Source of the DNA: Pyrinomonadaceae bacterium
Lineage (GTDB): Bacteria; Acidobacteriota; Blastocatellia; Pyrinomonadales; Pyrinomonadaceae
Direction: 5' to 3'
DNA: 64,000 nucleotides
Assembly: GCA_021228405.1 (NCBI GenBank)
Contig: JAJQRF010000003.1
Coordinates: 275,581 to 339,580 of the forward strand
Program-made: the position numbers and the translations under genes
Notes under the pieces: generated by a model
What the model was told of the DNA's origin: nothing
Database searches by the model: none
Seen by the model: the letters and a program-made list of their open reading frames with translations, nothing else
Shown: positions 1 through 64,000 of the stretch, piece after piece
Position numbering within the stretch: the stretch's first letter is position 1
Layout: each line of letters begins with the position of its first letter

Positions 1-2
1 TT

Positions 3-1166
3 TCAAAGATAAAGCAACGCTGGTGGCTGATGGCGATGCTCGGGTTGTTGTCGCTCGGAGTGTTAGGCTCAACGCTCAAATATCTGGATGAAGATGCCAA
101 GGCTCAAATCGCCAAACGCAGTGCCGCCACGCCTTTGAAACCGCACGAGGAATCTTTGCTCAACGCGGTCAATCCGTTTCTGCCCGCGCCTTCGCCAACC
201 GCCACACCGCAACTTACAAAAGAATACATTTATGCCGGTTCGCGCCTGCTCGCCGTGGAAGATGCCAATGCCAACGCTTCGGCACCTGCCGATCTCGCCA
301 TCTGGCGACCTTCAACCGGTTACTGGTGGGTGATGGGCAGTGCGAACTCTCAGCAGGTCGGCGTGGCGTGGGGCGTTTCCTCGGACAAGACCGTGCCGGG
401 CGATTATGACGGCGACGGCAAGACGGATTTTTCGGTCTATCGTGCCGACAATCCGGCAACACCCGAAAACGAATGCGCGAGCGGCTGCAATTGGTATATT
501 CAGAACAGTAGCAACGGTGCTTTGACGGCTTACAACTTCGGTCTCAACACGGACGAACTCGCCCCGGCGGATTACGACGGCGATGGGCGCACCGATCCGG
601 CAGTTTACAGAAACGGCACTTGGTATATTCTCAAAAGCTCGGATGCGGCAATGCTCACAGTCGCTTTCGGCGCGGCGGGCGATAAACCCGTCGCGGCGGA
701 TTATGACGGCGACGGGAAAGCCGATCCGGCAGTCTGGCGCGACGGCACTTCTCCGAATTCGGCGAACTTCTACATTTTGCGCAGCAGCAGTAATCAATTC
801 CAGTCTCAACAGTTCGGAACGACGGGCGACGTGCCTGTTCCGGCGGACTATGACGGCGACGGCAAGGCGGACTTCGCACTGAGACGCGGCGCGAGTTGGG
901 TATTCATCTATAGCACAAATGCAAACAACACCCAAACGACGATTGCGTGGCAATCAGCAAGCGACAAAGCCGTGCCGAACGATTACGACGGCGACGGCAA
1001 AGTGGACATTGCGGTGTGGCGCGGCACGGAATCATCGCCGGGCGCAGGCGATGTCGGCAAATGGTTCATCAGACAAAGCAGCAAGATCAGCACGGCACAA
1101 GAAACCCGACAAGAATCGTGGGGCACAACCAATGACATCCCCGTCCCCGCTTTTTATCGGCGTTAA
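3..1166 (+). CDS. FG-GAP/VCBS repeat surface protein (5' end cut by window)
   Basis: Probable secreted or cell-surface beta-propeller protein of unknown ligand. Five copies of a DYDGDGK(T/A/V)D calcium-binding-like loop, each followed by a (S/A)V(Y/W)R-type strand, recur every 50-60 residues in the second half of the protein. The first ATG is at 30, but the frame stays open to the left edge and the codons before it read SKIKQRWWL. These supply the positive n-region of a signal peptide whose hydrophobic core is LGLLSLGVLGST. The true start is therefore probably just outside the window. A Pro/Ala-rich linker follows the signal. The repeats match those at the C-terminus of the protein at 8191-10383, so the two are paralogous in this region. 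Function beyond adhesion or cell-surface binding cannot be stated. Confidence 0.85.
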   Translation, partial: SKIKQRWWLMAMLGLLSLGVLGSTLKYLDEDAKAQIAKRSAATPLKPHEESLLNAVNPFLPAPSPTATPQLTKEYIYAGSRLLAVEDANANASAPADLAIWRPSTGYWWVMGSANSQQVGVAWGVSSDKTVPGDYDGDGKTDFSVYRADNPATPENECASGCNWYIQNSSNGALTAYNFGLNTDELAPADYDGDGRTDPAVYRNGTWYILKSSDAAMLTVAFGAAGDKPVAADYDGDGKADPAVWRDGTSPNSANFYILRSSSNQFQSQQFGTTGDVPVPADYDGDGKADFALRRGASWVFIYSTNANNTQTTIAWQSASDKAVPNDYDGDGKVDIAVWRGTESSPGAGDVGKWFIRQSSKISTAQETRQESWGTTNDIPVPAFYRR

Positions 1167-1200
1167 TTATTATTAGGGCAAAGAAACAAAATTAAAAAAT

Positions 1201-4200
1201 ATGAAGAAACCAATTATTTATCCAGAGATCACAAAAATGTTCAAATTAAATGATATAAATTTTGTCTTCGTCAGAAACTCATTATTTGTTTTCACAATAA
1301 TTTTCATTTCAGTATTTACGATTTTTGGTCAATCGCAGTATCAAGTGCCGCAGGGTGCATCGTCCGCCAATACGACTCCCGGAACGCCGTCGGGAGCTTA
1401 TCTTTTAAACGGATTTGAGTCTGTCAATCCATTCTCGGGAAAAGTTAATTTTTCGATGCCGCTTTTTAAGATCGGTGGTCGCGGCAGTGCCGGGTATCCG
1501 ATTAATCTAACGATCGAGCGCAACTGGACGATCACACACGATGTGAACGATCCTAATTTTTATCAGGAATCTTCGGAATTGTATCCGATTACGCACAGAT
1601 ACACTCCCGATGACGGAACGGGATTTGTCGGAAATCAAAGCACCAGCACAATGCCCGGTTTTATCGGTGTGTTAAGAGGAAACCGCATCGGGCGAAATCA
1701 TTTATATAACTTATGCGACAATCTGCCTTGTTACGACATAACGCTGACAACCTTAACATTTATTCAACCCGACGGAACCGAAACCAATTTTCGGGATGTT
1801 CTAAAAAGCGGAAAAGCGACCGCATCATATGATACAAATTTGTCACGCGGCACCGATTGGGTTTCCACTGACGCATCGGGCACAACTTTTAAATCGGATA
1901 CGACAATTTCAGATATTCGTCTCAAAGGGCAAATGCAGGACGGATTTTTCTATCCGAGCGGGGTTCTAACTTTGCCGAACGGGACGAAATACAGAGTCCA
2001 AAACGGACAGGTCACCGAAATCACCGATGTCAACGGCAACAAGGTTGATCTCAATACGGATTCGCTTGGAAGAGAATATACAAGCTCAATAAATTATAAT
2101 CCGAGTCCGACCGTTGATTTTGAAAGAGTTTTTAATCTCAAAGGAATAAATGGAGCGAACCGCCCGTTAAAGATCAATTACTCGCATCTTCAGCACAGCC
2201 TTTCATCCGGTTTTGCTCTAACCGATTTGTGGGAATTGTTTTCCATCTTCAGACCCGAAGGAATGCCGAATTCTCCATACAATCCGGTCGTCGCCAGTTC
2301 CGTGGTTTTTTCGGATAATTCAAGATACGAGTTTCGGTATAACAATTTTGGTGAACTGACGGAGATCATAATGCCGACCGGCGGACGCATCGAATATGTT
2401 TGGCAGTCGGCACCCGGTGTTTTCGGAACGCAGGAAGAACCGACCGTCACTCCCGCTTCCAGAGTTCCGCCGGATGATAAACCAAATTTGAAAGTGTATC
2501 GAAGAGTCGAGAAAAGAAGAATTTATGAAAACAATCAACTGCAAAACGAAACGATTTACAGTCAGCCCGTCTATTTAGCCGACAATACCAGTTTGGTCAC
2601 GGTCGATACATATGCCAAAGAAAATAACACTCTAGTGTTAAAGAGCAAGTCCAAACATTATTATTTCGGACAAGCCGTTCCCGATCTATCTTTGGGCTAT
2701 TCTCCATATGAACAAACTTATCTTTACGGCAGAGAATTAAGAACGGAAGTTTATGATTCGACCGGAACGAATATCGTTCAAAGAAAACTACAGAATTGGT
2801 ATCAAACGCCGCCGAGCTGGTGGACTGAAAGCGCGGCAACCGCACCGTCGAATGATACGAGGCTGGGAGGCACGGTTTCAATTACATTTGAAAACGGGAA
2901 AGCCTTGGCAACTTTATCGAAGAGCGTTTTTGACGAAAGCGGTCACAGCGACCCTTCGTATTTCTCTCATCTTAACGTCAAAAGAACCGAGAGTTACCAT
3001 TACAAGAGTTTAGATTTTAACAGTGCCAAAACAGCGGATTTTCAAACTATCGCCGCATTGTTTACGACGGCTGATCTGGCATCGGTGTCGGAAACCGATT
3101 ATTCATATAATGCTGATTACAAAAATCGCGGAATACTCGGACTTACAACCGAAACAAGAGTTTTGAATCCGTCGAATCCTTCCGATATTTTATCGAAAAC
3201 ACAATCTAAATACGACGAAGCGGCATATCCTTTGATCGATCCGGGCAGTGCGACCGGATATGAAACGCCGACGGGTGCGAATGCCGAATTACGCGGAAAC
3301 GTGACCACCACACGGACGTGGGTTAAGGAAACCGATACGTGGCTCGAAACACACGCTCAATATGATAAATTCGGTAATCAGCGAAAGGCTTGGGACATCA
3401 GCGGCGATCCGAGCCGATTTACCGAAACCGAATATAGTGCAGATTATCAGTATGCTTACCCGACGAAAGTGATCACGCCTGCCCCAAGTGACGGCGTTCA
3501 CGGCACAAACCAAGGTACGTGGTCGGAAACAACGTATGATTTCGACACCGGACTTACATTAACAACGAAAAACGAATTCGGGCAGATTGTTGCTACAGAA
3601 TATGATTCAAATCTTCGTCCGATCAGGGTTTACGGTCAGAATTACGCGACTCCCGAAACACAGACAATTTATGGTCAACCGGACTCTTCCGGTCAGCTTC
3701 CTGCCAATCAGCGGTTCATTAAGGTCAGAAAACAGGTCGATGAAACGAATTGGGATGAAGCCGTGACTTGGCTCGACAGTCTCGGCAGAACCGTTTTAAC
3801 GACGGCGACCGACTCGCAGGGAGAAATATCGACGCAAACAAAATATGATTCGTTGGGACGTATCGAGATGGTCACGTCACCTTATCGGCAGAACGATCCG
3901 ATCTATTGGAGTAAAACGAGATATGACGAGTTGGGAAGAGCGGTCGAAACCTTTGCGCCGACGACCGATCCGGTCAATAATCCCGGCACGAGTAACGGTT
4001 TGACTTCATTCGATATTTCGACGGTCAGCGGATACGTCGGCACGGTCGTCACGACCAAAGACGCGTCGGGCAGAAAATCACGCTCGATCACGAATGCGCT
4101 CGGACAACTCATCAGAGTTGATGAGGCGACCGCCACCGGCGGAACTGCCGATGCCGACCTCGGAACACTGGCTTCGCCGAATCAGCCGACCTATTACAAA

Positions 4201-6819
4201 TATGACGTTTACGGGAAAATGGTGAAAGTTCAGCAAGGTGTCCAGAGTCGGTATTTCCAATACGATTCACTCGGACGGATGATCCGTGTTCGTCAACCGG
4301 AACAGCAGGTTAATACGAATCTTCCTGCAACTCCGAGCGTCGAAAACAACACTCAGTGGACGGCAGGCTCTATTTACGACATATTTGGTAACGTCATCCG
4401 CACGACAGATGCTAACGGCACTAATACGATCAGCGAATACGACAAAGCGAATCGTATAATAAGACGATGCTATACAAAGCCGAATATCGTAACCACGGCA
4501 ACAAAATGCGATCAGCTTTCAAGCGGTCAGAACGGGCAATTAAGCGTCACGACCCCGCCCGTTGAATATTTTTATGACGGCTACGGGTTGGATACCGTGC
4601 CGCCGGCGACGAACAATTATGCGAAAGGAAAGCTCACGAAAGTCGCGTCGAGCATTTCCGAAACACGTTACACAACATTTGACCAATTTGGCAGACTTCT
4701 GCAATCACAGCAGATCACGGATGGGCGCACTTTTACATCGGGTTATCAATACGATTTTGGCGGAAGGCTCGTTGAAGAAACATATCCGTCGGGACGCGTG
4801 GTTAAAAACTTGTTTGAAGCTGACGGTGATCTGTTGAAGGTCGAGAGCCGGAAAATCACAGCAGATGTTTTCCGCACCTTTGTTTCCAATTTTTCTTATA
4901 CCGCTTCGGGCGGCATTTCGCAGATGAGATTGGGCAATGGGCGATGGGAAACGGCGAAATTTAATAATCGTCAACAAGTGACCGAACTCGGACTCGGAAC
5001 GTCGGCGGCAGACACAAGCCTTTGGAAAGTCGCTTATGGTTACGGCGAACTCGATGACAATGGGAATGTTGACCAAACCAAAAACACGGGCAACATAGCC
5101 AAGCAGACGGTTAGTTTCAATGGACTTGCACAACCGTTCGTCCAAACTTACAAATACGATTCGCTATACAGAATCACCGAAGCGAAAGAAACGTCTAATA
5201 ATCAAACCAACTGGACGCAAGGTTGGAGCTATGACCGTTACGGCAACCGCATCGGATTCACTCAGAATATCAACGGCGTGACAAGTAATCTTACTCCGAC
5301 GGTTGATGCCAATACCAACCGTTTTACCGCCGGACAAGGTTTCGTATATGACAAAAACGGCAATATTACGGCAGATGTTGATTATACGGAAACCAGAAGT
5401 TTCACCTTCAACGGCGATAACAAACAAGTCGAAATTCTCAAGAACGGCGCGGTTATCGGCAAATACTTCTATGACGGCGAAGGCAAGCGCGTCAAAAAGA
5501 CAACCAATCTAGAAACGACTATCTTCGTTTACTCAAGCGGAAAACTCGTTGCTGAATACTCAACCAAGCTAGCAAATAACCCGTCAACGAACTATGTGAC
5601 GACCGATCATTTAGGAAGCCCAAGAGTCATCACGAACGAACTCGGGCAAATAAAATCCCGACGCGACTTTCTCCCATTCGGCGAAGAATTGGGAGAGAAC
5701 GTCGGAAGCCGCACATCCGCCCTCAAATACGGCGCGGCGGATGAGGTCAGACAACGCTTTACGGGTTATCAGAAAGACACTGAAACCGGCTTAGACTTTG
5801 TCGAAGCCAGAATGTATCACAATCAGCACGGTAGATTCACGGCAGTTGATCCGCTACTAGCATCGGGTAGATCAGATAATCCGCAGACGTTTAATAGATA
5901 CAATTATGTTGTAAATAATCCCATTGTGTTAATTGATGAGAAAGGTCTATATCCTGTGTATTTTCTTGACAGGAATGGGTCTAGAACCTACTCGATAGTT
6001 AAAAAGACAAAGGAGTGGCAACGTTACGAAGGACCCGAAGATAAATTTATTTCAGTAGCAGAGGATTTAACAAAGGGTAAGTTAATTAGCGTAACAAAAA
6101 ACAGAATTACCGTTCATTCTTTCAGTTTTGGGAGCGATGAAAATGCAAAGAGAAGTGCAGAAAATTTCAATGAATTAGATTCAAATCAAAAGAAATTAAT
6201 AGCTTCTCTTGCAATGAATTCATCTCAGAAGGGTAAGCTAGTCGCGGTGCTTGCAGGGGGGGCTGTATTGGTTGGCACGGGAGTAGGGTTTTACCTGTAT
6301 GCTGCCGGTGCAACTACTGGAACATTAATTAATCTTGGGATTGCTGGACAGGAATTTGCAAAAAGAAATCCACAAACGGTTCAACAACTTGGAGATTTTC
6401 TAGCAAAGCCTGCTCCTCAAGGTCTTATTCTAAACTTAGGCGGAAATGTTAGTGACAAAGCTGCAAATAATATTGTAAATATAAATAGCTTAGTAAATTC
6501 TACATCAAGGTCGGGCAGCGAAATACCAAATTTAATTCAAGGAAACGCTTCTAACATTCAAAAACTATTTGAATCATCTCAGTGGGCTGGTCAGAAAGTA
6601 GGAGTAATTCAATCCAGTAATTTTACTGGTGTCAACATGGATTGGAACCGATTTGCTCAGGGAGCGTATAATATCTTAGAAAAAAATGGTCAAATAAGGC
6701 TTGGGTTACATGGAATCTCAGCAGAAACCATTAACAATACTATAATTCCTGCGCTTCGTAATGCAGGATTTACAAATGTAAATGTTTATAACAACACTTT
6801 TGTTACGGGGCTTAGATAA
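1201..6819 (+). CDS. RHS/YD-repeat polymorphic toxin
   Basis: A 1872-residue RHS-repeat protein. A hydrophobic stretch near residues 25-45, ending in FTIFGQ, looks like a Sec signal; an alternative start is Met13. The middle is a long array of YD-type repeats (YDSLGR, YDELGRA, YDKFGN, YDRYGNR) expected to form the RHS cocoon shell. The conserved core end is at about residues 1545-1580 (GRFTAVDPLL, then NRYNYVVNNP), after which sequence becomes AT-rich and unlike the core, as in toxin tips of this family. The tip of about 290 residues has a hydrophobic Gly/Ala segment near 1680-1705 and a C-terminal domain I do not recognise. The next gene begins 3 nt after the stop and is the natural immunity candidate. 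A homologue of the last 60 residues sits stranded at 7539-7721. Confidence 0.9.
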   Translation: MKKPIIYPEITKMFKLNDINFVFVRNSLFVFTIIFISVFTIFGQSQYQVPQGASSANTTPGTPSGAYLLNGFESVNPFSGKVNFSMPLFKIGGRGSAGYPINLTIERNWTITHDVNDPNFYQESSELYPITHRYTPDDGTGFVGNQSTSTMPGFIGVLRGNRIGRNHLYNLCDNLPCYDITLTTLTFIQPDGTETNFRDVLKSGKATASYDTNLSRGTDWVSTDASGTTFKSDTTISDIRLKGQMQDGFFYPSGVLTLPNGTKYRVQNGQVTEITDVNGNKVDLNTDSLGREYTSSINYNPSPTVDFERVFNLKGINGANRPLKINYSHLQHSLSSGFALTDLWELFSIFRPEGMPNSPYNPVVASSVVFSDNSRYEFRYNNFGELTEIIMPTGGRIEYVWQSAPGVFGTQEEPTVTPASRVPPDDKPNLKVYRRVEKRRIYENNQLQNETIYSQPVYLADNTSLVTVDTYAKENNTLVLKSKSKHYYFGQAVPDLSLGYSPYEQTYLYGRELRTEVYDSTGTNIVQRKLQNWYQTPPSWWTESAATAPSNDTRLGGTVSITFENGKALATLSKSVFDESGHSDPSYFSHLNVKRTESYHYKSLDFNSAKTADFQTIAALFTTADLASVSETDYSYNADYKNRGILGLTTETRVLNPSNPSDILSKTQSKYDEAAYPLIDPGSATGYETPTGANAELRGNVTTTRTWVKETDTWLETHAQYDKFGNQRKAWDISGDPSRFTETEYSADYQYAYPTKVITPAPSDGVHGTNQGTWSETTYDFDTGLTLTTKNEFGQIVATEYDSNLRPIRVYGQNYATPETQTIYGQPDSSGQLPANQRFIKVRKQVDETNWDEAVTWLDSLGRTVLTTATDSQGEISTQTKYDSLGRIEMVTSPYRQNDPIYWSKTRYDELGRAVETFAPTTDPVNNPGTSNGLTSFDISTVSGYVGTVVTTKDASGRKSRSITNALGQLIRVDEATATGGTADADLGTLASPNQPTYYKYDVYGKMVKVQQGVQSRYFQYDSLGRMIRVRQPEQQVNTNLPATPSVENNTQWTAGSIYDIFGNVIRTTDANGTNTISEYDKANRIIRRCYTKPNIVTTATKCDQLSSGQNGQLSVTTPPVEYFYDGYGLDTVPPATNNYAKGKLTKVASSISETRYTTFDQFGRLLQSQQITDGRTFTSGYQYDFGGRLVEETYPSGRVVKNLFEADGDLLKVESRKITADVFRTFVSNFSYTASGGISQMRLGNGRWETAKFNNRQQVTELGLGTSAADTSLWKVAYGYGELDDNGNVDQTKNTGNIAKQTVSFNGLAQPFVQTYKYDSLYRITEAKETSNNQTNWTQGWSYDRYGNRIGFTQNINGVTSNLTPTVDANTNRFTAGQGFVYDKNGNITADVDYTETRSFTFNGDNKQVEILKNGAVIGKYFYDGEGKRVKKTTNLETTIFVYSSGKLVAEYSTKLANNPSTNYVTTDHLGSPRVITNELGQIKSRRDFLPFGEELGENVGSRTSALKYGAADEVRQRFTGYQKDTETGLDFVEARMYHNQHGRFTAVDPLLASGRSDNPQTFNRYNYVVNNPIVLIDEKGLYPVYFLDRNGSRTYSIVKKTKEWQRYEGPEDKFISVAEDLTKGKLISVTKNRITVHSFSFGSDENAKRSAENFNELDSNQKKLIASLAMNSSQKGKLVAVLAGGAVLVGTGVGFYLYAAGATTGTLINLGIAGQEFAKRNPQTVQQLGDFLAKPAPQGLILNLGGNVSDKAANNIVNINSLVNSTSRSGSEIPNLIQGNASNIQKLFESSQWAGQKVGVIQSSNFTGVNMDWNRFAQGAYNILEKNGQIRLGLHGISAETINNTIIPALRNAGFTNVNVYNNTFVTGLR

Positions 6820-6822
6820 TTA

Positions 6823-7530
6823 ATGTATAGTTTTTCAACAGTTAACGAAAATCTTGGAGTTTCAACTTTGTATCATTCATTTAATGACAGTGCGCTTTGT
6901 ATTGTTATCGAGAAAAGTGAGTGGAATTCATCACAAAAAAAAGATAAGAGCGGGTTTGATAAATTATTGCTTGAATCTTTTCAATCAATAAAATTGGAAA
7001 CATCTATTAGTAAAATTCCGACAGAGTTTGCCAATACATTAGATTCCCTTCTTCGAGAGCAGAATATAAAAACTGGACAAAATGAAAATACTGTAAATTT
7101 TACAGGGGTTGCATTAACAAAAAATAAGATTTTTGTTTGTACCGCAGGTGTTTGTCGGATTCATCTAGTTAGTAAAAATAAATTATTGCGATTTAGTAAG
7201 GATCACAATTTTGTGAACGACTTTTTAGATGCCACGAATCAGCAACTAAATTTAAACTATGAGAAAGACTCTTCCTTATTTCTTTCACAAACCAGAATGT
7301 TAGGAAGTATCAATCCCGATAATAAGCCGCCTGAAACAGTTCAATGGGAAGTGGAAGACAGTTACAAAATTTTGATTTGCTCAACAACATACCATCAATT
7401 TCGGAATCCTATTGAATATGTGGATTCATTCTTAAGCTCAGATTTACTAAACATGAACGAAAATGAAACAAAAATTGGTGGTTTTTTAGCCATTATCAAA
7501 AGGACAAATGAGGACTATCTTGAATTCTAG
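6823..7530 (+). CDS. PP2C-like protein, candidate immunity protein
   Basis: A 235-residue protein starting 3 nt after the RHS toxin stop and sharing its low GC, so probably cotranscribed with it; this position is typical of the cognate immunity gene. The segment around residues 100-130 (GVALTKNKIFVCTAGVCRIHLV, then a DHN after RFSK) follows the PP2C pattern of a buried beta-strand, a GDSR-like turn and an LTxDHS-like segment. ICSTTYH near residue 187 sits where PP2C enzymes have LCSDGL. The metal-binding aspartates are replaced at both places, so a catalytically dead PP2C fold is likely if the match is real. No signal peptide is visible. The PP2C reading is inference from pattern; an unrelated immunity fold is possible. 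Confidence 0.6.
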   Translation: MYSFSTVNENLGVSTLYHSFNDSALCIVIEKSEWNSSQKKDKSGFDKLLLESFQSIKLETSISKIPTEFANTLDSLLREQNIKTGQNENTVNFTGVALTKNKIFVCTAGVCRIHLVSKNKLLRFSKDHNFVNDFLDATNQQLNLNYEKDSSLFLSQTRMLGSINPDNKPPETVQWEVEDSYKILICSTTYHQFRNPIEYVDSFLSSDLLNMNENETKIGGFLAIIKRTNEDYLEF

Positions 7531-7538
7531 AAAAGTAA

Positions 7539-7721
7539 AAGAGTTTAGATGCTTTTACCCGAGAAGCGTTTAATGTTATGGAGAAAGGAGCTAAACTTTC
7601 TCTGAGTATAGATGGGGCAAATAATATCCAAGTAATAAATAACCAAATTATACCAGCACTTCAGAAAGCAGGATTTTCTCAAGTATGTGTCTATGAAAAT
7701 CTGGTTACTGCTGTCAGGTAA
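7539..7721 (+). pseudogene. Orphan remnant of a second RHS toxin tip
   Basis: An open stretch of 60 codons with no start codon at its head. Its translation aligns end to end with the last 60 residues of the RHS toxin at 1201-6819: EAFNVMEKG matches GAYNILEKNG, NNQIIPALQKAGF matches NNTIIPALRNAGF, and both end in a VY-N-V-T-(A/G)-(V/L)-R tail. The DNA is well diverged, so this is a related tip rather than a recent duplication. Displaced tips without a core downstream of an RHS gene are known from tip exchange in this family. It lacks a start and is preceded by an in-frame stop at 7536. Confidence 0.75.
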
Positions 7722-8190
7722 TATGACATTTTTTCATAACTGTTTGAAATAGTGACAAAGACGACACTTTATTTTATTGACCCGACCTGTCGTGATTTAT
7801 TGTGTTACTGCAAGTTTGATTTGAGCCAGCTTAATAATGATTCACCCTATCGAATATATTAAAAGAAGACAGCGTCTCCCACACCGCTGTCCTCCCGTTG
7901 AGCAATGAACATTTAATCATCGCTCATTTTGCCGCTCCACAAGGCGCAGAATCGGCAAATCAGTTGCTATTTTTAAGACCGGGTAAATATCCTGAACACC
8001 GCTTCATTGAGTGTTCCCGGTTTTGATACCCCTTGAGCGTCAGATGCAACGTATTCAGTCCTGTTCATCGTGTAAATCGCCTTTCTGCTTTCAAGTTCGT
8101 CAGAAATCACAGGAGTTCGTTAAGATTCGGGCTTTTTCCGAGTGATCTGAACAAACTCCTGTGCATCGGCATTTCATTAGTTTCGTATCA
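7722..8190. other. Intergenic region between convergent units
   Basis: About 470 bases between the RHS toxin remnant and the convergent delta-60 protein gene. The only clear structure is the long imperfect hairpin at 8109-8162. A 32-codon minus-strand reading frame beginning near 8068 has no recognisable product, and I do not call it. Confidence 0.6.
8109..8162. terminator. Long imperfect hairpin, possible bidirectional terminator
   Basis: The outer arms ACAGGAGTT(C)GTT and AACAAACTCCTGT pair with one mismatch, and the inner AGAT-CGG / CCG-ATCT continues the stem around a GCTTTTT loop. It lies between convergent genes, 28 nt from the stop of the delta-60 protein. There is no T-tract after the stem, so a REP-like or small mobile hairpin is an alternative. 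Confidence 0.45.
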
Positions 8191-10383
8191 TCACGGAATA
8201 TAAGCACTCGCTAGCGGCAAATCACTGCTCAATCCGAACTGCACCGCAGAGAACGAGTTGCCGCTCCCGCTTCGCAGCGAATAAAATACGCGGTCGGACG
8301 AACGCCACACCGCGATGTCGGTCTTGCCGTCCCCGTCGTAATCCCCTGCTACGGGCTTGTCGCCCGAAGTGCCGAAATTCGTCACGGAAACCGCTCCGTT
8401 TGCAGAGGTGCGGAGCCACCAGTTGCCGTCCGCCGGTCGCCAGACGGCAATGTCCGCTTTCCCGTCGCCGTCATAATCCCCGCTTACGGGTTTATCCGTC
8501 GAAATGCCGAAATTGACCGCTCCGAAACCTTGTGCGCTTTGGAGGAGATACCAGTTGCCGCTTGACGGGCGAAACACTGCCAGATCGGTTCTGCCATCGC
8601 CGTCATAGTCCGCCGGAACGGGTTTGTCTTCCGCACTCCCGAAGTTCTGCACCGAAATTTGATTATCGCTGCTCCGCCGAATCCACCACGCGCCGTTCGA
8701 GGGACGGTAGATCGCAATCTCGGCTTTCCCGTCGCCGTCATAATCCGCCGGGACGGGAATATCGGTTGTGAGTCCGAACGAAACCTGCATGAAGCCTGTC
8801 TGCGACCCCAGCAGATACCACGTTCCGGCGCGGAACACCGCAACGTCGCTCTTACCGTCGCCGTCATAGTCCGCGGGCACGAGCCGATCATTCTGCAAAC
8901 CGAACCGGATGCCTGCAAATCCGGCTTGCGACTCCAGCAGATACCAGATGCCTTCCGACGGGCGGAACACGCCGTAATCGGTCTTGCCGTCGCCGTCGAA
9001 ATCGAATGGTGCGGGACGCGTGGCTACCGCGTCGCCCAAGTATCTTGCGACCGCAAAATCCTCAAAGAAGGAGGCGGAGGCGTTCTCGCTCTGCCCGATG
9101 ACCACGATTTTCCCATCCGCTTGAAGCACGGCATCCCGAACGCGGTCGTCACGGCTTCCGATTGCCGTGATGATTTTGCCGCCGATCCCGAAGGTCGTAT
9201 CAATTGCGCCGTCCGCATTCAGCCGCACGATTCCGAAATCGGTATCGCTGCCGCTGGAGCTGTCGCCTGTCACGACGATCTTGCCGTTCGTCTGGACGTT
9301 GACCGTCTCCCCCGTCGAGATAACCGACCCGACCCGCGTCGTCACGATGCCGCCCGTCCCGAATGAGAGATCAAGCGTTCCGTTCGGCTGGTAGCGCACC
9401 ACCGCCGTGTTGCTGTTCGTATTGCCGCTGTCATTGCCCGCCGCGATGATCTTGCCGTCCGCCTGCAATGCCAGATCGGAGACCGTCCCGTAGCGGTTGT
9501 CGCTGACCGAAGTGACGACCCTGCCGCCCGTGCCGAAGGACGTGTCAACCGCCCCGTTCTGAGTCAGGCGGACGAGCGTGAATTTGTCCAAACCGCTTTG
9601 CCCGACAATCACGACCGAACTGCCCCCGACCAGAATCCGTCCGTCCGTTTGGAGGGCAAGCGTTCTGGCAAGACCGCCGGAATCGCCGACCGCAAGAACC
9701 GCCCTGCCGCCCGCCCCGAATGTCGGATCGAGCGTTCCGTCCGTATTATACCTAACCACGGCGAACTTGGAGTTGATTGATGTCAAATCGGTAGAGCCGG
9801 CAACAAGTATTTTGCCGTCCGGCTGAACGGCGGCGGCTTCTGCCAATTCATCCCCTGCCCCGACGGGCGTAATGACCTTACCGCCGAGACCGAACGCCGG
9901 ATCGAGAGTTCCGTTGGTCAGATAACGGACGACCGCAAAATCACGGGTACCGCCGTTAATAGTGAATCCGGCGACGATGATTCCGCCGTCGGACTGGACG
10001 GCGACCGCATAGGCTTCATCTTGGGTGCCGCTGCCGATGGCAGTCAAGACCTTCCCGTTGCCGCCTGTTCCGAATGAGGTATCAAGCGAGCCGTTCGGAT
10101 TGTAGCGGACAAGAGCAAAATCGTTCTGTGCGTAGCCGACAACGATCAGCTTCCCGTCTGACTGCACGGCAACCGCTTGGGCGAAGTCCCTGCCGTTTCC
10201 GACCGGAGTCGTGACTTTGCCCGCGCTTCCGAAACTCGGATCGAGATCGCCGGGTGCCGCACTTACCGCAATGCCTCCCGAAAAAAGTAGCAGAGCGGAT
10301 AAGAACAGGAAAAGTGCGGCTCTCTGAGAAACCGCCGAAAATAATGAAAATTTGATACAAAAAAGACTGGAATAGTTTTTCAC
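8191..10383 (-). CDS. Delta-60 repeat / FG-GAP surface protein
   Basis: A 730-residue probable secreted protein. The N-terminus has a charged start and a hydrophobic run (AALFLFLSALLLFSGG) ending near an AVSA cleavage site. Residues ~45-445 hold about seven delta-60 type repeats, each with LDPSFG or LDTSFG, a GGKV strand, and QxDGKI(I/V)VxG. Residues ~450-730 hold FG-GAP repeats with DYDGDGK(T/S/A)D loops and FRPSxGxWYLL strands, as in the protein at the left edge of the window. A GGAGG ribosome site lies upstream of the ATG. Both parts are predicted beta-propellers, so it is probably an extracellular binding protein. Ligand and partner are unknown, and it appears monocistronic. Confidence 0.88.
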   Translation of the reverse strand: MKNYSSLFCIKFSLFSAVSQRAALFLFLSALLLFSGGIAVSAAPGDLDPSFGSAGKVTTPVGNGRDFAQAVAVQSDGKLIVVGYAQNDFALVRYNPNGSLDTSFGTGGNGKVLTAIGSGTQDEAYAVAVQSDGGIIVAGFTINGGTRDFAVVRYLTNGTLDPAFGLGGKVITPVGAGDELAEAAAVQPDGKILVAGSTDLTSINSKFAVVRYNTDGTLDPTFGAGGRAVLAVGDSGGLARTLALQTDGRILVGGSSVVIVGQSGLDKFTLVRLTQNGAVDTSFGTGGRVVTSVSDNRYGTVSDLALQADGKIIAAGNDSGNTNSNTAVVRYQPNGTLDLSFGTGGIVTTRVGSVISTGETVNVQTNGKIVVTGDSSSGSDTDFGIVRLNADGAIDTTFGIGGKIITAIGSRDDRVRDAVLQADGKIVVIGQSENASASFFEDFAVARYLGDAVATRPAPFDFDGDGKTDYGVFRPSEGIWYLLESQAGFAGIRFGLQNDRLVPADYDGDGKSDVAVFRAGTWYLLGSQTGFMQVSFGLTTDIPVPADYDGDGKAEIAIYRPSNGAWWIRRSSDNQISVQNFGSAEDKPVPADYDGDGRTDLAVFRPSSGNWYLLQSAQGFGAVNFGISTDKPVSGDYDGDGKADIAVWRPADGNWWLRTSANGAVSVTNFGTSGDKPVAGDYDGDGKTDIAVWRSSDRVFYSLRSGSGNSFSAVQFGLSSDLPLASAYIP

Positions 10384-10737
10384 GGGTTTTCCTCCAAGAT
10401 TTATAGGTGTATGTCAAAAAATTTACGGACGACCAACAACAAAAGGTTGTTATTTATCTCTATCAACTCGTTCGTAAGATGACGTGCTCAACCGTCATTT
10501 GCTATGCTAAGAACCGATTTACCAATCTCTTTGATAGCGTGACGAAAAGACTGCTTATCATCTCGAAAACGGGTTTGCTATCGTGATTCAGAGAGCCGCG
10601 CATCTCTACCAAAAATCGGCTCCACATTTCAACATCGCGCTAAGGTCGGTAAATACCGACCTTAGCATCGCAACCTTACATCAATTAGAATTTCAAAGTC
10701 AAGTCTGCGGTAAAACTTCGTCTGGAGGTAACCGTTA
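10384..10737. other. Divergent intergenic region
   Basis: About 350 bases between the divergent delta-60 protein and the small XRE-type gene, so it must hold promoters for both. The clearest element is the palindrome at 10639-10666, annotated separately. I see no coding sequence. Confidence 0.55.
10639..10666. promoter_or_regulatory. Perfect 13-bp-arm palindrome, candidate operator
   Basis: GCTAAGGTCGGTA and its exact reverse complement are separated by only two bases. It lies 71 nt before the start of the XRE-type gene, has no T-tract after it, and its two-base loop fits a protein-binding palindrome better than an RNA terminator. Autoregulation by the downstream HTH protein is an inference. 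Confidence 0.5.
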
Positions 10738-10989
10738 ATGGGACGTGCCCGACGAAAAAAACCGGAGCGACTTGCTGAAAAACTATTGGCTATCCGCATA
10801 CGGCTCGGATTAAGCCAAACGGCTCTTAAAGGAAAAATTGAAAGTGATGACTATCCGATTTATAAGGGCGATATTTCTAATTATGAATTGGGCAAAAGCG
10901 AACCTCCGCTCGTAATTCTTCTTCGATATGCACGATTAGCAAATGTTATTGTTGACGTTTTAATAGATGATGAGAGTAATCTGCCATAG
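10738..10989 (+). CDS. Small XRE-family DNA-binding protein
   Basis: An 83-residue protein with an HTH_3-type region: LAIRIRLGLSQTAL forms helices 1-2, and the stretch containing DISNYELGKSEPP matches the recognition helix and the following E-x-G-x-x-x-P turn. A basic tail precedes the domain (RARRKKPERL). TGGAGG lies 9-10 nt upstream of the ATG. It is a single-domain regulator with no effector domain. The palindrome about 70 nt upstream may be its operator. The target genes are unknown; the next gene, 155 nt away, has its own promoter. Confidence 0.75.
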   Translation: MGRARRKKPERLAEKLLAIRIRLGLSQTALKGKIESDDYPIYKGDISNYELGKSEPPLVILLRYARLANVIVDVLIDDESNLP

Positions 10990-11067
10990 AACGCTACTTT
11001 TATGGTTTTTCGACAACCCCAACCTGACAAAATCTTATGAACAGCAGATTCGTGTCTCACATATACC

Positions 11068-11094
11068 TTGACAAGTTTATATTTTTACTATAAT
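11068..11094 (+). promoter_or_regulatory. Sigma-70-like promoter
   Basis: TTGACA at 11068-11073 and TATAAT at 11089-11094 are both perfect hexamers with a 15-bp spacer, slightly short of the optimum. It sits 50 nt before the membrane-protein gene at 11144. Confidence 0.55.
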
Positions 11095-11143
11095 AGAGTT
11101 GTTAGTATATATTATACGCAGTTAAACAGTTTTAGAGGTGAAA

Positions 11144-12022
11144 ATGGAAACAGGCAAGGTAAGACTATCTAATGAAGTTGATGTGAATTTCTCACGACAA
11201 AAAACTACTAGAAAAAATGGAAAGATGCTTAGCAATGATAAAACCAATTTTAACTTTAGTTTTAGACTCTTAATTGGGATAGCTTTGATTTTTAGTGTGG
11301 CGTTGCTGACTTATATTCTTGGCGATTCCCGTCACGAAACTAATAAGTCTCAAGCTACCCCTGCAGAAAACGCGAAAAACGTTACGTTCGACTCGTCATC
11401 ACACAACAATTACAGCCCGACGATAACTGATAATTCAACCAATTACATTTATCCTAGTAATAGTGTGGTATCTATTGATAAATCAATGAATAAAATCAGT
11501 CCGAATCCTGATAACACTGCACGACCAGAACCCCGTCAAACTGAAACAGGGGTCACGCCCCCTCTCGTGCGTCAGTCGTCTCCTTCTCAAAAACCGAAAA
11601 ACCGAATCCCTTCAAATTCTGCGCCAATATTCAAACAGGAACCGTTCAAACAAAGCGCACCGCAAAATCAAACTAAAGTGATCGATTTCACATTAGACGA
11701 GTATCTGATAAAAATGAATGATCTTGCATTGCGCGGAAGAAAAGCCGCTGATATTGAACAGTCACTTAGTGATTGTATTAGTCGTCAAAACAAATGGTAT
11801 CGGCAGACTTTGCCGCTTTTGAAAGATTTTCAACACTATTTGCAAACAAATTATGAGCCGAATTATTTTTTGGTTCGGGATTCTGGAATTGAACAAGTAA
11901 CAACTGATAAAGTCCTTAACGCTGAGCAATGTCGAGAACTATTCAGTATACAAGGATCCGTTTTAATTTCTCTTTCAAAAACAATTCGTTTGAATCTCAG
12001 TGATAACCTGCCAAATTCTTAA
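11144..12022 (+). CDS. Membrane-anchored protein of unknown function
   Basis: A 292-residue protein. A GTG two codons upstream is possible, but the ATG at 11144 is better placed behind GAGGTG. Layout: about 40 residues of cytoplasmic basic sequence; one transmembrane segment (FRLLIGIALIFSVALLTYIL); a Ser/Asn/Pro-rich low-complexity linker of about 120 residues; then a C-terminal alpha-helical region with DEYLIKMNDLALRGRKAADIE. The type II orientation puts the C-terminus in the periplasm. I do not recognise the C-terminal region. It has no obvious operon partner. Confidence 0.7.
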   Translation: METGKVRLSNEVDVNFSRQKTTRKNGKMLSNDKTNFNFSFRLLIGIALIFSVALLTYILGDSRHETNKSQATPAENAKNVTFDSSSHNNYSPTITDNSTNYIYPSNSVVSIDKSMNKISPNPDNTARPEPRQTETGVTPPLVRQSSPSQKPKNRIPSNSAPIFKQEPFKQSAPQNQTKVIDFTLDEYLIKMNDLALRGRKAADIEQSLSDCISRQNKWYRQTLPLLKDFQHYLQTNYEPNYFLVRDSGIEQVTTDKVLNAEQCRELFSIQGSVLISLSKTIRLNLSDNLPNS

Positions 12023-12083
12023 ATCGAGTTTTTCAAACTTAATAGTTTAATCATCTCCTTTTCGTGATTTACGAAGTAACTAA

Positions 12084-12287
12084 ATTGAGTTCTCTCAAAA
12101 AAGACATGCTTTCATTTTTGGAAAGATCAGCGTATCGAAAGCAGATTTTGAGCCTGCCATAAGTTTATTTAACAAAGAAAATGCGTATTCCGCTAACTAT
12201 CGTCTGAACCTCGCTAATATGTCAATGAAAGTAGTAACAAAGGCAGTATGTCATTCAATAAAGATATATCCATACGTTATTTTTTAA
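12084..12287 (+). pseudogene. Possible decayed coding remnant
   Basis: A 67-codon open stretch without a plausible start whose composition looks coding: KADFEPAISLFNKENAYSAN is followed by YRLNLANMSMK. No family is recognised. It abuts and partly overlaps the DUF932-like remnant on the other strand, so this junction seems to be a patchwork of gene fragments. Evidence for coding is only the amino-acid texture. Confidence 0.3.
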
Positions 12288-12520
12288 ATGGTAAGACATG
12301 GTGAGAAAGTTGCTCAGTTTTGCCTCCTCCTCAAATTGCTGAATGGATTTGAGCTTTTTAAACTTCACTTCCTAGCGGTAGCTCTCCAAATAACTCGGTC
12401 ACATAGATTTTCTAAAACCAACATATATAGATTTCGACTAGTGAATGATGGCTTAAATAGATTTTCCCATGAAACAGCTTATTTCAATAATTTTAGTTGT
12501 TTTATGAAAAATGTATTTAT
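12255..12520 (-). pseudogene. 3' remnant of a DUF932-like gene
   Basis: Read on the minus strand, this stretch aligns with the C-terminal ~80 residues of the intact gene at 25047-26141. VSWENLFKPSF matches VHREYFIKPSF; LENL matches LENAF; then, after a frame change, KFKKLKSIQQFEEEAKL matches TFKKLKPVQQFEAAARL and NFL matches KFL. At least one in-frame stop and one frameshift break it, and everything upstream is missing. It lies just beyond the 3' end of the DGQHR gene and marks the left edge of the AT-rich defence-like cassette; the intact relative marks the right edge. Confidence 0.7.
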
Positions 12521-12549
12521 TATTTTTATATGTTGAGTTGTCAAGTATT

Positions 12550-13788
12550 TCACTTGATACCTACAAGCACATTTTCTATATCCTCAGTATCAGGAGCAAC
12601 TTTTGAAGCATAGCCCTCTTTTAATTTTTTCAGTTCATCTTCTGTTAAAATTGTTCCATCGTATAAATAAAGCAACAGAAGTTGAATTATTATAACTGAT
12701 TCCGTAAGCATTCTTGTTTCTTTCGGATTCCATGCAACAAAGTGCCAAGGCTTACTGTCTAAATTGAAGTTAACTGTATTAAATTGTTCAAATATTTCAG
12801 TAAATTTTTGTCCTTTTCGATTATGAATAATTAAACTTGCCTTAACTAAAGGTAAAAAGCCAATTGGACGGAAAACTAAATTTCCTCCGGTTTTGCTGTC
12901 TCGAAAAGGCTGTGCCGGGTTTTCCGTTGCAACGACAAAATCAGAAATAAAATTCAACTGTGTCTTAAATGCATTCCAATAATTAATGCAAAATTCTTGA
13001 AAAGAGTTTATTTCTTTTTGATCAGGACGAAATTTTAAATACTTTTCTCGACTTTTTGGGGTAATTTTTTTATTAAAAAGAGTTTCGTAAAAAGAATTAA
13101 ACAACTCTATATTTGCTTGATACAAAGTTATTATTGAAGTAATTGCATCTTTGTTATTAGACGGGATTGCTTTTTGTTTTGTAACTACTACTCTCTTGCC
13201 TGTAAATAAATCATACTCCTCAAGCAAATATCTTGTGGTAATTGCTACTATATCGTCTTCATCTAAAGCTATTATGTCATCTAATTTTACAGGTTTTGCA
13301 TATCTATTCAAAGTTGTAAATAATCTTCTTGTTCTCCGCATTCCCGACTCATCATTTTTATGTCCAATAAATATTGTGGCAATTCTTTGGTGTTTAAGTT
13401 CCGGTTTCTCCTTTAAAGCTGCTTTTATTCCTTCGACTCTATGCTGACCGTCAACCGGAAATATTTTATGGACTTTTGAGAATTCTAAAATTCCCATTTG
13501 ATAGGTTTCTCCTCCCTCATATTTAAATTCTATTTCTCTCCAATCTGGATATTCATCATATACGGCTAAAACAAGTGAGTTGAAAAATAGTTCGGACTGA
13601 TTTATTACATATTCTTTAATGCCAATGTAGTTTGTACTAATACTCCGCTGGATTAAATCTCGTAAACTTTTAGATTTATGCAATTCATTATCAACCTTGG
13701 AAACAAAATTGCCTACCTCTTCAAAGGTGAGTGTTGTTACATAATATGTCCAATCCCCCATGTGTGCTCTCAATGCTGGTATTCTCAT
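12550..13788 (-). CDS. DGQHR-domain (DndB/DpdB-like) protein
   Basis: A 412-residue cytoplasmic protein with the diagnostic DGQHR motif at residues 113-117, inside FPVDGQHRVEGI, followed by FTTLNRYAKPV near 155-165. The DGQHR family includes DndB, the regulator encoded with DNA phosphorothioation genes, and related proteins in 7-deazaguanine DNA-modification clusters. The ParB-like fold suggests DNA binding or nucleotide hydrolysis. The start overlaps the stop of the upstream GIY-YIG-like gene by 4 nt, so the two are translationally coupled. GC is very low, as across the cassette. Assignment to the DndB group rather than another DGQHR branch is inference from the DndC-like gene six kilobases away. 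Confidence 0.8.
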   Translation of the reverse strand: MRIPALRAHMGDWTYYVTTLTFEEVGNFVSKVDNELHKSKSLRDLIQRSISTNYIGIKEYVINQSELFFNSLVLAVYDEYPDWREIEFKYEGGETYQMGILEFSKVHKIFPVDGQHRVEGIKAALKEKPELKHQRIATIFIGHKNDESGMRRTRRLFTTLNRYAKPVKLDDIIALDEDDIVAITTRYLLEEYDLFTGKRVVVTKQKAIPSNNKDAITSIITLYQANIELFNSFYETLFNKKITPKSREKYLKFRPDQKEINSFQEFCINYWNAFKTQLNFISDFVVATENPAQPFRDSKTGGNLVFRPIGFLPLVKASLIIHNRKGQKFTEIFEQFNTVNFNLDSKPWHFVAWNPKETRMLTESVIIIQLLLLYLYDGTILTEDELKKLKEGYASKVAPDTEDIENVLVGIK

Positions 13789-14315
13789 AATTCAAAAGCC
13801 TTTACTGCATCCCGAATTTCTTTTTCTGGAATTTCGTCGTTAAAAGGTAGTAAAAGGGAGTTAATTAGTTTTTTCTCAAAATCAATTATTTGATCGTTAT
13901 CATCCAATGGCATAAAGCTCAAATATAGTTCATTTGCCCAGTAATGAAACAAGGTTGAAATTTTAGGACGTTCATCTTCTCTTGAGAATTTAAGAAAATA
14001 CTCTTTACATCTTTTCTTAAGATTTTGGTTTTCAGTAAATTGCGCTCTTCCTATATATGCAGGAAATTCTGTTCTGCCAGGAATTACCGGACAATTTATG
14101 GAAAACATATAAAGTCCACCTTTATTATTTGGGAGAAGATTTATATCTGCATTAAAGTCTGTAGCATCTTCATTAAGATACTTTATTGTTTTCCAGTTTG
14201 CCAAACTCAAATTTATTGCCGACAAATCATATTTTTCCCACATCAATGAGTATAATTTGAATGGGACAGTTCTAAGTTTAACCTCTTCTCCTAAATTAAA
14301 TGCAATATTTAACAT
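13785..14315 (-). CDS. GIY-YIG-like nuclease domain protein
   Basis: A 176-residue protein. KGGLYMF at 65-71 and FPAYIGRA at 84-91 match the two strands that name the GIY-YIG fold (GLY and YIG here). LKKRCKEYF supplies the arginine on the following helix, and an EKKLINSLLLPFN segment near 146-158 supplies the expected Glu and Asn. All the key residues therefore seem present, although the spacing should be checked against a profile. It overlaps the DGQHR gene by 4 nt, so the pair probably acts together. It starts divergently from the PLD-like gene with about 265 bases of AT-rich promoter sequence between. A role in cleaving foreign or unmodified DNA is inference. Confidence 0.65.
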   Translation of the reverse strand: MLNIAFNLGEEVKLRTVPFKLYSLMWEKYDLSAINLSLANWKTIKYLNEDATDFNADINLLPNNKGGLYMFSINCPVIPGRTEFPAYIGRAQFTENQNLKKRCKEYFLKFSREDERPKISTLFHYWANELYLSFMPLDDNDQIIDFEKKLINSLLLPFNDEIPEKEIRDAVKAFEL

Positions 14316-14580
14316 AAAACTTTTCTTATTATTCTTATTAATATGAACTTTTATTTATATCTAATAAAATCTTCACGTCTTCGTTATGCCGCAAGCAAAA
14401 CCCCTAAATGTTCCATCATAACCAATTATAAGTTCATTATTTTGCTAACTAAACGCGAAAGATTAGTTCTAGTAATCGCAACTAGGGATCATTCAGTTTG
14501 CAAATTCACAGCGCATTTAACTTACTCCAGTACAATTGAATGTTATAATTATTTTCGTCAATTATTTCAATGATAAACCT

Positions 14581-15516
14581 ATGCAAATTTTAGGAACTGA
14601 TGATTACAGAATTACCTTAGAATCATATTTATCAAATAGTAACGAAAGTGTTTTTATTGTTTCTGCATATATTACCAAAGAAGGAATTGATTGGATATTA
14701 TCTAGATTACCCCCTCTCATTGGTTGTAATGTTCTAACTCGATGGGACTGCTCCGATTTAGTTTCAGGAGCCTCAGATATAGAAGTTTATAATAGACTCA
14801 AATCCTATGGTCATAGTTTATATATTCTTCCTGATCTCCACGCAAAAGCTGTTCTCATTGATAAATCAAAATTATTTATAGGTAGTGCAAATATTACTAA
14901 CTCAGGATTAAGCCTTATTACTCAGGGAAATCGTGAAATCGGAACGATTCTTGATCCGTCAATTCAAGACATTGCATGTATTGAATCTTTATTTTTGGAA
15001 AGTATTCTAATTGACGATATATTATTCCAAGATATTTTAGAAGAATTAAACAGATTCGCAATAGATAAAAACAGAAGTTATCCAAAATGGTCTGAATCTT
15101 TACTTAAAAAATTTCAAAAACCGCCCGAAAAATTATGGGTTGTTGAAATGCTTTGGTGCTCAACTCCAAAAGATTTGAATTTTGGTGATTTAACTCCTAA
15201 TATAAAGCACGATATTAGATTACTAGGGTTGAAAAAGACAGACACACTATCCAATGAATTGCTCAAAGAAAAATTAATTGCAAGTAAATGTTGGCTATGG
15301 TTGGAAAACAGAATTAGAAATACTCCAAAAAAAGAATTTTATTTTGGTGAACTTTCTGCCGAATTACATAATTCATTTCTTGATGACCCAAATCCTTATA
15401 GAAAAGATGTTAAAGGGTTGTTGAGTAATTTATTAAATTGGGTAGGAATTCTTTTAAGTGACATAGTCGTGGTTGATAGACCACAGCATTCTCAAAGAAT
15501 AAAATTAATTAGCTAA
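14581..15516 (+). CDS. Phospholipase-D-like nuclease
   Basis: A 311-residue protein with one HKD motif: H87, K89 and D94 in LHAKAVLIDKSKLFIGSANI. This is the NucA/BfiI/DrmC-like arrangement, in which a dimer forms the active site. The C-terminal ~150 residues have no recognised domain. An upstream in-frame ATG at 14536 would add 15 residues, but the ATG at 14581 begins where the family-like sequence starts. It is the only plus-strand gene in the cassette and converges on the GHKL ATPase with one base between stops. PLD-type nucleases recur in DNA-modification-linked defence loci; that role is inferred here. Confidence 0.75.
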   Translation: MQILGTDDYRITLESYLSNSNESVFIVSAYITKEGIDWILSRLPPLIGCNVLTRWDCSDLVSGASDIEVYNRLKSYGHSLYILPDLHAKAVLIDKSKLFIGSANITNSGLSLITQGNREIGTILDPSIQDIACIESLFLESILIDDILFQDILEELNRFAIDKNRSYPKWSESLLKKFQKPPEKLWVVEMLWCSTPKDLNFGDLTPNIKHDIRLLGLKKTDTLSNELLKEKLIASKCWLWLENRIRNTPKKEFYFGELSAELHNSFLDDPNPYRKDVKGLLSNLLNWVGILLSDIVVVDRPQHSQRIKLIS

Positions 15517-15517
15517 C

Positions 15518-17314
15518 CTACTTTTCATTCATAAAATCTTCTGCGATTCTACCCCATTTCCAACGTGCATCTCTGGCATTATTTTTTTGAGTACCATCTA
15601 ATGCTTCATCCTCATATCTTGCCCAAGCCATCAATAAAAGTTTCAAACCATCCTTTGCTCGACTAAACTTCCCTCTTATCTCTTCTAATTTCATTTCTTC
15701 AGCTTCCTCATCAAGCACTTCTATAAGATGAGAGTATGCTGGATGATTAACGTTTAAAGAAACAATCATTGACCCACCTCGGGATTGAACGTCAAAAAAA
15801 GCGGGGCTATTTACATTCGCTTTAGAAAAAGTATATTTGTATCCTTCATCAACAGTCTTTGCGGCAAGTTCCTCAGCGGTAGTTTTAGCCACTCCCTCAT
15901 TTATCAGCCCTTTTGCAATTTCATCCTTTCTTTCTTCCGGCGGATTTTTTTCTTGAGTGTCACTTTCTCCAGCGTGTCCTTCTTCTTGTCTTTGCCGGGT
16001 AACATCAGTAGCTTTTTTCTCAGGTTGGGTGCTGTATCTCTTTTTTGACCTTATACCTTCTGTTTGAGTTTTTATTAACGCCTTCATCTGTAAGATGTTT
16101 TTACGAATATGATTAGCAATTTGCCAAAGAGGAAGACGGGGGTCTTCATCAGCAGAAAGTATATCCTCAGTTATCTCTAAACTTTGGTTTTCATCTAACA
16201 AAGATTCAAGGTCAGTTTTAGCTAATTCTGAAAAATTTCTTGCCGATTGCTTATTGTTTGTAACCCCAAATAATTCATCTAGAGCTGGACCGAAACTAAC
16301 CTCAACCCCCCACCACCTATCGGTAGTATCATACTGATTTGACCAAGTCGTATCTAAGTCCAATTCTCTTTCAGCCCGAACGATTGAAACTCCAAGATTT
16401 TTTGCTGCGTGCTTACCATGAGGTAAGTCGCCTGGATTTCTCGTTCCAAATCCAACTCTTGCTTTCTCTTTTGCAATTGAAAATGTAATTTTGACTGGAT
16501 GATCTTTACCTCGAAACCTAATCTGCTTATGCATCTGCTCACCCCAATTTTGAAACATTTCTTCGCTATTAAATGGAGTTGGACAAGAAGTGGTCTTCAT
16601 CAAATAACACGGATCATTTGGTTCTGCATATTTGTTTATGGAAATCTTTTTAGTATTTCCGTCAAAGGATGACAATCGAATAATTATTCTGCTATCACTA
16701 AGAAAATATCTATACATTCGTCCTATTAATAACTCAGAGTTATCAATAATTGTTTGTGCTGTCCGCCATAAACACTTATCAATCTTTGACCAAACGACTA
16801 AAGTTCCCGATTTTGAAAAAGAATCACCTACTTGTAACCATTTATCGGGGGCATTTTTATTAATCGGCTGCGGAACTTCTATTAAACTTCCAGATTCAAT
16901 TTCATCGAGGTCTAAATAGCTATAAAGAGCATCCTCAACACCATCTTGCCAAGACCAAACGTCAACTCTCCGACACTGAGAAATAGAAGAACTTGGAAGA
17001 CCCATGCCAAATTTACCGATTCCTGATTGTTCCGCAGGACTGAGGTGAGTGCCGTTACCAAATTGCAGTGCACGTCTTAAATCACCAATGTTCATTCCTG
17101 TTCCATTATCCAAAACTGCAATCTCTTTAATTCTTGATCGCTTCCGCTCATGGAGCATTTCTATTTCTTCACAACACAATAATTCTATTTGTTTTGCTTT
17201 GGCTTGAATAGCATTGTCCATTAGTTCGGCTATCGCATACGCCGCATTTTTATACCCGTTATCTCGCATTGCTTTGACAACCAAATGCGTCGGTACAATG
17301 TCGTGTCTCGTCAT
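15518..17314 (-). CDS. GHKL/MORC-like ATPase
   Basis: A 598-residue cytoplasmic protein with an HSP90/MutL-type ATP-binding domain at its N-terminus: N-box ELMDNA at 30-35, G1 box DNGTGM at 69-74, and G2 box GIGKFGMG at 98-105. A charged linker with many Glu/Lys (about 415-470) leads to a C-terminal region without a recognised domain. ATP-driven dimer clamping on DNA is typical of MORC/MutL relatives. Its ATG directly abuts the TAA of the helicase gene (TAAATG), so the two are coupled and probably act as a pair. No histidine-kinase phosphoacceptor domain is seen. Confidence 0.8.
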   Translation of the reverse strand: MTRHDIVPTHLVVKAMRDNGYKNAAYAIAELMDNAIQAKAKQIELLCCEEIEMLHERKRSRIKEIAVLDNGTGMNIGDLRRALQFGNGTHLSPAEQSGIGKFGMGLPSSSISQCRRVDVWSWQDGVEDALYSYLDLDEIESGSLIEVPQPINKNAPDKWLQVGDSFSKSGTLVVWSKIDKCLWRTAQTIIDNSELLIGRMYRYFLSDSRIIIRLSSFDGNTKKISINKYAEPNDPCYLMKTTSCPTPFNSEEMFQNWGEQMHKQIRFRGKDHPVKITFSIAKEKARVGFGTRNPGDLPHGKHAAKNLGVSIVRAERELDLDTTWSNQYDTTDRWWGVEVSFGPALDELFGVTNNKQSARNFSELAKTDLESLLDENQSLEITEDILSADEDPRLPLWQIANHIRKNILQMKALIKTQTEGIRSKKRYSTQPEKKATDVTRQRQEEGHAGESDTQEKNPPEERKDEIAKGLINEGVAKTTAEELAAKTVDEGYKYTFSKANVNSPAFFDVQSRGGSMIVSLNVNHPAYSHLIEVLDEEAEEMKLEEIRGKFSRAKDGLKLLLMAWARYEDEALDGTQKNNARDARWKWGRIAEDFMNEK

Positions 17315-18925
17315 TTAATCCCTCCAAACATCTTCCCAATTTGTAAAAGAATCTGAAATATCATTAAACCCAGGGAGTTCTTGATCTATTACCGTAATAA
17401 TTTCTGCAGTTTCATTTCCTCCAGCTTTTATTCCTCGTATTGCTCTTCCAATCATTTGGCTATACAAAACCAGAGAACTAGTTGGTCGAGCAATTACTGC
17501 TGCACTTGTTTTAGGAGCATCGAATCCAGTCGTTAAAACCCCGAAATTACAAAGAATTCTAGTCTCGTCTGATACTTGCTTATACTCTTCGATAAACTTC
17601 ATTCGAGCATATGAGTCAGTTTGTGATGTAATTGAATAAGCTTTTAGTTTTCTTGCTCTTAAAACAGACGCAATAGCATCTGAATGTGCAACTGTTGTAG
17701 CAAAAATCAGAATTCTTTTGTGTATCTTTGATAATTCTTCAGTCGCGTGAATAATTTTTAGATTACGTTTTTCATCATCTGCTAATTTATTTAATACGCT
17801 ATTAGGTATTTCAAAGCCTTCTTGAATTTCTTTTATGTCTTTTTCGCTTAAATTAATTCCCCCTTCATGCATGAGAGACTTAAATACTGGTCTGGCTAAA
17901 TAACCTTCACTAACCAAATAATCAACAGGGGTGTCATACCCTTTTATAGCTAATGTAACTTTCTGTTTTTTAAAAAATTTAGCTAGTTCTTCATCTGCTT
18001 TAATATCATTCCAAGTTCTGCCTGGGGTAGCAGTCAATCCTAAAAGTTTTGCGTCAGTGTTATGCACAAGCAAAATTTCAAGCAACATTTGGTAGGTTTC
18101 GGCAATCGCTGAATGAGCTTCATCAATAACCACTAACTTTGCTTTACTACCAAGTTTGATAATTATACTCTGTTTAGTTTTTACTGAACTATAGAGTTTT
18201 GAGAGTCCAGCCACTACAAAACCATCTTGAATTTCTTCAATATTTAGCTCTCGGTTTCCCCAAAACCTGTGCAGTTTAATCTCACGATCACCTAAATTTT
18301 GCCATGCTCTCTCAAATTCAGTTGCCGCTTGTTCACATAGTTCTTCACTTTGAGCTAACCAAATAACTATTGTTGGCTCATTTGATCGGAAATGGTTAGC
18401 AATAATATTCATAGCGGTTCGAGTTTTTCCTGAACCCGTTGGCATATGTAAAATAGTTCTGTAAGGTTTTTTTATTAGTTTTCGATAGACCTCATTAGCC
18501 GCAATACGCTGATGTGAAAATAATGAATAATTACAAAACACTGTATCTAAAGCTATTTTTTGTTCTATTTCTTCTGTTAGTGGAATACTTAACTCAAAAA
18601 AATCAAATAAGGCTTTCTCTTTTACTGATCCTTTTTGAATTGAGAGATTTTTTAACTTTTCATAAACATTTCCCTCAGCCTTAATCTTTAAAATATTAGC
18701 AAGTGTCCTAGCTTCTTTCAGCTTTAATAAGTCAAAAAGAGATGCTCGGTATTTTTTTGTTCGTAAAAGTGTTGGAGGTTTTTTAAGTTCCAATAATATT
18801 TTTTGTAAATTAGAAGGTGTCGCCAGCTTTGCATCAAGAAGTGTCAGTAGCTTAAGTACTGTAGGATTAAGCAAACTTTGCAATATCTCGTCGTCTGCTC
18901 GGGATATTAAGTCTTTAATTTGCAT
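17315..18925 (-). CDS. SF2 DEAD/DEAH helicase
   Basis: A 536-residue superfamily 2 helicase. Walker A is MPTGSGKTRT at 161-170, motif II is DEAH at 268-271, motif III is TATPGR, and the second RecA lobe ends in QMIGRAIRG with the arginine finger, preceded by LTTGFDAP. The type resembles type III restriction/UvrB-like translocases. An N-terminal extension of about 130 helical residues precedes the Q-motif region (SHQRIAANEV). It is followed without a gap by the GHKL ATPase. The 260-base AT-rich gap upstream, towards the DndC-like gene, may hold a separate promoter. DNA translocation is expected; the substrate is unknown. Confidence 0.85.
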   Translation of the reverse strand: MQIKDLISRADDEILQSLLNPTVLKLLTLLDAKLATPSNLQKILLELKKPPTLLRTKKYRASLFDLLKLKEARTLANILKIKAEGNVYEKLKNLSIQKGSVKEKALFDFFELSIPLTEEIEQKIALDTVFCNYSLFSHQRIAANEVYRKLIKKPYRTILHMPTGSGKTRTAMNIIANHFRSNEPTIVIWLAQSEELCEQAATEFERAWQNLGDREIKLHRFWGNRELNIEEIQDGFVVAGLSKLYSSVKTKQSIIIKLGSKAKLVVIDEAHSAIAETYQMLLEILLVHNTDAKLLGLTATPGRTWNDIKADEELAKFFKKQKVTLAIKGYDTPVDYLVSEGYLARPVFKSLMHEGGINLSEKDIKEIQEGFEIPNSVLNKLADDEKRNLKIIHATEELSKIHKRILIFATTVAHSDAIASVLRARKLKAYSITSQTDSYARMKFIEEYKQVSDETRILCNFGVLTTGFDAPKTSAAVIARPTSSLVLYSQMIGRAIRGIKAGGNETAEIITVIDQELPGFNDISDSFTNWEDVWRD

Positions 18926-19185
18926 ATATTATATAAAGATTACTTTATAAAATAAGGACTTCTAAAATCCTATCATTTATGAATTTTCTCAATATTTATA
19001 TAAGACATTAGATTTGTCTTTAAGTGCATTTTCAGATCATTATTGCGTTGATTATATAAAGGTTTTGTTAATTTATCGTATAGATAAACCATTGCTAAAA
19101 CTACTTATAGTGAAATTATAAAAGTAGTGCAAATTGTATTAACTCCATAAACCATTGTAAACCGAATATGCAAATTTATATGAGT

Positions 19186-20058
19186 TTAAATATGGCAAAT
19201 ATTACATGCTGTATCATCATTTTCCGCATCCAAAACTTCTGCTAAAACCTCTACTAGAGGACGATTTGGCTTTGCTCTTTTTTCCCGACTCATGGCTTTT
19301 TCATGATTCGCTTTTATTTCAGCAATTCGGCTTGGATGAGCAAGGTCTTCCAAGCTTTCACCCTCTGTCCAAGTAAATTTACTTCCAGTTTCATCACCTA
19401 GTTTCTCAAACGATTTAGCTTTCTCATACAATTCAGGGTGGTTTTCGAGTAAACCTATCCACTCAGATTTACGCTGAAAAAAACAAAAATAGCATCCTGA
19501 TCTAGTACGCCATTTATAATAATCAGGCATCCCTACACTACTTTCTTCAAGAATGCGAATAACATCATCACGATCAATACCGTCTTCCTTGAATGGATAA
19601 AGAGGAATAATATTTTCTTTTTTTGAGATATAACCATCTCTGTCTTCATCAGCGCGAATCCCAATATAACTATAAACTAAATCGCTTCCTACATATCTTT
19701 CAAAAGGTTTAATTTTTAGCTGAATTGTACACCAACGCATTCTCGGACTAGGAAGATAATTGCCATGTACTTGTAACCAGTATTGAAACCCTTCTCCATC
19801 TGCAATGGATAATCGCTCGATCTTTTTTCTTAAATAAGCTTCTAATTTATAAAGATATTCGTAAGTTTCTTTAAGTTCTTCCTTTGTATCACAAAAGACA
19901 TATTCCATATCTACATTTTGTATAGGTGTGTTAGCTATTTTTCCTAGTCGCTCCCGCCAGTATTGGCGATTACTCATATAAATAGCTAAGGCAGAGCTGT
20001 CCTTGCCGCCAGAAACACTTAAAATATGTCTTACTTTTTTAGAAACTTGATTACTCAT
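19186..20058 (-). CDS. DndC-like PAPS-reductase-family enzyme
   Basis: A 290-residue member of the PP-loop/PAPS reductase family. The pyrophosphate loop SGGKDS is at 16-21. Cysteines C110 (RWCT), C189 and C192 (GCYFC) and a terminal C285/C288 pair (CNIC) are candidates for an iron-sulfur cluster as in DndC. DndC uses ATP and sulfur delivered by a cysteine desulfurase to thiolate DNA; no desulfurase, DndD or DndE is encoded in this window. It lies 50 nt after the large ATPase and probably shares its operon. The CNIC tail at the extreme C-terminus is unusual. A phosphorothioation role is an inference; other PP-loop adenylation chemistry is possible. Confidence 0.8.
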   Translation of the reverse strand: MSNQVSKKVRHILSVSGGKDSSALAIYMSNRQYWRERLGKIANTPIQNVDMEYVFCDTKEELKETYEYLYKLEAYLRKKIERLSIADGEGFQYWLQVHGNYLPSPRMRWCTIQLKIKPFERYVGSDLVYSYIGIRADEDRDGYISKKENIIPLYPFKEDGIDRDDVIRILEESSVGMPDYYKWRTRSGCYFCFFQRKSEWIGLLENHPELYEKAKSFEKLGDETGSKFTWTEGESLEDLAHPSRIAEIKANHEKAMSREKRAKPNRPLVEVLAEVLDAENDDTACNICHI

Positions 20059-20108
20059 TTATTACCTAACAACTGATTTCGCATAAGTGATAGTATTTCC
20101 AGTATTAT

Positions 20109-23100
20109 TTACTGTGTTTTTATCTGTTGCAAAATCTTCCATGAAAGATTGGCTAACACTATTAATCTTAATTCATAATTCCCATTAAGATTAGCATCTT
20201 CAAATTCTTTTTCTAAAGCAACTTCTAATTTTTCAATTATATTTTTTTCATTTGGCTTAATCGTCAGAACTTTTTCCTGCTCTTCGTCTCCGAATTTCGT
20301 TAAACTTAATCTAATAACTTCACCTATATTTATATTTTTGGAGATTTCTTTTTGTTTCAATTCAAATGCCAAAGATTCAAAATTTACGTAACTTCTAACA
20401 ATTTCTGCCAAATTTATTTCAAAAATGGAAAAATCCTCATCATCCCATGACGCTATCCTTTTATTAACAACTAACTCACCTAAGGACTCTAGCCAACTAC
20501 GAAAATCAGCATTTGGGTCTGTGATTCTTAAAATAAAACTCTTTAACTTAGGAGAAGAAACGTAGTCTGCAATAACTTCTACTTTTTTAGCTAATTCTGC
20601 TCGTCCTTTTTCCCCTAGTTCTTTAATATTGAAGCTGCCAAAAAGCATTGCCTCTAAGTCTCTCAAAAGTTCATCATATATACGCTTTATCTCTGATAAA
20701 CTGTTTAATAATTTTTTACAGAACTCACTTACTTGCGTTTCAGAATAAGCTTGCTTTTCATTAAATTCTTTTAAGCCAAAAGCTTCTGGCAATTGCTTAA
20801 ATATCAATGTATCCGGCTCACGCGCGGAAAACAGTGCATGTCTGACTTTCTGACTTTCAAGAGATAGTCGTCTTGTATTTCGGGTAAATTCGTCCATTTC
20901 CCTTGCGAACTTAACAAGCGGGCGAATTATTGTCAAAATATCAAACTGTTTTTGTTTTGAGGTAACTTCTACAGGCAATAGTTTATTTGCAAGCTCTTCT
21001 ATTACTTGAGAACGAACTCCTTCAATTTTACACAATTGGAGTGAAAAAGTTTCTGGTGACCAATAAAGTTTTTCAAATATAGGCAAATTTAATTTAGGTA
21101 CAAACGAACCATTTTCATACAAAGCCAATTCAGAATCATAATGTAACAATACTGCTCCAAAAAGTGTTGGCAAAACACCTTGTTTTAATCCAAACGGTGG
21201 CTTCTTCAATATTTCAAAGAGTTCTGCAACGGTCAGTCTATTTCTTTCTGTTTTTTGCAAAAACTTCTCAATTTCCTTCCAAACCGATTGAATTCCTTTA
21301 TCCGCATTATAGTTAGGAGGGTAAAATCCATATCTACCATTCTCTTCACGATGAATAGTGGTTTCTTGAAGAAGCGAGAAATATATGCTCAACTGCGGAG
21401 GGTAGCCTTGAATGCCAAGTTGGTATTCGTTTGAGTTCTTAAGCATTGAATCAAACAACGACTTTCGAGCGGAATTTGCTGCCCCAGAAAGATTTCGTCT
21501 ATTAATCAACTCATTCTTTAGAATTGGCGTTTTATAAAAAACTGAATCACAAACTTTTGACAAAAACTCTTGCAAACTTTTTGTGTCCGAAATACCAGTA
21601 TTATCATTTTTCCAAAACCATTCACACTGCTCACCGGATTTCCCACTTTGTAACTGATTAAGCCATTTTTGAACAGATTTTTCGACATAACTTAGTCTAG
21701 CAGTTAGTTCATTCCGAGCTGTTCGATCGTTTTGCAATTCAGGGGTATTTTGACGAACCCAATTCCAACAATCAACAGCATAAACAGCATCATTTAAAGT
21801 TTCTAGGTCTTTTGGTAAAGCAACAATAGTCTGACTATTAGTTTTTATTTCTGCTTTTTTTATTTTATTAACAATTTCATTAAACTCTTCTTGACTATTA
21901 GTAAAAACATAAACAATTTGACCATCCGCCTCGCTAGGAATTTTGCTACAAACCTCCTCAATGTTATTTATATTTGCATAGGCTGTTTCAAAAAAACGTA
22001 AAGTCCCTGTTTGATATGAATGCCTTTTAGCCACAATTGGTTTAAGACTGAAGTTTTTTTCTAATCGCTCATTCAAAGACACACTCGGATCAATTTGCTG
22101 TGTCGCCTGCCGAAAGCGCTCATCTAAATCAATATCGCTTCCTTCCCAAATCGCAAAGGTATCATTGAAATTTCGTTTAATGATGACTGATTTTTTAATA
22201 AGATTTTGAAGAGAATTTTCAATTTCTTTTTCTTCAACTTTGTCGTCACGTAAAGCAAACTTTAGTATTTCATCAGAACTTTTGAGTTTCCCAATATCCC
22301 CTAACAAATTTAATAGACCTATCGTTTTTATTATGCGAAACTCCAATTCCGTAGAATTTATTAAGCGATTTAAGGCCGTATCAATTTCAGCCCACTTTCG
22401 CCCCTGTGACCCAGCATAAAGGGAACTACCCATTGCTGAAATCAAATAGTCGTATAATCTATCCAACTGAATGATTTCCCGATATTCTTTCGTCCATTCA
22501 GCGGTTTCTAAAAAACCTGTTAGCCCAAAATAAGTCTCATTTGAGGTTAAAAATGCAAATAATGAACGTTCATTTTGCCCAAAACGCCTAAATACTGGTC
22601 CAAGCGTGATAGCTACTGTTGGATGTAGTGGTAAACATCCTTTTAATAAGCTAACGGCTATTTCTTTCTTTAGAGATCCACAAATTCCTAATTCAAAAGC
22701 TTCTTGAGCGAGATATTCGCCATACCTTTCAAATTCTTCTACTTCAGAAGTTTTGCCAGACAATTCAAAAGCATCTTTTAATATATGCAAAACTTGTTCA
22801 TTAGGCTCTTGAAAGGGCAAGTCTTCAAAGCGTCCTTGTATTTTTCTCCATTCATCGCGTTCTCGCCGTCCAAGTTTTTCAACATACCGTTCAAATGCTT
22901 GATGAAGAATTGTAATTAAAAACAGATTTTGTTTTGAATTTTTTGTTGCCTCAGCTAATTCTTGTAAAACGAATACATCGCTTTTAGTAGGATGTAGAGC
23001 AACATATTCAAGAAGTTTTCCCAATTCATCAATTACTAACAAAACACCTGTTTTTTCATTTTTGTTAGTAATCAAAACAGAAATTTCATTCAAAATTTCT

Positions 23101-23543
23101 ATTATTTGCCTACCTGTTATCTCTTCTTCTTGTAACGAGCTAACTCTTTTGCTTAATTTTATTGATAGTTTTTTGTTATCTGAGGCTTCGATTGCTTGAA
23201 GTATACCTCGTAAAATAGCTTTTGCTAGCGGCTCCCTAGAACCACTAACTAAAATAGGAAAAAACTTCGGGCTAGAGTTTATATCTGCAAATAAAGTATC
23301 TTCATTTTCATAAAGAGTCTGCCAAAAATTGAAGTCTGCTCCCTTTATTAATTTTTTTAATAAAGATAGTTCTTTTGCTGGTTTTATTCCAAATAGCTTA
23401 GACACGAAAAGTGCAAAAGTCGATTTTCCTGATCCATAAGGACCAGTCAATGTCCAAGCTCTAGAAGGAAAAGGATCTGAGAAAGATTCAACAATTCTTT
23501 TTAAAGATTTCTGAACTGTTGTAGTTAAAACATATCCCTCCAT
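20109..23543 (-). CDS. Very large P-loop ATPase, BrxC/PglY-like in size and layout
   Basis: At least 1144 residues. Walker A is GPYGSGKST at 34-42 and Walker B is LLVIDELGK at 168-176, followed by a LITILHQAFE segment and ERDEWRKIQGRFED; the remainder is long alpha-helical sequence. Size and layout recall the BREX BrxC/PglY ATPases, and proteins of this type occur beside DUF4007 and DndC-like genes. The start is doubtful. The ATG at 23543 has no ribosome site, and coding-like sequence in the same frame (VKSRFGRSV, then LERDFYSETP) continues to about 23660, where GGAGAG at 23668-23663 precedes ATT codons at 23660 and 23657. A non-AUG start overlapping the DUF4007 stop would add about 38 residues. 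Confidence 0.8.
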   Translation of the reverse strand: MEGYVLTTTVQKSLKRIVESFSDPFPSRAWTLTGPYGSGKSTFALFVSKLFGIKPAKELSLLKKLIKGADFNFWQTLYENEDTLFADINSSPKFFPILVSGSREPLAKAILRGILQAIEASDNKKLSIKLSKRVSSLQEEEITGRQIIEILNEISVLITNKNEKTGVLLVIDELGKLLEYVALHPTKSDVFVLQELAEATKNSKQNLFLITILHQAFERYVEKLGRRERDEWRKIQGRFEDLPFQEPNEQVLHILKDAFELSGKTSEVEEFERYGEYLAQEAFELGICGSLKKEIAVSLLKGCLPLHPTVAITLGPVFRRFGQNERSLFAFLTSNETYFGLTGFLETAEWTKEYREIIQLDRLYDYLISAMGSSLYAGSQGRKWAEIDTALNRLINSTELEFRIIKTIGLLNLLGDIGKLKSSDEILKFALRDDKVEEKEIENSLQNLIKKSVIIKRNFNDTFAIWEGSDIDLDERFRQATQQIDPSVSLNERLEKNFSLKPIVAKRHSYQTGTLRFFETAYANINNIEEVCSKIPSEADGQIVYVFTNSQEEFNEIVNKIKKAEIKTNSQTIVALPKDLETLNDAVYAVDCWNWVRQNTPELQNDRTARNELTARLSYVEKSVQKWLNQLQSGKSGEQCEWFWKNDNTGISDTKSLQEFLSKVCDSVFYKTPILKNELINRRNLSGAANSARKSLFDSMLKNSNEYQLGIQGYPPQLSIYFSLLQETTIHREENGRYGFYPPNYNADKGIQSVWKEIEKFLQKTERNRLTVAELFEILKKPPFGLKQGVLPTLFGAVLLHYDSELALYENGSFVPKLNLPIFEKLYWSPETFSLQLCKIEGVRSQVIEELANKLLPVEVTSKQKQFDILTIIRPLVKFAREMDEFTRNTRRLSLESQKVRHALFSAREPDTLIFKQLPEAFGLKEFNEKQAYSETQVSEFCKKLLNSLSEIKRIYDELLRDLEAMLFGSFNIKELGEKGRAELAKKVEVIADYVSSPKLKSFILRITDPNADFRSWLESLGELVVNKRIASWDDEDFSIFEINLAEIVRSYVNFESLAFELKQKEISKNINIGEVIRLSLTKFGDEEQEKVLTIKPNEKNIIEKLEVALEKEFEDANLNGNYELRLIVLANLSWKILQQIKTQ

Positions 23544-23643
23544 CGGAGTTTCCGAATAAAAATCACGCTCTAAATTTACTGAACGACCAAATCGAGATTT
23601 GACGCGAACGATTTGAGATAGCTTGAATGATGAACTTTTAAAA

Positions 23644-24558
23644 CTACTTTTGATAATAATAACTCTCCAACCAATAAGATGAAAAAATTTCCTTTTGCTT
23701 ATAAATTTGTTTTAATCCCGCTGTTTCCCCAAATGAAAAGACTCCCTGACTTAAATCATATATATTCTCTAATCTTTGCATAATTGACTCTTCATCCAGT
23801 TTAAATACTCTTCCCGGGCTTCCCGAATCATAAACAATTTTTTCTATTGCTAATGATTTGTTGTTTTGATAATATTTCTTCCAAAACTCACTTAAGGCAA
23901 ATAAAAAGATTTCTTTTTGCAGAGAGGTTTTTTCTCCTCGCTGAAATTGGAATAGTTTTCCATCTTCAAAATCAGCTACCTCTTCAATAATGCTTATTTC
24001 GGTTAAAGGACAATCAAATGAATCATCAAAAACTGTATTTTTAGATAATTTAGAGTGAACATAAGTTCTGACGCAACAATCTATATCACGTGATAAAGTG
24101 TTTTCAGAAGGTGGTTTTGATCCTCTTTGTTCAAGCCATTTTGTAATTTCATCAGCTATTTGCTTTTTAGTAAATTCAATCGAGTTGAATACATTAAACA
24201 GCCAATACCAAGTTGTACATTGCTCAACATTTGAAGTTATTAACCAGTGTAATAGCCACAATGTAGCAGGATCTTCTAAAAAAGGATCTGATCCGTTTTC
24301 CGTTAATAATAATTTGCCTAAAGGAGTTACCGCATAACCTGATTTAGTACTTGGTACTCCAATTTCTGACTGTATTAAGTTAGTTACAATACACCAGTGT
24401 CTTATTGAATTGACCATATTCTTGCCAACCCCAAGTTCAATCATCGCTCGTTGGGACGAGAATACGTGTGGATTTAAGGCAATGGCATTGACTCCTTTTG
24501 TCAGCCAACCGTAACGAAAGCTAAATGTTTCGTGACCTGAAAAACTTGCAATTTGCAT
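23644..24558 (-). CDS. DUF4007 protein
   Basis: A 304-residue protein whose N-terminus carries the DUF4007 signature: FSGHETFSFRYGWL at residues 5-18, then RAMIELGVGKNMVNSIRHW near 38-56. The family occurs next to PAPS-reductase-like (DndC-like) genes and large ATPases; its biochemical role is unknown to me, and the conserved His/Arg-rich start suggests nucleic-acid contact. It is the first gene of the minus-strand defence-like operon and overlaps the frame of the large ATPase. A 7-bp-arm inverted repeat (AGATATT/AATATCT) at 24597-24617, 39 nt upstream of the ATG, may be an operator. Confidence 0.85.
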   Translation of the reverse strand: MQIASFSGHETFSFRYGWLTKGVNAIALNPHVFSSQRAMIELGVGKNMVNSIRHWCIVTNLIQSEIGVPSTKSGYAVTPLGKLLLTENGSDPFLEDPATLWLLHWLITSNVEQCTTWYWLFNVFNSIEFTKKQIADEITKWLEQRGSKPPSENTLSRDIDCCVRTYVHSKLSKNTVFDDSFDCPLTEISIIEEVADFEDGKLFQFQRGEKTSLQKEIFLFALSEFWKKYYQNNKSLAIEKIVYDSGSPGRVFKLDEESIMQRLENIYDLSQGVFSFGETAGLKQIYKQKEIFSSYWLESYYYQK

Positions 24559-24864
24559 AAATCTTCCTAAATCAAGGATTAACGCGAGTTAAAACGAGAT
24601 ATTTTCGGGGAATATCTAACCTAGAAAGTGAAAATAAATGAGAATTTTATCATATGTAATAATAAATGATAAGTAACCATCAAATAAAAATCAGTCCAAA
24701 ATATAGCGATTCTTGAGTAGATAGAATTTAAAGGTAAAAACACTACTGCAACCGAGAGAGTCTCATATTGAGCAATGAGGTCTTTCCGCTTTGACTTCTT
24801 ACTCTAAATGACTGATTCTTGCTTCATCTTCATTAATATATTATGTATTACACAGCTTTTTCTT
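24559..24864. other. AT-rich upstream region of the defence-like operon
   Basis: About 300 bases without a gene between DUF4007 and the terminator of the mobile-element operon. It must contain the promoter for the minus-strand DUF4007 unit. The inverted repeat at 24597-24617 is the only structure I see. No direct repeat matching the tRNA-Asp 3' end was found here. Confidence 0.5.
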
Positions 24865-24903
24865 AAAAAAGACACACTGGTATCTATTAAAGATCAGTGT
24901 GTC
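24865..24903 (-). terminator. Intrinsic terminator
   Basis: GACACACTG and CAGTGTGTC form perfect 9-bp arms, and on the minus strand the stem is followed by TTTTTT. It lies 14 nt beyond the stop of the 39-residue gene and closes the long minus-strand operon of the mobile element. Confidence 0.7.
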
Positions 24904-24916
24904 AAAATAGCTAAGA

Positions 24917-25036
24917 TTAGCTAAAAGAATGATTAATATTTGATCGTCTGCCGATTAACCAACGTCTGAAACGCGCCAACGCTTCAATGACCGTGGCAAC
25001 AAACGGCGGTATTCCAATCGGTATTATCGTCTCCAT
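24917..25036 (-). CDS. 39-residue hydrophobic/basic peptide
   Basis: A small gene with a perfect ribosome site, AAGGAGGA, 4 nt before its ATG, overlapping the end of nothing and starting 10 nt after the DUF932-like stop. The peptide has a hydrophobic first half (PIGIPPFVATVIEAL) and a strongly basic second half (RFRRWLIGRR), so it could be membrane-associated or amphipathic. It is last in the operon before the terminator. No family is recognised. The strong ribosome site and tight spacing are the main reasons for calling it. Confidence 0.55.
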   Translation of the reverse strand: METIIPIGIPPFVATVIEALARFRRWLIGRRSNINHSFS

Positions 25037-25046
25037 AACGTCCTCC

Positions 25047-26141
25047 TTAAAACGGCGAGATATGCGATGCAAGAAACTTGCCGAGCCTCGCCGCCGCTTC
25101 AAATTGCTGCACGGGTTTGAGCTTTTTGAAGGTGGTCGTAAACGCGTTTTCGAGCGTCCAGAGATTATTCCCCCGAAACTCCTCGAACGACGGTTTGATA
25201 AAGTATTCGCGGTGCACCGAACGAAGCAAGGAAATCGGAAATTTCTGCTCCAGAAATCCCTGATAGATCAGGCTTCGGGCGTTATCAATCGAAAGCAGCG
25301 TGACTTTCTTGCGCCCGATCTGGTCACTCACTTCCCCGATATTGCGCTGAATCCGGTCAACCGCCACCGAGAGCGCGTCCAGCAGATTGAAGTTCTTCGA
25401 GTGCTTGGCGAGCATCGGCTGGAAATCCCCGGTCAGCATTTTGTTCTCGCAGACCAGCACCCGGTAGCCTGCCACCAATCCGACCCGCATTGATTTGTCG
25501 TTGGCATTCCGCAGTCCGATCGCAAACCGCACTCCCGAATACTCAACGTCCAGTTCGACCAGCCCGAACAGTTTCATCCCGTCCGGCGAAACCGCATATT
25601 CTTCTCGCACGACCGACAGCCGGCGAAACGAAAGCGATTGCAGAATCTGGTCGACCAGTTGATGATGCGGGATCGGTTTGAACGTGTCGGTTTCCTCGGG
25701 GAGCGGAAGATGTTTTAACGCGTCACGGTTAATGAGCGTCGTCGAGTTTCCCGCAATCAGAGTTCCGACCTGCCCGTTTCCCGCCGTTGCCGCGACACCG
25801 ACAGGTGCCGCGATCTCGGGGACGCGAATCCCGCCGTTGGTGCCGCCGGTTACGGAAACGGGAATCTGTTCCAGAATCTCGTCTGATACGACGGGGTCAT
25901 CTTCGAGCCGGGCGATGATGTCCTCAAGATCGTCCGGTTCTTCGTCATCGGTGAAATCTTCATTGAAAACATAGTCATCCTCCACGTCTTCGATCCCGAC
26001 CGGATCGACTACGGGCGGTTGCTCGTGTTCGGCACGCTTGCGCGCGACCGCTTCACCGATACAATCGGGGTGATAATTGCCCCCGTTCCACGCGATCTGC
26101 ATGGTCGCTAAAATATGGTTTTTGCATAAATCACAATTCAT
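25047..26141 (-). CDS. DUF932-like phage/plasmid protein with N-terminal zinc finger
   Basis: A 364-residue protein. The N-terminus has a C-x2-C pair (CDLC) and a later H/C pair (HPDC) suggesting a zinc-binding treble-clef or LIM-like knuckle. An acidic linker (about 45-95) follows. The rest matches the DUF932 pattern: FKPIPHHQLVDQIL, then SPDGMKLFGLVEL, GLRNANDKSMR, and GYRVLVCENKML. These proteins are common on phages and plasmids, with no settled function. GGAGGA precedes the ATG. A broken relative of its last 80 residues lies at 12255-12520, on the other side of the defence-like cassette. It sits in a tight operon, 12 nt after the HNH-like gene. Confidence 0.75.
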   Translation of the reverse strand: MNCDLCKNHILATMQIAWNGGNYHPDCIGEAVARKRAEHEQPPVVDPVGIEDVEDDYVFNEDFTDDEEPDDLEDIIARLEDDPVVSDEILEQIPVSVTGGTNGGIRVPEIAAPVGVAATAGNGQVGTLIAGNSTTLINRDALKHLPLPEETDTFKPIPHHQLVDQILQSLSFRRLSVVREEYAVSPDGMKLFGLVELDVEYSGVRFAIGLRNANDKSMRVGLVAGYRVLVCENKMLTGDFQPMLAKHSKNFNLLDALSVAVDRIQRNIGEVSDQIGRKKVTLLSIDNARSLIYQGFLEQKFPISLLRSVHREYFIKPSFEEFRGNNLWTLENAFTTTFKKLKPVQQFEAAARLGKFLASHISPF

Positions 26142-26153
26142 AATGTTATCCTC

Positions 26154-26429
26154 CTATTTTTTGGTTGTTGTCTTGGTTATTGCTTTTCGTTCCATCAGGA
26201 CGACATTGCCTGACAGTCTCTTGAATTCGGCTCGTCCTTCCTCGGACAAGCTCCATTCGCGCTTAATGGTTTCAATGGCTTCCTCCGGCGTTTGTGCGCC
26301 GAAGAGGGTATGCCACGCTCGATGTTTACTGGTTCGCACCCTTGTCACATTGCCGCAAAATCTGGGATTGATCTTCAATTGGCGGCAACGGGCACGGGGC
26401 ACGATATGATGGCAATCGTATTTGCTCAT
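26154..26429 (-). CDS. Small HNH-like protein
   Basis: A 91-residue protein beginning YDCHHIVPRARCR, which matches the first HH of an HNH nuclease motif, followed by N (GNVTRV) and H (SKHRAWHTLF) in roughly the right order and spacing. The zinc-binding CxxC pairs of typical HNH enzymes are absent and the protein is short, so it could be a degenerate member. GGAGG lies 5 nt before the ATG. It is embedded in the mobile-element operon between a zinc-ribbon gene and the DUF932-like gene. Confidence 0.6.
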   Translation of the reverse strand: MSKYDCHHIVPRARCRQLKINPRFCGNVTRVRTSKHRAWHTLFGAQTPEEAIETIKREWSLSEEGRAEFKRLSGNVVLMERKAITKTTTKK

Positions 26430-26437
26430 GTTCCTCC

Positions 26438-26653
26438 TTAAATAAATCGTGCAAAGATCCGTTTCACACAGGGGTCGCAGAAACGTTCCGTTTCTCCCAC
26501 GGGAATAAAGTAGTCATGGCACTCCTCACAGGCTCGATAGCCGTGTTGTGCCGCGCATTCCAGACAGACTCCCCCGCCTGCGGGCAGTAATCTGCTCTCC
26601 GTGTAATGAATCCTTTGCTTACAGTGCTGACATTTTGAAATGTTGACATCCAT
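26438..26653 (-). CDS. Small zinc-ribbon protein
   Basis: A 71-residue protein with four cysteine pairs: CQHC, CLEC, CEEC and CDPC. This is enough for two zinc knuckles. GGAGGA lies about 11 nt upstream. Such proteins in mobile elements can be DNA-binding adaptors or transcription modifiers, but nothing here fixes the role. It is followed after 8 nt by the HNH-like gene. Confidence 0.65.
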   Translation of the reverse strand: MDVNISKCQHCKQRIHYTESRLLPAGGGVCLECAAQHGYRACEECHDYFIPVGETERFCDPCVKRIFARFI

Positions 26654-26758
26654 TCATGTTTCGATTCCTCCTCTACTTTTTTGTATTTTGTTTTGATCAG
26701 GGAGCAGTTTGATTTTTGTTTCGGAAATAAATTTTCAGCCCTTTTACTGCCTGAAAAT

Positions 26759-27010
26759 TTATGCCGTCGCAGTGCCCGAAACGGCAGTTTGCGGCGGTTT
26801 CAGACAGGTGTTGCAAAAGCCGCTTCCGGCATCCAGACAACAGCTTTTACAGATAACCAGCCCGCACGAATCGCACTGAATCCAGTTCCTGTCGGGTGTT
26901 TCCTCACACACGACGGTGGCAATGCCTTCGATCTTCATTGTCCGCACCTCAACGGCACCGACGAATAATTTCCGGCACTGCGGACAAGTGTCCGAAGTTT
27001 CCTGAGCCAT
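26759..27010 (-). CDS. Small zinc-finger protein
   Basis: An 83-residue protein starting MAQETSDTCPQCRK; the ATG at 27010 lies 6 nt after GGAGG, which decides it over a longer frame. Cysteine pairs CPQC, CDSC, CKSCC and CNTC again fit two or more zinc sites, and the CDSCGLVICKSC spacing resembles RING/PHD-like or B-box fingers. It lies 119 nt downstream of the HerA/TraD-like ATPase in the same direction. Role unknown. Confidence 0.65.
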   Translation of the reverse strand: MAQETSDTCPQCRKLFVGAVEVRTMKIEGIATVVCEETPDRNWIQCDSCGLVICKSCCLDAGSGFCNTCLKPPQTAVSGTATA

Positions 27011-27129
27011 ATCGTTTCCTCCTTTTTGGTTAAAATATTCCCTTGCGGATTCCTGCCGAAAATGAAATTCCCGGCAAGAAAAAACAAAGGAACACTTCAC
27101 CCGCCCACGCGGTTCTCTGCCGATGACGG

Positions 27130-28368
27130 TTAGTCGGAAACAGCGGAAGCGGAAGAAGGAGAGCTTACTGATGCGGTATCCGGCGGCAGGGTGACGGCAC
27201 TGAACGGGCTGGAGATTTTCCCGTCGATCATCAGTTTCAAATAGATATGGAAATTGGGCAGATTGGTAAAATCGGATTGTTTGAAGGCGGGCGCGAATTC
27301 CTGCGCGAAGAGTTCGGCATCGACCGTCCCGATCCTGAAAATAATCATTGTTCCGACATTGCCTAAAATGGCATCCTTGATGGACGGCTCTAACTGCGTC
27401 AGGTATTGGTGCGCCAAGACTAACGACAGGCGGTATTTTCTGAGTTCACTAAGCATCAGCACGAGGCTCTGGGTGGTGAAATTGTGAAACTCATCCAAGT
27501 AAAGCGAGTAATCCCGTCTCGCCTCTTCGGGGATATTGGCACGGCTCAGGGCGGCAAGATCAAAGCGCGAAATGAGGAGCGAACCGAGCAGGTTGGAAGT
27601 ATCCTCGCCGACGCTTCCCTTGGCAAGATTGACGAGCAGAATCTTGCCCTCGTCCATCATCTTTCGCAAGGACAGCGGCTTTTCGGGTGCGGTCAGTATT
27701 TTTTGCAATAAAGGATGCGCGAGAAACGCGCCGACCTTGTTCTGAATCGGCGAGATCGCTTCCGCCCGCAGGCGTTCCGGGTATTTATCGAACTCCTTGA
27801 CCCAGAACTCTTTGATCTGGCGGTTTTCAATATGCGGCATGACCTTTTTGCGAAAGTCCTTGTCGGACAGGATTGTTAAGATGTCCGCCAGATTGCTGTC
27901 CGGGTAATCGAGCAGCGAGAGCAAAGAGTTTCGCAGGATGTATTCGAGGCGCGGTCCCCACGAATCGCGCCAGAGATGCTTGAACACCTGAATCAGTCCC
28001 GAACACGCGAGCGGTCGTTTATCCGCCGGGACATTCGCCAACGGGTTGAAACCATACGGCTGATTCGGGTCGGCGACATCGAAGTCAACGAGATCGTCAC
28101 GCCGCGACCACGGGATTTTTGCCTTGACCCTTTTGACCAGATCGCCGTGCGGATCGAGCAGGGCGAAACCGAAGCCCTTGCGTATGTCATCGAGCATGAA
28201 TGATTCGAGCAGCGTCGATTTCCCTGTTCCGGTCTTGCCCATGATGTAAAGATGGGCGCGGCGGTCAGCGCGTTTGATGCCGAAAGCCGTCAGTTTGTCG
28301 CGGAAATTGGTTTTGGCAAAGATCGAGATTTCTGATTGAGTTTTAGAGTTATCTGCGTGGGGAAGCAT
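27130..28368 (-). CDS. HerA/TraD-like DNA-translocating ATPase
   Basis: A 412-residue P-loop ATPase. Walker A is GKTGTGKST near residues 43-51, followed by FALLDPHGDL and YGFNPL, both hallmarks of the VirD4/TraD/HerA group. Walker B is SLYLDEFHNF, and the ensuing LAHQYLTQL is the usual motif after it. No N-terminal transmembrane segments are present, so it is a soluble type, as in many mobile elements that borrow another element's secretion channel. The gene starts 10 nt after the previous stop. It fits a role as coupling protein or DNA pump for transfer of the element; no relaxase is visible in the window. Confidence 0.8.
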   Translation of the reverse strand: MLPHADNSKTQSEISIFAKTNFRDKLTAFGIKRADRRAHLYIMGKTGTGKSTLLESFMLDDIRKGFGFALLDPHGDLVKRVKAKIPWSRRDDLVDFDVADPNQPYGFNPLANVPADKRPLACSGLIQVFKHLWRDSWGPRLEYILRNSLLSLLDYPDSNLADILTILSDKDFRKKVMPHIENRQIKEFWVKEFDKYPERLRAEAISPIQNKVGAFLAHPLLQKILTAPEKPLSLRKMMDEGKILLVNLAKGSVGEDTSNLLGSLLISRFDLAALSRANIPEEARRDYSLYLDEFHNFTTQSLVLMLSELRKYRLSLVLAHQYLTQLEPSIKDAILGNVGTMIIFRIGTVDAELFAQEFAPAFKQSDFTNLPNFHIYLKLMIDGKISSPFSAVTLPPDTASVSSPSSASAVSD

Positions 28369-28377
28369 TTTTAAGTT

Positions 28378-29628
28378 TCAGTTGTTAATAAAGGCTTGCA
28401 TTATTTGTTTCGTTGTCGGTTCGGACATTTCCAAATTGAACGCCGAATTATCAATCAAGATATTTGATTCAGTAACAAGATCCTCGCGCGTTTTCTTGAT
28501 AAAGAGATGTTCGTCGAGCGAAATCGTTACGGGATTTTTCGGCGACTCTCCAAGTTTGAGGGAAAGGACGACATACTTTAATTGCGGGTACTGCGACATC
28601 TCGCTTTTCAACTCATTAATAATCAAATTTACCGGGTAGGCGATAAACAGCAGCGTTTCTTCGGTTGTAATAACGATGATCCCCGGCTTATCCGAAGGAA
28701 GCTGCTTGGCTTTCTTCCCTATCTTCATACGCGCCCGGTGCGTTTCATAAAGCGGTATCGGCGGACTTTCTACCAAGTCTCTCATCCCGCGCGTCTCAGC
28801 CCAGGCTTTGGCTTTGGAATGATCGTGTTTCGGCGAGATGGCGACTTCAATTTTATTTTCGACAATCAATTCATGAAATTCGTTCGTTTCGTGTACTTTT
28901 TCGGCAAGGCTTGTTATTTGCGGAATCACCTCATCCAACTCTTCTCTTTCGAGATGTTTCAGGATATTCGCATAGGGCAGTACATGCCGATGGATTTGTT
29001 TATTTCTTTCCCTGTCTATGTCGATCACAAGTGAAGCATCCATAATCCGGTGAATTAGGAACCAGATCGTGTCAAAACTATTGCCGGATGTAATCTGTTT
29101 CTCACTTTCACGAAGCCGCGATACCTCAACAAAAGTTTCTTCTCCGTTTTCAGGATTAATAATTTTAATGTCCGGCTCTCTCGGTATTTCCTTACCGACG
29201 ACATTCACGATCTTAACTTTCGGCTCAAAGATAATGGTAAAGCCTGTCTTTTGAAACTTGTAAGCTGTTTCAACGACTGTGGAGGCTTCCTTAAATTCGT
29301 CCGAATATTTCGCCCGTCTAAGCCGTGTCACCATCGTGTCGAATCCGGTTGATCTTTCAAGACATTGAAGCGATTCGGCAAACCGAATTAATCGCAGACG
29401 CGCCATCGGTGCCGAGTTGGCAAGCTCGTAATAAAACGGGTGCCGATTATCAAAACACTTTTTTAGAAAAGTTTCGCCGAATAGCCCGCGTAAGTATTGG
29501 AGGGCTTGAATCGCCCGTGCTTTCTCTGAAACGGACAATTCGATTAAATCGAGCTGTTCTAAATATTTGTCCCAGTCGTAATGATCTTCCGGCTTGTGAA
29601 AAACAGCATGTGGATTTGGTTCATTCAT
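28378..29628 (-). CDS. Hypothetical protein with possible PD-(D/E)XK nuclease core
   Basis: A 416-residue protein not recognised as a whole. Around residues 150-180 the segment REPDIKI, then a short turn and EETFVEVSR, has the beta-hairpin D-x(12)-E-x-S texture of PD-(D/E)XK nucleases in which the last lysine is replaced. It lies 32 nt downstream of a DNA methyltransferase gene in the same operon, so it could be the cognate restriction enzyme. Against this, the catalytic lysine is not evident, and the gene is also tightly joined to the ATPase that follows. No membrane segments. Confidence 0.45.
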   Translation of the reverse strand: MNEPNPHAVFHKPEDHYDWDKYLEQLDLIELSVSEKARAIQALQYLRGLFGETFLKKCFDNRHPFYYELANSAPMARLRLIRFAESLQCLERSTGFDTMVTRLRRAKYSDEFKEASTVVETAYKFQKTGFTIIFEPKVKIVNVVGKEIPREPDIKIINPENGEETFVEVSRLRESEKQITSGNSFDTIWFLIHRIMDASLVIDIDRERNKQIHRHVLPYANILKHLEREELDEVIPQITSLAEKVHETNEFHELIVENKIEVAISPKHDHSKAKAWAETRGMRDLVESPPIPLYETHRARMKIGKKAKQLPSDKPGIIVITTEETLLFIAYPVNLIINELKSEMSQYPQLKYVVLSLKLGESPKNPVTISLDEHLFIKKTREDLVTESNILIDNSAFNLEMSEPTTKQIMQAFINN

Positions 29629-29660
29629 CGAATTTACAATTTTATTTGATTACTATTATA

Positions 29661-30644
29661 CTAACCGCCATTTTTTAGCGAAAGTCTGCGCTTTGCGAGT
29701 TTGACGTATTCGGGATTGAGGTCGATGCCGATAAACTTGCGGTTGAGTTTTTTGGCGGCAATAGCAGTCGTGCCGCTTCCGAGAAAGGGATCAAGAACGA
29801 TTCCGCCAACAGATGATCCGGCAAGGATCGGTGTTTCAATGAGCTTTTCGGGGAAGACCGCAAAATGATTTGATCTTGACATTCCGTTGCCAATCGTCCA
29901 GACGCACCGCTTGTTTCTGCCCCGCTCCAAGATTTCCTTTTGGCTTTGTTTCATTCTCTCTAACGATTTAGCAACTCTGCCGAGCGATTTCCGATACCGA
30001 TGATTCTCATACGGGTCTGAGTATCTGCGTTTTAATTCATTCGGATTCTTAAGCGGCTCGAATTGCCGTTTGAAATAATACCTTCGCTGTTTGACGAAAA
30101 AGAACAGTTTTTCAAAATCAACCGTGAATCGATCCTTGACGCTCTGCGGCATCGCGTTCGGTTTGTGCCAGATGATCTCGTTCCGCAGAATCCAACCTTT
30201 TTCGATCATCTGAAGGGCAAACTGCGCGGGAATCAGACATAAGGATTTGGCGGGGATTTCGAGGTCGGTTTTGAGCTTCGGGATAACGGCTCTTGCAGTC
30301 AGAGCATCAAAGATGTTGTTTTGCGGTTTGTTGCGCTGCCCGCCCTTTGTCTTATTGGCGTAAGTGTCGCCGAGATTTACCCAGCACGTTCCCGATGGTT
30401 TTAATACCCGTTTTACTTCGTCAAAAATGAGAATCAGTTTATCAAGATATTCTGTAATCCTCGGCTCAAGCCCGATCTGACCGTTCACGCCGTAATCGCG
30501 CAATGCCCAGTAAGGCGGCGAGGTAATCACGCAATCAATACTTGCGGCAGGAATGGTTTTGAGAACTTTGAGGCTATCGCCGCAGACTATCTTATTGATG
30601 AATGCATTGATCGGTTTATGAGTTTTCTGTTTAGGTCGTAGCAT
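29661..30644 (-). CDS. Site-specific DNA methyltransferase (beta-class, N4-C or N6-A)
   Basis: A 327-residue methyltransferase. The catalytic motif TSPPYW is at 41-46 and the SAM-binding motif DPFLGSGTT is near 285-293, with FIGIDLNPEYVKLAKRRL after it. This motif order is that of beta-class enzymes acting on adenine-N6 or cytosine-N4; the S in SPPYW favours cytosine-N4 or the CcrM-like group. It is likely to protect the element or act as a regulator. The gene lies 6 nt downstream of the winged-helix gene and upstream of the possible nuclease. Confidence 0.88.
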   Translation of the reverse strand: MLRPKQKTHKPINAFINKIVCGDSLKVLKTIPAASIDCVITSPPYWALRDYGVNGQIGLEPRITEYLDKLILIFDEVKRVLKPSGTCWVNLGDTYANKTKGGQRNKPQNNIFDALTARAVIPKLKTDLEIPAKSLCLIPAQFALQMIEKGWILRNEIIWHKPNAMPQSVKDRFTVDFEKLFFFVKQRRYYFKRQFEPLKNPNELKRRYSDPYENHRYRKSLGRVAKSLERMKQSQKEILERGRNKRCVWTIGNGMSRSNHFAVFPEKLIETPILAGSSVGGIVLDPFLGSGTTAIAAKKLNRKFIGIDLNPEYVKLAKRRLSLKNGG

Positions 30645-30650
30645 TTGTGT

Positions 30651-31019
30651 TTATCGTTTATTAATCGGTTTCCATTTGGTAATTGCAATTTGCAGGGAAC
30701 GCCCCGTGTGGCGAACTTCGATATACCCTCCTGCTTTTAAACTTTTAAGCCAGCGGCTGATCGTGCGGGAACTCATTCCCATATCTCCGGCAACCGTCGA
30801 AATCCGGCGAAAAAGATTTCCGGTCGTGCGGTTGGCAAAGGTAAGCAGATACAGATACAGCCAGACTGAACTTCCCATCGCCCTGAAATGTTTAGCGGTC
30901 GGATCAACCGTAAGCCCTCTCCAGAGCGGTGTCCACCAATCTGATCTTGACGATGAAAAAGTTTTCGGTTTTGCATCATGAGAAATGATTTTTCGGGGAA
31001 GGTTTGTTTTGTAAGGCAT
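30651..31019 (-). CDS. Winged-helix protein, possible replication or operon regulator
   Basis: A 122-residue protein from the ATG at 31019. Its C-terminal half is a winged helix: ISTVAGDMGMSSRTISRWLK for the HTH, then GYIEVRHTGRSLQIAI for the wing. The N-terminal half, with SDWWTPLWRG and SSVWLYLYLL, resembles replication-initiation or DnaD-like wHTH proteins of plasmids and phages. It is first in the long mobile-element operon and lies directly downstream of the palindrome and DnaA-box region, which would suit an initiator or autoregulator. A longer frame to 31067 runs through the hairpin and is not favoured. Confidence 0.6.
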   Translation of the reverse strand: MPYKTNLPRKIISHDAKPKTFSSSRSDWWTPLWRGLTVDPTAKHFRAMGSSVWLYLYLLTFANRTTGNLFRRISTVAGDMGMSSRTISRWLKSLKAGGYIEVRHTGRSLQIAITKWKPINKR

Positions 31020-31035
31020 GAATGAAAATAAAAAA

Positions 31036-31059
31036 TTACGGTGACTGATTTCACCGTAA
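31036..31059 (-). terminator. Terminator-like hairpin in the leader of the long operon
   Basis: TTACGGTGA and TCACCGTAA form perfect 9-bp arms around a six-base loop, and on the minus strand the stem is followed by TTTTTTATTTT, 16 nt before the ATG of the winged-helix gene. It is either a terminator for upstream transcription or an attenuator in the operon leader. Confidence 0.6.
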
Positions 31060-31080
31060 CACTTCACACATATCGAAAAT

Positions 31081-31118
31081 AGCGGGAAAAAGTTGCCAAA
31101 TACGGCAACTCAGCCGCT
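31081..31118. promoter_or_regulatory. Shared palindrome, copy 1
   Basis: AGTTGCC at 31091-31097 and GGCAACT at 31104-31110, six bases apart, inside outer arms AGCGG and CCGCT. It lies about 70 nt upstream of the winged-helix gene that opens the long operon. Copies 2 and 3 are at 31803-31822 and 34874-34911. Confidence 0.7.
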
Positions 31119-31351
31119 TCCGACTAAGTTATCCACTACGAGGCGGCACTTTGTTTATTACTTTCGTTAAATACTTTTTTTAGAAACCGATACTTTTCAT
31201 TTCGGACGTTATTTGAAAACAGAATTAGCGATTGAAACTCCTACTCGGAGCAAAAACAGTCATGTCGGAGATGACAGGATTCAGCCGAAGGCAAGACTGA
31301 TTTTGTCGGCTGTGGATAAAGTTGCGAATTTTCCAAGCGATTTTGCAGACA

Positions 31352-31381
31352 AAAAAATGAGCCTTTAGAAAAGCTCATTTT
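31352..31381 (-). terminator. Intrinsic terminator
   Basis: AAAATGAGC and GCTCATTTT form the stem with an AT-rich loop, followed on the minus strand by a run of seven T. It lies 14 nt after the stop of the coiled-coil gene. Confidence 0.75.
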
Positions 31382-31394
31382 AATCATTTTAAAT

Positions 31395-31733
31395 CTATAT
31401 TTGTTTTAGTTTCAGATTCTTCAGAGTTTGTTCGACAGCAATCAAGCGTTCCTCATGCTGGACTAGAGTTTTGGCAAAACTGTCGCTATCTTCTTTATCT
31501 CGTTTATTGAGAGCGGCAAGAGTTTGATTTATTTCTTGCAATGTAAATTTTACCAAACGAATATCATCTTGAAATGCTGTAACATCAGTCTTCAGATTGC
31601 TCATATCGGTCTTTAGCTCGCTTACAACAGTTTGCAATTCACCTATATTTTCTTTACTTGCCAATTGCTCTAAATCTTCTTTCGTGACAAATTTTTCTAA
31701 TTGTTGGTCAAAATACTCTTTAGTAAGTTCCAT
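31395..31733 (-). CDS. Coiled-coil protein of unknown function
   Basis: A 112-residue, highly charged protein with heptad-like spacing of Leu/Val/Ile from about residue 20 to 105 (for example LQTVVSELKTDMSNLKTDV), predicting a long coiled coil. There is no catalytic motif. It is a single-gene unit with its own promoter (31760-31787), shared palindrome and terminator. Similar small coiled-coil proteins are common in mobile elements, but no function can be assigned. Confidence 0.7.
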   Translation of the reverse strand: MELTKEYFDQQLEKFVTKEDLEQLASKENIGELQTVVSELKTDMSNLKTDVTAFQDDIRLVKFTLQEINQTLAALNKRDKEDSDSFAKTLVQHEERLIAVEQTLKNLKLKQI

Positions 31734-31759
31734 GTAAGGTAGGAATTAATAGCATTAGA

Positions 31760-31787
31760 ATCGTAACAAATCGACCGAATTCGTCAA
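31760..31787 (-). promoter_or_regulatory. Promoter of the coiled-coil gene
   Basis: On the minus strand, TTGACG (31787-31782) and TACGAT (31765-31760) are separated by 16 bases. The palindrome at 31803-31822 lies 15 bases upstream of the -35 element, a suitable place for a regulator. Confidence 0.5.
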
Positions 31788-31802
31788 GGGCTATTTACGA
31801 TG

Positions 31803-31822
31803 AGTTGCCACATCTGGCAACT
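31803..31822. promoter_or_regulatory. Shared palindrome, copy 2
   Basis: AGTTGCC and GGCAACT with a six-base spacer, as in copies 1 and 3. It is in the opposite orientation by its flank: the AAAAA and GCGGG that precede the other copies lie on the right here, read on the minus strand. It stands just upstream of the promoter of the coiled-coil gene. Confidence 0.7.
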
Positions 31823-31904
31823 TTTTCCCGCTTTTCATACCTTGCGGCTATTTGCTAAAGTCTGATAGTGGTTTTAATGCGTTAATAGAGCCACTGCCTG
31901 ATCG

Positions 31905-33506
31905 CTATTGTAATAAAATATGGAGATTGCCTTTTCGCTTCTTCCGTCTTTTTGGGGTAAAGTTTTTTCTTTTAACTTTTCTTGTTTTCAATCTGGGCGG
32001 ATATAAAAAGTATTTGAATAATTGTTGATAAAGTTTCCCTAAAGTTCGAGCCGCTTCCCGTTGCGGGCTACCAGAGGTGAAAGGCTGTCTTGTTGCGATA
32101 AGTTGAAACGGATATTCCGGCTTAACTAAAACATTTTTACCATCAATTTCACAGTTCGAGAAAATGGTTTTAACCGTTTCTTGTTTTTTCTCGGGACTTC
32201 CCGATTTATAGGTTAAATAAGCCGAATTTACCAGTTCGAGAAATGCTTCCAGTTTTTTCTCCCCAGCGTCGGAATGAACTTTTAGATTGGATAGTTTCTC
32301 TTTGAATTCCCGTTCTTCCAGTAAGATTTTATTTTTTTTGTTTATATAGGTTTCTTTGTCGAAAACTCCGTCCACATATGCATCGGCGATTTTCGACAAC
32401 CGTTCGGCTGATTGTTCAAGTAAAAGTTGTAACCGCCTGTATTCGCCCTCGTATTCCGCCTCGCTTATTTTATTTTGTTTGAATGTCTGCTGTCTGAAAT
32501 ATTCATATTCCAAATCCGTCAGTTCCATCGGTTTGAGAAACTTGAGAACTTCTTTATCTATCGCATCCTCTCTGACCGTTCCTTTCGTGCAGTTTCGGGT
32601 GTGGCAACGGTAGTAAACTTCGCCTTTTTGTTTTTCGGCAATGTAAAAATTACGGCATCTGGCGCAGAAGATTTGTCTTCTGAACACAAAAAAATGCTTC
32701 TCGGTCTTGGGGATGTTTTTACCCTCGAAAACGCTCTGCACGGTATCGAACAATGCTTTTGAAACAATCGCTTGATGTTTTCCGACGAACATCTCGCCCG
32801 TTTTTTCGATTTTGACAATCCCCGTATAAAAAGGGTTATGAAGTATCTTTGAAAGCCCGTTGATGGTTATCTTTTTGCCCCAGCGGTTACGAAGTCCTTT
32901 TTTATACATCACATCCGAAAGAGCAATGAGACCGATATTCCCCTTGGAATAAAGTTCAAAGGCTTGTTTGATGAGCGGTGCTTGAATCTTATCAATCTTT
33001 TTCGGATTCCCCTTTCCGGCATCCAGATACCCGATTCTGGCGGGAAACGGGTAAAGTCCTTGTTTAAGCCGCCCGTAAATGCCTTTTTTCGTTTCTTCCC
33101 GCAGATTCCTGATAAAATCGGAAGCGACGACCGCTTGAATATCCGCCGAGAGTCTGCCGCCGCGCGAATTCAAATCCAGACTTTCAGCCGCGAAATGAAT
33201 TTCGATGCCGAGATCGGTCAAAGATTGAAAATCCGCCCAGTCCTTGAGATTTCTGGCTGTCCGGTCGATTTTATGAATGATTACGCCGTCGGCGCTGCCG
33301 CGCTTCAAGGATTTCAACATCTCAATAAAAACCGGACGACCTGATTTGGCGGCGGTTTCTCGTTCTTCAAAATATCTGGTGATCTTTAAGCCGAATTTTT
33401 GAGCGTATCTTTCAATAGCGGCTTTCTGTTCAGTCAGCGAAGTTCCGAGCTGCCCCTGCCGCTGGGTCGAAACGCGGATGTAGGAAAAGTATTGCTTGGT
33501 CGGCAT
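31905..33506 (-). CDS. Large serine recombinase
   Basis: A 533-residue serine recombinase. The resolvase domain begins YIRVSTQRQG with nucleophile S13, includes IIHKIDRTARNLKDW, and ends near residue 150. The recombinase domain follows (NPFYTGIVKI), then a zinc ribbon with CARCRNF and CHTRNC, and a coiled-coil region (about 350-420), as in phage-type integrases and large transposon resolvases. It would cut and rejoin attachment sites. The element therefore encodes two recombinases, this and the tyrosine integrase at 35392. It is last in the operon that starts at 34800, 13 nt after the previous gene. Confidence 0.9.
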   Translation of the reverse strand: MPTKQYFSYIRVSTQRQGQLGTSLTEQKAAIERYAQKFGLKITRYFEERETAAKSGRPVFIEMLKSLKRGSADGVIIHKIDRTARNLKDWADFQSLTDLGIEIHFAAESLDLNSRGGRLSADIQAVVASDFIRNLREETKKGIYGRLKQGLYPFPARIGYLDAGKGNPKKIDKIQAPLIKQAFELYSKGNIGLIALSDVMYKKGLRNRWGKKITINGLSKILHNPFYTGIVKIEKTGEMFVGKHQAIVSKALFDTVQSVFEGKNIPKTEKHFFVFRRQIFCARCRNFYIAEKQKGEVYYRCHTRNCTKGTVREDAIDKEVLKFLKPMELTDLEYEYFRQQTFKQNKISEAEYEGEYRRLQLLLEQSAERLSKIADAYVDGVFDKETYINKKNKILLEEREFKEKLSNLKVHSDAGEKKLEAFLELVNSAYLTYKSGSPEKKQETVKTIFSNCEIDGKNVLVKPEYPFQLIATRQPFTSGSPQREAARTLGKLYQQLFKYFLYPPRLKTRKVKRKNFTPKRRKKRKGNLHILLQ

Positions 33507-33519
33507 TTGGCTTATGAGG

Positions 33520-33771
33520 TTAAATGGTAGTGCCGAGAGAAGGTCCGCCGTTACGGGATTTATTTCTCTCTTTTCTCAGCATAGCCCGCCTTTCGAGTTC
33601 GGTCAAAATTTCCGGGCGCGACTCGCAAACTTCCTCGAACACTTCTTTGACCACCGCCAAATACCGCAGAAGCCTGTATTCCGCTTTTTTCTGATTTTCC
33701 GGCGACAAATCAGGGTATAAATCGGCGATGGTCAGGTCACGGTCGAATTGTCGGTAATCTTTTTCGGACAT
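33520..33771 (-). CDS. Small hypothetical protein
   Basis: An 83-residue helical, charged protein (DLSPENQKKAEYRLLRYLAVV in its centre, basic C-terminus). No recognised family. It is located between the RuvC-like gene and the serine recombinase in the same direction, 13 nt before the latter, so it could be an accessory such as a recombination directionality factor, but nothing in the sequence demonstrates that. Confidence 0.55.
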   Translation of the reverse strand: MSEKDYRQFDRDLTIADLYPDLSPENQKKAEYRLLRYLAVVKEVFEEVCESRPEILTELERRAMLRKERNKSRNGGPSLGTTI

Positions 33772-33829
33772 AATAAAGCGGGACGTTCTTAAAAATAACG
33801 CTTGATTATAAAGTGTTTATGCAGTGATG

Positions 33830-34321
33830 TCAGACAAGTCCTTTAAGGAAAACTATACCGACGGCGACTGCCGAAAACAAGAAAGCATAATAATCGTTTT
33901 GCCATTTGTTCGGTCGATTCCAGTATCGTCCGAGTTCGGGATAAACCGAGAGAAGCGTTTCAAACGCTTTTCTTTGAGTCGGTTTACCGATTTTGCATAA
34001 TTCGGATTTGATCTGCTCAATCGTAATCTCGGCAAACTGCAATTTTTTCCGGCGGCATTCAAATTTGATTCGCTCGACAACTTCATCGAGAACAAGCGAT
34101 AATTTCTGATATTGACTGACGGCTTTTATGACAACCGCATTGATCGAAAACTCCTGAAAAATTTCCTTCAGAATCAAGGCTGTTTCTTCAAGCACATTCC
34201 TTTCCGATTTATGATGCTTGATCGTTTTGACTCCTATACAGAGCAAATCAAACCCGGAAAACACTGCGATTCCCAATTCCCGTGTGCCGGGGGCGATTGC
34301 CAATGTTAAATTGTCACTCAT
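33830..34321 (-). CDS. RuvC/RNase H-like protein with altered active site
   Basis: A 163-residue protein with the RuvC-type layout: LAIAPGTRELGIAVF at 7-21 corresponds to the first strand, where RuvC has a catalytic Asp in GIDPG; AVVIKAV near 60 corresponds to the second strand, where a Glu is expected; and NDYYAFLFSAVAVG near 140-153 corresponds to the last helix, where an Asp is retained. The first two acidic residues are replaced by Ala and Lys, so it is probably not a standard Holliday-junction resolvase. Structural DNA binding is possible. It lies between the XRE regulator and recombinase genes. Confidence 0.6.
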   Translation of the reverse strand: MSDNLTLAIAPGTRELGIAVFSGFDLLCIGVKTIKHHKSERNVLEETALILKEIFQEFSINAVVIKAVSQYQKLSLVLDEVVERIKFECRRKKLQFAEITIEQIKSELCKIGKPTQRKAFETLLSVYPELGRYWNRPNKWQNDYYAFLFSAVAVGIVFLKGLV

Positions 34322-34386
34322 TGATTAAAGAGAAAAATCACTTTTTCAAGGGACTTATTATAATAATTCAGTTTGTCAATAAATAA

Positions 34387-34800
34387 TTACCCGTCAATGC
34401 TCTTTTCGCTTCGCTCGTCTATCAAAACCTTTATGTGACGGCGAACAATATCCGAGATGTTCGGGCTGATTATGGACTGGTTCATAGCCTCCTGATACGA
34501 ACAGTAATCTGCCATTGTGCCGATTTCAAGATCAATTTTTGATGGCGAACCGGAGTTATTTATCACCTTTCTTAATTCCTCCCGGCATTGCTGATAATGG
34601 CGACTGAAAAGTTTGTGAATCGGGAAGCCGTAAAGAATTGACAGTTTCATCGCCTCTCTCAAACTCGGTATTCTTTGACCCGTTTCATAGCGCGAGATTT
34701 GGTGAATGGTTTTATGCCCGAGAAGCAGAGCAATTTGTTTTTGTTCGTAGGCAAGATGTTTTCGCCGCAGAGCCAGCAGATTTGAGTTTATTTTCGACAC
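34387..34800 (-). CDS. XRE-family transcriptional regulator
   Basis: A 137-residue regulator with an N-terminal HTH_3 domain: LRRKHLAYEQKQIALLLGH, then ISRYETGQRIPSL, the classic recognition helix and turn. The C-terminal half is helical and unassigned. It opens the operon with the RuvC-like protein and serine recombinase. The shared palindrome copy 3 is 74 nt upstream, so this protein is the first candidate for the factor that binds all three palindromes. Confidence 0.85.
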   Translation of the reverse strand: MSKINSNLLALRRKHLAYEQKQIALLLGHKTIHQISRYETGQRIPSLREAMKLSILYGFPIHKLFSRHYQQCREELRKVINNSGSPSKIDLEIGTMADYCSYQEAMNQSIISPNISDIVRRHIKVLIDERSEKSIDG

Positions 34801-34873
34801 GTTTATTTTTGTTAATGGTGATTTTGGTTTTAATGCGTTACAAACAGCGTATCAATAGATGAACTGCCAAAAT

Positions 34874-34911
34874 AGCGGTAAAAAGTTGCCGATAATGGCA
34901 ACTTACCCGCT
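34874..34911. promoter_or_regulatory. Shared palindrome, copy 3
   Basis: AGTTGCC (34884-34890), six bases, GGCAACT (34897-34903), with outer arms AGCGG and CCGCT as in copy 1. It lies upstream of the XRE gene. Confidence 0.7.
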
Positions 34912-34936
34912 GTTTTCCGCACGGATTAAATATTTT

Positions 34937-34959
34937 GTGGATAACTTAATGTCGGAAGC
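34937..34959 (-). repeat. Inverted copy of the DnaA-box segment
   Basis: On the minus strand this reads GCTTCCGAC, two extra bases, then TAAGTTATCCAC, matching 31116-31136 base for base except for the two-base insertion. It contains a perfect DnaA box (TTATCCACA). Together with the palindromes it shows that the two control regions share a common ancestry or function. Confidence 0.65.
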
Positions 34960-35174
34960 AGATATGTTATTTGCAATCAGGTTGCGAGAGCAAAGTAATT
35001 GAGTGCAAGTATAATTTTCTACTAGGTTAGGAAAATTTATACCTGTCAACTCACTAGATGAAAATATGATATAAAAAATGTCATCAAAAAATCTTAAATT
35101 CTGTTCATCCGCTAATCCTGAAAGAACTTATATTTTCCTTATTTTTTCTTCATTTTTTCTTCATTTACACTTGC

Positions 35175-35200
35175 TATAATTTATTCATAGAACTGAATAA
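35175..35200 (+). promoter_or_regulatory. Integrase promoter with overlapping operator
   Basis: TGCTATAAT is an extended -10 element (35172-35180). It is directly followed by TTATTCA-N6-TGAATAA (35181-35200), with a third half-site TTATTCA at 35211-35217. A repressor bound there would cover the transcription start. No clear -35 is seen, as is common for extended -10 promoters. Confidence 0.5.
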
Positions 35201-35391
35201 ACGTGTGGGATTATTCATATAAAAACATTCCGCAAAATTCACCTTATTTAAGACAATTTTTCAATTAATCTAAATTACCTGATTGCGAGCAGTTTATTTC
35301 TACATAAAAAAAGCTCACGGAAAGAATTTCGCGTGCTTATGCCTATCATAAAAGCCATCTCAATTAATTGACTTCCTCGAAAGGAGGAAAA

Positions 35392-36630
<1,239 letters not shown>

Positions 36631-36683
36631 GAAAATTCAACTTTATAAAAACTAAAATTGAATTGTAAATTTTCAAAACCTGA

Positions 36684-36755
36684 TGGGCACGAAGGGACTC
36701 GAACCCCTAACTTCCTCCTTGTAAGGGAGGCTGTCTACCATTGACGTACATGCCC
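36684..36755 (-). tRNA. tRNA-Val (TAC)
   Basis: Cloverleaf on the minus strand: acceptor GGGCATG/CGTGCCC, anticodon stem CCTCC/GGAGG with loop CTTACAA (anticodon TAC), and T-arm AGGGGTTCGAGTCCCTT. It is followed by TCA after the discriminator, so CCA must be added. It lies 56 nt upstream of tRNA-Asp on the same strand. Confidence 0.93.
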
Positions 36756-36882
36756 GAAAACTTTTACGTTTCTCAAACGTCAATTTTTCTCAAAAAAACG
36801 CGCTCAAATTTTCATAAGAGCGAACTGTTATCCTACGAAAAACGAACAGCTTCTGTCAAATGCCAAAGACAATTTTTTTGAA

Positions 36883-37893
36883 TTAATTTCTTCTCTGTAA
36901 GATCGGCTTTATCTGAATCTTCTCATCCTTTGAATTTTCGTCAAAAGTCAGAACCGTTCCGCCGAAACCGACGGCAAATCCTTTCTTTCCGATGAAATAA
37001 ACTTTTTCGAGCTTATGCGCCGCTTTCGAGTTTTCCGATTGCCAAACGTTTCCGCCTGTCTTCGTTCGCAAAATTACGCCGTCGTCGCCGACCGCAAAGC
37101 CTTCCGCGGAATTAAGAAAGAAAACGTCGTTCAAATTTTTCGTAATTCCCGATTGCTGTTCGCGCCACGTTTTGCCGCCGCTGATGGTTTGAAAAACTTT
37201 TCCGTCGTTGCCGACCGCCCAACCGTTTTTCTGTCCGGCAAAATAAATGGCGTTGAACTTTGCGGTTTTGTCGCCGAAAACGTTTGCCTGGTTCCAACTC
37301 GAACCGGCATCGGACGTGAAAAGAATCGTGCCGCCTGCACCGACGATCACACCGTTGGATTCGTTGTTGAAAACCCCGTCAAAAAGCAGATAACGCGTCG
37401 GCGACGAGGCTTTTTTCCATTCGTTTTCGGTCTGCGCGAGCTTGTAAAAAGTTCCCGCTTCGCCAAATGCGAAACCCGTTCCGTAAGCGTCAAACAAAAA
37501 TTTCGTGATTCGTCCGCGACCCGTTTCACCGAATTCGGTCTTTTCCCAATTTTTTCCGCCGTCGTTGGTTTTCAGCAGATACGAAGGCATTTTTGTTCCC
37601 AAACTGTAAACGTTTCGCTCGCACAAAAGCCAGCCGTTATTTGAATCGGCAAAAAAGATTTGCAGAATGTTGTCGTCGGTAAATTTTTCGGTTTGCGACC
37701 AGCTTTTTCCGCCGTCCTCGGTTTTCAAAAACGTTCCGTTACTGCCTGAAATCCAGCCCGTCTTTTCATTCAGAAAATAAATGTCGCGCAGCCACGCAAG
37801 CGTGTTTGAATTTTGCTTCGTCCATTCGGCATTCGCGCTTTGGAAACAAATCAGGCAAAGCAATAAAATAAAGATTTTTTGAAATTTAGCCAT
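36883..37893 (-). CDS. YCF48/BNR-like secreted protein
   Basis: A 336-residue protein. Start chosen at 37893 (MAKFQKIFILLLCLICFQSA), giving a signal peptide ending at ANA; a longer frame would overlap the previous gene. Repeats of about 45 residues with TxDGGKSW (TEDGGKSW, TNDGGKNW, TSDAGSSW, ISGGKTW) and GWAVG/GFAVG mark a YCF48/photosystem-II-assembly-like beta-propeller. In this context it is probably a periplasmic accessory of the exopolysaccharide machinery, but that is inferred only from position as the last gene of the minus-strand cluster. Confidence 0.82.
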   Translation of the reverse strand: MAKFQKIFILLLCLICFQSANAEWTKQNSNTLAWLRDIYFLNEKTGWISGSNGTFLKTEDGGKSWSQTEKFTDDNILQIFFADSNNGWLLCERNVYSLGTKMPSYLLKTNDGGKNWEKTEFGETGRGRITKFLFDAYGTGFAFGEAGTFYKLAQTENEWKKASSPTRYLLFDGVFNNESNGVIVGAGGTILFTSDAGSSWNQANVFGDKTAKFNAIYFAGQKNGWAVGNDGKVFQTISGGKTWREQQSGITKNLNDVFFLNSAEGFAVGDDGVILRTKTGGNVWQSENSKAAHKLEKVYFIGKKGFAVGFGGTVLTFDENSKDEKIQIKPILQRRN

Positions 37894-37918
37894 CGCATTG
37901 AAATCCGGTTCAAGCCGC

Positions 37919-38749
37919 TTAGAAACCCGCGCCGAATAATAATCTGACGACGCTGAATTTTCCAGCCGTTTCGAGCAATTTGTCCATTGTAAAGCCTTTG
38001 CCCGACACAAAGACCTGATCGCCCGGACTTAAGTAGATCATCGGAGTTTTTCCGGTTTCCATCTCGGTCAGATTGATGTCCTGGCGCGAAAGTCTGCCCT
38101 GCGCGTCGAATCGGAGCAAAGCGATCTTCTTTTTATTTCCTTCTTTGGTAATTCCGCCCGCTTCGAGAATCGCTTCGTAAATGCTGACTTTTCTGTCCAT
38201 TACGCGGATGCCGGGCATTGCAACTTTGCCCATCACGCTGTAACGAACCGACATCGCTTTCTCGAGCGTAACGGTAACTTTCGGGTCGATAATATATTCG
38301 TCGAGCTTTTTCGTAATCTCTTCGGCAACTTGTTCGACGGTTTTCCCGCCGACCAGAACGCCTTCACGGATCAGAGGATATGAAATGCGCGCCGTCGGCG
38401 GAACGGTTTTGCTCATTACGCAATAATCGGGACATTGACCGAAAACTTCGACCGAGATGACATCGTTCGGACCGAGCCGGTATTCCTTTAGATAATTGTT
38501 GTAATAAGGCAAAATTTCGGCTTCTTCTTCCGTTGCTGCGACAGGTGCAGGTGTCGGCGACGGCTGAACGGTCGGCGGATTTTCACTTTTCACTTCCGTT
38601 TTCTTTTCCGTGTTTTCAACTGTCGGCTCTTCCGTTTTGGTTTCGGGCGTTTCCAATTTGACAGGCGGATTTTCCGTCTGTGCCAATGAAACAATCGCCG
38701 ACAAACATAAGATCAATGCCAAATTTATGAAAATTTTTACTGCTTTCAT
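37919..38749 (-). CDS. Polysaccharide export protein (Wza/EpsA-like, SLBB)
   Basis: A 276-residue outer-membrane exporter component. Signal peptide at the N-terminus (ALILCLSAIVSLAQ), then a Thr/Glu/Pro-rich linker. The poly-export domain begins YRLGPNDVISVEVFGQ, and the SLBB part includes VMGKVAMPGIRVM and ISIYEA-like VSIYEAILEAGGI, ending LSPGDQVFVSGKG. No lipobox Cys is visible after the signal peptide, unlike Wza. It forms the export channel with the chain-length protein encoded upstream. Confidence 0.88.
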   Translation of the reverse strand: MKAVKIFINLALILCLSAIVSLAQTENPPVKLETPETKTEEPTVENTEKKTEVKSENPPTVQPSPTPAPVAATEEEAEILPYYNNYLKEYRLGPNDVISVEVFGQCPDYCVMSKTVPPTARISYPLIREGVLVGGKTVEQVAEEITKKLDEYIIDPKVTVTLEKAMSVRYSVMGKVAMPGIRVMDRKVSIYEAILEAGGITKEGNKKKIALLRFDAQGRLSRQDINLTEMETGKTPMIYLSPGDQVFVSGKGFTMDKLLETAGKFSVVRLLFGAGF

Positions 38750-38910
38750 CTTTTTCTATGCTCCGTCATTCGGATAAAACGACTATCGAATCGGTAATTC
38801 CAAATTTCGCGAATTTTGTTTTTTTATAAAAACCGCGTTTCAGATTCAGTATCGTAATTTATAGTTGCTAAACGAATTTGGAATTTTGAATCTGAAGTTT
38901 GAAATAAATC

Positions 38911-40302
38911 CTACCTGCCGCCTTTTCCGAATAAAACCGTCTTTACCGTTTCAAAAACTATCACCAGATCGAGCGCAAGCCCTTGATTCTTGATGTAATA
39001 CAGATCGTATTGCAGTTTTTGCCGCGCATCTTCGACCGACGCGCCGTAGGGATATTTTATCTGCGCCCAACCCGTTAACCCCGGCGCGACCAGGTGCCGA
39101 TGCTCGTAAAAAGGAATTTCTTTTGCCAGTTGTTCGACAAAATGCGGTCTTTCCGGTCGCGGTCCGACAAAACTCATTTCGCCTTTCAAAATGTTCCAGA
39201 ACTGCGGAATTTCATCGACGCGAATCTTGCGAATTATTCTGCCGACACGCGTTACGCGGTCATCGTCGGCGGTTGCCCAAACCGGCTTGCCGTCTTTTTC
39301 GGCATCGGTGCGCATCGAGCGAAACTTGATGACTTTGATGATCTTGCCGTTTTTGCCGACGCGTTCCTGTTTGTAAAAGACCGAACCTTTCGATTCGAGC
39401 CGAATCAGGATCGCCGTCAAAAATGCAATCGGCAACGAAATTATTAAACCGATCAAAGCCATTCCGCGATGGATGACCTCGCGAAATGCGGTTTTCAAAC
39501 GCGTGTCGCGGCTTCGTCCGGCAAAGATCAGCCACGAAGGTCGCAACATATCGATATGAACTTTGCCCGTCACCCGCTCGAAAAACGATGTGCATTCTTC
39601 GATCGAAACATCGCCCGCCAGACTCATTTTCAAAAGCGTTTCGGTCGGAAAAGTCCCGCGTCTTTCACGAACGGCGATCACGATGCGGTCAACTTTTTCG
39701 CTTTTGATGATCTCGCTCAATTCGTCGGTTTTGCCGATGATCGAAGATTCGCCGATTTTCGTGTTCGGCGCGGCTCCGTTTTCAGTCACGAAACCGACGA
39801 TTCTGTAACCCGCATCGCGTCTTTCCCAAACCGCTTCCGCCGTGTCCTTTGCGGCTTTTCCCGTTCCGACAACGAGAATTTTCTCGCCGATCTCGGGATG
39901 TCCGGTCAGATAATGAATCGCGATTCGCCAACCCAAAAGCAAAACCAGAACGATCACGACCGAATAGATCGAAACGCCGCGACCGATCATCAGCGGCGGC
40001 GCAACGTAAAATAAAAGCGCAAGCAGAATCCACGCGATTCCCAATGCCTGAACGAGTCGGAGCATCAGTTCGCGGCGGTTGCCCATCACCGTGTAATCGT
40101 AAAGATCGTAAAAATAAAGAACCAGCAAACAAACCGCAACCGCAATCGTGACCTTTCCCCAACCGCGATTTTCGTTTAATTGAAACTCCGAACCCGAAAC
40201 GCCCAGACGCAGAAACATAGCCAGCACGATACCGCCGTAAATTATCGCGGCATCGGCTAAGATCAGCCAGATTGTGCGAGGACTGAATCGTGTTGCGGGC
40301 AT
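38911..40302 (-). CDS. Polyprenyl-phosphate hexose-1-phosphate transferase
   Basis: A 463-residue membrane initiating transferase of the exosortase-linked EpsB/WcaJ type. Four or five N-terminal transmembrane segments (from about residue 15 to 125) are followed by a CoA-binding-like nucleotide fold (ILVVGTGKAAKDTAEAV). A further membrane segment (MALIGLIISLPIAFL) leads to the bacterial sugar-transferase domain with YKQERVGKNGK, IKFRSM, DEIPQFWNILKGEMSFVGPR and GLTGWAQI. It transfers a sugar phosphate to undecaprenyl phosphate, the first step of repeat-unit assembly. Confidence 0.9.
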   Translation of the reverse strand: MPATRFSPRTIWLILADAAIIYGGIVLAMFLRLGVSGSEFQLNENRGWGKVTIAVAVCLLVLYFYDLYDYTVMGNRRELMLRLVQALGIAWILLALLFYVAPPLMIGRGVSIYSVVIVLVLLLGWRIAIHYLTGHPEIGEKILVVGTGKAAKDTAEAVWERRDAGYRIVGFVTENGAAPNTKIGESSIIGKTDELSEIIKSEKVDRIVIAVRERRGTFPTETLLKMSLAGDVSIEECTSFFERVTGKVHIDMLRPSWLIFAGRSRDTRLKTAFREVIHRGMALIGLIISLPIAFLTAILIRLESKGSVFYKQERVGKNGKIIKVIKFRSMRTDAEKDGKPVWATADDDRVTRVGRIIRKIRVDEIPQFWNILKGEMSFVGPRPERPHFVEQLAKEIPFYEHRHLVAPGLTGWAQIKYPYGASVEDARQKLQYDLYYIKNQGLALDLVIVFETVKTVLFGKGGR

Positions 40303-40386
40303 TTTACTTTAATGGTCTTTGATCTTTGATCTTCGGTCTTAGTTTTTTCCTACAAAGACCAAAAACCTAAAACCAAAGACCGCTTT

Positions 40387-41388
40387 CTAATTCTTTTTGT
40401 TGCCGTAATAGCCGTAATTATAATGACTTTCGGCAAGAACGTCTTCAGATTGGTTAAGCACCACGCCGAGCATTCGTTCACGCGGAAGCGTTTCGAGAAC
40501 GCGGTCGAGCGCGGCATATTTCGTTTTGTTGGCGCGCACGACGAGCATTGCACCGTCGGCGTGATTTATCAAAACGGTTGCATCCGTGAAAATTCCGAGC
40601 GGCGGCGCGTCAATAATGACGAAATCGAACATTTCACGCGCTTCCCGCAGAATTTCCTTGAATTTCGGACCCGAGATCAATTCGGTCACGTCGCTGCGTG
40701 CTTCGCCGCCGGGTAAAATATGCAATCCGGCGGGTTCGAGTTTGATGATCGAATCTTTCAGTTTCGACTTTCCGGCTAAAATGTCGGAAAGTCCGCGATC
40801 GGTTTCGATTCCGAGATAATCGGCAAGCGAAGGCATTCGCAGATCGCTGTCGATTATCAAACATTTCACGCCGTCCGTTTGCGCCAAAAGCCACGAAAGA
40901 TTCAGCGCAGTGATCGTTTTGCCTTCGCTCGGATTGATGCTGGCAACGACGATCGACTGCAACTTCTGTTTCTGGCTTTTGTGCAGAACGTGCGTTCGCA
41001 GACTGCGGTATTCTTCACAATAGGTCGAATTCGGTTGAGTGATCGCCACCAGTCGAGGCTCGACGCGCTCGGCTTCAACATTCCATCTGACAAACTCAGG
41101 CAGAGTTGTTGAAGTCGGGCGCGTCTGGCTGACAGCGTTCAAAGTTGCCCCGGCAGTATGTGTCAGATTCATCTCAGGGAGTGCCGTCCCGACGATTGCC
41201 TCTGACTGCCCATTGAACGCCGAACTTGGGGTTCCGATCTTAAAACTGTCGTCCGTAAACATTTCCGGCGGCGTATTGACACGGCGCACCTTTTTTTCAA
41301 AAGGCACGACCAAACCGCTCACGTTTTCTTCTATCGCTACGTTCGTTTCTTCGGACTGTTTTTTCTGTAATGCTTTAAGAATACTCAT
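40387..41388 (-). CDS. Exopolysaccharide tyrosine autokinase (CpsD/CapB-like)
   Basis: A 333-residue BY-kinase cytoplasmic domain: Walker A-like NPSEGKTITALNLSW, Walker A' CLIIDSDLRMPSL, and Walker B FVIIDAPPLGIF. The C-terminal tail carries a tyrosine cluster (HYNYGYYG) for autophosphorylation. It probably pairs with the Wzz-like protein encoded two genes upstream and controls chain length. The N-terminal ~110 residues are a disordered linker. Confidence 0.88.
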   Translation of the reverse strand: MSILKALQKKQSEETNVAIEENVSGLVVPFEKKVRRVNTPPEMFTDDSFKIGTPSSAFNGQSEAIVGTALPEMNLTHTAGATLNAVSQTRPTSTTLPEFVRWNVEAERVEPRLVAITQPNSTYCEEYRSLRTHVLHKSQKQKLQSIVVASINPSEGKTITALNLSWLLAQTDGVKCLIIDSDLRMPSLADYLGIETDRGLSDILAGKSKLKDSIIKLEPAGLHILPGGEARSDVTELISGPKFKEILREAREMFDFVIIDAPPLGIFTDATVLINHADGAMLVVRANKTKYAALDRVLETLPRERMLGVVLNQSEDVLAESHYNYGYYGNKKN

Positions 41389-41474
41389 TCGATTACTCCG
41401 TAATCTTAGTAGTAAGTAGGAAATAGGAAGTAGTGAAATTCCTATCTGCTAATCTACTGTTTACTATCTACTGT

Positions 41475-42551
41475 TTAATAAAATCCGCCGACCTCTTCGA
41501 TTTCCAGACTGATGTCGTCGTCCAGATCGTCAAACCGCGAATGTTTGGCGTTTGTGTGCCCGTTTTGCGTTCCGTTGCCGTTTCCGTTCGTTTTCGGGGC
41601 TTCGGCTTGAAACATTTTCGGCTTCGCCTGTTCGACACGCGCCTGGTTGTTCCACAATTCTTCGCGCGCTTCGGCGGTCAAAACTCTGCCCTGCGGCGCA
41701 ACGGTATCCATTTGTTTTTCCGTCTGTTTCAAAACGTCGCGGCGCGGCAGTAAATCCAGATTGTCCGCAACTTCTTCGACGATCTGCCGACCGATGATCG
41801 TTTCGCCCGCTGCGTAAGCCGCAAGCATCGAATTGTCGCAAAGATTGTTGATCTGACGCGGAATGCCTTCCGAACATTGGAAAAGAAAATCGATCGCGCC
41901 CGGCGTGAAAATGTTCGGCTGGTCGCTTCCCGCGATCAAAAGACGCTCGGTGATGTAACGCTCGACTTCTTCGACGTTCGGAAGCGAGTGCATTTTACAG
42001 CGAAGCGCGACGCGCTGTTTTAATTGGCGCAAATTTGCCTGATTGAGCTTTTCGCGCAATTCGGGCTGTCCCGTTAAAACGATTTGCAGATGTTTCGCAT
42101 TGTCCGATTCAAAATTGAGCAGAAGACGGATTTCTTCCAAAACGTAATCGGAAAGCTCGTGCGCTTCGTCGATAATCAAAACGGTGCGCAGTCCGCGCCG
42201 ATGCCGTTCTTCCAAAACTCTGCCCATTTCGTTCAGTAGTTCGGCTTTGTTCGACCAATCTTTAATGCCGAGCATCTGCGTGACGTGATGATAAAATTCG
42301 TCGATCGAAAGACGCGGATTGAAAACATACGCGGCTAAAACGGACGAATCCAGACGGCGTAAAATCCAGCGGAGTGCAGTCGTTTTTCCCGTTCCGACCT
42401 CGCCCGTCAAAACGATCAAGCCTTTCGCATTTTCCAGCCCGTAATACAAACTCGCCAAAACCTCGTTATACGACGGCGTAAAAACAATAAAACGCGGGTC
42501 GGGAGTCAGCGTAAACGGTGTATCTTCTAATCCGAAAAATTCTCTATACAT
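41475..42551 (-). CDS. Exosortase-associated AAA ATPase (ExeA/GspA-like)
   Basis: A 358-residue ATPase of the type found in XrtA polysaccharide loci. It starts MYREFFGLEDTPFTLTPDPR, the usual beginning of this family. Walker A is GEVGTGKTTAL, Walker B is LIIDEAHEL, and the sensor region is IVLTGQPELREKLNQ. The C-terminal 70 residues are low-complexity Asn/Gly. It is a putative regulator of the EPS apparatus. Confidence 0.87.
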   Translation of the reverse strand: MYREFFGLEDTPFTLTPDPRFIVFTPSYNEVLASLYYGLENAKGLIVLTGEVGTGKTTALRWILRRLDSSVLAAYVFNPRLSIDEFYHHVTQMLGIKDWSNKAELLNEMGRVLEERHRRGLRTVLIIDEAHELSDYVLEEIRLLLNFESDNAKHLQIVLTGQPELREKLNQANLRQLKQRVALRCKMHSLPNVEEVERYITERLLIAGSDQPNIFTPGAIDFLFQCSEGIPRQINNLCDNSMLAAYAAGETIIGRQIVEEVADNLDLLPRRDVLKQTEKQMDTVAPQGRVLTAEAREELWNNQARVEQAKPKMFQAEAPKTNGNGNGTQNGHTNAKHSRFDDLDDDISLEIEEVGGFY

Positions 42552-42594
42552 TTCATCTCTCCAAAAACTTCAGATTTCAAATCGTAAATCTCAA

Positions 42595-42631
42595 CACAAA
42601 TCCGAAATCCCAAATCCAAAATCCCAAATTT
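42595..42631. repeat. Short tandem degenerate repeat
   Basis: AAATCCGAAATCCC and AAATCCAAAATCCC followed by AAAT, in the 80-base gap between the ATPase and chain-length genes. Similar AAATC-rich low-complexity spacers occur in other gaps of this operon (about 38840-38910 and 40310-40386). Confidence 0.5.
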
Positions 42632-44293
42632 CTATGAAACCATTCGTTCAAAAATTCTTGTTGCCTGCACAACCAAAGCGATCAGCGGAATCGCGCCGAC
42701 GGCAATTGCCACGCCCGCGATGACCTTCAGCCAGTGCGAACGTTTCAGCCACATTTTTTCATCGTGCGAAAGCAATGGCGGAACCGAAGCCAAAACCGGA
42801 AGTCCCGTATAATGTTTGGCATCGTCGATATTCTGAATCCTGAAAATACGCGGAAGTTCAAAAATTCCCGCCAGAAACAAACCGAGTGCCAACCCGATTC
42901 CCGCACCTACCGCCGTCAGCATCAAACGTTTCGGCGCGACCGGCGATTGCGGAAGATTTGCCGCATCGACCACGCGAATCGTTTCGCCCTGCGCGTTCGA
43001 TTCACGCGAAACCTGAAGCGAAGCATCGTTCGTTTTTTTCAAAAGATCGTCGTAGGTAGTTTTCGCCGATTGATAACGGGCATTGACGCTTTCGAGCGCG
43101 ACTTTGACGTTCGGAATCGTGTTGATCTTCGATTCGAGAACGGCGATTTGTCCCGCGTTTTGCTGTAATTCCTGATCTTTGAACTGAAGCTGTTGTTCGA
43201 TCTGCGTGATCTGACTTTCGGCTTTTTGCCGTTCGATCATCAGATTTTGCTTTTGCAGTTCGGCTTTGCGCGAACTCGATTGATTCGCTTCCTTGACGCG
43301 TTTTTCCGTATTTGCCGAAAGATTCGTCAATTCTTCGTTTACTTTATCGATCTGCGTTTTCGTATCGACAACTTCGGGATGCTTTTCACGATAAACGGCT
43401 TTCAGTTTTTCGAGTTTGGCGGTCAATTCGGCGCGTTTCTGAATAAGTTGCGCATACGCCGGAGTATCCTCGACCCGTGCCGCCTGACGCGTTGCGTCCT
43501 GCGTTTCCTTTTCCCCGAAATCTTCGATCAAACGCGCCTGGCTGTTCAAAGAGCGAACGCTTTCCTGAAGGCGACCTTTTTCGGTAATCAGCGTTTCTTT
43601 TTCTTTCGAGATCGTATCTTCACGTGAACGCAAACCTTGCAATTGCGCGATCAAGCCTTGCGAAGACTCGGGCAGAGTATCGACATTCTGCATCATTATG
43701 CCGAGCCGTTCCTGTTCGATCTGGTCGAGTTCCGATTTTTTCTGGGCTTTCTGCGTTTCGAGAAACTCACGCGTTACTTCCGCCGTCTGCGTCGATGCAA
43801 TGACTTGTGCATTGACATATTTACTGGCGATTTCCGCCGCGACGTTTCGTGCGGATTCGGGCGTGCGGTCACGATATTTAATGCTGAAACCCGCAACTTT
43901 CGTTTGATCTTCGCTTTTTTCGACCTCGACGATGATGCCTTTGTGCATTTTTTCGACGATCAGTTCCATCGGCATTCCGGCGTTTCTTTCCAATTTGAAA
44001 AGATCGTATTTCGTAATCATCGGTTCGAGCGAATTGCGGCTCAAAACTTCCTGATTGATCGTTTGCAGACGTTGCGAAATATCCTCGTCGGTCAATGATT
44101 GCACGACTTTTTCGGAAATCGTCGGCGGTTTGATCGTCAGCAAAGTTTTCGATTCAAAAACGCTCGGCAATTTGTAAACGACATAACCGATTGCCGCCGT
44201 CATCGTGATAACAGGCAGTAAGATCAGCCATTTCCGCCGTTTCAGCATCTGGAAAATCTCGCCTGCCTTTCTTTGTCTGAATTCAATGCTCAT
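42632..44293 (-). CDS. Polysaccharide chain-length determinant (Wzz/GNVR type)
   Basis: A 553-residue inner-membrane co-polymerase. The first transmembrane segment is at about 18-38 (WLILLPVITMTAAIGYVVY). A long periplasmic coiled coil follows (about 170-400). The GNVR-like SVNARYQSAKTTYDDLLKK precedes further membrane segments (LMLTAVGAGIGLALGLFLAG and a final one near 525). No kinase domain is fused; the kinase is encoded separately. It sets polymer length together with the exporter and kinase. Confidence 0.88.
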   Translation of the reverse strand: MSIEFRQRKAGEIFQMLKRRKWLILLPVITMTAAIGYVVYKLPSVFESKTLLTIKPPTISEKVVQSLTDEDISQRLQTINQEVLSRNSLEPMITKYDLFKLERNAGMPMELIVEKMHKGIIVEVEKSEDQTKVAGFSIKYRDRTPESARNVAAEIASKYVNAQVIASTQTAEVTREFLETQKAQKKSELDQIEQERLGIMMQNVDTLPESSQGLIAQLQGLRSREDTISKEKETLITEKGRLQESVRSLNSQARLIEDFGEKETQDATRQAARVEDTPAYAQLIQKRAELTAKLEKLKAVYREKHPEVVDTKTQIDKVNEELTNLSANTEKRVKEANQSSSRKAELQKQNLMIERQKAESQITQIEQQLQFKDQELQQNAGQIAVLESKINTIPNVKVALESVNARYQSAKTTYDDLLKKTNDASLQVSRESNAQGETIRVVDAANLPQSPVAPKRLMLTAVGAGIGLALGLFLAGIFELPRIFRIQNIDDAKHYTGLPVLASVPPLLSHDEKMWLKRSHWLKVIAGVAIAVGAIPLIALVVQATRIFERMVS

Positions 44294-44296
44294 CTC

Positions 44297-44482
44297 TTAA
44301 TTACCCGATTTAATTCTGTCTTTTCCAAAAACTTCCGCTTTTTCCGCCTCGTTTTGCCGACCGAAAAACCAACGCAAAACGATTGCAAACCCGATCAGTG
44401 CAAATCCGAAAACCAACAAACCGAGATATTCGGGCATCACGCCCAAAAGCAAATTGTTGTTCGTCATTTCGGCTAAAATCAT
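44297..44482 (-). CDS. Small single-pass membrane protein
   Basis: A 61-residue protein with one transmembrane helix (YLGLLVFGFALIGFAIVLRW) followed by a charged tail. MPEY directly before the hydrophobic helix and RWFFGR after it echo the PEP-CTERM tripartite signal, but Tyr stands in place of the second Pro and the tail is longer than usual. It sits in a tight operon, 3 nt from the chain-length gene. Function unknown; an internal Met6 is an alternative start. Confidence 0.55.
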   Translation of the reverse strand: MILAEMTNNNLLLGVMPEYLGLLVFGFALIGFAIVLRWFFGRQNEAEKAEVFGKDRIKSGN

Positions 44483-44505
44483 TTCCTTAAAACTTCTCCA
44501 ATAAA

Positions 44506-46884
44506 TTAAAGCGTCGCCAAAAGATTTTTCGCATCCTGCGTTTCCTTCTGGCTCAAATTCGTCGCATTTTGCAGTGAATTTTCAACTTCTCTTTTCGCCG
44601 AAGCCTTGTCCCCGGCGGATGCCAAAGCCGTTCCCAAACGCAGACGATAACCCGCGTTCGGAGTTTTCCCCGCCTTTTGCGCTTCGGCTTCGTCCAAAGA
44701 AACCGCTTTTTTCAACTGTTCGACCGCGGGCAGATACAAACCTTTTTTGTAATAAACCCAGCCGAGCGTATCGTAAAATCCGGCGGAGTTTTGCTGTTGG
44801 TTGACCGATTTTTGCGCCAAAACCAAAGCTTCGTCGAGATTTCCGCCCGTTTCCGTCAAAGTCCACGCCAGATTATTAGCGGCAATCGGCGAATCGGGCG
44901 CGATTTCCAATGCTTTGCGGTAATGTTTCTCGGCTTGCGGCTGATTTCCGCGCGCATCTTCAAGCATTCCGAGCAAAGTGTAAACCGATGCCGAAGGCTT
45001 TTTCTCGACAATCTTTTGATATTGCGCGACCGCTTCGTCAACCTGATTGCGCGAAGCCAGAACCGCCGCGTATGACGAATAAGCCGGAAGATAATTTTCG
45101 TCCGCCGCCATCGCTTTTTTCAGTTCGTCTTCTGCCGAAACCGCGTTGTTTTCGGCGGTAAAAACATTCGATTTGAGAAAATGCAGAGCGGCTGAAACAT
45201 CGTTTTTGCCCTGATTTTCCTGAATCGCTTTGTCGATGCGCGAATGAGCCTGAGCGGTCTGTTTTTGACGGATCGAAATGTTGACGATTCCATTCAGCGC
45301 GTCGAAATTCTGCGCGTCGGCGTTCAAAGCCTTTTCATAAAGAGCGGCGGCTTCGGCTAAATTTTTCTCGGCGATCGAAACTTTGGCAAGATTGACGAGC
45401 GCGGCGGATGAATTCGGCGAAAGTTTGACGATTTCCTGCAAATCGGCTTTGGCTTCCGCCAATCTGCCGAGTTCGAGATTTGCCAGACCGCGCGCCGATT
45501 GTGCGCGAACCCGCAATTCCTGCAAATCGACGGCACTCATTTCGGCGGTCGGATAGGAATTTTTCGCAACATTGAAAAGCTCGTTCGCTTCGAGCAAAGC
45601 GTTATTTGCCTGTCCCGCCGAAAATGCAAGCTGGATTTTCAGCAATTTCGTTTTCAAAAAATTCGGATGATATTTGTCGAGATCGCCGATAAACGCGCGC
45701 GCCTGATCGTTTTGTCCGAGCGCAAGCCGCGCCTGTGTCATAAAGAAAAGCGCATCCTTCTGGCTCGGCTGTTTTTTCAGAATTTCTTCCAAATCCTTGA
45801 TCGCGTCTTCCGCTTTGTTTTCCTGAAGGCGAACCCGCGCACGAAGCATCAAGGCTTCCGTATCGTTGCCGTTCGAGCTTAAAAGAATCTCGACCTGTTC
45901 GTTTACTTTGTCGTTTTCCTTGCGGTCGAGGTAGATTTCGCCGAGCCGGTAACGCGCCCGCGCATATTCGGGAACATCGTTCAGAATTTCCTGAAAAATG
46001 CGTACAGCATCGTCGCCGCGTCCGATTCGTGCATAAAAATCGGCAAAACGCAGACGGCTTTCGGGGCTGTTTTCCTCGATCTGAACTAAATTTTTGTAGG
46101 ATTGTTCCGCTTTATCGAATTGTTTCTGGCGGACGTAAAATTCGGCAATCGCTTCACGCGCTTCGATATTGTTCGCTTCAACGCCGATCGCTTTGTTGAA
46201 ATTTTCTTCGGCTTCGTTCGCACGGTTCGCATAATCCAAAAATCTGCCGTATTCGACAAAACCGAGCGCGGCGTTCGGATTTGCCGAAATGCCTTTTTTG
46301 AGCGCGTCCTCGGCTTCGTTCGCCTTGTTCTGCGTCATAAAATAACGCGCTTTGCTGACGTATGATTCGGTTCGGTTCGGATTTAATGAAATCGCCTTAT
46401 CCAGAACGGCGACGACTTCCGCTTCAGGCTTTTTCTGCACGGAAAGAATCGAAGCCTTTAAGATATGACCTTCGATAAAATTTGCGTCGCGCGAAAATAT
46501 ATCCTGCACGGTTTGTTCGGCTTCCGTCACCAAAGGAGGCTGAACGAGCAGAAAATAATTGCCGAGCCGCACTTTCGCGTCGAGATTTTCGGGCGCAAGC
46601 TCCGTCGTCTTGCGAAGTTCGTCAACCGCTTCGTAAAACTGTCCCAAACTTTCATAAGCGCGTGCCAATCCCCAGTGCGCACCCGCCGAATCCTTGTCGA
46701 TGTCGGCGGCAGCACGAAACTGCATAACGGCTTCGTGAAATTTGCGTTTTTGCAAAAACTCTTCACCGCGTTTGATATATGCGTCTTTGGATTGACTACA
46801 GGAAGATAACAGCAGAACGGCACCGCATAACGCGGTCAGCAGGATAAAACGGATTGAAAAAATTTGGCACTCTCGACAATACAT
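44506..46884 (-). CDS. prsT: TPR-repeat lipoprotein of the exosortase/EPS system (PrsT-like)
   Basis: A 792-residue lipoprotein: hydrophobic N-terminus with lipobox LLSSC at about residues 25-29, then at least fifteen TPR units through the rest (for example SAGAHWGLARAYESLGQFYE and YNNLAWTLTE-like segments). Its size and place at the head of the EPS genes match PrsT of exosortase A loci. It probably forms a periplasmic scaffold or secretin-like partner for polymer export. Confidence 0.82.
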   Translation of the reverse strand: MYCRECQIFSIRFILLTALCGAVLLLSSCSQSKDAYIKRGEEFLQKRKFHEAVMQFRAAADIDKDSAGAHWGLARAYESLGQFYEAVDELRKTTELAPENLDAKVRLGNYFLLVQPPLVTEAEQTVQDIFSRDANFIEGHILKASILSVQKKPEAEVVAVLDKAISLNPNRTESYVSKARYFMTQNKANEAEDALKKGISANPNAALGFVEYGRFLDYANRANEAEENFNKAIGVEANNIEAREAIAEFYVRQKQFDKAEQSYKNLVQIEENSPESRLRFADFYARIGRGDDAVRIFQEILNDVPEYARARYRLGEIYLDRKENDKVNEQVEILLSSNGNDTEALMLRARVRLQENKAEDAIKDLEEILKKQPSQKDALFFMTQARLALGQNDQARAFIGDLDKYHPNFLKTKLLKIQLAFSAGQANNALLEANELFNVAKNSYPTAEMSAVDLQELRVRAQSARGLANLELGRLAEAKADLQEIVKLSPNSSAALVNLAKVSIAEKNLAEAAALYEKALNADAQNFDALNGIVNISIRQKQTAQAHSRIDKAIQENQGKNDVSAALHFLKSNVFTAENNAVSAEDELKKAMAADENYLPAYSSYAAVLASRNQVDEAVAQYQKIVEKKPSASVYTLLGMLEDARGNQPQAEKHYRKALEIAPDSPIAANNLAWTLTETGGNLDEALVLAQKSVNQQQNSAGFYDTLGWVYYKKGLYLPAVEQLKKAVSLDEAEAQKAGKTPNAGYRLRLGTALASAGDKASAKREVENSLQNATNLSQKETQDAKNLLATL

Positions 46885-47248
46885 TTGATTTTAAAGACAG
46901 TTTTTCCCGAATTTGCTTACTTTTCAGATTTTGGAAATCGGGGCAATGATTTCAAAATTTTCCAGGTAAACATTTGGCGAATGCGTTTTTCGTAAAGGGG
47001 CAATCTCTGCGAAAAACTTTCGGAAAAAATTAATTGTCAAAATTAAGTTTAATCTTTGCCGCTTTTTAGCAGCTATCAGAAAAAACTTTCAATCAATCGT
47101 AAATTTCAGAAAAATTTACTTTTTGCTTTCTATACGGTTAATTTCCGCAAAATTAAGCGATTGTTCGCTCAATACGGAATCAAAAATTAATCAAATTATT
47201 TTGGGCAGACGTTAGAATAACACAAGTTCGTTTTTTTACAAACAAATT
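46885..47248. other. AT-rich intergenic region, likely EPS operon promoter
   Basis: About 360 bases between EpsI and the TPR lipoprotein, both on the minus strand. A TTGACA is readable on the minus strand at about 47034-47040, but no -10 follows at the right distance. No sigma-54 element or other structure is clear. Confidence 0.45.
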
Positions 47249-47911
47249 CTATTCGGGAACATAATCGGAAAGTTTTTCGGCAAGCTGTGCGGAAAGGTCT
47301 TTGGCGGCTTCGGTCGCTTCGGCTTCGCTGTTGCCGACCGAAGTCATCACACGCACCAGGGCGCCGTCGGAACGGCGGCGCAAAACGCTGTCCCAGACCG
47401 TGTTTATCTTGTCGCGGTATTCGCTCGGCTCGATACGTCCGCGACCCTGATACCAATAGATCATCACTTCCTTGTAAACGCCGTTTTCGATGATGTAGCG
47501 GTTGGCGTTGAAGGATTTACCGTCGGCGGTCTTAATTTCGATGATCTCGGGTTCCTTCATCACCCAACCCGCGCCGGGCAGACAGTTCTGCGGTGAATGA
47601 TACGTCGCGCCCGTTCGTTGCGAAGCGTAATAGCCGACGTAAATATTCGCCAAACGACCTTTTGAATCGAGAAATTCGCGCATCGTGTAATCGGAAACGC
47701 GAAGCACGCTTTCGGTTTGTTCGCCGAAACGAATCTCGCTTCCCTTTTGCCGCCAATCGCCGAGCGTTTGCGGCATTTCCGTTAAATCTTTTCGCGCGAT
47801 CTGCGTTTCGCCGCGCTGTTGAAGCCAATTTATGAAAATGCCGCCGCAAACGAGTAAGGCAACGAGAAACCAATATTTTGAGTTTGAATTTTTCGACTCG
47901 ATCTCTTTCAT
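47249..47911 (-). CDS. epsI: EpsI family protein (exosortase-associated)
   Basis: A 220-residue EpsI-type protein: one N-terminal membrane anchor ([16 protein letters not shown]), then the domain with [32 protein letters not shown] and [11 protein letters not shown]. EpsI often stands next to or fused with exosortases. The conserved Cys in NCLPG and the nearby His are intact. It probably acts in the periplasm in EPS or exosortase processing. It is separated from the exosortase by an NTF2-like gene. Confidence 0.88.
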
Positions 47912-47917
47912 TAAAAA

Positions 47918-48367
47918 TTACTTTTTCGCGGGCTTCAATTCCCACAAAACATTGACGATCACCCAACGCCCGTTCGATTTGGCGATGTGCAGATAATCGA
48001 TCCAATCCGACGCGACGACTTTCACGCTTGCCGCGTTTTCGTAAACGTCCAAAATGGTCACGTCCTTCTGCTGTTTTTCCTTCGGCGTATCTTTTCCACC
48101 GCCGCGTTTTACGGCTTGCACGAGAGTCATCGCGCTCATCTGGTCAAGCCGGCTCTGACCTTTATCGTTCGTCCGCACGATGCGTTTCGCAAGATCGGGA
48201 TGCAGTGCGCGCTCCATTCGTTCGGCGTTTCCTTCATACCAGCCTTCGATGTAATCGAGCGCGGTTTGCGTGATCGCGGCTTTGTCGGCATCGGAAACCT
48301 TCGTTTGCGCGTTAAGCTGAAATGCCAAAATCGTCAGTAAAAATACAAATAATGTTGCCTTTCTCAT
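47918..48367 (-). CDS. Secreted NTF2-like (lumazine-binding-like) protein
   Basis: A 149-residue protein with a signal peptide (MRKATLFVFLLTILAFQLNA). The start at 48367 is behind AAGGAG; a longer frame lacks a site and would overlap the exosortase gene. The mature part has the NTF2/SnoaL pattern: DKAAITQTALDYIEGWYEGN, then HPDLAKRIV and DWIDYLHIAKSNGRWVIVNV. Role in the exosortase locus is unknown; a stray insertion or a small-molecule binder is possible. Confidence 0.75.
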   Translation of the reverse strand: MRKATLFVFLLTILAFQLNAQTKVSDADKAAITQTALDYIEGWYEGNAERMERALHPDLAKRIVRTNDKGQSRLDQMSAMTLVQAVKRGGGKDTPKEKQQKDVTILDVYENAASVKVVASDWIDYLHIAKSNGRWVIVNVLWELKPAKK

Positions 48368-48404
48368 TTCGTAAAACTCCTTTTTGCTTAAGATTTTGTA
48401 GGTT

Positions 48405-49331
48405 TTACGCATTCAAGGGAATTTTGTTTGCGGAAATTTTACGGATAATGAACTGCAAACAAAAATTCAGCAAAATCAGTAAAACGAGCGCAACGACGTA
48501 AACCATCCAGCCGAGCGAATCGTGCAAAGTTCCTTCGATTCCGGATTTGCCGTAATAAAACGTCAGCATCGCGGTCGCCGTAACCCGCGCCGCATTCGTC
48601 AAAACCGCGATCGGGATTGCCGAAAACATCAAAATTATCGTGCGCCAGAAATCGAAATTCCGCCGGAAAGGTCGGTCGTTTTCGGATTTTTCACGCGTAA
48701 AATAAGCCAGAATCAGCGCGAGCGTCACGAGCGTCATCAAACTCCGAATACCACTGCAAGCTTCGACGACTTCGAGCGAGATCGTCTGCGTCGCACCGCC
48801 CGGCAAAATTTCGATGACGTTTCCCTTGCGAACCGTCGGAACGTGAAAAAGACGAATTCCCCAAACCGCCGCCTGCGAAGCCCAGATTTGAAGCGGAAAC
48901 GCGATCTTATTGAAAATAATCTGCGGGATCGGGATCGAAAGAAGCAGTAAAACAAAAGGCGTGGCGAGAATTTGCAAAATTTTCGCGCCGAAAAAGTAAA
49001 TAACGATTCCGGCGATCATCAAAACCAAAGAAACTCTCTGCGTGAAAAGCTCCGCACCGAGCGTTCCGCCGAGAAGCATTAGAATCGAAAAGATGATGAT
49101 GCTTCCGCCGAAAAATATCTGCGGTTTTCCGACAAGTTTTTTCACCTCATCGAATTCCGTCCAGACAATGAACCCGATCACGAAAGGAACCAGCAATCCG
49201 TGCGAATAGTTTTCGTCCGTCCACCAATCGCGCCCGAGCTTCGTCAGGACATTGGCATACAAAAAAGCCAAAGCCGCGCAGATCAAGGCAGGTTTCCAAA
49301 AGATTTTAAGATTTGATTCGGACGAATTCAT
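48405..49331 (-). CDS. xrtA: Exosortase (XrtA-type transpeptidase)
   Basis: A 308-residue polytopic membrane protein with eight or so transmembrane segments. The exosortase active-site residues are visible: Cys in [10 protein letters not shown], Arg in [12 protein letters not shown], and His in [17 protein letters not shown] near the N-terminus is also typical. It cleaves and anchors PEP-CTERM proteins. No clear PEP-CTERM substrate is in the window; the 61-residue protein at 44297 only resembles one. The subtype XrtA is inferred from its associated genes. Confidence 0.9.
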
Positions 49332-49416
49332 TTACAAATGGCAGGAAAGACGGAATCAAACATAATTTCCGCGACAAAAGCGATTATATCAAAAGAATTT
49401 CCCGATTTGTTACAAA

Positions 49417-50295
49417 TTATTTTTTCCTTTCAAGAATAAAATCAACCAAATCTTTCAAAATCCGTGTATCTTTTTCGATCTTATTCAGCGAATTGATCGC
49501 CTCAAGGCGAACTTTTTCGGCAAGTTTGCGCGTTCCTTCGATCCCGTAAAAGGAAGGATACGTCGATTTTTTCGATGTTAAATCCTTTCCGGCGGTTTTT
49601 CCCAGAACTTCGGTCGTTTGTGTAATGTCGAGCAGATCGTCGGTGATCTGAAAAAGAAGTCCGAGCGACGAAGCGTATTTTGTAATTGCGTCCAATTCGT
49701 TTTCGCTTGCGTCGGCGATAATTGCACCGCTTCGAGCCGAAATGCAGATTATCGCGCCGGTTTTGTTGCGGTGGATTTTTTCCAAGTTTTCGATCGAAAT
49801 CCGTTTGCCTTCGCCATCCAAATCCAATTGCTGACCGTCAACCATTTTCGCGGCTGAATCGGCGAGTTCGGCGGTGAGTTTTACTTTGATCTCCGCGCCC
49901 AGATTTTCATCTTCGGCAATCGTGCGAAACGCCATAGATTGCAAAACGTCGCCCGCGAGAATCGCCGTCGCTTCGTCGAATTTTACGTGGCAGGTTGCGC
50001 GCCCGCGCCGCAGATCGTCGTTGTCCATCGCGGGAAGATCGTCGTGAATCAGCGAATATGTGTGAATCATCTCGATTGCCGAAGCGGTTCGCAAAAGTTT
50101 CGCCTCATCCGCGCCGAAGGTTTTGCCGACCGCCAGAACCAACGCCGGACGAAAGCGTTTTCCGCCCGCAAAAACGCTCCAGCGGACGGCTTCGTAAAGT
50201 CGTTTCGGCTCGAAATTGTCGGACGGAATGAGCTTGTCGAGCGTTTCGTCAACGATCCTGCCTGAGTCCTCGAAAAATTCTTTTAATTCTTTCAT
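49417..50295 (-). CDS. ispA: Farnesyl/geranyl diphosphate synthase
   Basis: A 292-residue trans-polyprenyl synthase with both Asp-rich motifs: DDLPAMDND with RRGR after it, and DDLLD in QITDDLLDITQ. GKTAGKDLTSKKSTYPSFYG is the IspA-like C-terminal segment. It makes C15 or C20 prenyl diphosphates for undecaprenyl phosphate and quinones. The short-chain product is inferred from family resemblance. Confidence 0.9.
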   Translation of the reverse strand: MKELKEFFEDSGRIVDETLDKLIPSDNFEPKRLYEAVRWSVFAGGKRFRPALVLAVGKTFGADEAKLLRTASAIEMIHTYSLIHDDLPAMDNDDLRRGRATCHVKFDEATAILAGDVLQSMAFRTIAEDENLGAEIKVKLTAELADSAAKMVDGQQLDLDGEGKRISIENLEKIHRNKTGAIICISARSGAIIADASENELDAITKYASSLGLLFQITDDLLDITQTTEVLGKTAGKDLTSKKSTYPSFYGIEGTRKLAEKVRLEAINSLNKIEKDTRILKDLVDFILERKK

Positions 50296-50387
50296 TCATT
50301 GAAATTATTGAATATCGATGAAGAATTTTCAATTTGCGAATTTCAGACTTTTGATATTCGCTTTTCAATATTGTAGATTCAATTTTT

Positions 50388-50864
50388 ATGGCAATCACAA
50401 AAGAAGAATTTCGTGCCGCGCTCGGCAGATTTGCAAGCGGCGTGACGGTCGTAACGACCAAAGACGATTCGGGAAAACTTTTCGGCATCACGGTTTCCGC
50501 TTTCTGCTCGGTTTCGCTCGAACCGCCGCTTATTCTGGCCTGCATCGAAAAACGCGCCGGAAGCCATCACGCTTTTCAGCAATCGAAAGCATTTGTGGTC
50601 AATATTTTGCGCGAAGATCAGCAAGCGGTTTCAAATCATTTCGCATCGCATCTGGAAGATAAATTTGTCAACGTCGAATATGACACGGGAATCGGAAATC
50701 TGCCCGTTTTGAGAAATTGTCTGGCAAATCTCGAATGCCGTCTGCACGATTCATACGAAAGCGGCGACCACACGATATTCATCGGTCAGATCGAAAAAGC
50801 GACCGTCAGCGAAGAAAATCCGCTCATCTACTGGCACAGCAAATATCGTGAACTTAAAGACTAA
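50388..50864 (+). CDS. Flavin reductase-like FMN-binding protein
   Basis: A 158-residue split-barrel protein: FRAALGRFASGVTVVT, then GKLFGITVSAFCSVSLEPPLI, and GDHTIFIGQIE are flavin-reductase family signatures (HpaC/NTAB type). It reduces free flavin with NAD(P)H, usually for a monooxygenase partner, none of which is adjacent. No ribosome site is seen before the ATG, so it may be leaderless. Its end overlaps the Hsp33 gene by 4 nt, in convergent orientation. Confidence 0.88.
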   Translation: MAITKEEFRAALGRFASGVTVVTTKDDSGKLFGITVSAFCSVSLEPPLILACIEKRAGSHHAFQQSKAFVVNILREDQQAVSNHFASHLEDKFVNVEYDTGIGNLPVLRNCLANLECRLHDSYESGDHTIFIGQIEKATVSEENPLIYWHSKYRELKD

Positions 50865-51748
50865 TCGGCTTCTAAAATCCTCTTCAGATCATCTTCGTTC
50901 AAAGTGTAGGTTTCGTTGCAGAAACCGCACGTCATCGACGCGCCTTTGTCCTGTTCGAGCATCAGGCGAACTTCCGTCTTGCCGAGCGACGAAATAAGCT
51001 GAAAGGCGCGTTCGTATGAGCAATTACATTCAAACTTCACGTCTTTTTCGCCCAGAATCTCGTAATCGATGATGCCGAGAGTCATCTTCAACAAATCCTC
51101 GGGAGTCGCGCCTTCCCGGATCGAATCGGTCAGTTTCGGCATATGCAGAATCGTATCTTCGATCATCACGGCAATATTTTCGTCCGAACTCGGCAGCATT
51201 TGAATCATCACGCCGCCCGCGCAGGTCACGTAAGGCTCTTCCGCCTGAAGCTGAATTCCGAGCAGAACCGCCGACGGAATCTGTTCGGATTTGAGCAGAT
51301 AATGAGCAAAATCTTCGCCGATGTCGCCCGATTCGATGGGAACCGAACCGATGTATGGTTCGGGACGAAAGCCGACCTCGAATCCCGCTTCGCGAATCAC
51401 ATAAAACATTCCTTTGCCGATAATGCCCGTCACGTCGAAACTTCCGTCACTGCGGAGCGGAAGCTCGGCAACGGGATTTTTAACGTATCCGCGCACTTTG
51501 CCATCTCCGAGGGCTTCGGCTACAATTCCTTCTACCGAACCATTTGATTCGATTTTCACGGTCAGGCGGTCAAAGTCTTTCAGACTTGAACCTAAAAGCA
51601 AAGTCCCCGTCAAAACGCGTCCGAGCGCGGCTGTCACAGTCGGTGATGTTTGGTGTCTGCGAACGGCTTCGCGCACCGTATCCGTCGTAATTGCCGCCAT
51701 TACGCGCACCGTTGCGTCAGCGGCGACACCGTGAATAAGTTTGTCCAT
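50861..51748 (-). CDS. hslO: Hsp33 redox-regulated chaperone
   Basis: A 295-residue Hsp33. The N-terminal chaperone domain has RRHQTSPTVTAALGR and GSVEGIVAEALGDG; the C-terminal zinc switch has CNC (KFECNCSY) and CGFC (MTCGFCNE), giving the four cysteines needed for redox control. It prevents aggregation under oxidative stress. Monocistronic. Confidence 0.95.
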   Translation of the reverse strand: MDKLIHGVAADATVRVMAAITTDTVREAVRRHQTSPTVTAALGRVLTGTLLLGSSLKDFDRLTVKIESNGSVEGIVAEALGDGKVRGYVKNPVAELPLRSDGSFDVTGIIGKGMFYVIREAGFEVGFRPEPYIGSVPIESGDIGEDFAHYLLKSEQIPSAVLLGIQLQAEEPYVTCAGGVMIQMLPSSDENIAVMIEDTILHMPKLTDSIREGATPEDLLKMTLGIIDYEILGEKDVKFECNCSYERAFQLISSLGKTEVRLMLEQDKGASMTCGFCNETYTLNEDDLKRILEAD

Positions 51749-51896
51749 AGATTACAGTTTCGGAAATTCGGGCATTGAAAGTCAAATATCTTTTTCACGC
51801 AATTTTTTTTAATTCGGATGAAAAGATTTTCGCGCCCGTAAAACCTAAGAAATCACATTAAGTTACGCATCATTTGGTTTGAGATTTTAAGGTGAG

Positions 51897-51910
51897 CACA
51901 ATATATTGTG
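51897..51910. promoter_or_regulatory. NrdR-box palindrome
   Basis: CACAATATATTGTG is a perfect palindrome that fits the NrdR box (CACwATATATwGTG). It lies 10 bases upstream of the -35 of the promoter for the B12-dependent ribonucleotide reductase. Only one box is evident, whereas NrdR usually binds tandem boxes about 31 bp apart. Confidence 0.65.
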
Positions 51911-51920
51911 TATTTTTCTA

Positions 51921-51949
51921 TTGACAAGCGGATTCAAGTTCGGTTATAT
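51921..51949 (+). promoter_or_regulatory. Sigma-70 promoter of ribonucleotide reductase gene
   Basis: TTGACA (51921-51926), 17 bases, then TTATAT (51944-51949). It is 160 nt before the start codon, leaving a long leader. I looked for a cobalamin riboswitch in the leader and see no clear B12 box. Confidence 0.6.
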
Positions 51950-52109
51950 TTCATTTCGCTCAAGCGAATAAAACTACGTCTGATTTCTTGAGCGGAATCT
52001 AAGGGAATCTACTGCACCCGCATTTCAAAATGCACTACAAGAGAGTAAAATTTAACTAATCGGAGAATTGTGTCTTTAATAAAGACATTTGAAGGAGAAC
52101 GAGAAAAAT

Positions 52110-54668
52110 ATGAGTACAGTCTTTGAGCCTGTCGTGTCGGGCGAGTTTGTCGCCAAAAACGGAAAAACGAACGGAAACGGGAATGGAAACGGCGCGGGAA
52201 CCGCACGCAAACGCGAAGTAAAACCGATCGGGTTGAACGGTCAGAAAGTCATCAGCAAACGCTATTCGCTGAAAGATATTAACGGCGAAGCACTCGAAAC
52301 CTGGTCGGACATCGTGCGCCGCGTCGTCGGTCACGTTTCAAAAGCCGAGATCGATCCCGTCAAGCGCGATTATTTCTATGATTCGATGATGGAAGTAATG
52401 CTCAACCGCGAATTCGTGCCGAATACGCCGTGTCTCGTTAATGCCGGAAAACCGAAAGGACAGCTTGCCGCCTGTTTCGTGCTGAACGTTCCCGATTCGA
52501 TCAGCGGAATTATGGAACACGCGCAAAACGTCGCGATCATTCACCAGACCGGCGGCGGCACGGGAATGACTTATGAATTTCTGCGTCCGGCGGGCGCAAT
52601 GGTCAATTCGACACGCGGCGTTGCTTCGGGTCCGGTTTCCTTTATGAACATCGTCAACGGCACGACCGAAGTCGTCAAGCAGGGCGGCGTTCGGCGCGGT
52701 GCCAATATGGGCATTTTGAGCATCAAACATCCAGACGTTCTCCGATTCATCCACGCGAAAAATGACCAGCACAGCTTAACGAATTTCAATATCTCCGTGA
52801 CCGTGACCGACAAATTTATGGAAGCGGTCGATAAGAAGGAATGGTTTCAGACCGAATTTGACGGCGAAAACTGGAATCAGAACGTTTTCGACCCCGTAAC
52901 GGGCGCGGAATATGCCGTCTATCGCCGTCCGAACGGCGAAACCGTTACATTTGCCGACAAGCTCGCTTTTGAAAATGCCGATCTTTCCGATTGCACGCTT
53001 GAAAATCCGCCGTCAGCCGGAATGGTTTACGCGCCGGACATCTGGAATCGCGTCGTTGCTTCGGCGCACAAATACGCCGAGCCGGGCATCATCTTTATCG
53101 ATCAGGTCAATCGTCATAATCATATGATGAATTCGATGGGACCGATCCACGCCTGCAATCCGTGCGGCGAGCAGATGCTTCATTTCAACAATTCCTGCAA
53201 CCTCGGATCGATCGATGTTGCCAAATTTTACAAAAAAGTCGGCGACGGTACGAACGCGGACGAATGTGTCGATTGGGCGCGTCTGGCGCGGACGACGCAT
53301 CTCTGCACGCAGTTTTTGGATAACGTCGTCGATGCCGGACATTTCCCGCTTCCCGAAATCGATGATGTTGTGAAAAGAACGCGTCCCGTCGGACTCGGAA
53401 TTATGGGCTTTGCCGATCTTTGTCTGGCATTGAAAGTCACTTACGGTTATCAGGATTCGATCGAGCTGATGGAAAAAGTGATGGGCTTTATCCGCCGCGA
53501 ATCGTGGATGGCTTCGCTCCGTCTGGGTGCGGAAAAAGGCGTTTTCCCCGAATTTGAAGCGAACCGCGATGCTTACGCGAAATTCCTTTACGAAGAGATC
53601 GGCGTTCCGCAGGATATGCCGCTCACGCCGCGCAATTACGAAGTGACGACGATCGCGCCGACCGGAACGATCTCGCTCGTTGCCGAAACATCGTCGGGTA
53701 TCGAACCGAATTTCTCTTGGGCGTATGTCCGCCGCGATACTTTGGGCGAACGTCATTACGTTCACACTCTGGCGGCGCAGGCTCTCGGAATCGATGTCGA
53801 TCAATCGGACGAAAAATCGATCAAAGAAGCGGCTGAATATGTCGTCGAAAATCTCGACAAACTGCCGCCGTATTTCATTTCGGCGATGGATATTACTTCG
53901 CATCAGCACGTCAAAGTTTTGGCGGCGGCGCAGAAACACGTTGACAATTCGATCTCGAAAACCTGCAACGGCGCGAACGATGACACGGTCGAATCAGTCG
54001 ATCAGCTTTATCGAATGGCGAAGGATTTGGGTTGTAAAGCCGTCAGCTATTACCGCGACGGTTCGCGCGACGGTCAGGTTTTAACTTCGATGAAAGCCGA
54101 GAAAAAGGAAGAGGAAAAAGCAACCGTCGAAGAACCGATCGCCGAATCGAACGAAGTCCAAAATCCGAAAGCCGACGTTCAAAGTCTGCATATCGAACGT
54201 CCGCGCGAGCTTCAAGGCTCGACCTGGCGCATTCCGTTCGACGGCGTAAATCTTTACGTGACGGTCAATCACAACGGCGAACAGGTGCTCGAAGTTTTCG
54301 CAACGGGACCGATTTCCGAAGGGGTCGGATTACTTGCTTCGCGGATGCTTCGCGGCGGTTTCAAAGTCAACGAAGTTGCACGCAGTTTGAATAAAGTGAC
54401 GGGAACGCACGCGGTCTGGTTCAACGAAAGACTGCTCACTTCGCCCGAACAGGCGATTGCCGAATGTCTGCTTTTGATCGACCGTCGTTTGAAAAATATG
54501 CCGACCTCGGAACGCCGTATCAGCAAAGCGGCGGCGGCTGAAGTAACGGCTTATTCGGAATCGAAAATGTCGAGCCTGATCGGTGAATGTCCCGAATGCA
54601 AAGGACAACTCGAACACGCTTCGGGCTGTGATTTCTGCCGCGATTGCGGATATTCAAAATGCAAGTGA
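52110..54668 (+). CDS. nrdJ: Adenosylcobalamin-dependent (class II) ribonucleotide reductase
   Basis: An 852-residue class II reductase, which turns ribonucleotides into deoxyribonucleotides without oxygen dependence. The start at 52110 is behind GAAGGAGA. Motifs: NTPCLVNAG near the N-terminus; [46 protein letters not shown] with the active-site Cys and Glu; and PTGTISL. A charged linker (about 655-690) leads to a C-terminal domain ending in a zinc ribbon (CPEC, then CDFC and CGYSKC). No separate small subunit is encoded, as expected. Confidence 0.95.
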
Positions 54669-54695
54669 GTTTTAGATAACATTTATTTTCAACTT

Positions 54696-54734
54696 AAAAC
54701 AGCTCTAATCTTTTCGGATTAGAGCTGTTTTTTT
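54696..54734. terminator. Bidirectional intrinsic terminator
   Basis: A perfect stem AACAGCTCTAATC / GATTAGAGCTGTT with a TTTTCG loop, followed by T runs on both sides. It serves the reductase gene and the convergent histidine kinase. Confidence 0.9.
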
Positions 54735-54759
54735 ATGCTTTTATATTCGGCAACTTCAA

Positions 54760-56841
54760 CTATTGCGGTTTCGGCGATTCATTCGATGCGCCGTTGACCG
54801 GCAGACGAATGAGAAAGGTGGTGCCCTCATCTATCCGGGTTTCAAAAGTCAAAGTTCCGTTATGTTTGTTAATTACGCGGTGCGAGATCGCCAAGCCTTG
54901 CCCGGTTCCCTTGCCGACTTCTTTGGTGGTGAAAAACGGGTCGAATATCTTTTCACGGATTTCTTCGGGAATGCCTTTTCCGCTGTCGGCGATATAAATT
55001 TCCGCCCAATCTCCGTTTCGATTTGTTCTGATCGTTATTTTTCCCTTCTCCGAGGGGTCTTTTCCGACCACATCTCCGATCGCGTGCGCCGCGTTGATTA
55101 TCATATTCAGCACGACCTGGTTGATCTCACCGCCGATGCAGATAACGGGCGGCAGCATCTCGTCGAAATCGGTTTCCAGTTCCGCAACATATTTCCACTC
55201 GTTACTGCTCACGGTGATGGTGCTTTCGATGCACTCGTTGAGGTTAACGGCTTTCATTTCGCTGGTGCCGGGATGCGCGAAAGTTTTCATCGACTGGACG
55301 ATGTGAGTGACGCGCTGAACGCCTTCGAGCGACTGTTCGAGCGCGGTCGGGACTTCTTCGATCAGAAATTCGACATCGCATTTTTTCAGAACTTTTTCAG
55401 TTTCGCCGAGCAACTCCTGATCGATAGTTTCCGTCCGGCAAGCGGCGAGCAGTTTATTATATTTTTCGATGGCAGTAGACAGGCTCTCGAAAGCCTCCTT
55501 AAGAAAAAGCATATTGTCACCGACATATTGAAGCGGCGTATTTATTTCGTGAGCAATTCCGGCGGCTAATTGCCCGACGGATTCGAGTTTTTGCGATTGT
55601 CGAAGCTGTTCCTCAAGATTTCTCCGTTCTTCGTTCGCGGACTTTATATCGGTAATATCCTGAAACGAACAGAGAAGTCCGACCGGTTTATCCTCGATAT
55701 TACGAAGCGGAATCCGGCTCATTTCCAGCCACATAGTATTTCCGTTGTATAAAGTAAGCGATTCGACCGTATGAAACTGTGCGATACCTGTTTCCAAAAC
55801 CTGCCGGTCGTATTTGCGATACAGATCGGCTTCTTCTCTTTTGGAAAAAAAATCATATTCATTTTTTCCGACGATTTCCATAACATTATCCAGCCTCAGC
55901 TTATCCAGCATCACGCGATTACAGCCGAGGAAATTTAGATCGAGGTCTTTCCAGACAATATGTTGAGGAATGTTGTCCATCACCAGTTGAAGCATTTGCT
56001 GTGATTCGCGCAGTGCGACAAAATGGTCGGCGGCTTCCCTGAGGCGCAGTCTTTCGCTTTCGGCTTGTTCGATCTGCGCTTGTTCGGCTTGTTTCTGTTT
56101 TAGTCTGATCTCTGTAAAGTAGTGATTATAGGTGACATAAAGCAAGCTGATTATGACGGTTGCAATAATTATCACAAAGTCGCTGGAATTTTGAATGAGC
56201 GTATAGATCAATCCGGCAAAAACCGCGCTGGCAATATAGATCGGGAAACTGCCCAGACATTTTTCGACAAACGTTTTCCGAAAGCTACTGCCCGATTTGA
56301 GCGCACCGCCGAGAGCCGTAATGAAGTTGTTGGCGGTGAAATGAACGATTGCGATCAGTCCCAAAAGCGCGAGAAAATCCGCCCAGCTGGTCGGCACTTT
56401 TTTGTGACCGACTCCCGAATTGTAAAGAAGAACGGCGGCATACGTCGCGGCTGTCGAACAAGCCATAATGCCCGTATTTTGCAGAATGGTGGAAAATTTA
56501 TGAAAAACGCCCTGTCTTTTCAACCTGAACGAAGTGCAAAACGCTTCGACTCCCGCCAAAAGCACGGCGGCTTCTCCTCCATAGAGCAAAAGCGTCAGGA
56601 AAATCAAAGAATCTCCCATTAAAAAATGGACTTTTGAATTGGGAATTTGGATTGACAAACGCGAAGCAAACAAAATAGTTATCCCGGACAGAATAAAAAA
56701 TCTCAGATTAAGTTCGTCAAAAGGCAGATTATATAAAGCGATCAAACAAACTGTAATACCTGAAGCAATAATGCCTGATAAAAAATACCCGGGTTTGTAG
56801 TTATACGTATTTTTGAGCGGGACTTCAGCTAGTTTCAGCAT
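54760..56841 (-). CDS. Membrane sensor histidine kinase with PAS domain
   Basis: A 693-residue hybrid-free kinase. About seven transmembrane segments span residues 15-245. A PAS domain follows (NIPQHIVWKDLDLNFLGCN, then LLCSFQDITD). The HisKA H-box is GIAHEINTPLQY. The HATPase part has NMIINAAHAIGD (N-box), DSGKGIPEE (G1), FDPFFTTKEVGKGTGQGLAIS. It senses an unknown signal. No receiver domain is attached; candidate partners are the response regulators at 59095 and 60282, on the same strand. Confidence 0.92.
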   Translation of the reverse strand: MLKLAEVPLKNTYNYKPGYFLSGIIASGITVCLIALYNLPFDELNLRFFILSGITILFASRLSIQIPNSKVHFLMGDSLIFLTLLLYGGEAAVLLAGVEAFCTSFRLKRQGVFHKFSTILQNTGIMACSTAATYAAVLLYNSGVGHKKVPTSWADFLALLGLIAIVHFTANNFITALGGALKSGSSFRKTFVEKCLGSFPIYIASAVFAGLIYTLIQNSSDFVIIIATVIISLLYVTYNHYFTEIRLKQKQAEQAQIEQAESERLRLREAADHFVALRESQQMLQLVMDNIPQHIVWKDLDLNFLGCNRVMLDKLRLDNVMEIVGKNEYDFFSKREEADLYRKYDRQVLETGIAQFHTVESLTLYNGNTMWLEMSRIPLRNIEDKPVGLLCSFQDITDIKSANEERRNLEEQLRQSQKLESVGQLAAGIAHEINTPLQYVGDNMLFLKEAFESLSTAIEKYNKLLAACRTETIDQELLGETEKVLKKCDVEFLIEEVPTALEQSLEGVQRVTHIVQSMKTFAHPGTSEMKAVNLNECIESTITVSSNEWKYVAELETDFDEMLPPVICIGGEINQVVLNMIINAAHAIGDVVGKDPSEKGKITIRTNRNGDWAEIYIADSGKGIPEEIREKIFDPFFTTKEVGKGTGQGLAISHRVINKHNGTLTFETRIDEGTTFLIRLPVNGASNESPKPQ

Positions 56842-56919
56842 ATGGAGAAGGGATGTTCCGAGTGTGGAAGGTTTCCAGCCGAAGCATTACTCCGGCTGGA
56901 AATTTAAGCAGGTTTAAGA

Positions 56920-57260
56920 TTAATCGCCGAGAATCGTCCCGTCCCCGAGAATCGTTCCGTCGCCGAGGATGGTTCCGTCTCCGAGAATCGTTCCGTCGCT
57001 CAGAACGAAATCGGAATTAAATAAAATACCGGACTGGCAGAATAAATCTCCCTCGGTCAAGGTTTGATAACTATCGCCGAGGATCGTTCCGTCGCCGAGG
57101 ATCGTTCCGTCGCTGATAATAATGCCGTCACCTAAAATCGTTCCGTCACCAAGAATCGTTCCATCGCCGAGAATTGTTCCGTCACCTAAGATCGTCCCGT
57201 CGCCGAGGATCGTCCCGTCGCCGAGAATTGTTCCGTCACCGAGGATCGTTCCGGTATTAT
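56920..57260 (-). repeat. 18-base tandem repeats coding GTILGD
   Basis: Coding-strand units of 18 bases for Gly-Thr-Ile-Leu-Gly-Asp, in two blocks: about 57062-57260 (nine units plus one variant unit) and 56920-57003 (four units). Third-base differences between units show they are not newly copied. Confidence 0.85.
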
Positions 57261-58917
57261 AAATAAGCTTATAGTTTGAGATCAGGCTCGTTCCGGTGAT
57301 GGTAACGTGATCGGCGATAATTCCGCCTGACCATCGAAAACTGGTCGTACCGATAGTCGAAGTATGATCCGGCAAAACTCCGCTCGTCAGCATCGGCGTA
57401 TCGAGCGGGGTCGAATTGTTCAAATCCTGCCGAATCGCTTTTGCCACGCGAACTGCGCCTTCAGCATTTAATTCGCCCGCGCCCTGTTCAAAATAATTGA
57501 ACCCGGCAAGCGGTTGAGCCGTGTATTGCAAAATCATTTTCACCATATTCGGAGTCAAATTCGGATTTGCTTCGAGCATCATCGCCACCGTTCCCGCCAC
57601 GACGGGCGCAGACATCGATGTGCCGCTCTGACTCATCAACCGCGTTTCGTCGCCCGTTCCGCCTGAAACCAACAGCAAAGGATTTGCCGTCAGAATCGCA
57701 TTTGTCCGGGAAGCCGCCGATACGAGTTTGTTACCCGGCGCGACAAGGTCGGGTTTGATCAAATTATCGTATCTTTTAACGTTGTCCGAATCTATGTAGA
57801 ACGAACGCGTCGGTCCGCGCGAGCTGTAAGTTGCAACGGCATCGTCGTCGCGGTCATCGGTCGCAAAACTGTTCGACGCGCCGACCGTTAAAACCGAAGG
57901 ATCGTTGCCGGGAGAATGAATCCCGCCGTAGATTTTGTTACCCGAAGTGTCTTTACCGTCGTTTCCGGCGGCGGCGACCACAACGATTCCGGCATCGACC
58001 AATTGACGCGCCGCATTGCAAAGCGGGTCGGTTCGATATGATTCGGCGGCTTTGGTTCCCAAACTCAAATTAACGACCCGAATGTTATAAGTATTGTGAT
58101 TCGCCAGTACCCAACTGAGTGCGTCGATCACTCGCGAACTAGTCGCCGCACCGTTTTCGTTCAACACGCGCAGACTGATGATATTCGCGTCGGGAGCAGT
58201 GCCGCGGTAATCTTCCAAACCGCTGGTCGTTTCGCCTTCACCGCCGGCGGCAAGTGCGGCAACGTGCGTGCCGTGACCGTTCTTATCTTCGACACCGTCA
58301 CCGACAAAGTCTTCTTCGTGAATAACGCGATTGTTCCCGTTTGCGCCGAGAAAGGATTGATGCGGGGCATAAACTCCCGAATCCAAAACGGCGATCCCGA
58401 TATTACTGCCGTCAAATCCGCTGTTTCCCGCTTGTGCACGGGAGGCGGTGATGCCGGTAGTCGTTTCGATATGTCCGAAAAATTTAACTTCTCTGTCGAG
58501 CGAAATATGCAGATTCTCATCTTCATATTGAGCGATTTGAAGAATAACGTCGCCGGAAACTTCCAGTGCCAGCATATTGAAACCGTCGATCTCTTTCTCG
58601 ATCGAGGCTTCATTAGCTTGCAGAAGCTGACGCAGTCCTGGATCGTCAATATCCGTCGCCTGTAAAATAACCTTATATTTGGCTATCGGTTGCAGGTTGG
58701 CAGACTGCATGGCACTGAGCAGATCGGGCGAAATCTTGTGATTAAACGAAAAATTTTCGTCTGGCACGGATTCTTCTAAAACTTTTTCGCTTTGAAATCG
58801 ATTAGAAATTCCGCTGTTTAATCCTAAGGATTGTGAAACTCCGGGTTCCGCCGCGAAAGCGGTTAGCCGAAGCGAAAAGATTAGTAACAAGATAAAAGAA
58901 TGGACCCTTTTTTTCAT
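56920..58917 (-). CDS. Subtilisin-like serine protease with GTILGD repeats
   Basis: A 665-residue secreted S8 protease; signal peptide FILLLIFSLRLTAFA, AGGAGA before the ATG. An inhibitor-like propeptide spans ~60-150. Catalytic triad: D179 (AVLDSGV), H215 (NGHGTHVA), S434 (GTSMSAP). The oxyanion Asn lies in AAAGND. The C-terminus (about 555-665) is a low-complexity tail of 13 GTILGD units plus one variant, split by a spacer of about 30 residues with one Cys. The repeated tail may fold as a beta-helix or serve as a cell-surface anchor; the role is unknown. Confidence 0.9.
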   Translation of the reverse strand: MKKRVHSFILLLIFSLRLTAFAAEPGVSQSLGLNSGISNRFQSEKVLEESVPDENFSFNHKISPDLLSAMQSANLQPIAKYKVILQATDIDDPGLRQLLQANEASIEKEIDGFNMLALEVSGDVILQIAQYEDENLHISLDREVKFFGHIETTTGITASRAQAGNSGFDGSNIGIAVLDSGVYAPHQSFLGANGNNRVIHEEDFVGDGVEDKNGHGTHVAALAAGGEGETTSGLEDYRGTAPDANIISLRVLNENGAATSSRVIDALSWVLANHNTYNIRVVNLSLGTKAAESYRTDPLCNAARQLVDAGIVVVAAAGNDGKDTSGNKIYGGIHSPGNDPSVLTVGASNSFATDDRDDDAVATYSSRGPTRSFYIDSDNVKRYDNLIKPDLVAPGNKLVSAASRTNAILTANPLLLVSGGTGDETRLMSQSGTSMSAPVVAGTVAMMLEANPNLTPNMVKMILQYTAQPLAGFNYFEQGAGELNAEGAVRVAKAIRQDLNNSTPLDTPMLTSGVLPDHTSTIGTTSFRWSGGIIADHVTITGTSLISNYKLIYNTGTILGDGTILGDGTILGDGTILGDGTILGDGTILGDGTILGDGIIISDGTILGDGTILGDSYQTLTEGDLFCQSGILFNSDFVLSDGTILGDGTILGDGTILGDGTILGD

Positions 58918-59094
58918 TATTTTCTCCTAATTTTTGGTATTGATAAGAATAAATCCGATCATAATTTTTAAGTGCAAAGATCATCCCTTCCTTGAAGGCT
59001 GTGAAAGAATATTAAGTCCTTGGTAATTCAGATAAATTCAGGAAATAATATTGCTTTCTCGTCTTGAAAGAAATTTGATTCGGGTAATTACCCT

Positions 59095-60246
59095 TTAATT
59101 ATTGACTAATATGTTGACCCGTATTTTGTCCGCGATCACTTTGGTGCTCGCCAGATTAACGAGCCGTGTAATAAGCGATAAAGTCACCTCCTGACCCGAG
59201 GCAAGAAGCAAAGTTCCCTCCCGTGAAACCAAAGGTTCGGCTAACGTCATTCCCGGCTCCAGCGTTAAAACGCTGATTTCGGAAGTGACGAATTCTTCGA
59301 CGCGGTCGCCGATAATCTGTCTGAAAGCTTTAAGAACTCCGGCATCATACCAACCGTCGCGGCTCTCCAATTCGCTGAAAACATTGCCCGGGATGTTGCC
59401 CGAGTTAATTAATCTGTCGTAATCGAAAACCACCTTTAAAATGCGCGATCCGATCTTTACCCGTTCTGATTCGACGGATAAAGATTTAACTTCGATTCGG
59501 TCATTGAAGCGTCGGTTTTGATTCGCGACGATCTCGGCGATGGTTTCCATGCGCGGAATCCGCGTGATAAGATCGCGTCCGACCTGCGGATGACGATAAT
59601 ATAAGTTGAGTTCCGCTTCGGTGACGGATTTTCCGTCGATAATTTTCTTGAGAATCTCTTCCGGCACACTGATGCAGCCGATCTGCGAAAGCATCGCGGC
59701 GATCTCGACTTCCCACGGATTTTCGATCTGAAGATGTTCGGCGACCTTGCGGGCTAATTTTTTGATTCGCGAAGAGTGCGCAAACGCCGTTTGATTTGTG
59801 ATCGAAAGCATATCGACCAAAACCTGCAAGCTGTTGTTTAAGGTATGTTCGAGAAGTTGCTTTTCCGCCCTGACCAGACGATATTGCTCGACGGCGGCAC
59901 TTAGAGTTCTCTCAAAAACGTCGGGCTGGCAGGGTTTCGTCAGAAAACGAAAGATGTTTCCCTGGTTGACGGCATCGATCGCGGTCTTTATATCGGCGTT
60001 GCCGGTGAGCATTATTCTGACGCTTTCCGGAGCGATTCCTTTAACGCGTCCGAGAAGCTGGATGCCGTCCATAACCGGCATTCTCATATCGGAAACAACC
60101 ACGGCAAAAGGACCTTCTTCGGCAATTAAACTCAATGCTTCGATTGCTCCTGAAGCAATGGAAATGTCGAATTTGTTTCTGAGCGTGCGTTTATATGCGC
60201 TTAATATGTTCGGTTCGTCATCGACGCATAATATTCTGTTGTTCAT
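59095..60246 (-). CDS. Response regulator with degenerate HD-GYP domain
   Basis: A 383-residue protein: receiver domain with phosphoacceptor D53 (SDMRMP) and conserved K in LTKP, then an HD-GYP-like region (HSSRIKKLARKVAEHL, then AAMLSQIGCISVPEEIL). Where active enzymes have LLHDIGK, this has MLSQIGC, so the HD pair is gone and cyclic-di-GMP hydrolysis is unlikely. HPQVGRD stands where the GYP segment is expected. Start at 60246 is behind GGGGG. It is 35 nt downstream of the HDOD regulator gene. Confidence 0.85.
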   Translation of the reverse strand: MNNRILCVDDEPNILSAYKRTLRNKFDISIASGAIEALSLIAEEGPFAVVVSDMRMPVMDGIQLLGRVKGIAPESVRIMLTGNADIKTAIDAVNQGNIFRFLTKPCQPDVFERTLSAAVEQYRLVRAEKQLLEHTLNNSLQVLVDMLSITNQTAFAHSSRIKKLARKVAEHLQIENPWEVEIAAMLSQIGCISVPEEILKKIIDGKSVTEAELNLYYRHPQVGRDLITRIPRMETIAEIVANQNRRFNDRIEVKSLSVESERVKIGSRILKVVFDYDRLINSGNIPGNVFSELESRDGWYDAGVLKAFRQIIGDRVEEFVTSEISVLTLEPGMTLAEPLVSREGTLLLASGQEVTLSLITRLVNLASTKVIADKIRVNILVNN

Positions 60247-60281
60247 TGTAAACCCCCTTTCTCGACTCAATTTGCTTAATT

Positions 60282-61475
60282 TCAGTTTCCTTCCGGATCG
60301 GAATATTTTTCCAACCAGACCGGAAACTTTTCCGCCAGTCCCAACGTCGTCAGATATTCGTGATCGAATTCCGGTTCGGACATTTCCGGGTTTTGCGAAC
60401 TCGTGTATTTATTGATCGCATTGGCGGCGTGGACGGCGGTCAGCGCGCTAAAAGAATTATTCAGGGCTTCGCGCGGGCAATGATGATAGGCGACCGCTTC
60501 GACGACATTTTTCGGCAATCCCCAGATGCCTAAAAGATATGCGCCGACATCGGCGTGCGTGGCATCGAAAATTTCTCTTTCGGCTTCCGCTTTAGAAATG
60601 TTTTCCTGAACCTGCAATTCATTGACGCGGGCAAACTGCTCCGGCAAATTGGCGGCTAAGATGACCTCACCGATGTCGTGAAGCAGTCCGGCGGTAAAAG
60701 CATCGGTGGCAACCTGCGAATTTACGCTCCGGGCAATTTTATTCGCGATTGCACCGACATTTGTGCTGTGCGACCAAACGTCGGCAAAGCGGATGCCCGA
60801 AATTTGCTGACCTTCAAACTGCGAGATGACGGCTAAACCCAGCGTAAGCGAATTGATCGTATCCAGCCCCAGATAATTGATCGCTTCTTTCGTATCGCTG
60901 ATCGTGCGTCTGGAAGAGAAAAACGCCGAATTGACGATCTGGAGAATCTTTACCGTCATTCCAATATCTTTTTTTATGATCTCAGCCACCTTTTGAGTGG
61001 ACGGTTCGGGATTTTTCAGCTCATCCTTGAGCGCAAAATATAAATCCGGCAAACTCGGGACGTGCGGCATCTGTGCCACCAACCGCCGCAAAACGTCATT
61101 GTTAAGAATACTTTGGAGCGAACGAACGCTTTCGATCGTATGTTTTAAGATTTCCGCGTCGCAAGGCTTTGAGAGATACTGGTGCGCCGCTCCGACCGAC
61201 TTCATCACCATCTCTTTTTCCGAATACCCGGAAAGAATAATTCTGATGATCTGCGGATATTTGCTCCTGACTTCGGTTAAAAGCTGTGCTCCGTCCATCC
61301 GGGGCATTCGCATATCCGAAACCACGACTTCTATATTTTGTTCTTCGAGCAGACCGAGCGATTCTTCTCCGCTGTTTGCAAACCACATTTGCCATTCATC
61401 GCGCATCGGACGAAGCATTCTTTGCAATCCCTGCAAAATCTTCGGCTCGTCATCCACAAATAAAATATTAATCAT
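60282..61475 (-). CDS. Response regulator with HDOD domain
   Basis: A 397-residue protein: receiver domain (MINILFVDDEPKIL, phosphoacceptor D54 in SDMRMP, YLSKP), then an HDOD domain (MPHVPSLPDLYFAL, LQIVNSAFFSS, AINYLGLDTINSL, AFTAGLLHDIGEVILA). HDOD proteins act in signalling without a shown enzymatic activity. The start at MINILF (61475) is preferred. It lies first in the two-gene unit with the degenerate HD-GYP regulator. Confidence 0.88.
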   Translation of the reverse strand: MINILFVDDEPKILQGLQRMLRPMRDEWQMWFANSGEESLGLLEEQNIEVVVSDMRMPRMDGAQLLTEVRSKYPQIIRIILSGYSEKEMVMKSVGAAHQYLSKPCDAEILKHTIESVRSLQSILNNDVLRRLVAQMPHVPSLPDLYFALKDELKNPEPSTQKVAEIIKKDIGMTVKILQIVNSAFFSSRRTISDTKEAINYLGLDTINSLTLGLAVISQFEGQQISGIRFADVWSHSTNVGAIANKIARSVNSQVATDAFTAGLLHDIGEVILAANLPEQFARVNELQVQENISKAEAEREIFDATHADVGAYLLGIWGLPKNVVEAVAYHHCPREALNNSFSALTAVHAANAINKYTSSQNPEMSEPEFDHEYLTTLGLAEKFPVWLEKYSDPEGN

Positions 61476-62055
61476 ACATAATTGCTTCGACCGAAAAACC
61501 ATTTAACCGCGATTTTCCCGTCAGAAGCACCCTTCCGAAAAGTAAAATTAACAACAAATATTATTTTCTTTCCTACTAATTTATTTCTCCGGTTTCCCGG
61601 CGACCGCGAGATAAGAGCATTTTCGATCTTTGCTGAGTTCTTTTTTGAGTGTCATCATTTAAAAAACCGAATTCCTGTAAGTAACTTTTAACTCATTTAG
61701 CTTATCGGAATTTTTTGGATAAACTTAAGCCCTTATCGAAAAATTAAAAATACAGGCATTTTCAGCCGCCGCTGTGATGACTAAAACCAACCGGATTTTG
61801 GACTGACGAAAGAGGAAATCTCTAATAGATTCGGGGCGATATTATATTTCATCGAACTGTAAATAATTTCGATAAGCTATCTCAGACTGGAAAAAACTTG
61901 CTCTGAAATGTGCGCATATGAAATCAAAATCTTCACCGATTTTTTTTTTGACGGTTTTCATTTTCCACACTAACGCCGCGAGGTTTCCGATCATCTCAGA
62001 GATGATTCCTTGTAGTCATTTTTCAGAATCGAATCTTTTTCGTAAAATCAAACCG
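61476..62055. other. Divergent intergenic region before PBP4
   Basis: Holds promoters for the response-regulator unit and the PBP4 gene. A perfect palindrome ATCATCTC-A-GAGATGAT lies at 61990-62006, 50 nt before the preferred PBP4 start, and may be an operator. An open frame from 61918 into the PBP4 gene exists but shows no coding character and would place the palindrome within it. Confidence 0.45.
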
Positions 62056-63738
62056 ATGAGCAAAACAAACAGACTATCCCGAACCGCAGTTTTCTTTATT
62101 TCCACGATTGTTTTTCTGGGAATAAATTTCGGAACGTCGGCGCAGGACACCAAACGCGACCGCGTTATTTTAAAGCCGACTCCAACGCCGAAAACTTCTC
62201 CGACTCCGAAAATTTCACCGACTCCGACTCCGAAGCCGACGGCAACACCGACACCGCAGACGGCTCAAACGCTCGAAAGCTTGCAATCGAAAATCCGCCT
62301 CGCGCTTTCGCGTCCCGAACTCCGGCGCGGAACAGTCGCTATAAAAATCGCTTCGCTCAATTCGGGAAAGGTTATTTTCGAGGACAGCGCGGAAAAATAT
62401 GTGATGCCCGCCTCGAATATGAAAAGTTTTACGGTGGCGACCGCCCTCGAAAAACTTACGCCGAATTTTCGTTTCGTGACGAGCGTTCTCGCGAATTCAA
62501 AACCCGACGAAACAGGTACGGTCAAAGGCGACCTGACGATCTTCGGGCGCGGCGACATTTCCCTTTCGACCGCATTTTACGAGGGCGATTATTTTAAAGG
62601 TCTGGACGCTTTGGCGGATAAGATCGTGCAATCGGGCGTTAAAAAGATCGAAGGAAATCTCGTCGGCGATGAAAGTTATTTTTCGGGAAGCGCGATTCCG
62701 TCGGGTTGGGAATGGGACGATCTGCAATGGTATTACGGCGCGGAAGTTTCCGCCCTGCCGCTTAACGACAACGCGCTCGATCTGACGGTCAAACCCGCTT
62801 CGTCCGCCGGTTCGCTGTGTCTGGTTCAGCTTCAGCCGCTCAACACGGTCTATCGCGTCGTCAACAATTGCCGCACCGTCGCGGTAAACGCCAAACGCAC
62901 ACTGACCGTCAAAAAAGACCTCGATCAAAATCTGCTCGAAGTTTACGGAAATCTGCCCGTCGGTGATAAAGGCTTTGCCAATTATCTGACCGTTTCGCAC
63001 CCGTCGGAACTTTTCATCTCCCTTCTGAAACAAAGATTACAGCAAAAAGGCGTGATCGTAACGGGACAAACCCGCGTTATCGGCGCAAAGGAAAAATCTT
63101 TGATGACTGTCACGACGACTGCCGCGCCCGTCGAGATTACCAAACTCGAATCGTTTCCCTTCAGCCTGATCGCCGCGAAAACGATGAAACCGAGCCAGAA
63201 TCTTTACACCGAAACGATTCTCTGGACGCTCGGCGAACAAGCCAAAAATCTGAATCTGCCGAATCTCCCCGCCAATAATCCGCTGACCAACGCCGAGGCG
63301 ACCAGCGCGGATAAGGGCTTGTTTGTCGTGCAGAACTTTTTACAGCAGATCGGAGTTCCCGACGGCGGCATCATTCAATACGACGGAAGCGGACTTTCGC
63401 GGCACAATCTCGTCACGGCGGACGCGCTCGTGCGGCTTTATACGTATATGGCAAAGCAAAGCCGTTTTTCGCAGGCGTGGCGCGATTCGCTGACCATCGG
63501 CGGAGTTGACGGAACGCTCAAAAACCGTTTTACGGGCACCGTCGCCGCCGGCAACGTGCGCGGGAAAACCGGCACGATCGATCAGGTTTCCGCGCTTTCC
63601 GGCTATGTCACGACCGCCGCGGGCGAACAGATCGTTTTCTCGATCATCGTCAACGGCGTGACAAATACACGCACGCGCACCGGCACAATGGACGAAATCG
63701 TGCTGAATCTGGCGAGTTTTAACGGAAAGATAGATTGA
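62056..63738 (+). CDS. dacB: D-alanyl-D-alanine carboxypeptidase/endopeptidase (PBP4 type, S13)
   Basis: A 560-residue periplasmic peptidoglycan enzyme. The start at 62056 gives a signal peptide (AVFFISTIVFLGINFGTSAQ); a longer frame from 61918 has no such sense. A Pro/Thr-rich linker (about 40-70) follows. Active-site motifs: S120-N-M-K123, SRHN in DGSGLSRHN, and KTG in RGKTGTID. The insert between the first and second motifs is that of class C PBP4. It trims cross-links and terminal D-Ala. Monocistronic. Confidence 0.92.
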   Translation: MSKTNRLSRTAVFFISTIVFLGINFGTSAQDTKRDRVILKPTPTPKTSPTPKISPTPTPKPTATPTPQTAQTLESLQSKIRLALSRPELRRGTVAIKIASLNSGKVIFEDSAEKYVMPASNMKSFTVATALEKLTPNFRFVTSVLANSKPDETGTVKGDLTIFGRGDISLSTAFYEGDYFKGLDALADKIVQSGVKKIEGNLVGDESYFSGSAIPSGWEWDDLQWYYGAEVSALPLNDNALDLTVKPASSAGSLCLVQLQPLNTVYRVVNNCRTVAVNAKRTLTVKKDLDQNLLEVYGNLPVGDKGFANYLTVSHPSELFISLLKQRLQQKGVIVTGQTRVIGAKEKSLMTVTTTAAPVEITKLESFPFSLIAAKTMKPSQNLYTETILWTLGEQAKNLNLPNLPANNPLTNAEATSADKGLFVVQNFLQQIGVPDGGIIQYDGSGLSRHNLVTADALVRLYTYMAKQSRFSQAWRDSLTIGGVDGTLKNRFTGTVAAGNVRGKTGTIDQVSALSGYVTTAAGEQIVFSIIVNGVTNTRTRTGTMDEIVLNLASFNGKID

Positions 63739-63740
63739 AG

Positions 63741-63862
63741 AAGATTTGCCCGCGAATAAACGCGAATCAGCGCGAAATAAAAACAAAAGAAATCAAAATG
63801 AAAGCAATTTGAAATATTTTCTTTTTTTCGTGTCTATTCGCGTTTATTCGCGGGCAAATCTT
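63741..63862. repeat. Long inverted repeat (27-bp arms)
   Basis: A 27-base segment with GCCCGCGAATAAACGCGAAT at its core (63741-63767) recurs as an exact reverse complement at 63836-63862, separated by 68 AT-rich bases. It lies right after the PBP4 stop. It resembles REP/MITE-type palindromic elements; transcription-end processing is an alternative. Confidence 0.75.
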
Positions 63863-63877
63863 TCTCGGTTTCAATAT

Positions 63878-63917
63878 AAAAAAGCGGAAAGTCGAATGAT
63901 TCAAACTTTCCGCTTTT
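63878..63917. terminator. Bidirectional terminator
   Basis: AAAAAGCGGAAAGT and ACTTTCCGCTTTT form the stem with a 12-base loop and A/T runs on both sides. It lies between the convergent PBP4 and glycine-rich protein genes. Confidence 0.75.
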
Positions 63918-63939
63918 AGATTTTGTGTTGGATTTTTGT

Positions 63940-64000
63940 CTACCAACGACCGCCGCCGCGATTTCCGCCGCCGCCGTAGCCTCCGCCGCCGCGATTTCCG
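63940..64000 (-). CDS. C-terminus of a glycine-rich, probably RNA-binding, protein
   Basis: Only the last 20 codons are in the window: the minus strand reads GNRGGGGYGGGGNRGGGRW then stop. Such RGG/Gly-rich tails end small RRM-type RNA-binding (cold-shock-like) proteins; the domain itself is outside the window. Confidence 0.6.
   Translation of the reverse strand, partial: GNRGGGGYGGGGNRGGGRW

What the first reader, a model, noticed from the sequence alone, without database searches (positions are those of the whole stretch)
12550..24558. Candidate new sulfur-linked defence/modification system: DUF4007, giant ATPase, DndC-like enzyme, helicase, GHKL ATPase, PLD, GIY-YIG and DGQHR proteins
Eight genes of uniformly low GC form one block: DUF4007, a >1140-residue ATPase, a DndC-like PP-loop enzyme, an SF2 helicase abutting a GHKL ATPase, then PLD-type and GIY-YIG-type nucleases and a DGQHR (DndB-like) protein. 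Established: DndC and DndB belong to DNA phosphorothioation, and giant ATPases of this layout to BREX-like systems. The usual dndA, dndD, dndE and dptFGH are not here. Inference: a hybrid of Dnd-like chemistry (DndC using a housekeeping desulfurase), BREX-like ATPase and nuclease effectors.
Basis: partly seen in the sequence, partly recalled or inferred. Interest (0 to 1): 0.88.

Follow-up and report, generated by a model that had tools for sequence, protein, structure and literature searches.

The report
Ssp DNA-sulfur defence with new effectors
This stretch carries a known kind of bacterial machinery that marks its own DNA with sulfur (SspBCD), coupled to two nuclease-bearing gene sets that recur beside such machinery in many bacteria but that I did not find described as its partners, so they are candidates for the missing cutting half of the system.

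Summary
The eight genes are real and intact. DUF4007, giant ATPase and DndC-like enzyme are SspB, SspC and SspD (PADLOC E 4e-101, 0, 4e-112): the core of the known single-strand DNA phosphorothioation (PT) system, not a new chemistry. SspA is not in the block. The rest is less known. (1) SF2 helicase, MORC/MutL-like GHKL ATPase and PLD nuclease recur as a cassette: of 80 genome loci with the closest GHKL homologues, 77 have the helicase adjacent, 54 the PLD, 64 SspB/C/D within about 10 kb; all 12 plasmid loci read have Ssp genes. Of 12 distant GHKL relatives read, 2 have Ssp genes and 10 do not. (2) A GIY-YIG nuclease and a DGQHR NTPase, overlapping by 4 nt, form a separate pair found in eight loci, all beside PT genes: SspBCD with or without GHKL, SspFGH settings, and Dnd. 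Neither SspE nor SspFGH was found in the block. Best reading: a PT restriction-modification island with SspBCD as writer and two modular, previously unassigned effector sets. A 2021 survey left 2,211 of 2,678 sspBCD loci without sspE or sspFGH; this cassette is a candidate for part of them. New variant of a known kind. Effector function is inferred.

The parts
23644..24558 (-). SspB (DUF4007), DNA-recognition/nicking subunit of PT modification
   Evidence: PADLOC SspB E 4.3e-101; Pfam DUF4007 302 bits; phmmer 9e-41 to the solved SspB 6juf
20109..23543 (-). SspC, BrxC-related ATPase (G37-x-G39-K40-S41 and D172-E173 intact; named Walker A/B from general knowledge); true start probably slightly upstream
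   Evidence: PADLOC SspC 1031.6 bits, BrxC 507 bits; conserved columns; no ATG/GTG/TTG in frame upstream
19186..20058 (-). SspD, DndC-like PP-loop sulfur-transfer enzyme (SGGKDSS; C110, C189/C192, C285/C288)
   Evidence: PADLOC SspD E 4.2e-112 versus DndC E 1.7e-5; conserved columns
17315..18925 (-). SF2 helicase, cassette gene 1 (GSGKT, DEAH intact)
   Evidence: ResIII E 1.2e-25, Helicase_C E 2.3e-11; best specific models PbeA (PADLOC, no cut-off) and RadD (127.7 bits against cut-off 720); conserved motifs in 77 aligned sequences
15518..17314 (-). MORC/MutL-like GHKL ATPase, cassette gene 2; abuts the helicase stop without a gap (TAAATG)
   Evidence: HATPase_c_3 E 3.8e-21; model pLDDT 86.6, top PDB match MORC2 ATPase with DNA, E 4.3e-12, TM 0.38/0.48; E30, N34, D69, G73, K355 invariant in 38 (ATP-site roles recalled); junction
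14581..15516 (+). PLD (HKD) nuclease, cassette gene 3, convergent with the GHKL gene
   Evidence: PLDc_2 E 2.2e-7; H102, K104, S117, N119, E134 in 62 of 62 aligned, D109 in 48 of 62 and present here (numbering of the 326-aa ORF from TTG 14536); ATG at 14581
13785..14315 (-). GIY-YIG nuclease of the accessory pair
   Evidence: G67-x-Y69, Y87-x-G89, R102, E147 invariant in 5; Foldseek top match UvrC GIY-YIG 1yd6, prob 1.00, E 0.0075, on a low-confidence model
12550..13788 (-). DGQHR (ParB/DndB-like) NTPase of the accessory pair; overlaps the GIY-YIG gene by 4 nt (ATGA)
   Evidence: DGQHR domain E 3.2e-28; DndB equivalog score 64.7 against cut-off 328; D113GQHR117 invariant in 7; overlap read
12090..12362 (.). 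left edge: decayed copy of the 3' end of the gene at 25047-26141
   Evidence: 65% identity over 281 alignment columns to 24858-25130; 59-nt core at 78%
24858..25130 (.). right edge: 3' end and downstream of the gene 25047-26141 (weak DUF932 match, E 0.028, below cut-off), which with its copy brackets the block

Best explanation
A mobile PT restriction-modification island. Writer: SspB binds and nicks a target site, SspC (ORC/CDC6-type AAA+ ATPase) powers it, and SspD passes sulfur, taken from a cysteine desulfurase encoded elsewhere, into the DNA backbone; this follows from membership in the Ssp family. Effector 1 (inferred): the helicase moves along or opens unmarked invading DNA, the dimerising GHKL ATPase clamps or loops it, and the PLD nuclease cuts it, with PT marks sparing host DNA. 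Effector 2 (inferred): the DGQHR NTPase and the GIY-YIG nuclease act as one complex, a two-gene counterpart of DndI and SspE, in which an NTPase domain (DGQQR in DndI) is fused to an HNH nickase. Shown: the genes, intact conserved motifs, family identities and recurrent linkage. Inferred: activities, PT dependence, and which DNA is cut.
For: SspBCD identity at very strong scores. Cassette linkage: plasmid loci 12 of 12 with an adjacent helicase and with Ssp genes, 10 of 12 with PLD; genome loci 77, 64 and 54 of 80. Of 52 full cassettes in the genome set, 47 have SspB/C/D linked and 3 more have SspD elsewhere in the genome, one of them interrupted by a stop. Plasmid-wide, SspD matches 65 of 72,556 records, but at least 11 of the 13 records with a near-full GHKL match have it (P 1e-32, not corrected for relatedness). 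Four of five IMG/VR contigs with the GHKL carry cassette genes and SspBCD. In L077 and L105 an SspE-like gene stands in the PLD position. Pair linkage: eight loci, all beside PT genes; the GIY and DGQHR queries hit the same five plasmid records, one being the query's own. Conserved columns intact.
Against: No activity is shown. 16 of 80 genome loci lack SspB/C/D within about 10 kb and 11 of those 16 genomes have no SspD match at E 1e-20; nine of these 11 also lack PLD nearby, so helicase-GHKL pairs exist outside PT. PLD is absent near the GHKL in 26 of 80 genome loci and 2 of 12 plasmid loci. Only the closest 80 of 315 relatives were read. Distances of the two modules correlate weakly (r 0.24-0.36) against 0.68-0.86 within SspBCD and 0.90 for helicase-GHKL, so partners are often exchanged. 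Five of the pair's eight loci were found through GHKL or SspD queries. The GIY-YIG model is low confidence.
Confidence: 0.72

Rival explanations
1. The block is an SspBCD modification module plus unrelated defence genes that merely share a defence island.
For: Weak distance correlation between modules; PLD gene on the opposite strand in the window; helicase-GHKL without an SspD match in 11 of 80 genomes; defence genes cluster in general (recalled).
Against: 64 of 80 and 12 of 12 loci have SspB/C/D near, against 2 of 12 distant GHKL relatives in the phylum draw, where one of the two has the full cassette; of the 70 loci (of 94) that show both SspD and helicase, SspD lies upstream and co-directional in 47 and PLD is convergent with SspD in 10; linked loci come from cyanobacteria, Chloroflexi, proteobacteria, Bacteroidota, actinobacteria and Bacillota by record titles.
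Confidence: 0.18
2. The DGQHR protein is the transcriptional regulator DndB and the GIY-YIG protein a passenger; the pair controls PT levels rather than cutting DNA.
For: Pfam and PADLOC call it DndB-like; DndB has been reported as a negative regulator of Dnd (PMC10853773, passages).
Against: It scores 64.7 against the DndB equivalog cut-off of 328; plasmid pRspNXC14a has this pair and a separate annotated dndB in its dndBCDE operon; the two genes overlap and travel together.
Confidence: 0.3
3. It is a Type 4 BREX system (PT-based, DUF4007 plus BrxC plus BrxP).
For: SspB, SspC and SspD have homologues in Type 4 BREX (PMC12839542, passages); SspC matches BrxC at E 2e-152.
Against: No PglZ or BrxL among the ten ORFs scanned; the SspD match to BrxP is 15.9 bits.
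Confidence: 0.03

Closest known systems
SspABCD-SspE and SspABCD-SspFGH (PT defence)
   Same: Writer SspBCD; in the SspFGH study iscS was used together with sspBCD (PMC8092258, sections 6, 9, 10 read)
   Different: No SspE and no SspFGH found in the block; effectors are helicase-GHKL-PLD and GIY-YIG/DGQHR
PbeABCD / CxC systems (PT- or methylation-linked)
   Same: SF2 helicase and PLD (HKD) nuclease as effector parts (PMC6459918, PMC10853773, passages)
   Different: Pbe fuses PLD to the helicase and uses an ABC ATPase with a DndE cognate; here three separate genes with a MORC-like ATPase
MORC / paraMORC restriction-modification operons (Iyer 2008)
   Same: GHKL+S5 ATPase with SF2 helicase and nuclease, proposed to loop DNA (PMC2292703, abstract and passages)
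   Different: Those were described with DNA methylases; the terms PAPS and DndC do not occur in its main text
SspE and DndI
   Same: NTPase domain of the ParB-like superfamily (DndI motif DGQQR) working with a nuclease (PMC11662687, passages)
   Different: Here two genes, GIY-YIG instead of HNH; the relation is an analogy, homology not shown
Type 4 BREX
   Same: DUF4007, BrxC-like ATPase, PAPS-reductase (PMC12839542, passages)
   Different: PglZ and BrxL not found in the block

Membership tests
Ssp modification core (SspBCD) | SspB, SspC and SspD homologues encoded side by side | tested here: met
   PADLOC E 4e-101, 0, 4e-112; adjacent, same strand
Ssp modification core (SspBCD) | cysteine desulfurase SspA linked, or IscS in trans | tested here: inconclusive
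   none in window 8001-32000 by profile; four class-V matches elsewhere in the genome, best 38%
Ssp modification core (SspBCD) | single-strand PT in genomic DNA | not testable with these tools
   needs LC-MS/MS
SspABCD-SspE | SspE (DUF262-HNH) present | tested here: not met
   no PADLOC SspE hit in the ten ORFs; profile finds none in window 8001-32000
SspABCD-SspFGH | SspF, SspG, SspH present | tested here: not met
   profiles seeded from one Agrobacterium plasmid locus (taken as SspFGH from gene order and its FtsK-type gene, not checked against FF-93) find none in window 8001-32000
Type 4 BREX | PglZ and BrxL | tested here: not met
   none among ten ORFs of the block and its edges; other window ORFs not scanned with PADLOC
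PbeABCD | PLD-helicase fusion and CxC ABC ATPase | tested here: not met
   helicase and PLD are separate genes; no ABC ATPase hit
Dnd | DndB equivalog, DndD, DndE | tested here: not met
   DndB 64.7 bits against cut-off 328; no DndD or DndE hit
DISARM | DrmC with DrmA/DrmB | tested here: not met
   PLD scores 27.7 against DrmC cut-off 133; no DrmA/DrmB hit
MZA | MzaB | tested here: not met
   74.6 bits against cut-off 850
MORC/paraMORC ATPases | GHKL domain with ATP motifs followed by S5 domain | tested here: met
   invariant motifs; fold match to MORC2, SMCHD1 and the MutL ATPase module (TM by target up to 0.62); the S5 part follows from those alignments, not from a separate test
paraMORC2 | ExxxH motif at the end of S5 | tested here: inconclusive
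   no such pair seen by eye among invariant columns; original sequences not compared
GIY-YIG nucleases | GIY..YIG, Arg, Glu on the GIY-YIG fold | tested here: met
   motif columns invariant in 5; top fold match UvrC GIY-YIG, prob 1.00, E 0.0075, on a model of pLDDT 57.7; no family-library hit

The most novel reading that the evidence does not exclude
Helicase-MORC-PLD is a further major restriction partner of SspBCD, the first MORC-type ATPase in PT immunity, with an exchangeable nuclease slot (PLD or SspE); and the GIY-YIG/DGQHR pair is a split, portable PT-sensing nuclease that plugs into Ssp and Dnd alike.
Probability: 0.5. Interest if true: 0.75.

Novelty: new variant of a known kind. Interest (0 to 1): 0.6.

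Why it matters
The 2021 SspFGH paper counted 2,211 of 2,678 sspBCD loci without sspE or sspFGH and raised the possibility of other restriction partners (PMC8092258, section 9). The cassette names testable candidates: at least 11 of the 65 plasmid records with SspD carry its GHKL gene. It would also tie MORC-type ATPases, known from eukaryotic gene silencing, to a DNA backbone mark, and suggest that PT systems are built from interchangeable writer and effector modules.

Tried and rejected
Rejected: a new sulfur chemistry (the core is SspBCD); Type 4 BREX, Pbe, DISARM, MZA and Dnd membership. SspE and PLD as strict alternatives: suggestive only, Fisher P 0.08, and four loci have both. No match of the GHKL in the phage collection at E 1e-10. 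The window GIY protein found nothing in plasmids at E 1e-3; the Roseobacter homologue did better. PMC12458937 (YprA helicases) holds none of the terms MORC, GHKL, Ssp. Literature: ten searches in an open-licence library; in what was listed (most lists were cut) and in the passages opened I saw no paper describing either module as an Ssp partner. That library lacks most subscription papers. The review PMC12707154 (passages) lists dndFGH/sspFGH, sspE and pbeABCD as restriction branches. URI/GIY-YIG nucleases near Dnd genes are mentioned in PMC10853773, so a GIY-YIG link to PT is not wholly new; PMC12421847 (passages) reports Ssp systems mostly without sspE but near other restriction genes.

Limits on counts: 12 of the 13 near-full plasmid GHKL records were read (the thirteenth, H5, is another strain of the species of H4); the best 80 of 315 genome relatives were kept by the tool; loci end at contig edges, so absences may be overstated; SspF/G/H profiles rest on one seed locus; PHROGs was not searched.
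Full report
What is there. The window block 12550-24558 holds eight intact genes, seven on the minus strand in the order SspB, SspC, SspD, helicase, GHKL, GIY-YIG, DGQHR, with the PLD gene on plus between GHKL and GIY-YIG. GC is 33.8% in the block against 47.1% outside 12301-25131. The window lies in a 5.7-Mb draft genome of 20 contigs with one DUF4007 match.

The writer is known. PADLOC gives SspB E 4.3e-101, SspC 1031.6 bits, SspD E 4.2e-112; the same SspD matches DndC only at E 1.7e-5. SspB aligns to the solved SspB 6juf at 9e-41. Conserved columns are intact: SspC G37-x-G39-K40-S41 and D172-E173, SspD SGGKDSS with C110, C189/C192, C285/C288. No SspA profile match lies in window 8001-32000; four class-V aminotransferase matches lie elsewhere in the genome, best 38%, which fits the published use of IscS but does not prove it.

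Cassette 1. The helicase (GSGKT, DEAH), GHKL and PLD genes form a recurrent unit. tblastn of the GHKL in plasmids gave 27 records, 13 over at least 80% of the query; 12 of these 13 were read. A degenerate-pattern scan of genomes found 315 relatives, of which the best 80 were kept. Profiles seeded from the window (SspA, F, G, H from two plasmid loci) annotated every locus. Plasmid loci: adjacent helicase 12 of 12, PLD 10 of 12, any of SspB/C/D 12 of 12, all three 9 of 12. Genome loci: adjacent helicase 77, PLD 54, any of SspB/C/D 64, all three 46 of 80; full cassette 52, of which 47 with Ssp linked and 3 more with SspD elsewhere. Of the 16 loci without Ssp nearby, 5 genomes hold SspD elsewhere and 11 do not; nine of those 11 also lack PLD nearby, some on short contigs.

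Controls. The phylum draw of 297 genomes gave 13 GHKL places, one of them the window; the other 12 were read (L107-L118). L107 has the cassette with SspBCD; L108 has SspBCD with a diverged GHKL near a contig end; the other ten have no SspB/C/D and no helicase of this family. In plasmids SspD matches 65 of 72,556 records, and 11 of the 13 near-full GHKL records are among the 60 listed; hypergeometric P 1e-32, ignoring relatedness. The two not listed, L019 and L026, do show an SspD profile match. Four of five IMG/VR contigs carry cassette genes and SspBCD; the fifth is a short piece. No phage record matched.

The GHKL model (38 sequences, pLDDT 86.6) matches MORC2 with DNA first (E 4.3e-12, TM 0.38 by query and 0.48 by target), with Hsp90, SMCHD1 and MutL close behind; residues that by general knowledge form the ATP site are invariant. 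Iyer et al. 2008 described MORC and paraMORC ATPases with SF2 helicases and nucleases in methylation-type operons and proposed DNA looping (PMC2292703, abstract and passages). The PLD has one HKD set: H and K in 62 of 62, D in 48 of 62 and present here; by general knowledge of the superfamily a single set implies a dimer.

Pair 2. The GIY-YIG and DGQHR genes overlap by 4 nt. Motif residues are invariant in 5 and 7 homologues. The pair occurs in eight loci: window, L020, L100, L108, L136, L156, L157, L164. All lie beside PT genes: SspBCD with the cassette (window, L020, L100), SspBCD with another GHKL (L108), SspBCD with neither cassette nor SspFGH in the 20 kb read (L136), SspFGH settings (L156, L164), and dndBCDE (L157). 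Bias: five of the eight were found through GHKL or SspD queries. Finds made with the pair itself: four Rhizobium plasmids, three of them alike, first hit with the window DGQHR (two of the four read), where GIY and DGQHR queries hit the same five records, the query's own included; and G257 in a draw of 347 genomes, where the profile hit 4 genomes, three already in it. All lie beside PT genes. L157 has an annotated dndB of its own, so there this DGQHR is not the only DndB-like gene. DndI joins a DGQQR NTPase domain to an HNH nickase (PMC11662687, passages); the pair may be a two-gene analogue. That is inference.

Modularity. In 46 loci with all six genes, distances correlate at 0.68-0.86 among SspB, C and D and at 0.90 for helicase-GHKL, but only 0.24-0.36 between writer genes and helicase, GHKL or PLD; PLD correlates at 0.41 with the helicase and 0.28 with GHKL (0 to 16 of 500 shuffles reach the values). 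So these are two co-inherited modules that often change partners. In L077 and L105 an SspE-like gene stands where PLD usually is. SspE by PADLOC also sits between SspD and helicase in L029.

Other settings in the window's phylum. SspD matches 13 of 347 genomes, and all 13 neighbourhoods were read. SspFGH-like genes stand beside it in L139, L140 and weakly in L143, the cassette in the window and L107, the pair in the window, L108 and L136; the other six (L137, L138, L141, L142, L144, L145) show none of these, and L145 shows no SspB or SspC match.

Mobility. The block is bracketed by the 3' end of a gene (25047-26141; weak DUF932 match) and a decayed copy of that end at 12090-12362, 65% identical over 281 columns, as left by insertion or duplication. 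A serine recombinase, a TrwB-like ATPase and an N6/N4 methylase gene lie to the right.

Verdict. A new variant of a known kind: the Ssp writer with two effector modules that my searches did not find described as its partners. Interest 0.6; the mechanism of the effectors remains inference.

Noticed in passing
window 12090-12362 and 24858-25130: The block is bracketed by a gene's 3' end and a decayed copy of it, 65% identical, suggesting an inserted or duplicated island.
   Followed up: partly
window 27130-33506: TrwB-like ATPase, N6/N4 DNA methylase and a serine recombinase lie right of the block; two tRNA genes at 36.5 kb. Possible larger mobile element.
   Followed up: no
L077 2450-6613; L105 9962-14169: An SspE-like gene directly follows GHKL in the position where PLD usually stands.
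   Followed up: partly
L042, L046, L047, L051, L091 (Anaerolineae/Chloroflexi); L039, L048, L052, L054 (cyanobacteria): Helicase-GHKL pairs without PLD nearby and without an SspD match in the genome; perhaps another role.
   Followed up: partly
L018 7854-10157; L016 8013-10346; L015, L028, L041, L043, L093: A protein of about 770 aa with a weak DndB-like domain sits between SspD and the helicase in cyanobacterial loci.
   Followed up: partly
L067, L090: Second GHKL copies (L067 also a second helicase; L090 an SspB-like ORF) beside the first cassette.
   Followed up: no
L021 (Agrobacterium plasmid pAtCFBP7129b): Helicase-GHKL and a three-gene set ending in an FtsK/SpoIIIE protein, taken here as SspFGH, lie side by side near SspD.
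   Followed up: partly
window 23543-23711: SspC has an open frame upstream of its first ATG but no ATG/GTG/TTG there; the true start is unclear.
   Followed up: partly
window 1-7530: FG-GAP and RHS-repeat proteins left of the block.
   Followed up: no
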